Assembly (NCBI RefSeq): GCF_042242105.1
Contig: NC_092013.1
Span: 11,649,618 to 11,713,617 of the forward strand
DNA from: Pempheris klunzingeri
Lineage: Eukaryota > Chordata > Actinopteri > Acropomatiformes > Pempheridae
Reading direction: 5' to 3'
Length of the DNA: 64,000 nt
Part shown: positions 1-64,000 of the stretch, in pieces
Numbering within the stretch: the first letter of the stretch is position 1
Layout: every line of letters starts with the position of its first letter
Notes under the pieces: generated by a model
Databases searched by the model: none
What the model was told of the DNA's origin: nothing
What the model saw: the letters and a program-made list of their open reading frames with translations, nothing else
Translations under genes and position numbers: made by a program

Positions 1-960
1 CGCTGATAATCACAAATCTTACAATGTCCCAACTGTGTGTGTCCGTGTTTAAGAGCCTGCTGTCTGGGTCCCGCTGGCTGGCTCTTTACGCCATGCTAAG
101 CTAACGTTACCCCACCACCGTCGTGTTCAGCCAGAACAAAGAGCAGCCAGAGAGCCGCTCTCCAGGAACATCCAACAACTTTGTTGCTCTCAGGCAGCCC
201 AGCCAGCAATAAGTTAGCTACCGCCGCTAACAGCTAGCCACAGCGGCTCTGCTCGGGATTAGCGCTGCCTAGCCGTCCACCGTCTCACCTGATAATGTAC
301 TTTGTTAAACGCAAATGAGTCGCTGGGCTCCAGGTAGCTAACATTTATGTTATTCGCTGGCTCCGGTGGCTAGCTTTAGCTTCGCGGCTAACGCGGAGGA
401 CAATCGAAGTTAACCTCACGGTTGTTGTCGATCGCTAACGTTCACTAACTATTAACACTGAGCGGCTAAGCTCGCTAGCCAACTGTGCCGTTCACCGTTC
501 ACAAACTCCCCGGTGACTTTCCTCACAGAAAGCCGGTTAACGGAGTGTGCACTGGCGCCGGGCCTCGTCTGTGTCCGTATCCACGTTTGTAACATCTGAT
601 AATGGAAAAGCTGGGTAACGTTACCATCGCCGAGCTGCGTCCGTCCGGTGCACTCGGCGCTGGTTGTTGTCCTCCTCACAGATTGAACAACCCAACTCTC
701 GATCCGAGCCCAGACCCCGCTGCTCTCATTGGACCGGGACTGAGCGGCAGCCGGGCTCTCATTGGCGGAGAGGCTGAACAACAGGCAGCAGGATGGACCG
801 TCCGTCCGTCCACCCACCGAGGCCACATGGAACAATAACCGAGCGGAGGCTGCACACCGGCAGAGCGGGACGACTGGCCCCGGGAGTCTGACCCCGGTGT
901 CCCAGAAAGCCCCGCGTCCGCCATGTGTCAGCTGGTCTGCGGTAATCTGATAAAAAGGCA
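1..960 (-). promoter_or_regulatory. CpG-rich promoter / 5' UTR block of an unidentified gene
   Basis: This block is rich in CG dinucleotides and in GCTAGC, GCTAAC and GTTAGC words, unlike the AT-rich sequence after 960. On the minus strand a consensus splice donor (CAG then GTGAGACG, exon edge at 289) suggests a noncoding first exon transcribed leftwards, out of the window. The short open frames here, on both strands, match no protein I recognise. In human the gene next to MED20 on this side is USP49, so this could be the usp49 promoter. That identity is a synteny guess only. Confidence 0.35.
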
Positions 961-961
961 T

Positions 962-2229
962 TTGGGAATGTGCTGCTTTAACTTGAGCTCAGTATTAGCT
1001 GGATCTGGTGCTGTCTGCTGTCATGTGGAGGGACTTCTAAATCCATGACTTTGGGCCTTTGTCACGGCAAAATGATTGTGATGCAAGTTAACACACAAAA
1101 ACTGGTGCCTGTTATAGTTTTTATAATACTCATTTTAATACCCCTTTCTGCAGTCATCGTGAGAATGAGACACATTTTTGCAAATCCGTAAATAAACTTT
1201 CAGACCTATTATTTAATGTTTAGACGCATTATGTACGCCGCTGTTTAAAATTCATGTATTCATACCTTTCATCCCTACAAATCCTCTCAGGCTGTGTCAA
1301 ATACACTGCACTCACAATTTGAACAAGTTTTCAGATCCTTTCTTTCCTTTGAAATAGCAATAACACAATGCAAACATCCTCTGTTACACGTAAAAGTACT
1401 AAAAAATAAAAAAGTGTTCATTGTGCAGAATGGCCCTTTTTTTAGTTTTCTATATCACATGAGTGGAACATTATTGCTGATGCATTAAATGAAAGCAGGT
1501 GTATGTGGCCGAGCACAGACGAGGCTTTCTTTTTCATGGAAAACAAGTTAACAGCAGGAGAAGCACTGGTGTAAATAATGTAATGAATATTGGCTGAGTT
1601 CCATTTAGCTGTTGTCACGGTTTACTGGGACAAGGAGACATTATTAGTGTTTCTCTTCTGTAAGAGTAAACATGTCTGCTGTGGTGTTCATGCTTGTCAG
1701 CTTAAAGTGAAAATGGGAAAGTGAAATTCCTTATTCATGTGACCTGTATTTTATCGCTACGAGATCCTCAGGTCTCTGTTCAGATGCACAGTCGTGCTTG
1801 TGCTTGCTTCAATAAGGTTTTTCCCATTCAAAACTTTGTTAACTACTTATTTAATAAGATAAACTAGTAGATAAACAACCTTTAACTTTGTGTAATTTTC
1901 CTCTCAGCTAAAATGTGCCTACATCTATAGAGGTTACAGCCCCACTATGAGGGAATTTGACGAATGTGTGTATGATTATAAAAAGGAACATTGCAGGAGA
2001 AATGGTCAGAAAAACAGAGACTCTGGCTACTGTTCTCCACTAAGTCTCTTTAATACAAGATGGTTTCAGCAAATAGGAAGGTGTGATGCAATGTTGAGGC
2101 TCCAGAAATGGAAATAAAACCCCCAGGCTTTCAAAAATGCCTGAATATCATGCTGATCCACAGGACCAGAATTAAAGCAACGTCAATACAAAACATAAAA
2201 AAATAAATCTCTCCATCGCCACCGACAAC
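962..2229. other. Intergenic, no gene seen
   Basis: AT-rich sequence between the CpG block and the med20 stop codon. The only open frame (1294-1488, +) is low-complexity and resembles nothing known to me. The right-hand part should hold the med20 3' UTR, which is transcribed leftwards, but I could not fix a polyadenylation site. Confidence 0.5.
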
Positions 2230-4597
2230 TCAGCGCACATTACTTCCTGGGATTTGCTGTTTCCGAAGCTTGTTGAACAACTCCAGGTACTGAGTCATGG
2301 TGTCAACGCAGTCCGCTGGTGCAAACAGTCCTTCAGGCTTGGCGGCAAACACAGACGGCAATTCGGGGACGTTGGAGCCCAGAAAGGACTGCATGAACTC
2401 TTTAATGAGGTTCCAGCAGTCCCCTGGAACCACGCAGGGACAGTACTCCACCTGAGGGGACGCACCAAAAGTTAGCCACAGTGGGGGGAAAAAAATATAA
2501 CAATAATATATCAATAATATTCATTGAACTACGTACCTCTACTGATATCCCTCTGGCGCTGGAGCTCATTGTAACGGTACCAACTTTTATCAAGAAGTCA
2601 CAGTAGCGGTATCTAGAGCCACGACACTCCACCTTGTGCCCCTTGGCGTTTTGGAAGTGACTTTTTAACTTCACCATGAGAACGTCAAAGTTGGCATCGG
2701 CTATCAGGCAGGGTCCGCCCTCGAACAGAGCCATGCAGCTCAGGGGAGTTTCAGAGTTGTGCATCACATACAAGAGCTTGGAGGGCTGACCTGTAACAGA
2801 CGGGCAAGGGTGGCTGTCAGACGTTTATTCACCAAAGTACTGTGCTTGTGCACAGTCCTGAAGCATGGGCATGTAAAGAACAATACTAACTTTGTAAGAT
2901 ACTTTACATTTATCTGATGGTCAGTGTAGTTACTTGTCACAGGATAAAGCTTTCCACGTGAGAATACAAAAAAAAAAAAACTAGTAAAATATTATTAATT
3001 GTTATGGTATCAATTAGTCAGCAGCATAACTGAGTGTGAAGAAGGGCTGGAACTAATGATTATTTTCATTGCTCATTTATCTGTCGATTATTTCCTCCAT
3101 TAATCAATTAACTGTTTGGTCGGAAATGGAAATGTCCGAAATGTCAGAAAATGGTGAAAAATGTTGATCAGTGTTTCCCAAAGTCCGAGGTGAGGTCCTC
3201 AAGTGTCTTGTTTTGTCCAAAACTCAAATATATTCAGTTTACTGTCATGGAGGAATAAAGAAAATAGAAAACATTCACATTTAAGAAGCTGGAATCCGAG
3301 AATTTTGACTCGTTTTCTTTGAAAATTACTAAAACCAATTAATTAATTATCAAAATTGTTGGCCATTAATTTAATAGTTGACCACTGATCAACCAATGAA
3401 TCATTGCAGCTCTAGTATGTAGCATGTTTGGAGTGCTTGCAATATCCTGTGCAATACACACATATAGTATATTTTATATTTTTATGTTTCCATTTATCTT
3501 TACATTTGTTACATCCCTTGTTTTTGTGCTAAATCTGTTACTGACATTTTGTCTCTGCACCTTTTCTGTCTCCTCTGTGGCTGTAACAAGTGAATTTCTG
3601 AAATGTAACAATTCGTCGGAAACTTTCCTACACGCATATAAACACTTGATTTACAAAAAGCAAACAGTTTTGAATGCAGGATCTTCATGTTTTAAAGATT
3701 ATCATCTCATATCTGGTTTTGATTCCAGTCCTTTTTTTTTTTTTTTTTAATTTAAACGCAAAGGTCAGTTGACTTTTGTAACACTGCAACACTCAAAACA
3801 TTTGTGTGGCATTTTCTGTGGCTCTGGGAGGAGGCTTCCTGAAGAGAAAATAACCCTGGTGACAACGATGCCCATCTCGGCTTGGGCTTCACACACTGCA
3901 TCACACACTGAGGACATGGACTAAAAGATGGCAGACTTTATTAGGCAGGGACGGTCTAAAGAATGTGGCTTGTGGGAAACAGGATTCTGTGACTATGGAG
4001 CAATGCATTTATCGACCATTTTAAAATCACCATCTTATATGTGCCCTGACCTTATGGAGGAATATCCCCCATCGGTGAGGGTGATGCCACTGTGATATAA
4101 AGATTTACTGTCTCATCAGAACCTCAAGGTTGATGCTCAGTGGAAGAGTAGAGAGGTAAATGTTACCGGTGACATTTCCTGTTGCATGGTACGTCTCACA
4201 GTCCACACAGAAGCTGCCCTGCTTCACAGCACCCAGCTGCTCCAGCTTCTTGTGCAGGATATCCACCGTCTGCTGCACGCTCTTCCCCTCAGCCACGGGC
4301 ACCTGGCACACACTGACAGCACGGACAAAACACCGCATCACGTTATGAGAACAGCAGCGTTTTCTTCAGGGAAGCCAAGCAGCATTTGGTTTTTAATCAC
4401 TCTGGACTTGAAACACCGTGTGAATGAAACTGAGCGATGCTGTGACGGCAAGAGACGAGAGAACAAAAACACGAGCTGTGGTTTAAGCGAGATGCTGAAG
4501 ACGAAAGCTGCGTGAAGGAAATACAGTTAAAAACATTATCGCATTTTGAATTATAGCTAAAAATCATAAAGCAATCATCTCACCAAGAGACCCCCAT
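2230..4597 (-). CDS. med20: Mediator complex subunit 20 (Med20)
   Basis: Med20 is a head-module subunit of the Mediator complex, which links transcription factors to RNA polymerase II in the nucleus. Four coding exons on the minus strand join in frame: 4597-4584, 4312-4167, 2790-2537 and 2451-2230, giving 211 residues against about 212 in human. Family motifs are plain: [11 protein letters not shown] and FCVDCETYH in exon 2, [23 protein letters not shown] and SARGISVEV in exon 3, and [13 protein letters not shown] at the C-terminus. Exon 1 carries only 14 coding bases (MGVS plus two bases). The start was chosen because ATG-GGG-GTC matches the conserved N-terminus and is followed by a GTGAG donor. 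The gene is divergent from bysl, with 382 bp between start codons. A MITE-like repeat sits in the intron between exons 2 and 3. Confidence 0.96.
3043..3413. mobile_element. MITE-like interspersed repeat in a med20 intron
   Basis: The segment opens with AGGGCTGGAACTAATGATTA and closes with the roughly inverted TCATTGCAGCTCT. This is the pattern of a widespread teleost nonautonomous DNA element that I recognise by its terminal AGGGCTGCAACTAA and its inner GTCAGAAAATGGTGAAAAATG. It has no coding capacity. A target duplication is not clear, so the superfamily (hAT-like is my guess) is uncertain. Confidence 0.6.
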
Positions 4598-4979
4598 TGA
4601 TGTTTTGCCTCCAATGGTTTTCTTGGCTTTCGGCTGAAAACTTCCGGGTCAAAAGTGAGTCTTCCGGTTAAAGTTAAATGAGAATATTTAAGATTTTAAA
4701 CACGCGAGAGAAATGTATTTTTTTAAAAAAGATTCTGGGTATGAATATGACGTGTTTAACAACAGTTAACAAACCAAAACAGCTAATTAAGCATTTTCTA
4801 AATAAAATAAAAAAAGTTTCCATGCTACGTGACGCACTTACGTCACTTCCTCCTGTGATGGACGTCCGCACGTGTTGAACGAGTGACTGTTTACAGTTCT
4901 GGTTAAATCTGAATTTAAGGCAGCACATGCGGACAGTAAATACAAATATTGTTGCTACGTTTTACGTCAAACTGCAGCG
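4598..4979. promoter_or_regulatory. Bidirectional promoter between med20 and bysl
   Basis: The two start codons face away from each other across 382 bp. Near med20 there are two ETS-type CTTCCGG sites (about 4640 and 4661). In the middle, at 4827-4853, TACGTGACG and TTACGTCACTTCC give CRE/ATF-like and ETS-like sites. A perfect E-box CACGTG lies at 4869-4874, nearer bysl. An E-box would suit MYC control of a ribosome-assembly gene, but that is inference. No TATA box stands out, as is usual for housekeeping promoters. Confidence 0.7.
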
Positions 4980-7900
4980 ATGCCGAAAGTGAAGAAGTCC
5001 AAAGGAGGAGGAGGAGGAGGAGGAGGAGCGGGGCCGTTGGCCGACCAGATCCTGCAGGCGGACACGGTGCGAGCCCGAGGCCGGGTGAAGAGCAGGGACA
5101 GCCGGGTAGAAGACGAAGACACGTACGTAGACGAGCGTCTGTCGCGGAAGATCTTACAGCAGGCCCGGATTCAACAAGAGGAGCTTCAGACCGAGTATGG
5201 CCTGGCACCAGAGAAGAAGAAGGCACCAGTCACTGTCCTCGGAGGTATGTCAACCCAGATGTGGACTGTGGATACCATGAGCTGCGTCCACGCCACTGGA
5301 AATCAGTCTGAAATCATGTCAGATACATTAAATTGGCAGATATCTGAATAGGTGGTGTAGCACGGCTAGTCACACCAGTGCCTATAAGGTATTATGGAGG
5401 AAAGGTCTCACTGTTATGAGTGATTTATTGTTTTGTATTAATCATGTGTTATTAACTAAAAACTGCAGGGAATATGTGAAAGGAAGTGGAGTTTGGGACA
5501 GTAAAGTAGTAAATCAGGAATATTTGACCACAGACAACCACTGAAGTGTACATGTTGAATATGTTTGATAGTGTAAAGCATTGACTCCCAAGGGATAAAG
5601 TACACAGCAGCTGAGCTATTTTGACAAAATGGTAAAGAAAAATATTTCTCCATATCAAGTTTGCTGTGACACCTGACCTCTGTTGAGATTGAGAGTGAGG
5701 TTGACGGTTGAAATACTAAAAGTGATGGATAAATGGTTGAAACGTCCAGCTTCAGCCTCACCAGGTGGTACTTGTACAAATACTAAACTTGACCAAACCA
5801 ACGTCAACACTGACAGTTTAATAGTAGAGAGAAATTAATGTGTCAGTATCTCCTTCTACAAAACGAATAGTATGAAATAGCATCCAGTGTAAAATCAATT
5901 CAAATGAACACACATGGACGGGTGGTGTTGATGAGTGGGTATTTGAGCTCATTTAATAGGGCCGTGGGGGCGCGTCAGAAAAAAAAAGATCCCTCAGATG
6001 ACCGTCTCAAACATGGTAAATCGCTTGATTTTGTATTTTTAATACTGGAGATCCAGTGTGACTAATCTGAGTGCCCGTCTTAATCTTGTGTTTACGTTAC
6101 ATTTTATTCTTGAATTAAATTTTAGGGTCTGGCGCTCAGGATGCAGACTCCGATGAGGAGTGGCCAGCACTGGGAGAAGCAGGGGCTGGTGGCGGCGACG
6201 CTGAGTACGACACCGAAGTCGTCGTCGACCCTGACGACGAGAGGGCCATGCAGATGTTCATGAATAAGAACCCTCCAGTGAGGCAAGATGCAACATAATC
6301 CCAACTTTATTTTGAAGCCTGCTGTAGAGATCGAACTAGAGTGATGCACGCCGTGAGCTCAGTTTCCACTTTACATGCTTAGCTGTGTTTCCTCTTCGTG
6401 TCCTCTGTAGACGGACGTTAGCGGACATTATCATGGAGAAGATTACAGAGAAGCAGACTGAGGTGGGAACGGTGATGTCGGAGGTGTCCGGGTGTCCCAT
6501 GCCCCAACTGGACCCGAGGATAATAGAGGTGTACAGAGGTGTCGGTAAGGTGAGTAATGTCAGCTGTTTTAGAGTCCATGCACAACACCTACAGTATGTA
6601 CAGACAGGCGATTAAAAAAACACCTAAATCATATCCTGTGGCCTTCACACTTAAGATCTAATTCCAGATGATGAGCCGGAAGAGATTTTAAAACAACGAG
6701 TGCCCTCAATACCATCAGCAAAACAACAAATGAGGGGAATATTTTTTGGAAAAACGCTGTTAATCCCTGTAGTACAGTTTCAGAGATGTGTATTTGTGAT
6801 GGACAGAAACCTCATTCAGTCACTTTATTATGGTTTTTTCCTTTAATCTGGTCCCATGTGTAGCCTGTTATACTGCTGGTATAAAGTATATAAAGACCCC
6901 ATTGGAAGTTTAACGTCATACACTTTAATCAGAGGGGAGTTCAAGTGACTTTTTGACAGTTTAATGCCAAAATGAAAACCAATCTCTGCAAAGTGCAGCG
7001 AATTGATGTCAGAAGTCGCATAATTAGTCCAATGACTAATGAGAGTAGTGGCCTAAATCCTTCCCTCTCTGCTAACCACTACTGAGGTGCCCTCAAGCAA
7101 AGCCCTTAACATTAGCTGCTTTGGTGGAGCTGCCCAGCGGTCAGCAGGTCAGGCTGCGGTCATCCTGGGCGGCTCCCAGGTGTGAATGTGTATAACTGTG
7201 TGAGTGTGGCTGGGGTCGGGAGTGCAGACAGCAGTTTCATGAAAGCTTAGGTCTCTGTATAAGTAGCGTCAGTGTACCAATATTCCTCAAAACAGTGTTC
7301 ATCATGTGTTTTGCACAATTCTACAAACGCACAGCCTGCCTCTTTAAGAGGCAATCTGGAGCACCTAAACAGTTCTGCAGTAAGTGTCCATTTAGTGCCT
7401 GATTGTTAATGTGACGGTCTCCTGGAGAGCAGTTAAATGATGGCTGTCATTTCTCTTCTTTCACCTCAGGTTCTGTCAAAATATCGCAGCGGTAAATTGC
7501 CAAAGGCTTTTAAAATAATCCCAGCGCTTTCGAACTGGGAACAGGTTCTCTATTTGACGGAGCCTGAGACCTGGAGTGCAGCTGCCATGTACCAAGCAAC
7601 AAGGTGAGTCCGCAGTTTGATTGGATGTGGCGTCACGCTGAGAGAGTTATTGCTCTGATCGCAGATGTTTCAACATGCTGTAATGAGAGTTTTTTTGTTT
7701 GTTTTTAACCTGCTTTGGTTATAGGATCTTCTCCTCCAATCTGAAAGAGCGAATGGCCCAGCGGTTTTACAACTTGGTGCTGCTGCCCCGAATACGGGAT
7801 GATATCGCAGAGTACAAGCGACTGAACTTTCACCTCTACAGCGCCCTGAAGAAGGCCCTGTTCAAACCAGGAGCGTGGTTTAAAGGTGAGGCACAGAGTT

Positions 7901-10900
7901 AAAGCTTTTTTTTTTTTTCATTTAACCAGGAAGTATCTTTTTAAGGATATCTAGCAACAATGATTAATTGATGAGTCCATCAACATAAAATGTAACTATT
8001 CAACTCATTTTTGGCCCCAGCTTCTAAAATGTGAGCATTTGCTGCTTTTGCATGCTGCTCTACATTATAATAAACTGGATATCTTTGGGTTTTGGACTGT
8101 AGCTGACATCACCATGAGCTCAGCAGTTTCCTACGACAGTGTATTAAGGCTATTGTAGGTTTAAAAAAAAGATACAGAGCCAGGGGAGCGGGATAGTAAT
8201 CTATAAAAACTCGGAATCCTTGAGATTAAAGTTGCAAAAAAAACTTAAATGTTCTTTGAGATTGTAAGGTCATAAATTAAATTGGATCAACCTCATGTGT
8301 TGTGTCTGCATTGGATGATCAAAATATACTTTGTAGCCTGATTTAGTCATAAGGAATTACTCCCAATTTCAGCCTAGAATAACAATATTATCATAAGCAT
8401 CTGGACTTTGGTGAGGTCGATCCAACCTTGCTAAGAGAAACGATGTGGTTCATTGACCGAAAAAAAACCAGCTGTGTTTTGTTTTTTTTTTACAAATTTT
8501 TCTTGTAAATTTAGAATTTAATTTCAGAGTTTCTTCTTGGAACATTACCCCTCTTGCACAGGTCCATAATTGTCCATTGTTATAGTTTCCTAATGTTTTA
8601 TAAACCAATAAACCGATTTTATAAAACAAATTATCTATTAATCCAGCAAGTGGTCTGCAGATAGTTAGTTACAGTCCTATTTGATATTAATCTCATGTCT
8701 GTTGAAGAGTAAAGAGCCATGTTTTTCTGTCCGCTCTGGTCGAAACTGTTTCACCTCCCATCACCCTCAGCGTCACTGCTGCTGCAGCTGCAAGATGAAA
8801 AATGTGTTGCAGATTCTCAGTGGTAGTTGCAGCACTTTCAGATTATCAAGTGTCATTCAGATTATCAGGATGATTCTGATTATATCCCACCTCCTCTATG
8901 ATGTAGAGGGAAAGATGAGAGTAAAATCAAAATAATCTATCAAAGTAAACTAGTTCCTGATAAGACTTTCTGTCAACAGTAGCCATCGTGGTAGGCATTA
9001 CTATTTACAGTTTGATTAAATGCTCAGTGGATGCTGGGCTAAGCTCCACTCACACACGTGACCCTTGAAAATAAAAAATGGGTGAAGTGAATGAATGTGC
9101 GGATTTAGGAGCTTGTTACAAAGAATAAAATACAAGCTTTCTGGGACGTGTCACGTCTCTAATTTCAGCACTAAATTTAGAAGATTTCTTTGAGGACTCA
9201 GACAGAGGATTAGTTTGTGTCCACAGGGTAAATAACAGCATTGGTTCTGGAAGCCCAGTAATTAACACACTCAAATTTAATTGGGTCAAATCATCCTTCA
9301 TTTATCTGGAAATTATTTTTTTCTTTAATCCTGTCAGTCCTGTGTTCAGAAACTGTCCCAGTTTGATGGGACTGTTATTATTTAACATCCCATGACCCAT
9401 ATTTTGAAAAGCATCAGTGAAGCACCACCACTAAGTGGCAGTGTTGCTCATAAATACACTGCACTGCTTTCTCCACACAGTATGAACGACAGAGCTAACT
9501 GACCACTAGCAGCTGCCATTTTCCATTGATTCTTTCATTATATCGTCCATTTAGTATACTGAAGTAATTAAATTCTACCGGCACTCCCATAAGTATCAGA
9601 CTTGACAGAGTGCTTTTGAATCTCAATATCTTATTGTAAGCAGAAGTAAATACCATAAAGGTTTATATAAGAGGGTCAGTCAGCTGATTTTAAATGTTAA
9701 TCAATTTCATATTTGAGATATCGTAATTACCACTTTCTGACAAGTAAATAGCATCCAAGTCCTAAGTATCAGAATTCCTTTAATAATTATTAATAATAAT
9801 TAATAAAATTGTATGACAGAGAAACTCCAAAATATTATACGTGGTGCATATTAAAGTACCTAAAAACTAAACAAACATGGGTGCTTCAAGTCGCTTAAGG
9901 TAATTAAAAGTCCTACAGTATGCAAAATGTACTTTTTAATGTATTTTTTATTTATTTTATTTGGTCAGCTGTGCAGCGGTTAAAGGTAACCACCTCATAG
10001 GGATATTCAGAAGGAATAGGCTTGGATCTGTCTTTATTGTTTCGAGTAGTATTGAACTAAGTTCTTTTGCAACATTTTTCCAGAATCTAGATATTAAAGG
10101 ACACAACCAGAAGCAATGATAATAAGTTCCCACCTCTTTTTTACACTTGATGCACATGGCATCAAGTGGCATGGAGACCTGGGGGTTAATCTTGTTCAAA
10201 AGGTAAGGGGTGCACTGAAGTCTGTGTAATATTCTATACTGGTTTTCTCTCAGTCTGTTACACAAAAATAATTTCTTTGCATATTCAAAAGCATCGCACC
10301 ACCTGCTGTAATCCAAGTCAATCCCGAGATCTTTTTCCCACAGTTCTTTAGCTCTGGTGTCTCTGACACTGTCACAAGAAAACAATTTCCCATAAAAAAG
10401 AGAAATAAACTTTTTGTTAAGTACAGATAAGCTAAAGTCTAATAGAAAGCTTTCAATCGAATTTTTAATTGGTCGATCCAATGGGAGCGAGCATAAGGAC
10501 TTCACAAAATGGCTTGAAGAAAATCAAAGAATTGGCAGTGTGGGATCTTGTATTTAATTTGAAGTTGTGAGAATGGCATGACATTTCCATTGTCAAATAA
10601 GTCAGCCACAAATCTCAATCCCCTTGAATACCAATCATTAAAGATGCTTGGCCCCACACCAGGGGGGAAAGCTTTACTTTGAATTAATGGCTGTAATGCT
10701 AATGAGAAACCTTGTCGGCCAGCATGTTTGGTAATATCTCGCCAAATTTTGAGAGTAGTTTTAAGAATGAAATTATTTTCAACTTCTCCTGGGAGCTCAT
10801 TTAAGTTCATTGATAGCAGACTTAGAGGGGAGCAAGGGGTGCAGCACCAGGCATCCACATGGGGTTCTTTTGGGTTAAGAAAATGTTTAAGCCAACTATA

Positions 10901-13900
10901 TACTATTCTGGCATGGCAAACCCAGTTGTAATAAAAAAAAATTGGGGAACGCTTGACCTCCCCTGTTTACAGGCAGCTGTAGAGTCTTCATTTTTAGTCG
11001 TGGTCTCTTTCCATGCCACAGAAACCTAGAGATAGATCTTTGGATATCTGAGATAGCTAACCTATTAATCCTAAGTGGTAACATTTGTATCGGATATAAA
11101 ATTCTAGGAAGAACATTCATTTTAATTAAGCTGATCCTACCCATCCACGACAAAGGGAGATCAAACCACCTATTTAAATCATTCTTAATTGATTTTAAAG
11201 TTGTTATGAAATTTAGTTTATATAGATCTTTAATTACGGCAGATACTCTAATCCCCAGGTAAATAAAACCAGAAAGTGACCACTTGAAGGGAAAATCAAC
11301 CAGGGTGGTATGGTCTCCAAAGTTGCCAAGAGGCAGAGCCTCTGATTTCTCAAAATTAATTTTATATCCTGAAATCTCACCAAATTGATTAATGATTGAT
11401 ATTAAATTAGGTATGGAATTCTCTGGGTTTGTGATAAACAGAAGAACGTCATCAGCATAGAGAGAAATTCTATGGTCAATGCTTCCTAAGGTGATACCGG
11501 GCAGACTGTGATGGCACCTAATGGTCTCTGCAAGTGCCAGGGCAAATAATAAAGGGGACAGGGGACATCCCTGGCGAGTACCTCTAGACAAGGGAAAGAT
11601 ATCGGACACTAAGCCATTTACCCGAATCCTTGCGGATGGAGGCGAATCCAATTTATAAAATCTGTACCCAGCCCAAATCTATGCAGTGTGTCAAATAGAT
11701 ACTCCCACTCCACGCGGTCAAATGGAGGTCACATTGGAGTGAGAGTATCTATTCTTTACAAAGCCAGTCTGATCCGGATCGACCAAGACAGGCAACACCA
11801 ACTCCAGTCTTCTAGCAAGTAACTTTGCAAGTATTTTGAAATCAGTTCCAAGCAAGCTAATTGGTCTGTAAGACGCACAATTATCTGTGGGTTTATCTTT
11901 TTTCAAAATTAAAGAAATGTGGGCCAGATTTAAAGTTGGTGGGAGATAGCCCCTATCAGCCGACTCAATAAACATGTTAGTCAGAGGTCCTACAACCAAG
12001 CTGGACATCTTTTTATAAAATTCAGGTCCAAACCCATTGGGGCCTGGAGCTTTCTCACTTGGCAGGGATTTAATGGTTTCCATGACCTCTTGTGCTGTAA
12101 TCGGTCTACACAGGTTGCGGCTATTTTCCTCAGACAAAGAGGGAAGGCCAACCCCATCGAAAAAACGCTTCCTTTTCGTTGATGTGTTTAGACACTCCGT
12201 TGTATATAGTTTTTGATAAAACTCTTTCATTATATTACAAATACGTTTGGTTTTAATATGTCGGGTACCTGTACTTTCTTTGAGAGATGATATTGTGGTA
12301 AGACCAGTTTGGCCTCTAGCCAGCCAGGCAAGTAGCCTGCCAGGTTTGTTACCAGTCGTGAATAATCGATGCTTGGCAAAAAAAATCGCAGATTCTGCTT
12401 TTTGAGTCAGCAAATGGTCTAGCGTAGATCGGGCGGCTTCCAGTTTTTTAAAAACTTCTCCTTGCTACTGTGAAAGAGATTATTGACCCCCTCATAAAGG
12501 CTTTTCCAGCTTCCCACAAGGTGGAAGCTGAAGTATCAGGTGTATCATTTTTGGAGATGTAAAGTTTCCATTCTGCTTCCAAGTATGACATAAAGGACGG
12601 ATTGCTAAATAGTAATGGATTCATGCGCCACTGTCTAGCCTGAGGGTCATAGTAAGGAGGCATGAGTTCAACCGTTACAGATGAGTGATCAGAGAGGGGA
12701 CATGTCTTGATAGAGCAAGTTTTGGTCCGAACAAGAGTTAATCTTGAAACAAAGATATAATCAATTCTTGAGAAAGAATGATGAGGGTGAGAGAAGAATG
12801 TAAAGTCTTTCTCTTGTGGATTAATGACTCTCCATGCATCTAGTAATCCAAGATCTGTACACAGTTCCGTTATAACATGAGAGATTTTGGAAAGAGGAAA
12901 GTTTTTAGCTGGTTTGTAGTCCAGGTCAGGAACCAAGCCACAATTGAAGTCACCTCCAAGTACAACATGGGAAGGACAAACTGCAGAAATTTCAGCCAAT
13001 AATCTGGAATAAAATGAGCTTTCATAGCTATTTGGAGCGTAAACACTTCCTATCAGAATTTGTTCACCATGTAGAAATCCAGTAATAATGACGAACCTTC
13101 CCTCCTTGTCCTGGACAATTTTATCAAGTGTGAATGGTAGGCGTTTGTGGATGAGTATTGCTACTCCTCTACTTTTTGAATTATATGAAGCAAAGAAGAC
13201 TTGGCCAACCCAGTCTCGTCTGAGCTTTATTTTAATGTATTTTTAACATTAATGTTTCCCTGTTGAGCCTACAGACCCCCAAACTAAAGACTGTAGTAGT
13301 AAGTAAGTAAGTAAGTAAAGACCGTCCTTTCTCTTTTTCTCCTGCCCCTTCAGTAAATGTGTGTGAAAACATGCTGTTGACACTTGGCTCCCTTTATGTT
13401 GTTATAAGGGGATCTGTTGATCATGTGACCTCCTCTAGCCCTTCAGCAGGTCGACTGCCCCCGCCCACCGAAAACCCCCCGAGTCCACCTCACTGTCCGC
13501 CAGTGTTTTTTCCTCACTAACTCCAGCACAAAGATGTCAAATGCAAGAGAGAAGCACGAGGGTTGTTCTGTTCTTCTAAAGCGAAGTGTTCAGACAGGAT
13601 GAAAACGGCTGCCGCAGTTTTTGAACATTAAACCATGTAAACCTCTTCTGATAGGACCTCCAAATATCCAAGTATGAACTTTAAAATGAGCAGAATATGG
13701 GACCTTTAAAGCCAAATTCAATGGACACAGTCTTTTGTAGTCAGTGCTAACAGCTAGCAGTGTTAATCACATAACCACCTTGACTTGTCCAATGACGTGA
13801 TGGGAATCTCTCCCATCGCTGCCCTTCATCCCATGAGATATGAACACTGCATAGTGGAGGATGCTATTCACTATCACTATAGGCGTGGGATCCAGTGTGG

Positions 13901-14663
13901 GACTGATAAAAGTCAGGTTTATTGAAGTGTCTGCTGCATCGTAGGTTCCTCACCCTATGGAAGTGCAGTGGTGGAGAACTCTTTTAAAATGTTTTGCCTC
14001 TTCTGTCACACAGGTATACTGATTCCTTTGTGTGAATCTGGGACGTGCACTCTCAGGGAAGCCATCATCATCGGAAGTATACTCACAAAGTGCTCAATCC
14101 CTGTGCTCCACTCCAGGTAAGGTTTCCTTTCACTGACACGCACACACACACTCACACTCACACATACAAGCAGACAGATGTCAGCGTTAGATGGAGGATT
14201 CGGCCAATTGTGCTTGAAAGCTTTATATTGTGTGGTGCTGGAAAGTTAAGGTCAAGGTTGCATAACGTGGACGGTTGTATAACACGCACAATCTTTCTTG
14301 TCTTTCAGCGCTGCAATGCTTAAGTTGGCAGAGATGGAGTACAACGGCGCCAACAGCATTTTCCTGCGGCTCTTGCTAGACAAGAAATACGCCCTGCCTT
14401 TCCGTGTCCTAGATGCCTTGGTGGCTCACTTCCTGTCCTTCCGCAGAGAAGTACGAGTGCTTCCTGTGCTGTGGCATCAGAGTTTACTCACCCTGGCTCA
14501 GCGCTACAAGGCTGACCTGGCCTCCGAGCAGAAGACGGCACTGCTGGAGCTGCTCAAGATACAAACACACCCTCAGATCTCTGCAGAGATTCGCAGAGAA
14601 CTGCAAAATTCAGAGTCGAGGGATGTTGAAATTGGGCTCCCTGTTACGGTTGAAATGGACTGA
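4980..14663 (+). CDS. bysl: Bystin, 40S ribosome biogenesis factor
   Basis: Bystin (yeast Enp1) is needed for processing and export of the pre-40S ribosomal subunit, acting in nucleolus and cytoplasm. Seven exons join in frame: 4980-5244, 6126-6282, 6411-6549, 7470-7603, 7725-7885, 14014-14116 and 14309-14663. They give 437 residues, the human length. The bystin domain is clear: [87 protein letters not shown] and the closing [12 protein letters not shown]. The N-terminus is lysine-rich with eight glycines encoded by GGA. Intron 2 appears to use a GC donor. Intron 5 is 6.1 kb and holds an antisense LINE. The start is the first ATG in frame and matches the conserved MPK-type N-terminus. Confidence 0.97.
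5004..5028 (+). repeat. (GGA)8 microsatellite coding poly-glycine in bysl
   Basis: Eight perfect GGA triplets encode Gly 9-16 of bystin, right after the basic MPKVKKSK start. A perfect coding triplet repeat is likely to vary in length between individuals. The stretch lies in the poorly conserved N-terminal tail, so length changes are probably tolerated. Confidence 0.9.
6276..6290 (+). other. GC-AG splice donor of bysl intron 2
   Basis: The exon must end at 6282 (CCAGTGAG then GCAAGA) to join ACGGACGTT at 6411 and give NKNPPVRRTLAD, as in other bystins. The donor is therefore GC, with the AG|GCAAG context typical of U2-type GC-AG introns. The only nearby GT, in CCA|GTGAGG, would put exon 3 out of frame. 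Confidence 0.8.
7040..7225. repeat. Teleost interspersed repeat fragment in bysl intron 3
   Basis: The run with TGAGGTGCCCTCAAGCAAAG, CCCTTAACATTAGCTGCTTT and later GTGTGAATGTGTATAACTGT resembles the body of a common teleost short interspersed repeat (the 'gcaaggcacttaacccc' type). It is degenerate and has no coding capacity. Confidence 0.5.
9934..9948. repeat. Left copy of LINE target-site duplication
   Basis: TTTTAATGTATTTTT here is repeated exactly at 13230-13244, bracketing the LINE. This is the mark of target-primed reverse transcription. Confidence 0.85.
9949..13229 (-). mobile_element. 5'-truncated L1/Tx1-like LINE, inactive
   Basis: A non-LTR retrotransposon inserted antisense to bysl in intron 5. 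Reading leftwards on the minus strand: an apurinic-type endonuclease domain (13229-12448, with [15 protein letters not shown] and LSDHSSV), reverse transcriptase (about 12413-10896, with [49 protein letters not shown] and the catalytic YADD at about 11448-11459), then a C-terminal cysteine-rich segment ([19 protein letters not shown], about 10090-10150). The tail is A-rich (ATAAA-type) next to the left target duplication. The 5' end is cut within the endonuclease. Frame breaks near 12.43, 11.7, 10.88 and 10.50 kb show it cannot make a full ORF2. The clade is judged from overall pattern only. Confidence 0.9.
13230..13244. repeat. Right copy of LINE target-site duplication
   Basis: Exact 15-bp match to 9934-9948. 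It fixes the 5' junction of the truncated LINE at 13229/13230. Confidence 0.85.
13380..13710. repeat. Teleost interspersed repeat in bysl intron 5
   Basis: The segment from ACTTGGCTCCCTTTATG through CCACCGAAAACCCCC to the closing ATATGGGACCTTTAA resembles a noncoding repeat I know from many teleost introns by its 'aatatgggacctttaa' end. I cannot name the family and see no open frame. Confidence 0.45.
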
Positions 14664-15660
14664 GGATTCAGTCTGGTCTGGCACATCCTCCTCCTCTGTG
14701 ATGCAAATGATTCATGGTTCCTTAAGCATGAAGAAATCTTTGTTAAAACTAACTTCATTACTGTTTCTGTCCTGTGAAGGGACAGCTTCAAAGATCACAC
14801 AGTCTCAGCACATTGTCTCAGGAGCCATAATTCTGTTTTCTGCTTGGACAAGTTTGCACATTTAAAACTGCACATCACTAGTGATGTTGCTTGTCATGAT
14901 CTCTGATTGAGGGTTTTTACTGCAGTTGCAGTGCAGTGATTACTTAGGAATACAAAGACTGGTGTTCGTGTACATTTAATTAAGAAATGTTTTGTTTTGA
15001 AGCAGCAGTCTGGATTAAAAACAAACCAATTCTTTAAAAGTTGGTATGTGATCATGTGCTTCTTTTCATGTTATGTTTGCAGCTGTATTAACATACACAA
15101 GATGGATAGAAGTCTATTGGGTGTGAATTGTAATATGTTCAGACTAGTTATCCTGACATAGTTAGAAGTCACAGCCTTACCTGCCTTTGTTATCCTCTTA
15201 TAGGAAATACATTTTTTGAACACCCTATCAACACCCTCATTCACTGAGCACACATTTGTAATTTAGAATTTAAATAAATTCAGTGATATTAAACAATAGG
15301 CTAATAACAAAAATATTGAAATAATTGAATACCATAGTCAATACCTAGAAAAAGAAAATAAAGTTACTATTTTTAAGGCAACTCACCAACAACTCTTAAT
15401 AAGACTTGAGATAATTGTGGAACTTTAAAGTTATCCTTATAAAATTATCCTTCAATTCAAATGCAGCTTTCTGCCAAATTGGAAGAGAAACATCGGTTTC
15501 ACTGAAAACATGTTCCTGACTATCTGTAAAAATACATTTTATTATTCAGTGCACTGACTGACTCCTCTGAACTGTCTGTAAGTAAAGTTTGGCCAGAGAG
15601 CCAAACATTTTTCTGATAGACATTATAGATATTTGGTTAAAGGGCCATATTTGAATAATA
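14664..15660. other. bysl 3' UTR and intergenic sequence
   Basis: No gene is seen. Likely polyadenylation signals for bysl are AATAAA at 15273-15278 and at 15357-15362; which is used cannot be told. The rest is AT-rich single-copy-looking sequence. Confidence 0.5.
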
Positions 15661-15686
15661 GCATTAAGCTAGCTGCTTAACGCTAA

Positions 15687-15790
15687 ACAGCTAGCTTAAA
15701 GGATCCATGAGATTCTGTTTATCTAAACAAGTTTTAATGCCAGACTGATGGCACAACAGATCTCTTACAGGTGTGAGAAGCAGAAAAGGC
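15687..15790 (+). pseudogene. Degenerate partial copy of the ccnd3 5' region
   Basis: Two pieces of ccnd3 recur here in the same order. AACAGCTAGCTTAA followed by AAACAAGTTTTAATGC (about 15686-15741) matches the 5' leader at about 16556-16613. GGCACAACAGAT then CTCTTACAGGTGTG and AGCAGAAA (about 15750-15785) matches the intron 1 / exon 2 acceptor at about 16930-16972. The whole of exon 1 is missing between them. It looks like an old partial tandem duplication with an internal deletion. It encodes nothing. Confidence 0.7.
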
Positions 15791-15856
15791 CTTACCCTGC
15801 AGCCAGGGCACCTACCTGATCAACAATTGAAGCTCAGCACTGTTACAAGCTAAAAG

Positions 15857-16061
15857 CCAATCAGAGTGCTTTTGTCTTCCGACCAATCAGAGTGATTCTT
15901 TCTTTGGCCAATCAGAGTCAGCAAATCAGAGAGCCCCTTACTTTTGACCAATCTGAGAGCTTCTTTCTTTCAGCCGATCAGAGTAGTTCTTACTTACAGC
16001 CAAAGAGAAAGCCCCTTACTTTCGGCCAATCGGAGTGGTTCTTTCTTTTGGCCAATCAGAC
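15857..16061 (+). repeat. 26-bp minisatellite of CCAAT-box units upstream of ccnd3
   Basis: CCAATCAGAG-like cores recur at 15857, 15883, 15908, 15948, 15974 (CCGAT), 16000 (CCAAA), 16026 and 16052. Spacing is almost exactly 26 bp, apart from one short irregular unit near 15922. Spacers are pyrimidine-rich (TTCTTTCTTT). Five of the eight keep CCAAT, the NF-Y core. The array lies about 0.6-0.8 kb before the ccnd3 start codon. Confidence 0.85.
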
Positions 16062-16379
16062 CGCATCTTTCTTTTTCTTTATATAATCTATAGTTGGAGC
16101 ATAGTGCTGATGCTAGCTAGCACACTGTTAGTAGAGCAGGACTGAAGAGTAAAATATATCACTTGTGATTTGCTAACCTGAAGACTCAATGAGGTAAAAA
16201 CAGGTTTTGATAGGACACTTCTTTTCACTAAATGGAGTTAGATTCATCTTTTCTGGCGCTTTCCAGGTCAGGCGTAGTAGCTGTATGCTTGCCTGACATG
16301 ATGTCCTCAAGAAGTCATTAGTAAAGTAATTTAATTCAGGTGGTTTTCTGTTGACGTTGTTTTGTTCCGCTATTTTACA

Positions 16380-16634
16380 TTAAAGTCTACGGAGGATGTT
16401 TGTTTCCCCGGAGAGGAGCGGGGACGCGTTGCAGGCTGAAGTTCCCGGATGTGCCGATCTATTGAATGACGTTTTTAAACGAAGCAACGTGAACCGTCAC
16501 AGGACCGTTAGCTAGCTAATGTTGGCTAAGATAACACTGTGGGGGCGTATCGGCTAACAGCTAGCTTAACGGTCTCTTGATATTTTAATGTTTATCCAAA
16601 CAAGTTTTAATGCTACTATCTTTAACTTCGTCGA
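16380..16634 (+). promoter_or_regulatory. Proximal promoter and 5' leader of ccnd3
   Basis: A locally GC-rich stretch (GAGGAGCGGGGACGCGTTGC, about 16411-16430) is followed by GCTAGCTAAT and GGCTAACAGCTAGC words, then an AT-rich leader running into the start codon at 16635. The transcription start is not determined. Confidence 0.5.
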
Positions 16635-18926
16635 ATGGATCTTTGTGAAGATGGACAGCTTCAAAGTCGATCCTCAGGTACAAATGCCGGTGAGATGGGG
16701 CGTGGTGTGTTTGTGCGGGCGGGCATTGACCCCGCCATAGCCGGAGACCCCAGAGCCCTGCGCAACCTGACGGCCCTGGAGAAGAGCTGCCCGGTGTCTC
16801 CTTACTTTGGCAGAGTCCAGACGGACATCCAGCCACACATGCGGAGGATACTGGCAGTGTGGATGTTTCAGGTACCCAAAGCAGCCAGTTTGTCCCAGAC
16901 TGAGGGCCTATTTCTCATGGCGGCTGTGAGGCACAACAGATGGCTCTCTTACAGGTGTGTGAGGAGCAGAAATGTGAGGAGGAGGTGTTCCCGCTGGCCG
17001 TGTGTTACCTGGACTGTTACCTGAGCCGTTTTGCCATTGAAAGGACCAACCTGCAACTTTTAGGGGCTGTTTGCATGTTCCTGGCCTCCAAAATGAGAGA
17101 GACGGTCCCTCTGACTGCCACCAAGCTTTGTATCTACACAGACAACTCCATTTCAGTCTCAGACATCCGGGTAACTCCATTTTTATACAAAGTACACACT
17201 GTATTTGGGATAACACAAGTTTGAGGACTGTTAATCTGTCTAGAGTGGTTTAAGAGAAACACACACACACCCCATAATTAATTTAGACAACCCCACTAAT
17301 TTAAATACCATTGATCTATAATATAGGGTTTTGATGAATTATAAAGAAGAGCTCTGAAGCAGCCCTGCCAATCACCATGTGTATTAATCTATAATTAATT
17401 TCTATATAGTGTTGAGGCTTTCATGCAGTGGATGGTGGATTGGTTCAGAGGACTGTGTGTGTTGCAGCAGTGGGAGGTGGCCGTGGTGTCCAGGTTAGAC
17501 TGGTGTCTGGCCTCCGTGGTACCCTCCGACTTCCTGGAGCCAATCCTTCACTTTCTCCCATTTGTTCGGCCCAATCACCTTCCAGCCATGCGCAGACATG
17601 TTCACTCCTATATTGCTCTGGCAGCCACCGGTGAGTTACATAACAGAGTTTCCAACACATGAGAGGGGTTTTTTGTTTTTTGTATTTTTTAAGTAAAATA
17701 CAGCAGAAGATGATGTGCACTGGGAGTGGATAAAAACATGTTAAAAGGCATATTTTACCAAATTTGATCTTGTGTAAAATGATTTCTGTGCTTAATTATA
17801 ATAATACACCCTTTTTTTTGTTAATGAGCATTAAACTGTGAAATTAAATGACTTCCTAGGCAGTGAACAATGAACACAAAGCAGCCATAACTTTGATGTC
17901 GATGTGTCAGCAGTTCATTTTGGAGACAGAGAGCTGAGTTTGTGTAATCCTGTATTGTCTGCTGTGAAAGACCTGTGTCCGACTATTCAGCTGGCTGATT
18001 TCCCACGAATCTCTGCGATGCTGCCCGAGGCAACAGGTCACAGGGATACAGTCAGTTAGAGCTGGTTTTAAACGGACTGTGACATTACAGCCTGTAAAAT
18101 TAAGAAAAATCCTGGCTCCAGTAATTGTATCCCATTCAAAAAGGTGTCTGAGCCTGGATCGAATGGCTGGCTTTTTGGCTCTATGTTTCTCCTGCCTCAA
18201 GCAATCAGGACATTTTATCCGATTATCAGGTTTTGGGAAATGTCTGCTTTTGAGCACTTGCTTTTGTCTATCAGGGTGGGTCTACACTGGTGGCACCCGT
18301 CTAATTGTCTCCATCCAGCCTTTACTGACCGTTGCAATAGTGTAGAAGTACTTTAAGTGAGCCCCATTATTTTTAGAGTAAATAATCTGCCTCTCTTATC
18401 CTCAGACTGCAGGTTTTCAGTGTTCTTGCCCTCCTCTATTGCCTGCGCCTGTGTGAGCGTGGCCACACAGAGGCTCAAGTTAGTGGACACTGCCGTGGCC
18501 TCTGATTCGGTTATGAAGTTTTTAGCCAACCTTTTGGCCATTGATCTGGTAAGGGTAATGTTTAACTGACATTTTTAGATAAAAATCTCTTGACTTTGCC
18601 CTTCTGTCAACATTGAGTGGTGTGTTTGTGATCACAGCACCTCATGGCATTTAGCAGGAACCCTGATGAAATGTGTTATTGGTCAAAATTCATAGCACAA
18701 GTCTGCCCGTGTTCTTCTGATGAACTTAATGTTGTTTCTCCTTTAATCTGACCCCGAACAGAGCTCTGTCCTGCTCTGCTATGACGAGCTAAGGAGTGTG
18801 TTGGAGCTCAGCCTGCCCTCTTGTTTGCAGGCTGGTGTTTGCAGATCAGGAGCACACAGTTCAGAGATCAGCTCTGCCCCTGCTGACATTCAGGATGTCG
18901 TATTGACAACGGTGACATCAAACTAA
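16635..18926 (+). CDS. ccnd3: D-type cyclin, closest to cyclin D3
   Basis: D cyclins bind CDK4/6 and start phosphorylation of the retinoblastoma protein in G1. Five exons join in frame: 16635-16871, 16955-17170, 17468-17630, 18406-18548 and 18762-18926, giving 307 residues (D cyclins usually 290-295). The cyclin box is clear: [51 protein letters not shown] and KLCIYTD. The N-terminus (MDLCEDGQ) is longer than usual and lacks a proper LxCxE motif. At the C-terminus APADIQDV aligns with the TPTDVRDV-type degron of other D cyclins, so the regulated threonine is alanine. Exon 3 has a tandem CAGCAG acceptor. Assignment to D3 rests on the neighbouring bysl and med20 as in human; divergence is high, so another D-cyclin paralogue is possible. 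Confidence 0.88.
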
Positions 18927-21622
18927 AACACTCCTCCCTGCAATGAACGAATGAATTTTAAACTTACAGCCATGAAACAGAACAAGAGGCTTGTAGGTGA
19001 AATGTGTCTGCATGCCAAGTCTCCTCAATCTTAAATGTTCTTTGCACGTTAATTGTTTGAGAAATTCTCTGACATGCAGAGCAGCTACAGTCTGAGAAAT
19101 GACTCAGATTTTGTTTTAAATGTCCGTCCTGTTGCTGCTTGTTTTGAAGTAGTTTGAAATTGCTAAAGCAGCTTTGAAATATGATTCTGACTGTGCCTTT
19201 GATTGGCTATATGAACTTTTTGTGATATTGACATTGTAGTTGGATTGCACTGAATCTGAACCAAAATATTTGCACATTTTAAATGTAACATCCTCTATTT
19301 CTGTGTATTCATATATGTTTCGCATTTACATGGTTAATTGAAAACTGAATATTTATATTTGCATAGTTCTGATAAATCTGACCAGATGTTTCTGCACGGT
19401 TTCAACAATGCTGTTGAGCTATAATGTTTGTATGTAGGTCACTAACAACACTAGCCAGCACTTGAGTTCTTTGTTTTTTATTGATTTCCTCATCCCAGTC
19501 ACAGCAGCATGGCAGATCACAGTCATAGAAATGATAAGCCAGTCACTTTGGCAAACATCGTTTTGATTACTGCAAAGAAAGAAAAAAAAAAAGAGCCTGT
19601 ATACCTGCAACTTCTGAGACAACGTGAAGAGAGGGAAACAGTGGTGAAATGCCCAAATGCACATTATATTGTACAAAAAAAGGGAACCAAAACCATTTTA
19701 GACCTGTCTTCTCAAAGGCTGACTGCATTTTTTTTCTCTGTGTCACACTTCAATATTAAATGACAGGATGATGAACTTCCAGTTGAAATGAGGGAATTCC
19801 TTCTTTACTTTAGCACACATATAGGCTTTAAATTCCTGATGAGCCTCAGTGTGCCAAAAAAAACATAAATAACTGAGTTCCAGTTTCTGAGCAAAAATGT
19901 TGTGTAGCTTCTTTGTTCTACTTTGTGCAACGCTTGTCACAAGAACTCGATACTTGAATGACACCTTATGAATAAATTGTATGGTCATCAGGTTTCGATG
20001 CTCTGACAAAGTGCTGCTCCGGGCACTGACTCGATGTTCTAATTTAATGCAAAGAATGCAGATTCTATTGAGTGACTCCTGTGTGGCATGAAATGTATAC
20101 AGAAATGAACACAACATACTGATGCACCTTTCTCTGACCACCAGGAGGTATTTCATGAAGCCGGATTTGGAAATCAACCACATAACGATAAAAAGTGGAA
20201 GGAAAACTCATGTCAGACTTAATCGATGACCATCAGCATGCATGATTCTTGATTTCCACTTTTAAACCTGGAATATAAGTTTTGTTTTACCAGGATGGAG
20301 CATAAACGTCTAATCCAGCTTTGTGAAATCCAGTTCCACCCCAGGTGTCTGTAGACATTTCAAATTAAAATGTTCAATACATCCGAGCTCCATGACTGAT
20401 CTTGAAAATTCAGCTGAAAGGTTACACAGTGAGAGTGCGCCACGTTAAAGACAGCATGTATGGTAGTTGGCCAAGGGCTCGTAGTTCACTTTAAAAAAAC
20501 CCTGTTGCTGTCCAACGTGTGACCTTCAAAAACTGAAGTGCATTAATGAGCTCCACCTGCTCTGTGAAACTGCCACCTGCATACAATAACGCAACAGGAG
20601 TGAATGTGCTGTGCCTACGGTGACACACGTGCCCACGGTGACACACGTGCCCAGGTGGACTCGTGCATCAGCGTAGGCTTGGAGGCAGAAGCAGGTTCTA
20701 CTGGTTACTCTTGATATATCAAGATTATTCTTCAAGTCATTGTCCAAACTTAAAACAAGTCATTTTGGGCAAAAAAAAAAACAATAAAAATGTTTAAAAA
20801 CAGAGATGAAGTCACTGTTACAAACAAACATCCTCTTGGCACTTTTTTTAAATAAAGTCCAACATCAGCAAATTTGCTCTTTGGTATCCATGAAATGTCA
20901 TTTTGCTCACATCCTAACAGCTGTAGTGTACGGTAAAACAGCAAACTCATCCTAACATTGAGTCTGCGTGTTTCTGCTGTAATCCTAGATGAACATAAGG
21001 TTGATAAGCTACCACAAAGTTATTCAAGTCATAAATACTTTCTCAAACTGTCATGTTGACAATAAAATGACTTAAGATTTTGTGGCCTAAGCAATACTCA
21101 AACAGTCCCTGTGTGACTAAAACATTTTCTGGTAATTGTTACTGAGCAAAATGCTCTACAAACTGTTTTGACACTGAAGACCAGTGTTTTGGTTTCAGGG
21201 TGACGTTTTTGCATTAACTACACTTTAGATAGTAAGCTCTAATGTTGAAAATAGGAGCTTGTAACAGCAGCTCCCGCCTCCTGAGAATATTTTAAATGGA
21301 TCTTTTCAACTGCAGCAACGTTTATCATCATCATCTCTGTAAAATACTGTGCCATCTGGGTACTTTTAGCCTAGTTTACTCAAATTCAAATTACAAGCTG
21401 CTCCTGAACTCATTTATCAGTAGCCATCTGAAATACATGTTTAACAAGAAGCCTTTTTGGTAATGTGTAATTCCTGAAGTAAGCCAAAATGAATATATGA
21501 ATATCCCTACAGTGTGCTGGTAACGTCACATGACGCACTTTGGCCATCGTGTCTTCAGAAGTTTACAGTCATTTAAAAACTCTCAATGAAAAACTCAAGT
21601 GTCCTTAATTAGTTACAGGTTT
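18927..21622. other. Convergent 3' ends of ccnd3 and nuak2
   Basis: No coding region is supported. The stretch should hold both 3' UTRs, since ccnd3 runs right and nuak2 runs left. A plus-strand ATTAAA at 19755-19760 and AATAAA at 21061-21066 are candidate ccnd3 signals. A minus-strand AATAAA near 19475 could serve nuak2, in which case the transcripts would overlap. All of this is inference. Confidence 0.4.
20617..20652. repeat. Two perfect 18-bp tandem copies containing CACGTG
   Basis: ACGGTGACACACGTGCCC occurs twice head to tail. Each copy contains the E-box CACGTG. It lies between ccnd3 and nuak2, and no function can be assigned. Confidence 0.8.
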
Positions 21623-24600
21623 TCAGCTTGCTGTGGAGCCTCGTATGACCATGGCCTGTTTGTAAGCCTCTGTTACATTATCACAGTCTGTGATGGAGAA
21701 GGCACTGTCAGCCACTCCGGACTCGTAGCAGTTCCAGGGCCTCAGCGACCCATCCCCAAGAATCCCGTCCTCTTGGATGTCCAGCAGGTTGTCAGCAGAC
21801 ACGCACCCCCTCATGCTAGCCTTGGCTGGTTTACCCATTTGTGTCGGAGGCCCCACACGGTCCGGTAGATCCAGCTGGTCAAAGGACTCTGAGGACAGGA
21901 TGCTGTCCTCGCTAATTGCCCCACTTGGCCTCAACCTGGCGCTTCCGCAGGGTAAAGAAGCAGCCAGTTGGTCCAGAGAGCCAAACTCCTGCAGACCGCC
22001 TGAAGAGAACTTTCCGTTGTGCTTCAGGATGCCTTTTCTATAGGTTGGCGCTGAAGGGCACTCTTTAGTTTTTGGTGCCCAGCCAGAGTCACTGTTCTCA
22101 GGAGAGGAGGAGTAGTACCCTGACTCTTGTTCTGTGGGCTTCTTCAGGATACCTTTGCGAGGCAGCAGTGCAGCTGAGGGGGCATTGGTTGGTGCAGACA
22201 AACTCAAAAGGTTGTGTGGCTCCACTGAAACTACAGGAGGGGGTTCACTCATTGCCTTCTGCTTCACACTGTTGCGCCTCTTTAAAATACCCTTAGAGGG
22301 ACGACTGTCAGTGCTTGCCTCATGAATGGTCTGGGAGACATTGTTTTCCTTTCGTGACCTTCGCAGAGAACGCTGCCTGACTACATCCCCTCCACCACCC
22401 TGTGAGCGGAGCAGGCAGCGCATCTTGGAGCCGTTCTCCAGTAACGGCCTGGATGTACGGCGCAGCCAACTAGCGACGCCAGCCAGCCCAGCAGGGTGTG
22501 ATGTAGATGGGGAGGCTGGTGACGCGGCCTGATCTACTGGACTGCTCTTAGTCTCAGACAGTAAAGGCTGCTGGTAGCCCCAGTTGAGCCACCAGTGGCC
22601 TGCGATCTCCTCTATTGTGGCTCTTCGCTCAGGATTTACCATCAGCATCCAACGGATGAGCCCACATGCATCTGACAGAGAGCAACAGAAAGAAAACCTG
22701 TTAACCTCCGTGTTCAGTTACTATAAAATACAAAACAAAGTCTAAACATCAATAATATTTTCAGACCGTTTGATGAAAAGCTGAGCTTTAAGACTCACCT
22801 GAGGGGTTGTTGGGTTTACGGTAGTTCCCAGTGCTTATCTGCTGGACCAGTGTCTTGTGGTTGTGCCCATCAAATGGCATGGTGCCATGAACCATGGTGT
22901 ACAGCAGCACGCCGAGAGACCAAGTGTCCACCTCTGGCCCGCGGTAGGGCCGCCCATTAACAATCTCTGGGGAGGCATACAGAGGGCTGCCACAAAAGGT
23001 CTGAAGGTACTCATCACCGTGGTAAAGGTTTGACAGGCCAAAGTCTGCGATCTGTAAGAACAACAAGTAGACATCAAGTTGTGCAGAGTCAGATGTATCA
23101 TGTATCAGATTCCTGTAAGTTTTCCATATGCATCATTATCACTCATCAATTACTCATAACACTGACTAAATGCACTAGTCTGATTTCAGATCTTATTTCA
23201 GAGTGAATCACAATTTTATTTGTCATATGCACAAAAATTACAGTGAAGCTCTTACTGGCAATGAAATTCTCCATTCTCAGACTAAAACACAAGATCTAAT
23301 AAAATCTGTCATAAATATTCCATATGAAGGAGTCTTCACTGTATATGTCCTTTGTAATAACTACCATGTGCTGTCATTTATAACCCAGGCCAAATACAGT
23401 AAACAAAATGGAATATTTTCTTCAATGAGAAATAAACCCTGGTTGTGAATGGTTCAAGTGTGTGAATGTTCATCTTTAACATGCATACCTTCACGTTGCC
23501 GTTGCCATCTAGTAAAATATTCTCCAGTTTCAGGTCCCGGTGTACTATTCCATTCTAAGAGAAGGAAGATATCAGGTTATTATTATTTTTTTTTTTTATT
23601 TCAAATTTTTCCACACAGGCCCATATTATATAATAGGATTAGTTTTTACTGGGTCAGAACACATTCTTTTCCAAGAGAAGATTTTGTTTCTGGTGCGTCA
23701 GCTACGGCTCATTGTCCTCCACTCTGCAGGGGGGCATGCCTTTGACTCAAGCAGGGTTTGAATTTGTTTTGTTTTCAAAAATGCAGGTCAGATACTTCTT
23801 ACATATGGGCATTTCTAGTAGCAACAGATGCACTCTTTGTAGGTTGTGTCATGTGGAGTTAATTTATTGTTAAAAAGAAGAATCAACTGTGTGCTATACT
23901 TAGGAATTCATCACAGATTTAAAAGAAAAAAGAAAGAAAAAGGATTTAGATGGCCTTTGGCTGACTGCTTTCAATGTGGATAATAAAATGTTTTTAACCA
24001 CGTCAGCGCTCAGTAAAACTGAAATAAGACAGATGGTTAACACAGAATATGATGGGGCAATTCACTCTGTAAATACTGTCCAGCAAACATTCTTAAATCC
24101 TCTGCAAAGTGCTGAACAGCTACAATGAAAAATAGTGTGCAGTAAGTGCTTGCAATTACACAACTCTGGACTACGGGAACAACTGAGTGTGTGTGCGTGT
24201 GTGTCCTTCTGTTCCATCACACCCTCATTAGAGTGTGAGACCATGCATGTGTGTGTGTGTTGGCACTGCTGGCCTTTAGCCCTGGCGCTAGCTCTCCGCA
24301 GACCAACTGTTCAGTTCCCCCTGCCTGTTCAGATCAGCAGGCTGACAGTGAATAATGCCCATTATGTAACTTTGGGGGTGCCAATGTCCTGGAAAAACAC
24401 AAGTAGCGGAACAGCTAGTCTGAGTGGAGCTCTGCGTCATTAGGCTTGACGTAGCAGCCATGCGTGAAGAGGGCGAAGATACTTGACCACAGCTACAACT
24501 TTAATTTTTATGCTAGATGCGATGATGACACATGTAACGTTATGGCAAGTTCTGCAAAGTTATATTATCTGTGAAGAGCTTTATCTGTTCAGGATTAGGA

Positions 24601-27600
24601 AGACTGCCTTACCTGATGGCAGTAATGCACAGCTGAAACAATTTGCCTGAAGAAGTGCCTGGCCTCCCGTTCAGAGACGTTCCTCTTGTCACAGATGTAG
24701 TCGTACAGGTCCCCTCGGCTGGCGTACTCCATCACAATCACAATTTTGTCCTTGTTTTCGAATACTGAAAGATATTTGAACCCATTTTATTAAAAAGTTT
24801 CAAATCAAACTCATCACCAACATGGAAATGAAATCCTTTAGATTAATTGGAATTTTAGTCTGGACTGTGCAGTACCAACGCATATACGACATGTTTAAAC
24901 TAAGGACATGAAGCAGATTACAGATCTTCCTTTACAATCCCTAGTTTACACTGATTAGGACACACAGGGCCCCATGATAACAAACATGCACTGAGTTGGA
25001 GAAACACTGAACGATGACCATCTCATCAGGCGTGAGGATGACACAAGGCTCTCCACATTATCCTGCAGCGCTGACGGGGTATCATCACTTATGTAATCCA
25101 GCATCGGTTTACAGCACAAAGACTTACGTGACCAAACTCTGATCTCAAACAGAGGCTGATTTTTCCAGGTATCACGTTTGACTCCTCGTGTGGAGACTCC
25201 ACCACCTCATCACACACACAAACTACACACACACACACAAACCACACACACACAAAAATGTACTAAATGTTTTAGGGTCGTACCTTCATATATGGTGATG
25301 ATGTGCGGGTGGCAGAGTGAGGACATGATCTCAATCTCTCTGCGAATATGAACCAGGTCTTGCTCATCCTTGATCTTCTCCTTCCTGATCGACTTTATGG
25401 CCACCTTAAAAAAACAAAAAAAGGAACAGTTTGACTTTTGAGGAAAATGTATTTCACTTTGAATTATAAGTTTTAAAAAGAAATTAGACCCAAGTGAGAT
25501 TGATTCCAGGGACTAATTGATAAAATAACATAGCTTTACAGTTGTTGGGAGAGTAAAATAGGCACTTTCGAGCAGCAGCCATTGTGGACACAAATGACAA
25601 CTGCAGGATAAATATGCACATAATGCAACAGGAGGAGAGATGAGTCATTAAGTCAGTAAACACGCTCCGTCACTTTCACAATGCAGTATTTATTCTCCAT
25701 AGTTAACTAACATTAGCCTCCATAAGCTACTGGTTGTACCAGACGAGTAAGACTGCAGCAGCAAAACTCCTGAATGTATCAAAACATACAAAAATGCGTT
25801 TTATTGCTTATAAATTCAGCTTTTCATTTGTATTAAAACAAATGGGTTGCTTAGTCTTTCAAAAGTTACAAAATCTCACTTTAATGACAAAGAGCAGCTG
25901 CAGTGCTGTTGCAACAGAGGTCAGCAAATGAATATAGGTCTGTCTATTTGGCAGAACAAGGTAAAAAAGAAAGCGTTAACTAATAAGCTGTTACTTAATA
26001 AGAGTTGCCTTCCATCAGAAGGTCATCCTCTTGTGAGAGGAACAATGGGCAGTGAACTGTAAACTCTGCTATGTTGTTTCTAACAAGGCAGAGGGAACAC
26101 TGGGTCAAGTATTGTCTGCTGCAAAGAAGTCGGTTGTTGACTGTTAAGTCAGCGAGACTTGTAGAAGAAGGAAGTCTGAACCTGGATAGTACGTGTTGGG
26201 GTCAGTATTCTTACACCTGCCACATACGAGCTTTTGACAAGTCTGTATGTGTGTCTTTATGTTGTGTTTGTCTATGTGAAGCTCGGATGCCAGGGATTCC
26301 TCTGTGCACTGAGTGCGTCATCAGTCTACCCCAATGCTGAAGGGTGTCATGAGGCGCCAGACAGTACTGGTGGTGGGGTGTCCTGGTTTCCTCTCCTTTC
26401 TAAACCCCCACCCCCCGAGGCCACAGACACAGAGAAATGAGTAAAGCAGCGGCCTGTCATATCAGTTTCAACACACGACGGCCTCCCGCCATGACTCACT
26501 GTCTGGCCTGGATGCTCCTCCAGGTCGGCCTTCACGCCACACAGGCCGTTTTTTTCCTGCTTCTGGGAATCAAGGTTTCCTGCGTTTGTTTGCATAGCTG
26601 TCAGACTGGCTGAACTCACACTCATGATGAGTTCACACCCCTGTGAGGTTATCTGTGAGTGTGTGCGGTCTTTGTTCCTGTCAGTAAGGTCCACTCAATA
26701 GGCGCTCAGGCTGAAATCTTTTCTGTTTGACACCGAGCTCCTGTACCAACAAAACCATTTTTTGTCACAACAAACTCACCCTACTGACGAAGCTGACGCT
26801 AGCTTGCTAATATGCGACCATTTGTAATAGTCTACACATCCGACCTGACACGTAACATTCAACAAAAATAACAAAATATACAAAAATGCATGTCGATAGC
26901 AAAAATGACCAAATAACGCTGGCACACACTTATTTCACACGTATAAACTGCTACTCGCCAACTTTGTCCGGGTATTTATAGATACATAAAATAACCATCT
27001 TGGCAGTTAAGTTTAAGATATGTTCTGCCCCTCTTAAAACTTAACTCTCAAAAAAGTTTGGGATGCTAAAGTTTGTCATGCTACAGTGATTTCTTTGATT
27101 GCTTTGACGGGTCAGAGCCAGAGATCGGAGATGAAATAATCTATCGAAAGAAAATTAAAATCATCAAAACATCTCATCTTTTTTTGCAGAAGTGCCAGGA
27201 ACAAATCTTTTTGATTGTAAATGTAAGACTCTTTTGTTAGCTTGGCAAGATGAGCAATCTCCTTTCTCCTTTAAGAATTTAACAGACTTTTTAATGTGTT
27301 TTTTGGACATTTTGTAGACCAAGAGAAGCCCTACTATTTATTTTTCCTAGCAATAGGTTTACACTCGACTCAAGTCTTTCCTCGCAAATACGTTCAAATT
27401 GCTAGTTTGAAACTAGCTAGATGCTTCGAAGACATAGTGATAAATTTATGAACAGCTGGTAAAACCACATCTAGGCACTTAATTGGAGACATGCATGTCA
27501 TACACTGAGTCATGCACATCGATGTATGCTGAAACTAAATGAGTTATGTAATCAAACGTATGCACACAGACAACGGAAACAGCTGTAGTGCCATGCAACG

Positions 27601-30111
27601 CACGCAAGGTGAAGTGTTTGTGTCAGCCCCAGTGTCAAATTACATGTCTTTGTCCACTATGTTGTCAGGGCTAAGGTAGGTAGATAACAACAAAGCAAAT
27701 TAATGTCTCCTAGTTCCAGTGTATGTTAACTGCTGTTAAAGCTGCGTTTGTTTGGTGTGAATTCAAAAACATGCATTTGGGCTAATCAGTGTTTTGACAT
27801 TTGAACACAGGTTTGAGGCGTGTAGATTAGGAAGCTGCCTGCAGGGATAAGCTCTCAGACACCAGCTCATATCCTGTAAAAGCAGAATGAAGCAGCAGCA
27901 GCAGTAAGTCACATCAGACAGTGGAAGAGCAGAGATGGGTGTGGAGACAAGGCTGAGCATGTATCACTGCCTGTTTACAGCAGGCTCAGGCGGGGAATTC
28001 CTGACACTTACTTCCTTGATTTATTTGCACTTTCGCACAAAACAAACGTCATCTTATAACAAAGAGCGTTTCTGATAGACATGACTTGGCAGCTTCTAGG
28101 CCAAGTGTTGTTTTTTTTTTTGGAGGAGTCACTATATCTGAAGCTATCCGCTTGCAAATGTGGAAAACACATTTAAATTCTAGGTGTGCATTTTGGTTTT
28201 GATGATTTGCCTAACATTTACATTTCCTTATTAAAATGTTTGATACATTAGGTTATGGAAAGAAAAAACAAATGCTTATTGTCAGATGCACAACACAGTT
28301 TGTGATTCATGCACCGACATACACTCTGCTGCCAGTTAATTAAGCCATTAAAGTGAAAGCAGTCACAACAGCCCTGCAATAAACCCGACATTCCTGAAGA
28401 ATATAAGGCTTTGTTTTAGTTGAAACTGCTTCAGAGAGGTGATGATTCAACTTTATGGTCATTTTGTAGGCTGCAGTTTGTGGTGCTGTTGGATTGTATC
28501 ACATTATATGTACTGAGGTGTTGTTACAAATTGTACTCTTAATCATTATTGCTGTGTTTTACATGTAGGCTATCCTTTTGAAACTCCATATCTGCAGTGC
28601 AATGTGGTTTTAAGATACTGACATCTGCATATTTTAACTAAACTGTACATGTAAAAGCCCAACTAGGGACGATAGTTAAAAATTAGCTGTTAACTCTCTG
28701 AGCATCGAATCAGTTTCATGTTAAATTGCATCTTCCCTATCAAATAAAATGAATTATTAGTCTAGTTTAATTCATATAAACAGGTACAAAATCAATTTGC
28801 AGCTGTATAAGAATATCAATGCTAATATATCTAATAATAAAAACACAGATTCTGATTGGGATACACTACAGAGACGTAATCTTATTATCTTTCAACAAAA
28901 GACATCAGGGTTTTGTTTGCCAATTCCTCTATGTCCCTTTTAAAGGCTTATCTCTGTCCAGGCTGTTTTAAATACTTCCCATTTCCCCTTAGGTCATGGG
29001 GAACTGGAATCCACCTAAAAGGCAATTTCCCCCTCTGCCTTTATCAGAAGTAAGTTACTTAACTTTCCTGTGTAAAACTCCCTGTCGTTCCTCCGAAACG
29101 CCTTTCCTTTAGACTTTCTTTATGCCAAAAGGAGGTGACGTGTAAAGCTTCTTGTGTGGTGACAGGTTTAGAGGAATTTTTTTAGTCCTTGTAGGATGAT
29201 CTCAATCATGTTGAATTTTTACCTTCATTCACCACAGATAACCAAGATGTTGGGTTTGCCTGAGACGTGGGGGACAGCTACATGGAAACTGGTGTCATGA
29301 TGTGAAAATAATAAGATAATTTTGATGTAGTTTACACAGAGGACCAACACTGTGTACCTTTCAACCCTGTTAACAAACAGACCATTATCCACACCTTTTG
29401 TAATCCACTGATAAAACTTGGTGAAAGTAAAATGCTTAGATTATTACAATTCGCAAGACATTAAAAACAGCTTATTCAGCGATTTGTAAGACTGGACACT
29501 GTTCAAAAAAAACACTAAGAAAAATGAGAGCAGCCCCCCTTTTAAAACAAACAGTGAACTCTTAGACAAACTTAAGCTGGTTTGGCAACATTTCACCACC
29601 AGACACACTTACCTTCTCTATTAGTTAGCAGTTCAGAAATGTGGCTCACCTTGAAGCCAATGTGAAGCAAATGTAGAACATTTCTCACCAACTAAAATCT
29701 AAATGTAGAGTACCTGAGAGCAGTCTACTGAAACTAGGTCTCTGTGTTCAGACAACAGGTGGCCGGTAGGACAGCAGAGCAGCTTTAATGCTGCCTGCAG
29801 ATGTGCTGATGGGAGCCATTAAAACATGCGCACATATAAACTACCAATAAAACAAGGTTAACACCAATCCTTACCAGTCTGCCGGACCTCTCCTTGGCTT
29901 TCTTCACCTTCCCGTAGGTTCCTTTCCCGAGTGTCTCCAGAAACTCGTACCTGTGCTTCAGGTTGTGCTTGTGGTGGTGTCTCTTCACCGCTTGCTTTTT
30001 CACGGGCGCCTGGCTCGGAGCTTTCCCCACATGAGGGCTTTCATCCGGCGAAGCTCGCCCCACGGCCGGCCTGGAGCTCGTCGAAAGACGGGCCACAGTC
30101 AGGCCGTCCAT
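21623..30111 (-). CDS. nuak2: NUAK family kinase 2 (AMPK-related)
   Basis: NUAK2 is an LKB1-activated Ser/Thr kinase that controls myosin phosphatase, actin and cell adhesion. Six coding exons on the minus strand: 30111-29875, 25404-25284, 24764-24613, 23554-23489, 23051-22799 and 22671-21623, giving 625 residues (human about 630). Seen: the basic [16 protein letters not shown] lead-in, glycine loop GKGTYGKV (62-69), VAIK lysine 83, HRD 175-177, DFG 195-197 and T-loop LQTFCGSP with the LKB1-site Thr about 210. The tail has three GILK motifs (404, 450, 490), which in NUAKs bind PP1beta-MYPT1, and [21 protein letters not shown]2 is chosen over NUAK1 because of [27 protein letters not shown] and HGTMPFDGH. 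Intron 1 is 4.5 kb. The start is the only upstream in-frame ATG found. Confidence 0.96.
23199..23280. repeat. Short interspersed repeat tail in nuak2 intron 4
   Basis: TTTTATTTGTCATATGCACA followed by CTGGCAATGAAATTCT is homologous to 33600-33660 in this window (TTTATTGTCACATGC, CTGGCAGTGAAATTCTTG). It is a tail sequence I know from several teleost retroelements. It is noncoding. Confidence 0.5.
25213..25257. repeat. CA-rich microsatellite in nuak2 intron 2
   Basis: Interrupted runs of CACACA separated by AACT, AAAC and AAAA lie a few tens of bases beyond exon 2 (exon edge at 25284), close to the splice donor but outside its consensus. Confidence 0.8.
25405..29874. other. nuak2 intron 1, no gene seen
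   Basis: About 4.5 kb of noncoding sequence. A short stretch near 27050-27105 (AAAAAAGTTTGGGATGCT, then CATGCTACAGTGAT) resembles part of the MITE at 39520-39759. The open frames here are short and show no conserved motif. Confidence 0.5.
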
Positions 30112-30500
30112 CCCGACGCGACGCTGCGGTGGTTTTTTTTGGCGAGTTCACGGACACAGGTGTCGTTGTTAACGTGCATTCCTTCGCGCGGAGCCCTGTC
30201 GGTGTTGGAGTTTCCTCCAAAGGTGCGAGTGGGAGAAAAGTGTGTAAATAATGAAGCCCTCCGCCTCAGACTGTGCAGCTGGTTAGTAAGTGTTGGAAAC
30301 AGAAAGCTTCCTCCCCGCAGCCTGTCTGTGCTCCGAGCAGCGCTGAGACCCACTGGCTGCAGGTACACGGCATGCTGGGACACCGACAGCAGCCTAATGG
30401 CCGAGGGGCGTTTCAGGTGCACGGAGGAGCGTTGGATTTTATTACCAGGCAGTGCCGGTAGACGGGAGCCTTTTCCTTTGTTCCCACCAGAGCAGACTGG
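30112..30500 (-). promoter_or_regulatory. nuak2 promoter and 5' leader
   Basis: A CpG-rich stretch just upstream of the nuak2 start codon (for example CATCCCGACGCGACGCTGCG at 30109-30128 and CTTCGCGCGG at about 30183). It is opposite in character to the AT-rich flank beyond 30.7 kb. Overlapping open frames on both strands look like GC-driven shadows. No TATA box is evident. Confidence 0.6.
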
Positions 30501-30749
30501 CTGAGGGCTGTTTGTTTGCTGTGTTGTTTAGCTCCCTGTCTTTGTGTTTTTAATAGCCCGTGGTTGGTGTTATTGTCTGAGTCAAGTAACACAGAAAGCA
30601 GCGTTTGTGTATCTGCTGTTACAATCGGTGCGCACGGATACAAACAACAAGCGCTCCACAAGAAGAAACCAACTGTGGGACAAATGTGTTTGAAACAACC
30701 TTGTAATGTATAATAATGACCAGTGGTGTTTTTGTACGTTCATGTATTT

Positions 30750-31851
30750 AGTGGTGGAGGAAGTACTCAGATCCTTTAATTAAGTAAAAGTGCAAATACG
30801 TAAAAGTTATAAGTTACAAGTAAAAGTCCCCACTGACAACTCAAACACTCTTTATAAGAAAGGGCAGACTGTATGTGCTCAGGAGTATGAGGACTTTTGG
30901 AGTGCAGGGGGCTCTCATCTAGACCTTATGTGACTTGCCATTTTACATGTAGAGGTCTGCTGGGGGAGCAGGAGGAGACTGGACAAGCTCACCATGAAGG
31001 CCAGCTCTGTCCTGGGTCACCCACTCCACCCAGTGGAGGTGGTGATGCATAGATGATACAGAGTGACTCCCACCCCATGCAGGACACACTGACAGCACTG
31101 CAGAGCTCCCTCAGCGACAGACTCCTCCACCCTCAGTGTGTGAAGCAGCAACATCGCAGGTCTTCCTTCAAGCAGCAGCCAGACTCCACAACCAGTATAA
31201 TGTTCACCAACTGTCTATTTACTCAGAACAACCTCACTTTACAATGTGCAATACTCTTTTTATATTACCCCTGTGTATATTGGTCCAATTTTCACATTTC
31301 CTCAAGTAGTTTATTGTTTTATTGAATGGATCTTTTGAATCTTATCTTATCTTATCCTGCAGTGAGAAGGTTACTTAAATAAAAGTCTGTTAGTATAATC
31401 AGGAAAAGGTACTTTAAGTATTAAAAGTAAAAGTTAGATTATTATTATTACTCGTGCATTGATGGAAAACTGAATTTTATTATTGTAGCTGGTTGAGATG
31501 GAGCTAATTTATAAACTATTTTGTATAGTACTGCAGATAATGATTATTGTCATTATGAATTAATCACTAACTTTTTTTTGAGAAGCTGGAACTGGTTCAT
31601 GGTTTTTGTCAATCAAGTAATCATTTCAGCAGTACTTGTACATTGTCATGTTTTGTGTGCAAAAATCTTAAATCTGTCAGATAAATGTAGTTAAGTGGAA
31701 AGTTCAATATTTCCCTCTGAAATGCATTGGAGCAGAAGTATAATGAAGTGAAGAACAAGTAAATACGTCAAAACAGATACAGTATTTGAATAAATGTAGT
31801 TAGTTACATTCCTCTTTCTCTAAGAGACTCTAAATACCTCTTCTACCATTA
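30750..31851. mobile_element. Teleost terminal-repeat DNA element interrupted by a LINE fragment
   Basis: The left edge AGTGGTGGAGGAAGTACTCA and the degenerate right edge (CTTCTACCATT near 31840, preceded by AAATGTAGTTAGTTACATTC) match the two ends of a very common teleost nonautonomous element. Its inner parts (AAGTAAAAGTGCAAATACGT; AGTAAATACGTCAAAACAGA) flank a foreign block at about 30890-31350. Edges are approximate. Confidence 0.55.
30890..31350 (+). mobile_element. 3' fragment of a non-LTR retrotransposon
   Basis: The plus-strand frame around 31053-31180 reads DTLTALQSSLSDRLLHPQCV and QQHRRSSFKQQ, like the extreme C-terminal end of the ORF of a fish LINE of the L2/CR1/Rex1 type. It is followed by a noncoding tail ending in ATCTTATCTTATCTTATCC, a typical simple tail. 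All upstream domains are absent. Confidence 0.55.
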
Positions 31852-33731
31852 GTAATGAAATAAAACACAGTATACTGAAAAAAAAAATATACTGCTAAGA
31901 TCATTAATATGAACTTGTTGATTATCTTGGAATTATGAATTTATTTACCAGTAAATCAATTAATTGTTTCACACACATGTTTGGAGTTACTGAGGCCTTT
32001 TTCCTGGAAAAAACCCCCTTCCTTTTCCGACATGACCTTTATCTACACGGTTACAGTTTTCTGCTATGACTCACCGTCCCTCAAAGGGCAGTCTGCAGAT
32101 AAAATAGGCGCCCCAGACAGATACTACATTTCAAATCTTCACTGACTTCGTGGAGCCAGAAAATGTTTTGGTTGTTCAACTATTTGGTCAGCTTGACCTA
32201 AATAGGCAAGTCTGTGGTGAACTGAGAGAGATTAATTATAGATCAGAGGAAGTGGTTGGGTTAATAGTGTCAGGCCACTAGAGATCAGCATGCATCACCA
32301 GCTGAACGTGGGTTGACTTGTTTTTAACCAGCTGGTTTAATTTAAAGAACACCTGGGACAGATAGTTCAGTATGTTCTGTGTTTAATATCCTAATATATG
32401 AGTAATCATATGAGTGTTCGTCAGTCAGGACAGGATGACCAGACATCCCCGATTTCAGGACCACTCAGATTCAGTATTTTGAGCCAATTGGCTGTTCTCT
32501 CAGATGGTCTGTCCACCCATCAGGGTGCCCTTGTGTTTTCAGTTTTCTGAGTAATGTGCCAGAGCATCTTTACCCGTGCATGCAGAAGGACCCTGTGCAC
32601 AAAACAAACGGGCCACGGGTCACAATTAAACCACAAAATATTGTAATCTGGGAACAGAATCAAATGCACAATTCATCTTGGAAGGATGAGACTTGAAACA
32701 GAAGAGCATCTTGACTAGAAAACTACATTTTCCAGGAGACAGACTAGACACTGATCCTTCTGTCTGGCTGCACAGGGGACACATGACCACTATTAACATC
32801 ATAATGCCACAAGATTTGTCACTGTATGTCAAATTATTTATATTTTATTATTATTGATTCAAAGAATACGAACTTTTAATAGACATTCAGAAAGTTAATC
32901 ACTCACAGCTAACGTGGTGTTTTTAAAAAAAATGTAATTCAGTATGTCTGCCAGAAGAGGGAGCTCATTAGTAGCACAGAGTCCTTCCACCAGCCATATA
33001 AACTAGTTATCTCATTATCTGCTTCATAATGTCTCTGTAGTACTAACAACTTGTTTCTTTGTTATAAAAAGAAATAAGAAGTCAAGAAGACTGATTCATG
33101 TTCAAAATGTATATTTTATGTAAAACCAAGAAATGTTTGAAGTTTTAAGCCAAACTTTATCCCTGATCCACATCTTCAGGGTTATTTTCTTATACTCACG
33201 TAGAGGCCAACACATTTTCTGTTGTTTGCACTATTCTGGTTTGATGCTAAACTGCATTTTATTGTACTTTTACTCACTGTGTGCAATAGTAGTAAAGTTT
33301 AATATATTCTAATCTAATAATAAATCAGATTTGAGCCTAGATAATGAGATACTCAGATAAAATGTTATTATCTCTACTTTTTAAAAACAGTCTCATAAGT
33401 GATTCGATGATGACTATTTCTAACACAATCTGTTTATTCATTATTTATCAATCTTTCTTTTCCTTCGTCCAAAATGGGCATCCATGTTGGCTCCTTGTAT
33501 AATCTGGGCATTCATTCATTCTTCTTAACTTAAATGTGTGTTTACTTTGTTCAGCTATGTTGTCCTTGTCTCCTTGTCTGTTTCAAGATTCAAGATTCAA
33601 AGACTTTATTGTCACATGCTCAGCAGTTACATGAAGCAATCACTGGCAGTGAAATTCTTGTATCTCTGGATCCCGGTAACACTGCTAACAGTATCAAGTT
33701 TACGAGTAAGTACAAGAGAGCAGTGGAAAAA

Positions 33732-33765
<34 letters not shown>

Positions 33766-34340
33766 CCGTTTTTACTACCTCGTGGGACCCCCTGACAGGG
33801 AGCAGCCTAGTGGGAACCACCCTTTCTGAAGGGTCTACAGACATAGTTTTAACTGCTAAAATCATTAAAAATTAATGTAAACACAAAAATCACTTGAAAT
33901 ATAAGAAACTCTTTAAAAAATTGAAAACCTGATTTTTGCTCCCCTTGGGGACCAGTCTCATCAAATCTCAATCTTGTCACCTCCCGGGGACCAATCATGT
34001 GACATCTTTCCACATGCACTAAACTGCACTGTTAGCGCTACACAATTCATGACAGGCATCTAATCCAACTGCTGTAGGATTGAAACCTTTGTCAGATTAC
34101 ATGAACACTGAATCTGATAGTCCAGACTGTCAGATGACAGATTTTTCTCCAGAAACAGGTCAGATTCTCACTCTAAAATATAATTTTTGTGCAAATGTTT
34201 GATTAAACAGTTAATAAACATGATGGCCCCTTTCATAAATCATGCTTGCTGCTCCGCCTGAACACTCCGATGGGTTCAGTATTAAAGATGTTACCTCCAG
34301 CCCAGCATCCATCTACAGAGCACACAATCAACCACTGCCG
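31852..34340. other. Intergenic, no gene seen
   Basis: AT-rich sequence between the nuak2 promoter and the end of the recombinase-like gene. It contains a retroelement tail (33583-33665) and a CA microsatellite (33733-33762). A GGGACC-rich stretch around 33780-34000 resembles part of the repeat at 50.7-51.0 kb. Open frames are short and unrelated to known proteins. Confidence 0.5.
33733..33762. repeat. (CA)n microsatellite
   Basis: A perfect CA run of about 15 units next to a retroelement tail. Confidence 0.9.
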
Positions 34341-34361
34341 ATTTCCCTTTTGTTTTTTATT

Positions 34362-34600
34362 GTTTCTGGAACATATCCATAGTGTGGATAAATACATGCT
34401 GAGACTGAATGCTATATTCTCCAGAAGGTAGGTACTCACAGCATCTCAGGTACTCACATAATTCACAGCCAACTGGCTGGTATTGTTTTGTTTCTGCAAC
34501 ATGAATACATATAGAAAATAAATCCATTTTAAAATTGAACACTACATTCTCCAGCACGTAGGTACTCACAACATCTCATAATTCACAGCCAACTGGCTGT
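34362..34600. repeat. Two diverged tandem copies of about 115 bp
   Basis: Copy A (34362-34480) and copy B (34490-34600) share GTTTCTG-AACAT, TTCTCCAG-A-GTAGGTACTC and ATAATTCACAGCCAACTGGC in the same order. The pair lies 50 bp beyond the stop codon of the recombinase-like gene, so it probably falls in its 3' UTR. Confidence 0.75.
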
Positions 34601-34652
34601 CAGATAGAGTTTTAACAGAACAACCCAAACGTGGACATTGTGTGTGTCTTTG

Positions 34653-37600
34653 TCAGTAATATCTTCTTGCACTTTCACGCTGAAAGGCAGTGATGCGATT
34701 TTTAACATAAAACTTTACCGCTGTCCAAGTTCTTCCTCTCAGTGCTCCCGGTGAAGCCTCGATACAGCGAACACAATCTGACTTTCCTGGTACTTTACCA
34801 GATTGTATGAAGGTCATTAGTGTCTTTTCCACAGCACAGACCTCTGCAGATGACCAATGTCTCCTCTTTGACGATTCTAAGAAAGAGACAAGAGAATCAG
34901 TATTTAGAAACATGGAAGTAACATCTTGGTCTTGATACATATTGATAAAGAAATTGGACTTCTGAGATACAGGTGAAATCAGGTTTTTAGTCTCTGAGAG
35001 ACAGCACCTGTCACTGAGACTCTCTGCTCCCAGTGACTAACTGGAGCCACTGGTAGAGGCCATTTCAATCAGGCTAGAATGTACAAGCCCTCATTACACA
35101 TTACACTGATAAAAGCAGGTGAGTAAAATAGAGGGGGGGGGGGGGGTCATTTAGTGTGAAATACCTGCTTTAAGTTTACTACTGTCAGACTCAGCAGTTT
35201 CCGGTCTTCTCTTTAGAGTTAACAATCCTGTTAAAATAGTAAATGTTGAGCAGATCAAAAGACAAGTAACAATTTACTCAGCTGCTGTAACAGTTCTTTA
35301 TATTATTTCACTCCAGCATGTATACAGATGGTGTATAGTCACTGAGGATGACAATCATGAATTCTAACTACATATTGATGCAATTAAAGCCAACAATTTG
35401 TGTTTTAAGTACTGAACACATATTAAATATATAATAATGTGTCCATTCTACCGCATTTAGTCTGTCTAATGTCCATTTTAGAGGCACCACTATCACACTC
35501 ACCTTGCTGTCTTTTCTTGGGTCTTGAGGATTCTGTTAAAATAATAAGTACATTAATACAATAAAAGGACAGCTAACTGGGAATCTATTAAAAGATGTAA
35601 ACTCATCCATTGTTACTGAAGGAGTGATCGGAGCAGGAATCAAACCCCAGTCTCTCAGAGGGAAATCTTAAACCACTACACTATTAGTTACTTTAATCAA
35701 GTTAAACTTAAGTTTTGTCTAAAAAGCAATCCATTCTGTATTTGTTGGTTGACGTACACAAGGTGTCTCTCAGATAGTTGAAGTATTTCTGCGGCTTTGA
35801 AATAAAATCATCGTATTGGGGCTAGAAAACTAAAATCAGACTTTGTTTTAATACTGCCCGTTTTTCTGTTCTGTGAGAAAAACAAAGACAGATAAACAGG
35901 AGATATGAACATCAAGTGCCATGACATCAGTTTGTGGAACACCTGTGGCAGTAGGTTCAGCTCTCTGTCCTATTTGAGGAATAAATAGTTTACAAAATTA
36001 AAAAAATGCAGGTCACTATGTAATACCAAGACGAGCGAAAAGGGAAAAACAATTGGGAAAATGGCAACTGAAACACAGCAGTTTAGTAGATACTCCAGCC
36101 ACTGCATTGCCACCCAGTCTTTTCTAAAACCAGTGTGCTGTGTGACCTGTGAGCAGTAGACTGGACTCCATATTTAAGATCCTAACTGTGCTTAAACTGT
36201 GTTTATTTCTTTTTTCAGTGGGCTGAAATAATTATAAATTAGCTTGGTGCAGTAGTAGTACTCATTTTGATAATATTTTCAGATAATGACAGTGGCATTA
36301 TTTTCTAACTGAATTTTGCCAACTTAAATTTTGCAAAATAAATTAACAGAATTTCTATTCAAAAGTAGTTGGCGTACATTTGGTCGAATATTCAAATGCC
36401 ATCACATTATTTCTTTAATTTCATCCCTGTAAAAGCAGGCAAGTCAAATAACAATAAAACCATCTATTGTGTGAAATACCTGGTGTAGGGTCGTCACCGT
36501 CAGACTCGTCCATTTCCTCTCTTCCTGTGGATGTTGAGGATCCTGTTAAAATATAGGAAGAAACAGCATTTGTTTTTGGTTGCTAAACTGAAAGAGGTAA
36601 CTCAAATAGCAGGAGGTATTTTATTATGTAAAGATACCTGTTGCAGGGCAATCACTGTCAGACTCAGTTTCTCTTTTTTTCTTGGGTGTTGAGTACCCTG
36701 TTAACATAACAATAAATCATTCCCTTTTTAAATTAGTCAGTGTTTATAAAAGACAATGAAAGAATGGAGAGAGTAGTTTCTACCCTGTGGTATACCTCTG
36801 GGTGTGACATCACCAAACTCGTCTGCGGATGGTAGACTTCTCTTCGAGGAGGATGTTGAGGATCCTTCAAGAAAAACACACAATATAGTAAATGCATTGG
36901 CATGTGGTTAATCTTCACACTCGCCTATTGTGTTGGAAGGTATAACTACTGTAGTAGTTGTAACCCACCTGCTGATGAAGAGAAAGACAGGTCCTCCCCT
37001 GCGTCGGAGAGATCGCTGTCCCTGGCTTCTGGCACTTCCTCTGAAAAACAGGGTTATCCCAAATATGACAGGAAAACATTTCCTCTGAAGTAGATCAATA
37101 TTGTTTAAACTCAATTTACCGTTGGGATCAATTTGGATTTGGTCCAGGCTCATTCCCTTGAAGTCTGAGAGTCGGCCTTGTTCTAGGGCAATCAGCACTT
37201 TGCTCACTTTAGCCAACTGCAGCGTTCCTTCAGGTAGTCTATAGTACTGCCTATGGACCCGGATGTCATGGCCGAGGAAATTTGCAAGTATGTCCATCTC
37301 ATTATCCCTTAGGTTTAGCACTGTGGACAGTGTGGACACGTGCTTTCTTAACTTGGTCGAGGACAGAGTTTCAGGATGCTTGGCCCCACATTCCTTTGCA
37401 ATCTGTCTGATGGCATCTGATCCCCTTAAGTGTGTTTCTGATTCAGGTCTGGAGAAAAAAAAGGGATTTTCATCAGGGACACCGCAGGCCCGTCGATGTG
37501 TGACCAAGACTTGCATTGAGGAGAGCATGTCTGGAGTCAGAAGAATGGGAACTTTCCTGTCTCTTTTCCCCCTGATTTCAATGCGCTCAAAATGCTGGCA

Positions 37601-40600
37601 GAGCTTTTGCTCGAACTCTGAAAGTCCTAGTGCCAAATCTGAATGCACTTCTGAGCTGTCTCTTAGAGTGAAGGCAATAAGTGGCATCTTTGACACCTCA
37701 CCCTCTCTCCTGCGATTGAACAGTATCACCTCACAAAGAGTCAAATTGGCCAGCTTGGACCAATTCTTCTTATTTGGATCATCTTTAAGCCTGCTTTGGT
37801 ATTCTTGTCTGCACTTGTCAAGATACGTGTGCATGCTCTTAACATCCTCAGTGAAAGGGAGGAGTTGAGGTGTGTTCCACTTCCCCTCTTTTAGAGTTTG
37901 TAGGGCACGTGATGACACGCACACATCCCACTTCTTCTCATAAAGACCCCGGCTCCTCTTCAGATTCTTGAGAAATTCTTCATTGTCAGACTCTGCCATC
38001 TGCGCTTCACACTCAAGAATATCAGCGATCTTCTTCAGACTATGGCCCAGTTTCAGAGCCAAAGATGGAGTTTTGTAGAGATTTCTCTCCTCATCAAAGC
38101 CTGCCACGCCCTTTACAGCATCAATCACAAAGTTGAAGTTGGAAGGTACATAGAAGTCCTCAATCCTTTTCAGTCTGCCCATTTTCTGCGCGTGCTGAAT
38201 TAGTCTACCCATTTCTCGCATCTTTTGTCTAATGTACTCATGTTTGGTCTTGTCATGTCCATGTTTTGCATAAATGTATTCTCCAAATCTCAAAATACTT
38301 TTCTGCTGTTTGATGATGTTTGTAATGTCATCTTGGTGCATACCATTTATCAGCTCCCAAACCTTATTGGTAACGCCATCTGGGGCTGGCTGTGCAAAAG
38401 CACAGAGTGACTGGATCCGACTTCTGCCGGGCTTGTTTGTATTGCATTTTTGTGAGAGCCTGCACCTGGACATGTGCCTCCATAATGATTTTCTTTTAAG
38501 AAAAGCCTTGCAGTTTATGCAGTGCATAAAGTCACTTACTTTCGCTGTTTTTCCAGATTGCTGTTTTGGGATTAGCGTTCCACGACCAGATTTTAGGACC
38601 TCATTATTATGAGCCTGGTCTCCTTTGTTTCTAATAAGGTCAAGATACAATTTTCGCTCTTTTGAGTTCAAAGGAAAGGCAACTGCTTGTGCTACAGCCG
38701 TTTCGTCGCTGTGTCTGCGTACTAAGTGCCTCGCCATTTTAAGGCAATGTATGGGGCAGTACAGACAATAATGTGGTTTATTGTAAAGTCTGCCACCATC
38801 TTTCTTTTTCTGCAGCTTCAGCACTGACACATCTTCCAGGTTTGTGTCCGTGTTGTCACTCTTTGCTCTCCTCTCATCATTATCTTTCGGAGTACTGTCC
38901 AATGTCTTTCCTCTACAAGGCTTCGACACCTTCTGTTTCACAGATGGAACCTTGCCCATAGGTTTGTCAGATCCATCTGAACTGCTTTCATCTGTGGAGT
39001 CTTTGGATGGAATATAGTCATCATCAGTGCTTTGGATGCAGCTATCTGAGGCTTCTGTATTATCTGGCACCTTGTACATCTGATCCAGGTATTCTTTGGT
39101 AAGCTGGAAAATTAAATATAAAATGACAATTGTAGCTAAATTATCTACAAGAAACATTAACAGGTATGAAAATCTTACATGGACTTGTGTTTCCCCTAGG
39201 ATGGAGTTTAGTGGCTGAGGTGTGCACACATGACCTGTGCCTGCTGGCACCAGGAGGAAGGCCTAAGTTCATACAGTACACAGGTGCACAGTAATAACCA
39301 GGGTAATCTGTCGAAAGCAATATCAAAAGATGATCTGGTCAAATATAATAAACTACTCTGCACTTGTTTATGAAGAACACATGACCAAGTATGGCTCATG
39401 TACTTAAGATTTGAGAATTGTGCTCGATGGAACAGATAAATAAGATTTCAGGCTTTAGCCCAACAGGCAATACTGTACTTTGTACATTCAATTTGTTGTT
39501 GGTGTTGGAAACTAAAATACAGGGTTCACAAAAAGTTTGGGATGTTCGACTTTCAGGTGAAATTCATGGAAAATGTAAAAAGTTAATGCTACAGTGATAT
39601 TATATCATGAAAGTAGGACATTTCATGTGAGAATGTGAACAGCATGATGAGGAGGACTGTTTAAATACCAGTTCTGACTGAAGCAGGAAATAATTTGGTG
39701 GTGGTTCATCCTGAAATTTCACCTGAAAGCCGAATATCCCTAACTTTTTGTGAGTAGTGTAAGTAGGCAGTAATATCATGCAGATATCCATCCATCCTCT
39801 ATACCGCTTATCCATCAGTGTCGCCAATTCCAGCTGACTTTAGGAAAGAGGCGTGATCACCCTGGACTGGTGGCCAGCCAACCACAAGGCCAACATGTAG
39901 AGACAGACAACCAGTCACCCATACCTACGGGCAATTTAGAGTCACCAGTTAACGTGCATGTCTTTGGCTTGTGGGAGGAAGCCAGAGTGCCTGGAGAAAA
40001 GCCACGCAAGCATGGGGAGAACATGCAAACTCCACACATCATGCAGATAAGTGAAAAGATTAATGTTACAGCTGTAACTCCATTATTCTATACATTTACT
40101 AGGGCTGCTCTCCAGCAGTAAGGAAACAGAAGCGGCACCATTTATTAACTGACACACTGGTGCCTACACTGTACACCTACTGCTCACTCACCTGTTGCTT
40201 AACCACTAACTGTTTTTGTAGAATGAGGACAGACAAAATTTTAGCAGAGGTGCTGATCCCTCTGCATTAGCAGTGCACTTCTACTAACTGAACCTCGGAA
40301 AAACACAAGTCTGTAAGACCCCCTTAAAACCTGAAGCTGACACTTGATGTTTCCAAGAAGCGACATAAATATAGAAAATTAACAGAACTGTTCTCTGTAA
40401 CCGTAACCATTTTCTCTTTTAAAAGTTAAATGCCCTGCTAGTTTTCATTAAGCAAACTTACAAATATGCTGTCAGTTCGTTGTAGGGGCGGGACATCTGG
40501 CTCGTCAATATCAGCATGTGGGCTTTCAAGACTCCGTGCATCGGTGTCGATGTCGGCATCTAGGCTCATTACCTACGGGGGAATATATATACATATATAT

Positions 40601-43600
40601 ATATAAGTACTAGAAGAAGTAGTCACTGTAACATACTGAAAAAAACTTCCTGAGCATTTGTCAAAGAGGATTCATTTCCTACAACACCAAATGATTGCCA
40701 GTTTGCTCCTGGTTTAAGAACAGTCTGCTTGTGAGGCTTGTCATTTTAAAAGTGCTTTTTTGGCACTTACGAAACTCGAAGCTGAAAGAAAGCTTGATGA
40801 CCCTTCTGGTGGTGATGAAGAGGTCTCCCCCTCTTGGAGTAAACTTCCTGAGGGCTGGAAAACATAGAGGACACATGAATTACCATTTCTCCAGGACATG
40901 CAGGTCAGAAAGAGTTAAACATATGGCGCTGTTGTGTATAATATACAGTATGTGGATGGAAACACTAAAAACCAACATTGGATATAGTCAATGTTAAGAA
41001 CTGCATCAGCAGTTATTAGTCTCTCCCTCAGGCCTTTGTAACTGATTCATTGTTTGACTGGTCAGCTTGCATCAAAGCGTGAAAGTAAGAGAAGAAGTGA
41101 TGCACACAGAGACAAAAAGCTTGTGAGAGAGAGACTGAGTGTGAATTAAGGAGCCAACTGTGAGACAGTAGCTTAATACATTTTAATATGTTAAATAATG
41201 GTGTACTGTAGTGACTTTATATTTATTTCATTACAATAATATTGGGGTGCATGTGTTTCCATCAGTTTTCCTGGTCAACAAAGCAACTTATGCTGAATTT
41301 AAGAAAAAAGATTTATACACATTTGTAACATAATGGCAGTAAAGCTAGGTTTGTCAATGACAAGCTAAAATCTCTGCTTGTTTATCACTTACCAAACTCT
41401 GGTGAGTTGTGCATGATTCAGATGGCAGCTCTGGCAGTGATGGGGTTTCTCCGTCCTGCGGTGGAGCTGCTGTGGGCTGTACACCAGACAGGACAGATGT
41501 ATTATCATAGATGTGTGTGCTACCGCTGACATATTAAAATACAAAAGGACGCACTAAACTCACCATCAACACATCCAAAGGACCAACTCATTTACCCTGA
41601 AGCCTGAATAAACTACACTGCCATCAATCTTTCTAATTTATCAAAGCTACACTGCTAATACGCTAGTAAATAATACTGGTACAATTTTTATATGCATCAC
41701 TGCAATCGGTGCACTGATACTTGCACCTATAACTATTTTACAAGTTTCATATGTGAATCAATAAACTGGGAAGGGAACACTTCAATCACATATTGAATTC
41801 CAATGAACTAAATATTCAAAATCAGAATCTTTACTGTACATTGTGTAATTCATTGAAAACAAAGCGATGCAATAATGTCACTGGAAACCAAAATCACAAA
41901 CCGCCTGAGGGCTGGGTACAAAACCACACTGAAAATCAGAGTAAAAAACTGAAATCTATTCTATTTAATACAATTGTATTCTGTTTGCATGAATACTGTA
42001 TCACATTTGAAAGTCCACCTCATCATCATTACCTGCGTTTGGTGTTTAACACCTGTCCTGGTCTTGGATAAGTGTTTACCATGTCGCTTCCTCAGACGAT
42101 GTGAGCGTGTCCTCTTCCTGGTGGATGGTGCGCTCCGTCTGCAGGAGGTTAAACACAAAACACTGTTACATCTGAGCAGAGCAGAGATGTTTACATGGAG
42201 CCATGCTTCCTTGGATTTAGAAAGATGTGTGACTGTAACTAAACTACAGTACAGCAGCCTGTAGACGTCTCAATAAGTCAGTTTCCACCACTGCGCATCT
42301 GACCGCTTCATTTAGCCCCCAGCGCCGGTAACACAGCATTAGGGCGCAGCAGCAGCTTCTCTCACTGCGGTCCATAAGCATTATATCAACCATCACTGCA
42401 GTCCATAAGGATTATATCTACTATCACTGCAACCATCACTGCAGTCTATAAGCATTATATCTACTATCACTGCAACCATCACTGCAGTCTATAAGCATCA
42501 TACCTACTATCACTGCAACCATCACTGCAGTCTATAAGCATTATATCTACTATCACTGCAACTATCACTGCAGTCTACAAGCATTATATCTACTATCACT
42601 GCAATCATCACTGCAGTCCATAAGCATTATATCTACTATCACTGCAATCATCACTGCAACTATCACTGCAGTCTACAAGCATTATATCTACTATCACTGC
42701 AGCCATCACTGCAGTCCATAAGCATTATATCTACTATCACTGCAATCATCACTGCAACTATCACTGCAGTCTACAAGCATTATACCTACTATCACTGCAA
42801 CTATCACTGCAGTCTACAAGCATTATATCTACTATCACTGCAATCATCACTGCAGTCCATAAGCATTATATCTACTATCACTGCAATCATCACTGCAACT
42901 ATCACTGCAGTCTACAAGCATTATATCTACTATCACTGCAGCCATCACTGCAGTCCATAAGCATTATATCTACTATCACTGCAATCATCACTGCAACTAT
43001 CACTGCAGTCTACAAGCATTATACCTACTATCACTGCAACCATCACTGCAACCATCACTGCAGTCTATAAGCATTATATCTACTATCACTGCAACCATCA
43101 CTGCAGTCTATAAGCATTATATCTACTATCACTGCAACCATCACTGCAACTCCCACTGCAGTCCATAAGCAATATATCAACTATCACTGCAGTCCATAAG
43201 CATTATATCTACTCTGTTACCAGTGTACAGCATGTCAACACGTTACAGTAAGCGTTTAAATGCACCAAGAGAAATGCAAAGAGATTAATTCGTTATTTTA
43301 ATTACAATAAAAATCCAACTCCAACTCAGCTGCTTCTAGCTAATGTGTGTAACCCTCATGACCTGTAGTTACATTAAAGTTTGATTCTTCTCACATTACT
43401 CGACATTAGCAGCAGGTGTTACTGACGCTGAAACACCAGCCATGACTGTTAGCTAGCAACACTGTCCACTAGCTATACTGTCCACTAGCTATACTGTCCA
43501 CTAACAACACTATCCACTAGCTATACTGTCCACTAACAATACTGTCCACTAACAACACTATCCACTAGCTATACTGTCCACTAACAATACTGTCCACTAA

Positions 43601-44876
43601 CAACACTATCCACTAGCTATACTGTCCACTAACAATACTGTCCACTAACAATACTGTCCACTAGCTATACTGTCCACTAACAATACTGTCCACTAACAAC
43701 ACTATCCACTAGCTATACTGTCCACTAACAATACTGTCCACTAACAATACTGTCCACTAGCTATACTGTCCACTAGCTATACTGTCCACTAACAATACTG
43801 TCCACTAACAATACTGTCCACTAGCTATACTGTCCACTAACAACACTATCCACTAGCTATACTGTCCACTAACAACACTATCCACTAGCTATACTGTCCA
43901 CTAACAACACTATCCACTAGCTATACTGTCCACTAACAACACTATCCACTAGCTATACTGTCCACTAACAATACTGTCCACTAACAATACTGTCCACTAG
44001 CTATACTGTCCACTAACAACACTATCCACTAGCTATACTGTCCACTAACAATACTGTCCACTAACAATACTGTCCACTAGCTATACTGTCCACTAGCTAT
44101 ACTGTCCACTAGCTATACTGTCCACTAACAATACTGTCCACTAGCTATACTGTCCACTAACAACACTATCCACTAGCTATACTGTCCACTAACAACACTA
44201 TCCACTAGCAACACTGTCCACTAGCAACACTGTCCACTAGCAACACTGTCCACTAACAGTGCTGTCCACTAGCAACACTGTCCACTAACAATGCTGTCCA
44301 CTAGCAACACTGTCCACTAACAATGCTGTCCACTAGCAACACTGTCCTCTAGCTATACTGTCCACTAGCAACACTGTCCACTAGCAACACTGTCCACTAA
44401 CAATGCTGTCCACTAGCAACACTGTCCACTAACAATACTGTCCACTAGCAACACTGTCCACTAGCTATACTGTCCACTAGCAACACTGTCCACTAGCAAC
44501 ACTGTCCACTAACAATGCTGTCCACTAGCAACACTGTCCTCTAGCTATACTGTCCACTAGCAACACTGTCCACTAGCAACACTGTCCACTAACAATGCTG
44601 TCCACTAGCAACACTGTCCACTAGCAACACTGTCCACTAGCTATACAGTTCACTAGCAACACTGTTAGCTAGCAACACTGTCCGCACACGTTAGCATGTA
44701 GTAAGCTAGGTCGCGTTAGCATTAGCGAATCATGCTGGCATAAAAATAAGCTTTCGGCTGCAAACACTCTAAAAGTTAAATTTAACCTAGTTAATTAATA
44801 AAACAACTCTCTGTACTTACTTGGCTTTCATTACATCGTCTCTCTGCCGTCCGACCACCGTCCGTGCTGTCCGCAT
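34653..44876 (-). CDS. Tyrosine-recombinase-like protein with zinc fingers and a Myb-like domain
   Basis: Fourteen exons keep one frame: 44876-44821, 42138-42033, 41476-41393, 40854-40771, 40572-40462, 39103-37120, 37040-36969, 36864-36796, 36697-36638, 36542-36480, 35969-35943, 35532-35503, 35227-35165 and 34876-34653 (1010 residues). Order: basic N-terminus (RKRTRSHRLRKR), acidic Ser-rich part, two zinc-finger-like motifs (CLYC...H...H, about 260-278; CINC...H...C, about 342-361), an integrase-like core (about 590-785), short Ser/Lys/Asp linkers, then a Myb/SANT-like end (SSKRRHWSSAEV to TWTAVKFYVKNRITAFQR). Core residues: RRREGEV (Arg 613), KRDRKVP, TKLR (Arg 733), LGH (His 759), QYYR (Tyr 768). 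Domain calls come from pattern memory; a Crypton-like origin is inference. Nuclear DNA binding is likely. The start could also be the ATG at 44831. The 27-nt exon is the weakest call. Confidence 0.75.
35165..36864 (-). repeat. Chain of short duplicated phase-1 exons
   Basis: Six consecutive short exons (69, 60, 63, 27, 30 and 63 nt) begin after one base of a codon and end after one base, so any can be skipped or added without a frame change. Four open with GATCC, AATCC or GGTAC and encode Ser-rich starts (GSSTSSSKR, GYSTPKKKRE, GSSTSTGREE, ESSRPKKRQ). Several then carry an ESDSD-like acidic part. Most are preceded by the same TTTTAACAG or TTAACAG acceptor, and several are followed by GTATTTCACAC. 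The shared exon edges and flanks show that the units arose by duplication. Confidence 0.75.
39520..39759. mobile_element. 240-bp MITE with long inverted repeats in the recombinase-like gene
   Basis: The element is bounded by TA dinucleotides (39518-39519 and 39760-39761). Its ends are imperfect inverted repeats of about 45 bp: CAGGGTTCACAAAAAGTTTG on the left and, inverted, CACTACTCACAAAAAGTTAG on the right, both running into CTTTCAGGTGAAATT. The TA target and lack of coding sequence fit a Tc1/mariner-type MITE. It lies in the intron between the fifth and sixth coding exons. Confidence 0.85.
39782..40044 (+). mobile_element. Conserved teleost retroelement 3' segment
   Basis: CATCCATCCTCTATACCGCT, CAATTTAGAGTCACCAGTTA, GCATGTCTTTGGCTTGTGGG and GGGGAGAACATGCAAACTCC follow in the order seen in a very abundant fish repeat of likely LINE/SINE origin. 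It has no open frame and is truncated. Confidence 0.65.
42369..43215. repeat. Minisatellite of about 43 bp in intron 1 of the recombinase-like gene
   Basis: The unit joins CATCACTGCAGTCTATAAGC to ATTATATCTACTATCACTGC plus a few bases. Near-identical copies vary at CCATAA/CTATAA/CTACAA. Some units carry an extra ATCACTGCAA-type 12-15 bp subrepeat, so unit length alternates. It spans about 0.85 kb without unique spacers. Confidence 0.9.
43450..44675. repeat. 16-bp minisatellite in intron 1 of the recombinase-like gene
   Basis: About 75 head-to-tail copies of variants of GCTATACTGTCCACTA, ACAACACTATCCACTA, ACAATACTGTCCACTA and GCAACACTGTCCACTA. The left half is dominated by the CTATACT type and the right half by the GCAACACTGTCC type, with blocks of two to four variants repeated together, which points to local expansion. 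It ends beside TTAGCTAGCAACACTGTCCG. Confidence 0.92.
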
Positions 44877-45110
44877 GCTCCTGAACTTCAGGTGAGACGT
44901 GAGCGGGGGGAGGGGGTGGGGCGTCGGCGTCGCAGGTAACGTGGGGACCGAAAATGTCTGGAGAAGTGTGTCCCATCTCTCCTATGTGTCCCATCTCTCC
45001 TGTGTGTCCACCGCGGGGTGGGGGATGGGCATGAGCAGCGTGGGGACCACAGTGAAAGTGTGTCCCTCCCTCACTTTGAGTTAGTGTGGACATTTTATTG
45101 TTGCTGTTTC
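44877..45110 (-). promoter_or_regulatory. Promoter / 5' leader of the recombinase-like gene
   Basis: A locally GC- and CpG-rich island (GGGGCGTCGGCGTCGC, 44917-44932) in AT-rich surroundings. It directly precedes the first coding exon. It also contains a short direct repeat (TGTCCCATCTCTCCT, twice). A 100-codon minus-strand frame from 45093 runs through here, but splicing from it enters a stop in exon 2, so I read it as untranslated leader. Confidence 0.5.
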
Positions 45111-45269
45111 ACAGACAGATCAGTGCATCTAGGAGAAGCCCTGTACATCAGAGCAGAGCAGGGTTGGGACACAGCCCTAAATTAGAGATCATTATGAAGT
45201 TGAGCTTTTATCATCCACACTATATAAAAGTGTATTAAGTTGACTGCCAATGCTATGCATGTAGATCTA

Positions 45270-46782
45270 CACTGCTCAAAAAATAAAGGGAACACTACAA
45301 TAACACATCCTAGATCTCAATGAATGAAATATTCCAGTTGAAAATCTTTATTCATTACATAGTGGAATGCGTTGAGAACAAAATAACATAAAAATGATCA
45401 ATGTAAATCAAAATTATCCCATGAAGGTCTGGATTTGGAATCATCCTCAAAATAAAAGTGGAAAATCACATTACAGGCTGATCGAGCTTCAGGGGAAATT
45501 CCTCAAGACAAGTCCAAGTGAGGCTCAGTAGTGTGTTTGGCCTCCACGTGCCTGTGTGACCTCCCTACAACGCCTGGGCACGGTCCTGATGAGGCGGAGG
45601 ATGTTCTCCTGAGCATCAGTCAACTCCTGGACAGTCTGTGGTGCAGCGTGGCGTTGGTGGATGGACGAGACACGATGTCCCAGATGTGCTCGATTGGATT
45701 CAGGTCTGGGGAACGGGCAGGCCAGTCCATAGCATCAATGCCTTCATCATGCAGGAACTGCTGACACACTTCAGCCACACAAGGCCAAGCATTGTCATCA
45801 GAAGGAACCCAGGGCCCACTGCACCAGCATATGGTCTCACAATGGGTCTGAGGATCTCATCCCGCTACCTAATGGCAGTCAGGGTACCTCTGGCTAGCAC
45901 ATGGAGGGTTAGGGGTTAGGGCCCTCCAAAGAAATGCCTCCCCACATCATTACTGACCCACCGCCAAACCGGTCATGCTGGAGGATGTTGCAGGCAGCAG
46001 AACGTTCTCCACAGCGTCTCCAGACTCTGTCACGTCTGTCACATGCTCAGTGTGAACCTGCTCTCATCCGTGAAGAGCACAGGGGGCTAATGGTAAATCT
46101 GCCAATCTTGGTGTTCTCTGGCAAATGCCAATCGCCCTGCACGGTGTTGGGCTGTAAGCACAAGCCCCACTTGTGGACGTCGGGCCCTCATCCCACCCTC
46201 ATGGAGTCTGTTTCAGACAGTTTGAGCAGAAACATGCACATTAGTGGCCTGCTGGAGGTCATTTTGCAGGACTCTGGCAGGGCTCCTCCTGTTCCTCCTT
46301 GCACAAAGGAGGAGGCAGTGGTCCTGCTGCTGGGTTGTTGCCCTCCTACGGCCCCCTCCACGTCTCCTGGTGTACTGGCCTGTCCTGGTATCTCCTCCAT
46401 GCTCTGGACACTGTGCTGAGAGACACAGCAAACCTTCTTGCCACAGCTCGCATTGATGTGCCATCATGGATGAGCTGCACTACCTGAACAACTTCTGTGG
46501 GTTGTAGACACCACCTCATCCTCACCTCTAGGGCTGAGAGCACTGACAAAATGCCAAGTGACCAAAACATCAGCCAGAAAGGATGAGAACAGAGAAATGG
46601 TGTGTGGTCACCACCTGCAGAACCACTCCTTTATAGGGGTTGTCTGTTCCATTTGCACAACAGCAGGTGACATTGATTCATCAGTGTTGCTTCCTAACTG
46701 GACAGGTTGGTTTCACAGAAGTGTGATTGACTTGGAGTTACATTGTGTTTTTTAGGTGTTCCCTTTATTTTTTTGAGCAGTG
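45270..46782 (-). mobile_element. Tc1-like DNA transposon, degenerate
   Basis: Flanked by TA on both sides, with inverted ends: CACTGCTCAAAAAATAAAGG on the left and, inverted, CACTGCTCAAAAAAATAAAG on the right. On the minus strand the transposase begins with a paired-like helix-turn-helix ([20 protein letters not shown], then [18 protein letters not shown], about 46500-46400). The catalytic-domain remnant RSPDLNPIEHIWDI lies near 45660-45710. The frame is broken several times between them, so the copy is inactive. Length is about 1.5 kb, normal for the group. Confidence 0.92.
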
Positions 46783-47186
46783 TACATTTCATAATCTAAT
46801 GTGACTAACAATGCGACATCACCTGTATTCTCAGTCTGTATAAATGTCAGGATGGTGCCAACAGTTGGCCTGGTCGAGTCAGTATTGGCAGAGTATGTGA
46901 ACACTGCAGGTGTCCCACTGTTCTCTTCTACAGAAACAGGAAATATAAAGACAAGCTGAACAAAGGAAACATTTCTAAAACAATTTACTGAAGCATAAGA
47001 AGTTTAGGGCTATGCCGTGATTGTAACAGCCACCAAATGCAACACACAGGACGCCATTGACAAGTCTTTCATTAGGGAGGGGGCCCACTGTCATCTCCAC
47101 AGTTTTGAGCTTGCTCAGCTCCAAGTTGATCTGACCCACCAACAGGCCAGCTGTTTGATAGAGACCCCATCTGTATGCAGACTAAA

Positions 47187-50100
47187 ATATCAGGACACAG
47201 GCTAACTGTGGGTCTGGTCTCAGTTTGGACACTCATCAGGACACAGGCTAACTGTGGGCCTGGTCTCAGTTTGGACAAATATCAGGACACAGGCTAACTG
47301 TGGGCCTGGTCTCAGTTTGGACACTCATCAGGACACAGGCTAACTGTGGGCCTGGTCTCAGTTTGGACAAATATCAGGACACAGGCTAACTGTGGGCCTG
47401 GTCTCAGTTTGGACACTTATCAGGACACAGGCTAACTGTAGGCCTGGTGGCTAACTGTAGGCCTGGTGGCTAACTGTGGACCTGGTCTCAGTCTTGACAA
47501 ATATCAGGACACAGGCTAACTGTGGGCCTGGTCTCAGTTTGGACACTTATCAGGACACAGGCTAACTGTGGGCCTGGTCTCAGTCTTGACAAATATCAGG
47601 ACGCAGGCTAACTGTGGGCCCGGTCTCAGTTTGGACACTTATCAGGACACAGGCTAACTGTGGGCCCGGTCTCAGTTTGGACACTTATCAGGACACAGGC
47701 TAACTGTGGGCCCGGTCTCAGTTTGGACACTTATCAGGACACAGGCTAACTGTGGGCCCGGTCTCAGTTTGGACACTTATCAGGACACAGGCTAACTGTG
47801 GGCCTGGTCTCAGTTTGGACACTTATCAGGACACAGGCTAACTGTGGGCCCGGTCTCAGTTTGGACACTCATCAGGACACAGGCTAACTGTGGGCCCGGT
47901 CTCAGTTTGGACACTCATCAGGACACAGGCTAACTGTGGGCCTGGTGGCTAACTGTGGGCCTGGTCTCAGTTTGGACAAATATCAGAACACAGGCTAACT
48001 GTGGGCCCGGTCTCAGTTTGGACACTCATCAGGACACAGGCTAACTGTGGGCCCGGTCTCAGTTTGGACACTTATCAGGACACAGGCTAACTGTGGGCCC
48101 GGTCTCAGTTTGGACACTTATCAGGACACAGGCTAACTGTGGGCCTGGTCTCAGTTTGGACACTTATCAGGACACAGGCTAACTGTGGGTCCGGTCTCAG
48201 TTTGGACACTCATCAGGACACAGGCTAACTGTGGGCCTGGTCTCAGTCTTGACAAATATCAGGACACAGGCTGACTGTAGGTCCGGTCTCAGTTTGGACA
48301 CTCATCAGGACGCAGGCTAACTGTGGGCCCGGTCTCAGTTTGGACACTCATCAGGACACAGGCTAACTGTGGGCCTGGTCTCAGTTTGGACACTTATCAG
48401 GACACAGGCTAACTGTGGGCCCGGTCTCAGTTTGGACACTCATCAGGACACAGGCTAACTGTGGGCCCGGTCTCAGTTTGGACACTTATCAGGACACAGG
48501 CTAACTGTGGGCCCGGTCTCAGTTTGGACACTTATCAGGACACAGGCTAACTGTGGGCCCGGTCTCAGTTTGGACACTCATCAGGACACAGGCTAACTGT
48601 GGGCCTGGTCTCAGTCTTGACAAATATCAGGACACAGGCTAACTGTAGGTCCGGTCTCAGTTTGGACACTCATCAGGACACAGGCTAACTGTGGGCCTGG
48701 TCTCAGTTTGGACACTTATCAGGACACAGGCTAACTGTGGGCCCGGTCTCAGTTTGGACACTCATCAGGACACAGGCTAACTGTGGGCCCGGTCTCAGTT
48801 TGGACACTTATCAGGACACAGGCTAACTGTGGGCCTGGTCTCAGTTTGGACAAATATCAGAACACAGGCTAACTGTAGGTCTGGTCTCAGTCTTGACAAA
48901 TATCAGGACACAGGCTAACTGTGGGCTTGGTCTCAGTTTGGACACTCATCAGGACACAGGCTAACTGTGGGCCTGGTCTCAGTCTTGACAAATATCAGGA
49001 CACAGGCTGACTGTAGGTCCGGTCTCAGTTTGGACACTCATCAGGACGCAGGCTAACTGTGGGCCCGGTCTCAGTTTGGACACTCATCAGGACACAGGCT
49101 AACTGTGGGCCTGGTCTCAGTTTGGACAAATATCAGGACACAGGCTAACTGTGGGCCTGGTCTCAGTTTGGACACTCATCAGGACACAGGCTAACTGTGG
49201 GCCTGGTCTCAGTTTGGACACTTATCAGGACACAGGCTAACTGTGGGCCCGGTCTCAGTTTGGACACTCATCAGGACACAGGCTAACTGTGGGCCCGGTC
49301 TCAGTTTGGACACTTATCAGGACACAGGCTAACTGTGGGCCCGGTCTCAGTTTGGACACTTATCAGGACACAGGCTAACTGTGGGCCCGGTCTCAGTTTG
49401 GACACTTATCAGGACACAGGCTAACTGTGGGCCCGGTCTCAGTTTGGACACTTATCAGGACACAGGCTAACTGTGGGCCTGGTCTCAGTTTGGACACTTA
49501 TCAGGACACAGGCTAACTGTGGGCCCGGTCTCAGTTTGGACACTCATCAGGACACAGGCTAACTGTGGGCCTGGTCTCAGTCTTGACAAATATCAGGACA
49601 CAGGCTAACTGTAGGTCCGGTCTCAGTTTGGACACTCATCAGGACACAGGCTAACTGTGGGCCTGGTCTCAGTTTGGACACTTATCAGGACACAGGCTAA
49701 CTGTGGGCCCGGTCTCAGTTTGGACACTCATCAGGACACAGGCTAACTGTGGGCCCGGTCTCAGTTTGGACACTCATCAGGACACAGGCTAACTGTGGGC
49801 CTGGTGGCTAACTGTGGGCCTGGTCTCAGTTTGGACAAATATCAGAACACAGGCTAACTGTGGGCCTGGTCTCAGTTTGGACACTTATCAGGACACAGGC
49901 TAACTGTGGGCCCGGTCTCAGTTTGGACACTCATCAGGACACAGGCTAACTGTGGGCCCGGTCTCAGTTTGGACACTCATCAGGACACAGGCTAACTGTG
50001 GGCCTGGTCTCAGTTTGGACAAATATCAGAACACAGGCTAACTGTAGGTCTGGTCTCAGTCTTGACAAATATCAGGACACAGGCTAACTGTGGGCTTGGT

Positions 50101-50190
50101 CTCAGTTTGGACACTCATCAGGACACAGGCTAACTGTGGGTCTGGTCTCAGTTTGGACACTTATCAGGACACAGGCTAACTGTGGGCCTC
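47187..50190. repeat. 46-bp minisatellite, about 65 copies, with higher-order structure
   Basis: The unit reads ATCAGGACACAGGCTAACTG, TGGGCCCGGTCTCAGTTTGG, ACACTT. Variants differ mainly at GGGCCC/GGGCCT and at ACACTT/ACACTC/ACAAAT. Rare variants recur together at a distance. For example, GGCTGACTGTAGGTCCGG followed by ACGCAGGCTAAC occurs near 48270 and again near 49010, about 16 units apart. A few units carry a short GGTGGCTAACTGTGGGCC insertion. No unique spacers, so this is not a CRISPR array. Confidence 0.95.
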
Positions 50191-50690
50191 ATCTTAGTTT
50201 CATACTGGGCTACTGTAGCTTCAGTTTGTACAGCACACTGTCACTTAGTTTTCACCTCAGCTTAAAATCAATATTAATGTAAATGTCATTCTCTCTTAAT
50301 GAGCTCATTTCATTGTGATTAAACACCTCCCTTTAAGGTTTATGGTACATTGTGTACTCTGTAATAGTAATCAATATTCCATCCAAAATATCTGGTAATC
50401 ATTCATTGATTCTGAAATCAATGAACGATGTACTGTACCGGTACTGTACTGGTCCAACAATTAATTAATTTATTTGTTTGTTTATTTGTTTATTTGTCAT
50501 TTAAATATGTATTTACTTCAGGCCATTAACAATGACGTCACTTCTTTCAAAGAATAAAAAGGCTTTGAAAGGAATTTAATGATGAACCGGGTCCCTTTCC
50601 TGATTTTAGGTTCTGTCATTCAATAACATGCAAGTCTGATGACATCAAAGTGCTCAGAAAGTGATAATATTCATAAAACACTAACCTCAT
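50191..50690. other. Intergenic, no gene seen
   Basis: AT-rich sequence after the 46-bp array, with a short TTTATTTG-type run near 50470-50500. No conserved open frame. Confidence 0.5.
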
Positions 50691-50981
50691 ATAACATACA
50701 CACTTACACACACTGTCAGGAAAACGGACCCCACCATCCAAATACACACACCGCAATACCCTCGACCACCACTGGGGAACACACAAAGTCTTGAAAATCA
50801 AGTCTGTGGGGACCAAAATTATTTTTCAAAATAAACCTCACCAGGCATATCAGGAGGTCGTTTTCTATTGATTGCAATGCTCGTGCCTGTGGGGACCGGG
50901 GGTCGGTCCCCACAAGAAAAATTGGTCCCCATTTGGTGAGTGAAATGTCAGGTGATGGTCCCCACCAGGATAGAAATACAA

Positions 50982-51025
<44 letters not shown>

Positions 51026-51030
51026 TAGAG
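50690..51030. repeat. Teleost GGGACC-rich repeat ending in a CA microsatellite
   Basis: Several GGGACC/GGTCCC words (TGTGGGGACCGGGGGTCGGT, ATTGGTCCCCATTTGG, GATGGTCCCCACCAGG) lead into a CA run at 50985-51023. I recognise this combination from many teleost intergenic regions. The 180-codon minus-strand frame across it is a repeat artefact. Confidence 0.6.
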
Positions 51031-51049
51031 AAGCTGCTGACATTCCAAA

Positions 51050-52062
51050 ACCACATTTCCCAGGGTGCAGTGCGCCCTCCCGATCCCCGCCCTCTGCTCT
51101 CCATAACTTTGGTTCGGGTTTCTATTTTGCAGTGATTTGATTGCTCGGTTGCAGGAACGACATTTGGTCCGGACACACCTCGCCCTGCACCGCTGCTGGC
51201 TCTCCTCTTCATCTTCATCTTCATCTTCGTCCCCAAAGGAGAAAATAATCCTCTTCACTTAGTCTCCGTGGAAGATGTCCGCTGGCACCTCCGGGCCGGA
51301 GCCTGTTTAGGAAGATCTTTTCCCACGGACTCATCAGCGGAAAAAAACAACAGTGTTTTTTTCTGTTTTTTGTCGCGCTTAGGCCGTTGTCATTTAGAGG
51401 CAGCTGTCCACGGAGGGGCCCCTGTGTGAAAGCTGTGTCTGTGTCCTGGAGAGTGGATGTGAACTTTAGGGCTATGTCTGTGGAGCCAGGCCGGGGAGAG
51501 GGCGGACCGGAGATGCCTTCAGGCTAGCAGCGCTAACCTCAGCTGGACCGCAGCTCGGTCGCACCGCTCGTACCGCTTAGTTAGCAGCTGGCCTCGCTTT
51601 GGTTTTAAGACAGTTTGCAGCCAGTCAGACACCAAGCACAGGATGTCGAGATAGCGGAAACTTTGGTAGTTAGTTGTTAAAATCTTGCCTCGGCTCAGTA
51701 ACACTGAAGTTTACGTTTAGCTAGCTAGCTAGCAGTGCGGGTCAGCTCCAGTGTCAACAACAAAAGCCAAATGCCAAGCCCCTCTTCACTGACACTACAC
51801 ACTACAGGGGCTGTTGTCTGTCCAGCACACATGCACTCATGTTAATCTTATTTTAAAACCGACTACAGGTGAATGAAGGTGTTTCTCTTTGGGTTATTTA
51901 ACACAGTCTGGCAGGTGGGTGGACAAACATGAGTAAATAACTAGCACGCCGAGACAGAGGAGTGATAACAGGACTGACTGACATTGGAGCATCTCGGCTT
52001 GGACTATTTTGGGGGCTTTACCTAACAAATCTCAACAAGGAAAAGACAGCAACCTGTTGGCC
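51050..52062 (+). promoter_or_regulatory. dstyk promoter and 5' leader
   Basis: A GC-richer stretch with CpG words (CTCGGTCGCACCGCTCG around 51553), GCTAGC runs (51718-51732) and a long region before the first ATG at 52063. Either a long 5' UTR or an upstream noncoding exon is possible. A CTTCAT-type repeat lies at about 51207-51227. Confidence 0.5.
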
Positions 52063-55000
52063 ATGGAGGGAAACGTACAGCAACAGAAAATGACGCCTCT
52101 AGCTCGGGAGCTGACCAGGACATTTAACAGCTACAACAAGCACACCGTGCAGCTGAAGAAGAACCTGAAGGAGACTAATGCTTTCTTCCGGGAAATAAGG
52201 CAAAACTACAGCAATGCCTGTGCGTCAACCATGAGCTCAGATTCAGCTTCTCTGGAGGCAGGTAGGTCTGCACACATGCAGCAGCAGCAGCATCCCAAAT
52301 GTCGCAGTGTTTGACCACGTTTAAAGCATCCTGGACGGCTGCCAAACAAGCACATCCGCAGCAATGTTTTCACTTATATATCCGAAACAAAAAGAAAGAA
52401 CTGCTGCTTTCAATGGATTTCTCCACCCACAGGCAGAGTGAAAAAAATGCATTAATTAGGGAAAAGAGATTAAGTCCCCCCCCTCAAAAGCATGTGCAGA
52501 CTAAGTGCGCCAAATATGCTGAGATCTGTGCACACACTAGCTGGCTGAGAGCCAAGTAGATCAGACACTTATCCTTATGTTTTTTTTATTAATTGTGTGT
52601 GTGAGAGAGAGACAAAAAACCACTGTGGAAAATCCAACTTTAAAATGATCATATTATGCTCTTGTTGCATCACATTTCTCCACACCAACAGAAAACACCC
52701 CAAATTAACCAGATTAAGCATGTTTTATAAACTGTGTTTCACTGCTCCACGTATGTTGTATGATCCAGGTACAACACTGATTAGATGCACAGCAGTGATG
52801 CCATGCTGATTAAAATGTGATCACAATGCGTCACATCTACAGGAGTGTCTTGTGCAAGGAGAAGGCCAAAATATTTCCCCTCACTGTTGAATGAACAATG
52901 TTAATCTCAAGATTAGTTATAATCAACAGAAACAAATGGGAACATAATGCTGCCTTTCATAGGCAAGCTAAAGCCATGTCTTCACCTGCTAACATCTCAC
53001 CACTGTCTTGGTTACACTCAATTAAGTGGTAGAAATGTGAATTACATGATGCAGAAAGATAATGCAGTGAATCCTGATCTGTTATTTTGGTAGAGGTGAT
53101 GCATAAACCTGCACTGACTGCCTGTTTATCACCGTCTATCCAGTGCACACAGGTCATGCAGTCAAATGAGCAGCACAGATCTGTTAGAAACTGAAGGCTT
53201 TGATACGTCATGTTAGGTCAAAGGCTCAGTGCTTGTAGGGCATTGCTAGATTAGAGTAACAGCCACAGTAAAACTGTGTATAAATAAAAAGAAATGCACC
53301 AGAATGTGAATATAAAGTAGGCCGTTGCTCCCCCTCGTCTCTTTCTTATATAACTGTTTTAGACTGTGACTCAGCATCACTGAGGATTATGTCTGAAAAC
53401 CTCAGTACAAAGGTTGAATTGGTTATTCTGTGTGTGCTCCACATCTTAGGGCTAGATCAGGAAATAAAGCCCAAGGAATGATATCAGATTTGAAATGTTT
53501 TAATATCTCTATCACGAAACAATGATCTACTGTTTATTCTTGAATTGCAGCTCAGGGCCAAAGGATAATGTGTCATTGAGTACACCATGTCTGCTTACAC
53601 TGCTGGCCAAAAGTTCCTCTTCAAAAAAAAAGCTCAATAATCGCAGGACTGAACAAGGTTGCTTGGAGTCACTGATAAGTTCTCCTCTCAATCAGCCTCT
53701 CAACATCAGATACCCACTTCTGTCTCCCCAGGTCAGCTTGGCTGCATCTCTTTTCCGACCCATGAGGAAGAGTTCCTGCGCAACACTGTGGGCGCTGCCC
53801 TGTCCGTCCTGGTACTAGGCCAGGACTGTGCTGCCCGCTACCAGCTGCTCAACTGCCTTCTTGGGGAGAGGCTGTTGCCACTGGGCCCAGAGGCCGGAGA
53901 GGCTTGTGAAGGGGTCCAGGGCACCGTCTGCAAGAGGCGGAAGCTGTGTTTTACCCATGGGAGACAGACGCGGCTCAGCTTGGCGCTGCCTGGCCAGTAT
54001 GAGCTGGTGCACCAGTTGGCGGCGAACTGTGGCCGCTGGGATACGGTGCCCCGGGAAGACCTGGAGATCCATGAGGAATGTGAGGACCCGGCCCACAGGC
54101 TAGCGGAGCTGGAGATCACCCTGCATCACCCACTGTTACAGGTAGGCTTATAATCACAGGACATCGTTACAGTTTGAAACCTACGGGATCCTCTTCCTCA
54201 ATGTTGTGTCCCATAAGTTTAAATAAGGAGTTCGACATGAACCCATTTACGTGTTACTGGCCTTTGCCTTGTTTCTCCGTCGTGAACCGTGGCTCTTTTT
54301 CCAGATACATACAATGTGGGATGGGATGTGACCGTGTTGTTCACTGCTTTATTTTTGGATGAAGGTGAAATGAGGCAGAAGAAAAATGGGTGTTGTTTTT
54401 TTTGGCAGAAAGCCTTCACAGGAACTGACTAAGCAAAAGCAGGTGGATGACATCAAATGTTGGCATCAGTACATCACTAGATTGGCTGATGGCACCAACG
54501 GTGTCACATTCTGAAATAAGTAGGTTAATTTACTGGTAAATAAATCACATGTGTTCAAGGAATCAACCGTCTAAAATACTTTTAGATTTCTGGATATGCA
54601 CATATATCTTTATATTAGGATATCTCTGCAGACTGATAGGCAGCATCCAGGGGCTGCAGGTTTTTCAGTCTTAATGAGAAAAGTCTTGTGTTGTACACCT
54701 GGAAGAGATGAATTGCCATTAGTCACCTATTAGAAAATTCATATTGCAATGATCACATAAAATTGCTATGTAATATCCATTTGTATTATAATAACCTTTC
54801 AAAGAGAGGTTTGGAACAGTTTATGGGAATCTAATTGTGAAGAGTCGTTTTATTGGTAGTATGCTCAAATAGCTGGTAGTTGCGTGTCGTTGTTGTGCAA
54901 AATCCTGTTGTTTTTCCTCATAAAGCTACATGTAAGTCACATCGTGTTGTACTGGTCATCAAAATGAAACCAGCTCTTTAATTATGCGATTGATTTCAAT

Positions 55001-58000
55001 CATGCAGCCTATTCCTTACTGTGTTTATACTTTGTGCTGTGGTATTTCCTCCTGAAGCATTTGTGTTCACACATAGCTGAGCTCACAAACAGATTACTGA
55101 GCAGAGCTGATTATTCCCTCTGTTGTTCAGTGGTTTACTTGAATTTGTTTCTGTTCCTAAAAACATTCTTTTCCAGTTGCTTTTCTCCCATTCAGGTTTG
55201 TGGCATTTTAAAAAAATGGATTCACATGTTGCTGTTGAAGCTAAGTTGAAAGTAGGAGACTTGTTGTGTCACAGTGGTATGGTCACGCTGGCCGGTGGAC
55301 AGTGAGACCTGAAAATCACAATGTCTTGTGGGAGTGGATTGATTTTGCTCAGTGCAAGGATTGTAGTCATTCCTGATCATGTGTGACACGTGGAAATTAG
55401 TCTTTAATCCTTTAGGCCAAGGCCCCTTAGCGAGCATCACACTGCCCCAGAAACAAGGCCTAGCTCTGCCCCGGAGCAGCCCACCCGCCCAGCCCCCTTA
55501 CGTAATGCCACTGGTCTGGTGCGATTCACATGACTCGGTCATGTAAAAAAACTCCCAAACCCTTTTCTGTGATGAAGTTGCTAAGGTTACTACTGAATTC
55601 TGGGACACTGTTTGTTCATGTAATATCAAAAATCTTTTTTTCGTTTTTTACTCACCTGAATCAGGATTTTGTGTCAGCTGGGCCAATATAAGACAACATA
55701 TAACATTTTTGCAAAAAAAAAAAAAATCAATTTATACCAATGTTGATATGCTAAACATATTACATCTTTAAGATATGTGTTAATTCTCACAAGTGTTGTG
55801 GAATAACTTAATAGTTAACGTTATTATATTAGAATGCTGAATTTTCTAACATTGCTTGGTAAGACCCACTACATGGAGTTTGCATGACTCACATCATGTT
55901 GTCATAAATAATGTGTTATGTTGGCTTGGGTGACTAAATATGGCTATAGATTTTTTTTTTTGCTGCTCCCATCAGATTTTTATCTCACAGACAGAAAAGT
56001 TTAATAGAGCCTGGAAAGAAAATATCCCTGCTGGAATAAAGCCAGTCGTTTGACACCCTTGACAATGTCACGTGTGACCGAAAGGCATGGGATCCCTTAT
56101 TTGGTCACACTTAAGAGGACCTCAGGGGCTTTACGTTTGTTAATACAGACTTTATCGTAGTTGATCAACAGAATGGTAAAGATTATTTTTTTCTTTTAGT
56201 TTGCTGTTTTTCCCATGTTCAAAGAAAATTAAATAATCTACAACTTGAGTTTATATTTCATTTTAATAGTTTTTTTAATCGTAAACAAGCTAAAGCAGTA
56301 TGCCACTTGTCTTAAGGTCTCTGCTGAATGAATAGGAGATGAACATGTTTAGATTGGAGTAAATGAAGACACAGAATCTCTCTTCCCACTGTGGTATTCA
56401 CACACTCTTGCCACAATCACAGCAACCTGTTTTAGAGGCCAGCAGATAAGAACCAATGTGCTAATTAGCCTTTTCTTCATCCCAGAGTTTAACCGTACCT
56501 CCCACCTCAACATAAGCACTCAGAGCACAGAAAGGGTGCTATCCCATCACCACGTTTCTAAAATTCTTTGCAGGTACATGTATGGTACTGTTATGTTAAT
56601 TCGTGGCAGTGCCCCATGAATTCACCTAAGAAAGTCTGCTTGTTAGCGGAGGCCTGTGATATTAGCAGTCACCCTTAAAATATGCTAAAAGAAGAAAAAT
56701 CGTTTATTTTGTCTGTTTTACTTTGAAGAACTTGGTCAGGCGTAGAATTTATGCCGATTCATTCTGACGCCTCTTAAAAAAACACATTAAATACAACATA
56801 GTAGCTTCAAAATTGCCCACAGACATTTTCTAAAAGAGCTGTTGTTGAAAACTCCCTGCATTATGGCAATTCAAACGTTGTATCAGTTTTGATTGGTTGT
56901 GAGCGAATGTTTGCAGGCTATCTTTGTTCCAAAGAGACTGCTCAGATGGGATCAGCTCTTGTTTCTTGGAGACAGGACTGACTGCCTCCTTTGTGTAGCT
57001 GTTGGTCGTTTTTGCCTCTTTTCTCTGACTGTCTTTTCCCTCATTATGGTGTCCCTCTCAAGCTCTCTCTGAGACTATTTTTGTTAATGTCGTTATTCAT
57101 CAAGGGTTAAGAAAACCTTTTTACTTGTGTCATTTTTCTGCCCTGTCGCTGACATTCCCAAGCCCACCGCAAATATTTATTTGCCATTATGTGTTCAGAA
57201 ATAGACGGCGCATGTGATTTGTGTGGATGTGTTTTTTCCCTTTTGCAGTGGAATCTGTTTGAACATCTTCTAGCATAAATTGGGTTGAGAACTGTGCTCC
57301 AATTGATTGAGGCCTTCTAGATTACAAAAAACATATTAGATATGTAGAAAAATAAACCTGATGATATTTTCTAATGTTGGGAGAAAATATTAGACTGTCC
57401 ACAGTGAGGCCTATGGATTACTCAGAGAATCCATTACATTCGTCTAACAGGACATGCTGGTCTTTTGATTTTTTCAACCTCCAGTTGCTGTTTGTTTGGA
57501 CACTTCAGGACAGTGGAAATAAGCTGTGAAAACAACACTGCTATATCATCACCTTTTAAGTTGAAATGGCAAATTTGTTAGCATATTTATGTGGCAGTTG
57601 CCTATTTACACGTCCAGTAGTTATGGAGCAACATTAGCACTCATATGTTTCTGGCCACTTTGTGAATAAAAGTCCAACATTTACTCACATTTTAGCTTTG
57701 TTTTTGGTCTCCACCAACTCCTGAGGGAAATATTGGGCTCTTCTCATTACATTTACACAATGCCTTTTGTGTGTTGTGGGCTGTAAAAACCAGAGCAGTG
57801 AACTAAAAGACACCATAAAACTCACCAAAAATGAAAGTAACATGTTTGTGCTTTCTTTGTGGTTCAGGAAGCAAAGGTCATGGTGGTGCCTTGTCCGAGT
57901 GTCCAGCCCATAGAAGAGGCCCTGGAGGACTGCGCTCGCAATGTGACCCCCATCATACTCTATGCCATCAACCAGGACTCCCTAAGCACAGAGCAGGTGG

Positions 58001-60841
58001 CTGAGCTCTGGAAGGTCAAAGAGATGCTCTTCTTTCCCATCTTTTTTGTTCGTATGCCCGACACCACGCCAGCAGCCTCGTCGGACCCCGGCCAACGTCC
58101 GGAGAGGGAGAAGACCGCTCTCCATAAGCAGCTCCTCTCCCTCGGCTTCCTCAGCAGCCCGACAGGAAACTGCTCCTGTGGCGCCCCTACACAGATGCCC
58201 AACCCAGGTGCCAAGCCCCAGAGCATGCTGGGTGAGGCTTTCGAAAGACTGCACCGGTTGCTGGTGCCTTTTGCTCGCCAAGTGCTTCAAAACCAGCAGG
58301 TGGAGGCTGCCAACCTGCTGAATGGGCTTCACTGTCGCTGTCTAGATCTTTTCATCAACCAGGTGAGCGGATGATTCCCTCTAGCACCGTTCATCTGTAT
58401 GTCTGCGATTTTTTTTTTTTTACTGCTTCTGTACTCATGTGACTGTTGTTACTACATCTGCGTGAACTGCCCGTTCTCTGCTTTGACCCAGTATGCTCCT
58501 GAAATCACCAACACACCTTTGTACCCTTCCGCTTCACCTCACTACAGGCCTTTGACATGCAAAGGGACCTGCAGATAACACCCCGCAGGCTGGAGTACAC
58601 CCGTGAGAAAGAGGGCGAACTCTTCACCTCCCTTATGGCCATCGCAAACCGCAAACAGGAAGAGATGAAGGAGATGATTGTGGAGACACTCAGCAGCATG
58701 AAGGAGCAGCTGCTGGCAGATGCTGCCAATCTGGAGTTTACAGGTGAATGAGTAAAAACGCTGGATAAATGATCCCGAGGCATGCAGCGTATCTCTCATG
58801 TGGTTTTTGAAATTAAGGAAGATATTGTCAATCTGTACTGCGTTATTAGTGTTGGAACGCCTATAAATTACATGATAAAAATATAGTTTCATAATAGAGT
58901 TGACTTGAGAAATTTTATAAATGCAGCTACTTTGTGTGTGATGTTAATGGCTATTGCAGAGCTCATTATCATGTGCTGTGGTTTTAATTTTATCAAGAGG
59001 AGCATGTCTTATACCTGACAGCTTGTTGTAGATAATTGAAGTTGGACCTCAAATCAAATCTGACCCTCTGAGTGGAGAAAGTGTCAGGCGTGGTTTGCAG
59101 ATACATGAAAGAAATTAGTGTTGTGGAAGATGTGGAAGATTAGTGGAAGATTAAACTTTCCAGCAGGTTACTCAAATGTTAAAAAGCTGCCATTAACAAA
59201 AAAAAACCTTGAAACTTGTGCTGCCCCCTCCTCTGCCACTCCTGAAATGCTGAGTCAAGTTAAGACGGTTGGATAGAAAACGACTTGAAAAAGTGTTTTC
59301 TGAACTGAGCCCACACTGTGTCTGATGACTGGGCCATCAATTAAGTTATTTGGAGGGAGAGGGAGTGAAAATCCAAGCAGTGCTAAAATGGAGAGTTCTC
59401 TGAAGGAACACAACTCCATTGTCAGCCATGACGGGAAGCTTGATTATGAAAATGTGACCAAAATGTGATGCAGCGTATGTTAGCAGCCCAATAGTGAAAA
59501 CGGAGCCGTGACTCTTAAAATGTTTTAATTCACTTAAAAAGACTGCACCTTACCAGAGTTATTTAATCTCCTCAGTTTAGCCTGTCTGATAGAATAATGG
59601 CAAATTTCTTTTGAGATATACTTAATCATAACCTACAATCTTTTTGACAATAGACCCCAGTGACTTAAATTCTGTGGTTTCACATTACTCACATATGTGC
59701 CTCATTTATTCAGATCTTTCATCCACGTAATGAGAAAGGATTCCCGCTTTATTATTTCTTTATTAAAGAAGATGGCTGACTCGTGGTACACAGACTGCAG
59801 CCTATTCAGATTATGTTCATTTTATCTGTTCTCATTTTAGATTAGTGATATTGCCAATGTGTCTCTGAGGGAGAAACTGGCATCTGACTCAACTTTACAG
59901 GCCAGGAGTTTCTAGTCTGCAGCCTGAGCTTCTCAATACTAGTTTCTTTACCGTCTCTAAACTCTAATCACCTGCAGAGACTTGGCTGCATTTCATAATC
60001 CACCCACAAAATTGTGCACTGTCTTATGTTGCGGCAGTGGTTACGAGCAGTTTTTCATTTGTTACTGAGCACTGCTTCCTTCCGGTATTAAAGGCGCCCT
60101 GTGGATTTTCTCATGAGCAAACGTAGTTTCTGTTTACATTCAGTGTTAATCTGTGTGTATCCTTCAGACCTAACAGCAAATATTTAAAAAAAAAATAGCT
60201 GATTATTTGAAAATTTGAAACCTGCATTGTTTACATCCATGTTAACTTGGTAGCAGTGTCCCTCTTAGCTGCCTTTGCATTTCTGGGCATGTTACCACCA
60301 GCTCTAGATCACTTGAATAATCTAAAACCACCAGCAGGAATGTGTGTTGCGTCACCCCCTGTGATGTACATGCACAAAGAACAAGCAAAACAAAGATATA
60401 ATGTTCAGTTTTTGTTGACACTTTGCCAGTTGCCTGGGAGGAGCTCCTAGTACCTCTGCTAAATAAATGTGTAGTCAAGCAGTGTCTGTATGTCTCTCTG
60501 CAATGCTGATACTTTCTGTCAGTTTAAGTATGTGAAAGGTGAGATATGCACACTAAACCCTACAATGCTCTTAACTGGGATGAACAGGATACCACAAGCT
60601 TCCAGAGACACTTTGTGTGGTCTCAAGAAGAGCTGTTAATTTTTTGCTCATGGACAAATAAATCTCTCTTAAATATTGATTCATTATTTTGATCTATAAA
60701 GTTTAATTCCATTATGCACATTTGATAGAATACAAATACCTGTCTAGCGAAAAGTCTTTGTTCTCATATTCAACACCAAGTGACCTTCTCATACCAATGT
60801 GGGGCAGCATTAATTCATCAGGATTTCTCTGCGCTCGCTGG

Positions 60842-60891
<50 letters not shown>

Positions 60892-61840
60892 TAAAACTAT
60901 TCTCTTTCAACTGCAGACATCATTGTAACAACTAATGGAGAGCCTGTTACGTCGAAGGAGATCAAATCTTGCATCCACCAGATCCAGGAGCTGATAGTGG
61001 TTCGTTTGAATCAGGCGGTGGCGAATAAGCTGATCAGCTCCGTGGACTATCTGAGGGAGAGCTTCGTAGGAACTCTGGAGCGATGTCTCAACAGCCTGGA
61101 GAAGTCTCACAACGATACTTCTGTCCACAATATCACCTCCAATCACCTAAAACAGGTGGGCAGTAGCATGTGAAAAACGGGAACCTTATTGGATTTGCTT
61201 GTCAAGAATGTTTGGTATGAAGGTATTTAAATGTGAGCAGTATGATTGTATTATTAATCTCTACCTCTACTATTTGTTCAGCAATCTAAACCAAAGCAAA
61301 CCAAAGCAGAGGGTTCAACATGGGAGCAGAGAGATGCTTATTAGCAGAACAAATTCAGTTTTACCATAAAGACTAGTGACATTGTATGCAGCCCTCATTA
61401 GCCCTCTGTTACCTCCAGACCTGACATCATTTTTGGATTTCATAATTTGTAGATTTTCCTGCACATTTACTCCCGTTTTTCATTTGTCACAGTTGTTAAA
61501 TGCCGCCTATCATGTGGAGGTCACCTTTCATTCAGGATCCTCTGTCACAAGACTCTTCTGGGAGCAGATCAAACAGGTCAGTGCCCCATGACTTCAGCAA
61601 AAAGAGTTTCAAACCACATGGTGACTCCCGGAGGAGTGCTCTTACTCTTTGTCCTGCTCCTAGATAATCCACCGGATAACCTTCGTGAACCCTCCGGCCA
61701 TCACTCCAGAGTGGAAGCGGAAAGTGGCCCAGGACGCCATAGAAAGTCTCAGTGCCGCCAAACTGGCCAGAAGCATCTGCTCCCAGTTCAGAACACGTCT
61801 CAACAGCTCCCACGAGGCCTTTGCAGCATCTCTGCGTCAG
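52063..61840 (+). CDS. dstyk: Dual serine/threonine and tyrosine kinase DSTYK, N-terminal part
   Basis: DSTYK (RIPK5) is a large cytoplasmic kinase linked to FGF signalling, cell death and kidney development. Seven exons join in frame: 52063-52261, 53732-54141, 57868-58362, 58548-58743, 60917-61155, 61493-61576 and 61664-61840, giving residues 1-600. Conserved stretches: [115 protein letters not shown] and [20 protein letters not shown]. The last exon ends at a GTGAAT donor. The following exons, with the whole kinase domain, lie past the window. The upstream TTG-initiated extension is ignored because ATG-GAG-GGA fits the family N-terminus. Confidence 0.95.
54142..57867. other. dstyk intron 2, no other gene seen
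   Basis: A 3.7-kb intron. No open frame with a recognisable protein on either strand, and no repeat that I could identify with confidence. Confidence 0.5.
58744..60916. other. dstyk intron 4, no other gene seen
   Basis: A 2.2-kb intron that ends with a long CA microsatellite just before exon 5. The open frames (for example 60242-60478 on the minus strand) show no conserved motif. Confidence 0.5.
60844..60890. repeat. (CA)n microsatellite in dstyk intron 4
   Basis: An uninterrupted CA run of about 23 units that ends 26 bp before dstyk exon 5 (60917). It sits near the expected branch-point and polypyrimidine region. Confidence 0.95.
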
Positions 61841-64000
61841 GTGAATTTTCTCCCTTCCGTAGTGTCTTTTTGTCTCCTCGTCTCTTTCTCAACTCCTCGT
61901 CTGTGGTATTGTGCCCAGTTGCGTTTCTGTGTACGCCTTCAATTTATCGCTAAAAACACAGAACAACATTTAACTTTTAAACTTGTGGTTGTTTGGACAG
62001 GCTCACGTTACAGTTTGGTCAAGAGTATCCCAGTATTGCCCCCTTTCAACAATCAGGAAAATCTGTCTCCGCACACAATTTGTAATAATAATTAGCATAA
62101 AGCATTGGCTTATTAGCTTCAGCCTTTTTCTCACACACTTTTCTGAGGCTTAGAGTGTGTTAGAGCTGTAAAGAGCGTCCTCAGGGAATTAACCTTAGTG
62201 CTATGTAGCTGATCTGAATGTATGTGACATTAATCACCTGACCAGAATAAAAGGTTTGTGTGACTTCTCTGCTGACTCACCTGAATTTACATTTGCATTT
62301 AAAATGACACCTATTAACATAAAAAACACGTGACGGCTCTATGACACCCTCTGTGACATCTCGTTACACAACTGTTAGCGGCTCTCCTGCCCTGCACAGG
62401 TCATGCTTCAGCAATTCATTCCTCTTCACTTTAACTGCTTCTCCTTTTAGAGCCCTGTTTTATGCAAATAGCTGCGACTCCCTCCATGAAGTCCCAAGAC
62501 AAATCAGTTTCAGTCAAACGGCTCTGATTTTAATTATCACATGACTGTGTGCTTGACATCACTGACCGCATTTCCATGCTCGCTAATTCTTCACTCGTAA
62601 TGCAGTTACACAAAAGCAGTGAATGAAGCAGCAGTTGGTAACTTTTATAAAAGTATCTTTTTATCACGTTTGCTAAAACTGTCACTGTGTCCTGACAGTA
62701 GCCCATGAGGCTAATCTGTGCCTGCTCTTACTCAGTGTCTCTGCCTGTCTGTCTGCTTGTGTGTGTGCATGTGTGTGTGATCTCCTTTGCTCTGTTTAGA
62801 CACAACTAACAAATGTTGTGTATCTTACTGTTGTGTATTGTTGTGGACGTCATTGTATACCTGGACTCAGTTGTACATGGCTTGCCTGCCTGTGCATGAC
62901 GGCCTCCTGGGTCAGTAGTGGCTTCGGAGACAGAACTAAAGTGCAGTGGAAGAGTATATTAGAAAGATATGGAGAGCGTCCATGACTGAGAGAGATAACT
63001 CTAGCATGTCGTTTGTTGATATGCAGTTTGATAGAGAGGAGGTCTTTGGAATGTGAAGGCAAATGCAAAATGTGTAAAATGCTAAATGTGTATTTAGCAG
63101 CCCAAGATTTTGATTAAGAGCAGTGCACCTTCAGACGACAACTGCCCGCGGCATTTTTCACTCGGTGGGAAGTGGTGCAGCCGCCCCAGGAAAATTTCCA
63201 TGCAAAGTTCTTGTTAACATTTATAGATGAGCAATATAAAGCATCCTAACTGGAAACATGATGCATGATTGGTTCTCATCTACTGCTCAGAGCCCAAAGG
63301 ATATTAAAGGACAGCTGCTGTTTGTCAAGAGATACAATATATCTGCTGGCTGCACCAGGCTACAGAGCAGCTTCTTTCCTCAGGCCGTAAGACTCCTTAA
63401 CTCCTAAACCCTCTGCACTCACCCATAAAAGTACTTATTTTTTAAGTGGCAAAGTGGGACTATAACCTTCATCTCTTGTAGAATGATAATAAATCAACTT
63501 TTTAACTGTGACAACAAAGTATCATCAGAGGAAAGATTACCCTGTCACACAGGAATTTAAAAGCAGGGTCCTCTTTCTGTCTTGAAAAGAATACATGACA
63601 GACATTCGGCACTTTGTAAGATCAACAGTGTGATGTTAATTGTCTTAACAGTGAGTTGCTGAGTGGAGTATGTTTGGGTTGGTGGTTACAGACCAGTCTG
63701 GGTCAATTTTCCAGGCCCTGTCTTTACCCCTTTCCTCTGGCTCAGTCTGCAACTGCATGTAAGAGACTTCTGGTTTCAGCTCCACAACTTTCTGCAGGCT
63801 GTTGTATTTCATTGTTTTGTACTTTATCTGCTTCATCAGATCCAAACACTTGTTCTAGACATTTATGACAAATGAGAAAGCAGACTCAGTTTATGTTAAA
63901 AGATGAGTAAATAAAAGCCGACTGAAGATCCGATGAGCTCTTCATATTAACGCTTTCTCTTTAATACATTAAAAATCACTGCATATCAAAAGCTTGTCTA
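61841..64000. other. dstyk intron 7 (open at window end)
   Basis: No frame here matches the next part of DSTYK (the segment leading into the kinase domain), so the intron must continue past the window. It contains a retroelement fragment (63290-63500). Confidence 0.6.
63290..63500 (+). mobile_element. 3' fragment of a fish LINE in dstyk intron 7
   Basis: GCTGGCTGCACCAGGCTACA, GAGCAGCTTCTTTCCTCAGG and CCGTAAGACTCCTTAACTCC read as RLQSSFFPQAVRLLNS followed by a stop. This is the typical last few residues of an L2/Rex1-type fish LINE. It is followed by a noncoding tail. All upstream domains are missing. Confidence 0.6.

Follow-up and report, generated by a model that had tools for sequence, protein, structure and literature searches.

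The locus studied here raises a question of ownership: does an intron-rich gene of the fish Pempheris klunzingeri, whose protein resembles a tyrosine recombinase, belong to its host or to a mobile element that carries it? An earlier note on the window (the whole stretch of DNA analysed, 64 kb in length) had set two answers side by side, a host gene with its origin in a mobile element and a low-copy lineage still under selection, taking the richness in introns as a sign of the former.

On the minus strand of the window the gene runs from 44876 to 34653, the same ends as first proposed, as one unbroken frame of 1001 codons in 13 exons, and GT and AG are present at 12 of the 12 introns. The continuous frame (0 stops over 13 exons) and the splice junctions of the earlier note are therefore borne out; its fourteen exons and 1010 codons are not, our search for a 14th exon having been non-exhaustive. 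Exon 1, with the start codon, lies at 44821..44876, and is followed by exons 2 (42033..42138), 3 (41393..41476), 4 (40771..40854), 5 (40462..40572), 7 (36969..37040), 8 (36796..36864, which opens a run of similar phase-1 exons), 9 (36638..36697), 10 (36480..36542) and 12 (35165..35227), all placed by a splice model and recovered in other copies of the gene. Exon 6 (37120..39103), the core exon that holds the zinc fingers and the recombinase domain, was delimited by the splice model, profile evidence and aligned relatives; it is open over 661 codons, with 0 in-frame stops as against 33 and 60 in the two other sense frames. Exon 11 (35503..35532) was placed by the splice model, and exon 13 (34653..34876), with the stop codon, carries a Myb/homeodomain-like three-helix end predicted by a low-confidence model and by its position 3' of core matches. 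Codon statistics are weak for exons 9, 11 and 12 (P 0.12-0.21), and codon use in exons 6 and 13 is unlike that of the training host exons (log-likelihood ratios of -10.9 and -4.7 bits). Exon 1 is covered by a CpG-island-like window (44701..45100; GC 0.52, CpG observed/expected 0.80), a candidate promoter meeting thresholds that are passed by 28 of 637 windows in all.

What enzyme does this gene encode? In the putative catalytic domain (37241..37708, minus strand), defined by profiles, aligned relatives and motif register, R613, K660, R733, H759 and Y768 are present in register, with T730 where HxxR has its first His. The order of the motifs is as originally described, and the distance from H to Y, nine residues, is that of XerD. 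A home-made recombinase profile gives 15.6 bits for the last 219 residues of exon 6 and 12.9 for the whole protein, the best of 1000 shuffles reaching 7.6, while an hhalign profile-profile match to recombinase (P 3e-4, probability 40%) spans Lys to LGH and omits the first Arg and the Tyr. The Pfam scan suggested in the earlier note returned no match to integrase, DUF3504, Myb or C2H2 (exons 7-12 lay outside the scan), no recombinase match was found in Pfam, NCBIfam, PHROGs or PDB sequences, and a single-sequence structure model of the core, with pLDDT 35, is unusable for fold assignment. Viral contigs, prokaryote genomes (searched with a 209-aa piece only), phages and plasmids gave no confirmed relatives by methods that reach close relatives only. 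The proposal of a tyrosine recombinase core thus keeps its motifs and gains some profile evidence, but has no Pfam match and a Thr for the first His; motifs and sequence profiles weakly suggest that the product is a tyrosine recombinase. Within the same genome, another near-identical locus pair, L093/L094 (98.4% in 3.1 kb), has the same Thr with the other catalytic motifs kept. Further relatives there have long open frames but lost catalytic residues, and the same recombinase family has possibly given rise to these catalytically dead, perhaps domesticated forms.

The zinc-finger-like motifs reported at first sight correspond to two Cys/His sets that are conserved throughout the 8 aligned relatives: C, C and the first H are invariant in finger 1 (C260, C263, H273, H278; 38711..38767, minus strand), and C, C and H in finger 2 (C342, C345, H357, C361; 38462..38521, minus strand), the latter matching Pfam zf-C4 at E 0.0022, too weakly to pass the Pfam cut-off. 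The Myb/SANT-like end, by comparison, has no Pfam match and a fold that is predicted only, a model of low confidence (pLDDT 62) showing three helices; of the 27 matches that Foldseek gave for this model at E <= 10, the best has E 0.87 and none reaches E <= 0.001. It is supported by its position, 21 of its 22 matches in the genome sitting 3' of a core match.

The gene lies within a unit of 17,222 bp (33763..50984, on the minus strand if oriented by its gene), the first and last bases of which are common to five near-identical copies on three chromosomes, 98-100% identical in protein over the core exon. These copies have the same ends, and their flanks of about 1.5 kb are unrelated save for one 58-bp match; a sixth copy keeps both ends but no longer the core. 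A tblastn search found no second copy within the 64-kb window. The introns are retained with the gene in the other four copies: A and B yield 13 of 13 exons, in frame and with 0 stops, C and D yield 12 of 13 without gaps, the missing one being exon 11 (30 nt), and splice dinucleotides are intact in every exon found. A 46-bp minisatellite array inside the unit (47188..50200) is likewise matched in the other four. Among 14 further ORFs of at least 90 aa in or overlapping the unit (five others and ORFs below 90 aa were left out of the domain scan), the only recognised piece is a Tc1-like helix-turn-helix relic of 94 aa, well inside the element, and no reverse transcriptase was matched; Rfam has no matches in 33000-52000. 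Because the same ends recur at five sites with unrelated flanks, and the closest pairs are 99.8-99.9% identical in non-coding DNA, the host-gene reading is rejected here: the locus appears to be part of a mobile element of 17,222 bp, whose recombinase gene it represents and to which the introns belong as well.

Where does this element insert? Its left end adjoins a (CA)15 tract (33733..33762) and its right end a (CA)19 tract (50985..51023). All five full copies lie between CA tracts, although such tracts account for 878 of the 183,404 bases examined, copy flanks included. Every one of the nine left ends found joins CA in the same orientation (chance 0.004 if orientation is random and insertions are independent), that of C20 adjoining a short, interrupted tract, and the six near-identical right ends, which were sought with a query free of CA, all continue into CACACACA; in these six copies the right 246 bp are identical at 100% (rounded). 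No target duplication is visible because both junctions stay CA. Local alignment pairs a left arm (33767..33797, plus strand), a candidate site for recombinase binding, with a right arm (50946..50984, minus strand) as an imperfect terminal inverted repeat, whose score of 31 was matched by 1 of 5000 shuffles and compares with a best of 22 among 1631 internal 45-mers. Taken around CA, the two ends are arranged like the crossover site of a tyrosine recombinase. The only other recent lineage examined (C5, C23) has no CA tract of at least six units in the 8.6-8.9 kb examined, its element ends lying beyond that stretch. Short non-autonomous relatives are abundant in other fish; none in abundance were found here, the right-end pattern occurring at 7 places when as many as 3 mismatches are allowed, six of which are this CA-bounded element. 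From these comparisons the element appears to have spread recently into CA repeats at several genome sites, with its introns in place.

The differences between copies also indicate which part of the protein is maintained. Non-coding DNA (window 33763-42175) differs by 0.1-0.2% in the closest pairs, namely at 5/5460 positions between the window copy, W, and A, and at 8/4939 between C and D. Over residues 370-808, limits chosen after the location of the differences was seen, amino-acid-changing differences amount to 0 of 1032 sites between W and B and to 1 of 1033 between W and either C or D, whereas the non-coding divergence of 2.0-2.1% between these lineages would predict about 20 (Fisher p 6e-9 to 5e-8). 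The recombinase core is under constraint. No constraint is seen in the protein parts outside it, and dN/dS for the whole coding sequence comes to 0.75-2.2 when W/A are compared with B/C/D and to 0.45 when B is compared with C/D, synonymous change (0.5-1.2%) being itself under the non-coding 2%. With five intact copies and a core thus constrained, unlike the rest of the protein, it is the low-copy lineage still under selection that survives from the original pair of answers.

We consider it highly probable that the locus belongs to a low-copy, probably autonomous DNA transposon which inserts in CA tracts and has, as its only evident gene, an intron-rich tyrosine recombinase. A DDE-type transposon preferring CA, with the recombinase gene captured as cargo, would account for the imperfect terminal inverted repeats and for the Tc1-like relic, but its chances are slim: the relic amounts to 94 aa and lies deep within the element, no other transposase-like domain occurs among the ORFs scanned (at least 90 aa), the recombinase core is conserved, and one orientation of 9/9 left ends with respect to the CA strand is not expected of a symmetric inverted-repeat transposase. 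Slimmer still are those of a CA-targeting element whose own recombinase is catalytically lost and which another recombinase moves in trans; this would agree with the Thr of HxxR, and the core-less copy makes such movement conceivable, yet the core is constrained and the same Thr recurs in L093/L094, a near-identical pair that keeps the other motifs. It is very improbable that segmental duplication copied a host gene of mobile origin along with the DNA around it, even if many introns, a CpG-island-like start, an open frame with constrained core and long-frame relatives with lost catalytic residues elsewhere in the genome would suit this, given that the ends are shared by five sites, all in CA tracts and with flanks that are unrelated, that the core-less copy keeps both ends and that the closest copies are 99.8-99.9% identical. 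A fixed domesticated host gene is discarded on the five near-identical copies, which share their ends but not their flanks, segmental duplication on the common CA-bounded ends, unrelated flanks and core-less copy, and retroposition on the introns retained in copies. Least probable of all is a retrotransposon of the DIRS/Ngaro kind, which also encodes a tyrosine recombinase as described in PMC3212892: no reverse transcriptase was matched in the 14 further ORFs scanned, and introns kept in other copies argue against passage via spliced RNA.

How might a recombinase transposon of this kind enter CA repeats? We infer that its zinc fingers and Myb-like domain would take part in binding to both of the terminal inverted arms. 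The recombinase could excise the element, perhaps as a circle, in which a short stretch of CA would come to lie between the arms, much as the spacer does in a loxP-type site. This CA spacer would then pair with a chromosomal CA tract, strand exchange proceeding through Tyr768. Since CA is polar, reading differently one way from the other, the need for the spacers to match would allow insertion in one orientation only; the 9/9 left ends agree with this. The full picture, of an animal DNA transposon for which any CA microsatellite is the crossover spacer, which itself contributes two inverted arms and is oriented by repeat polarity, which has a 13-exon transposase gene with a CpG-island-like start, and which has catalytically dead, possibly domesticated relatives in the same genome, seems to us evenly balanced between right and wrong.

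In the literature searched, microsatellite-targeted tyrosine-recombinase transposons receive brief mentions only. In the present genome the copies are nearly identical and share their ends, a derivative without the core exists, insertion has a single orientation and the gene is intact, so that the mechanism of crossover can be put directly to the test. A recent transposon, as this case also illustrates, can have the look of a gene with many introns and a CpG-rich start, such loci being liable to annotation as host genes. A recombinase that targets CA repeats, if confirmed, would be attractive in practice as a tool for DNA insertion.

Among known systems, XerD-type recombinases share the motif order and the H-to-Y spacing, and differ in that the protein described here has Thr rather than His at the start of HxxR and a target that is a simple repeat without arms. 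The sites of Cre and Flp consist of inverted arms around a short spacer, and the ends of our element resemble them in this respect.

The host genes with DUF3504 (ZMYM2/3/4, QRICH1, KCTD1 and KIAA1958) derive from Crypton recombinases, some having zinc fingers, and lack most catalytic residues according to PMC3212892, whereas the present gene is mobile, keeps R-K-R-H-Y and has no Pfam DUF3504 match. CryptonA and CryptonI of animals, in the same account, resemble our element in having a tyrosine recombinase and no reverse transcriptase, a copy number that is often very low, and non-autonomous derivatives, but are described as having no C-terminal domain and no terminal repeats (PMC3212892); our element, 17 kb long, has inverted arms and a CA target, and its gene of 13 exons finishes in a Myb-like end. 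Classical Cryptons are characterized there by terminal direct repeats of 4-6 bp, and lack long direct repeats as well as terminal inverted ones (PMC3212892); the imperfect inverted repeat at the ends of our element departs from this. The CA on both sides of the element would serve as a direct repeat. Like Cryptons, the element appears to be a tyrosine-recombinase DNA transposon without reverse transcriptase, as judged from 14 further ORFs and a recombinase of weak identity. The closest known kind, compared by description only, is that of Crypton transposons and especially CryptonV, a Repbase group (Kapitonov and Jurka 2012, in a title that names cnidarians, as against the fish studied here) of tyrosine-recombinase DNA transposons, some families of which insert specifically in microsatellites according to PMC8869645; this trait recurs here in 5/5 full copies, 9/9 left ends and 6/6 near-identical right ends.

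The interval 33763-50984 of the window is a mobile element. When the fish's own genome (646 Mb in 439 contigs; 67 of 74 candidates scored) was searched for the core, the exon bearing the recombinase-like sequence, at least 63 scored matches appeared in at least 41 clusters, and five of them are 98-100% identical: at C2:9.70 (copy A), C2:11.69 (the window's own copy, W), C2:2.81 (copy C), C14:13.50 (copy D) and C19:3.00 Mb (copy B). Similarity among these five starts at 33763 and stops at 50984, the length of the element varies between 15.9 and 17.2 kb, and the ten flanks, of about 1.5 kb each, have one 58-bp match among them. An earlier note had considered either a host gene derived from a mobile element or a low-copy lineage still under selection; the five near-identical copies with common ends argue for a mobile, low-copy element and against a host gene.

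CA tracts lie on both sides of all five full copies, the left junction of copy C reading CT; tracts of at least 7 units account for 0.5% of the sequence analyzed, a figure that includes these flanks. The left end has nine genome matches, namely the five copies and four additional ends on C24 (99% identity), C20 (94%), C13 (85%) and C4 (79%), the last two partial, which adjoin CA as well (short and interrupted on C20). The strand that reads CA, relative to the element, is the same in all nine, an outcome with a probability of 0.004 if insertions were independent and randomly oriented. With CA omitted from the query, the right end has six near-identical genome matches, plus one partial (85%), and the six then run into CACACACA. 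Moreover, the left 45 bp aligned to the right 45 bp in reverse complement with a score of 31, reached by 1 in 5000 dinucleotide shuffles; the top score among 1631 internal 45-mers, minisatellites excluded, was 22.

How would such an element move? An excerpt of PMC3212892 states that recombinases of this kind typically use two inverted arms of 11-13 bp around a spacer of 6-8 bp, and that the excision of Cryptons is proposed to yield circles. Joining the ends of the element via CA would recreate this layout of inverted arms around a spacer: CA would be the spacer, able to pair with any CA tract, and the direction of insertion would follow from its polarity. We infer a crossover step of this sort at the CA spacer. 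The rival explanation, that a DDE transposase moves the element, has against it the fixed orientation relative to CA in 9/9 left ends, the evidence that best separates the two. Apart from the gene, 14 ORFs of at least 90 amino acids that lie within the element or extend into it were scanned against Pfam, with 37916-38203, 41961-42269, three ORFs in minisatellites and another spanning the left end outside the scan; the sole match was a Tc1-like helix-turn-helix relic. This relic, which we take to be Tc1/mariner-like, lies inside the element at 46349-46630, and the sequence around it has matches in each of the other four copies.

The gene runs on the minus strand from 44876 to 34653, its spliced frame comprising 13 exons with 1001 codons plus stop. 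The earlier note had counted 14 exons and 1010 codons, a close figure which our own splicing does not reproduce; its unbroken frame is confirmed, with a GT donor and AG acceptor at 12/12 introns. Exon 6 (39103-37120) is open for 661 codons, the remaining two sense frames containing 33 and 60 stops. Exon 1 lies under a CpG-island-like window (44701-45100), the same thresholds being met by 28 of 637 windows. Against a small, analyst-chosen training set of host exons, codon scores are poor for exons 9, 11 and 12, and exons 6 and 13 differ from the training exons in their codon use. Copies A and B contain all 13 exons, in frame and with their splice sites unbroken; in copies C and D 12 of them were found, exon 11 being missing. 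Hence the introns move together with the element, a result that disfavors mobilization through spliced RNA. Several divergent relatives have, by eye, an acceptor-like sequence before the core exon at the corresponding place, and in three (L089, L096, L100) the exon closes with a donor-like sequence; the introns of the family therefore look old. Exons 8-12 (36480-36864 and 35165-35532) look as if multiplied through tandem duplication, given their common phase and the TTAACAG that closes the acceptor of each of exons 9-12. Intron 1 contains two large minisatellites (42362-43213 and 43453-44683).

Non-coding divergence, measured across 33763-42175, amounts to 5/5460 between W and A, 8/4939 between C and D, and 2.0-2.1% between W and B, C or D. 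Within residues 370-808, amino-acid-changing differences number 0/1032 sites for W-B and 1/1033 for both W-C and W-D, with 4/285 and 1/284 synonymous ones; Fisher p against non-coding DNA ranges from 6e-9 to 5e-8, values that are optimistic since these limits were chosen after the variable codons had been listed. The N-terminal, zinc-finger/linker and C-terminal segments diverge roughly as fast as non-coding DNA, so constraint is shown only for the recombinase core, within limits set post hoc. For the whole coding sequence, dN/dS is 0.75-2.2 for W/A versus B/C/D and 0.45 for B versus C/D.

The protein has no recombinase match in NCBIfam, PHROGs, PDB sequences or Pfam, the check that the earlier note had suggested; its top Pfam match, zf-C4 across the second zinc finger, falls under the cut-off (E 0.0022). 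A home-made profile of 69 XerD-like sequences gives 15.6 bits for the final 219 residues encoded by exon 6 (12.9 for the whole protein), the top among 1000 shuffles of these residues being 7.6. A profile built from eight sequences of this genome, that of the window among them, was compared with a profile of 28 XerD-like sequences: 98 columns aligned (P 3e-4, probability 40%) with the Lys strand, LR box and LGH box in register, the first Arg and the Tyr lying outside. R613, K660, R733, H759 and Y768 are present in order, with the H-to-Y spacing of XerD (9 residues). The recombinase core proposed earlier has its motif order and weak profile evidence in its favor, but Thr takes the place of the first His in HxxR and Pfam is silent. 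A single-sequence structure model of the core is unusable (pLDDT 35). The Myb-like end shows three helices in the exon 13 model (pLDDT 62), but remains a Myb/homeodomain likeness only, since the top Foldseek match, a yeast MATalpha2 complex, has an E of 0.87.

Both domains are tied into one gene by the 22 genome matches of the Myb-like exon, 21 of which share the strand of a core match and lie within 11.3 kb on its 3' side (two behind a single core on C10); the sole match without a core belongs to the core-less C24 copy. This copy (C24:12.46 Mb), 99% identical and with both ends, is without 36291-41144, that is, exons 4-10 with the entire core. The C20 copy retains its left end along with two short pieces of the interior, the genome search giving no right-end match for it. 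Both resemble the derivatives without a core that commonly accompany DNA transposons.

The window's core was aligned to seven divergent loci with long open frames, out of 30 extracted. The full set of R, K, R, H and Y occurs in 3/8: the window's protein, L093 (C5:29166758-29168404) and L094 (C23:419596-421503). The latter two, 98.4% identical over 3.1 kb, form a second recent lineage with R-K-R-H-Y kept. L089 has lost H. Two or three catalytic residues are lost in L100 (C16:4639143-4640771), the adjacent L096 (C16:4643471-4645381), L095 (C7:14798000-14799808) and L098 (C10:25151930-25153546), whose long frames with dead-looking sites make them candidates for either domesticated recombinase genes or recently decaying copies. 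A third group has a split core (L106-L109, at C18:23.23, C23:18.58, C24:14.80 and C22:20.42 Mb); three pairs compared are 97.9-99.7% identical across their longer stretches, and the group also occurs, outside this comparison, at C11:0.113 and C21:0.111 Mb. Within the element, a 46-bp minisatellite fills three kilobases (47188-50200), and the second lineage likewise carries a tandem array, on the 3' side of its core. Outside the element lie a LINE relic (10899-13242), which includes parts of a reverse transcriptase and an endonuclease, and neighbouring reading frames that we take to be NUAK2-, DSTYK-, bystin- and cyclin-D-like; on these frames, together with the earlier note, rests the reading of the host as a fish.

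No published description of the element was found in the literature searched, mostly open papers, with Repbase outside the scope. The portion of PMC8869645 consulted presents CryptonV as a lineage of recombinase-encoding DNA transposons, some families of which insert specifically in microsatellites, and cites for this a report on elements of cnidarians that appeared in Repbase in 2012; CryptonV is also entered in classification tables in the portions consulted of PMC4455052 and PMC5753468. Judged by description, our element works similarly to CryptonV, while it departs from classical Cryptons, which have no inverted ends, in possessing them.
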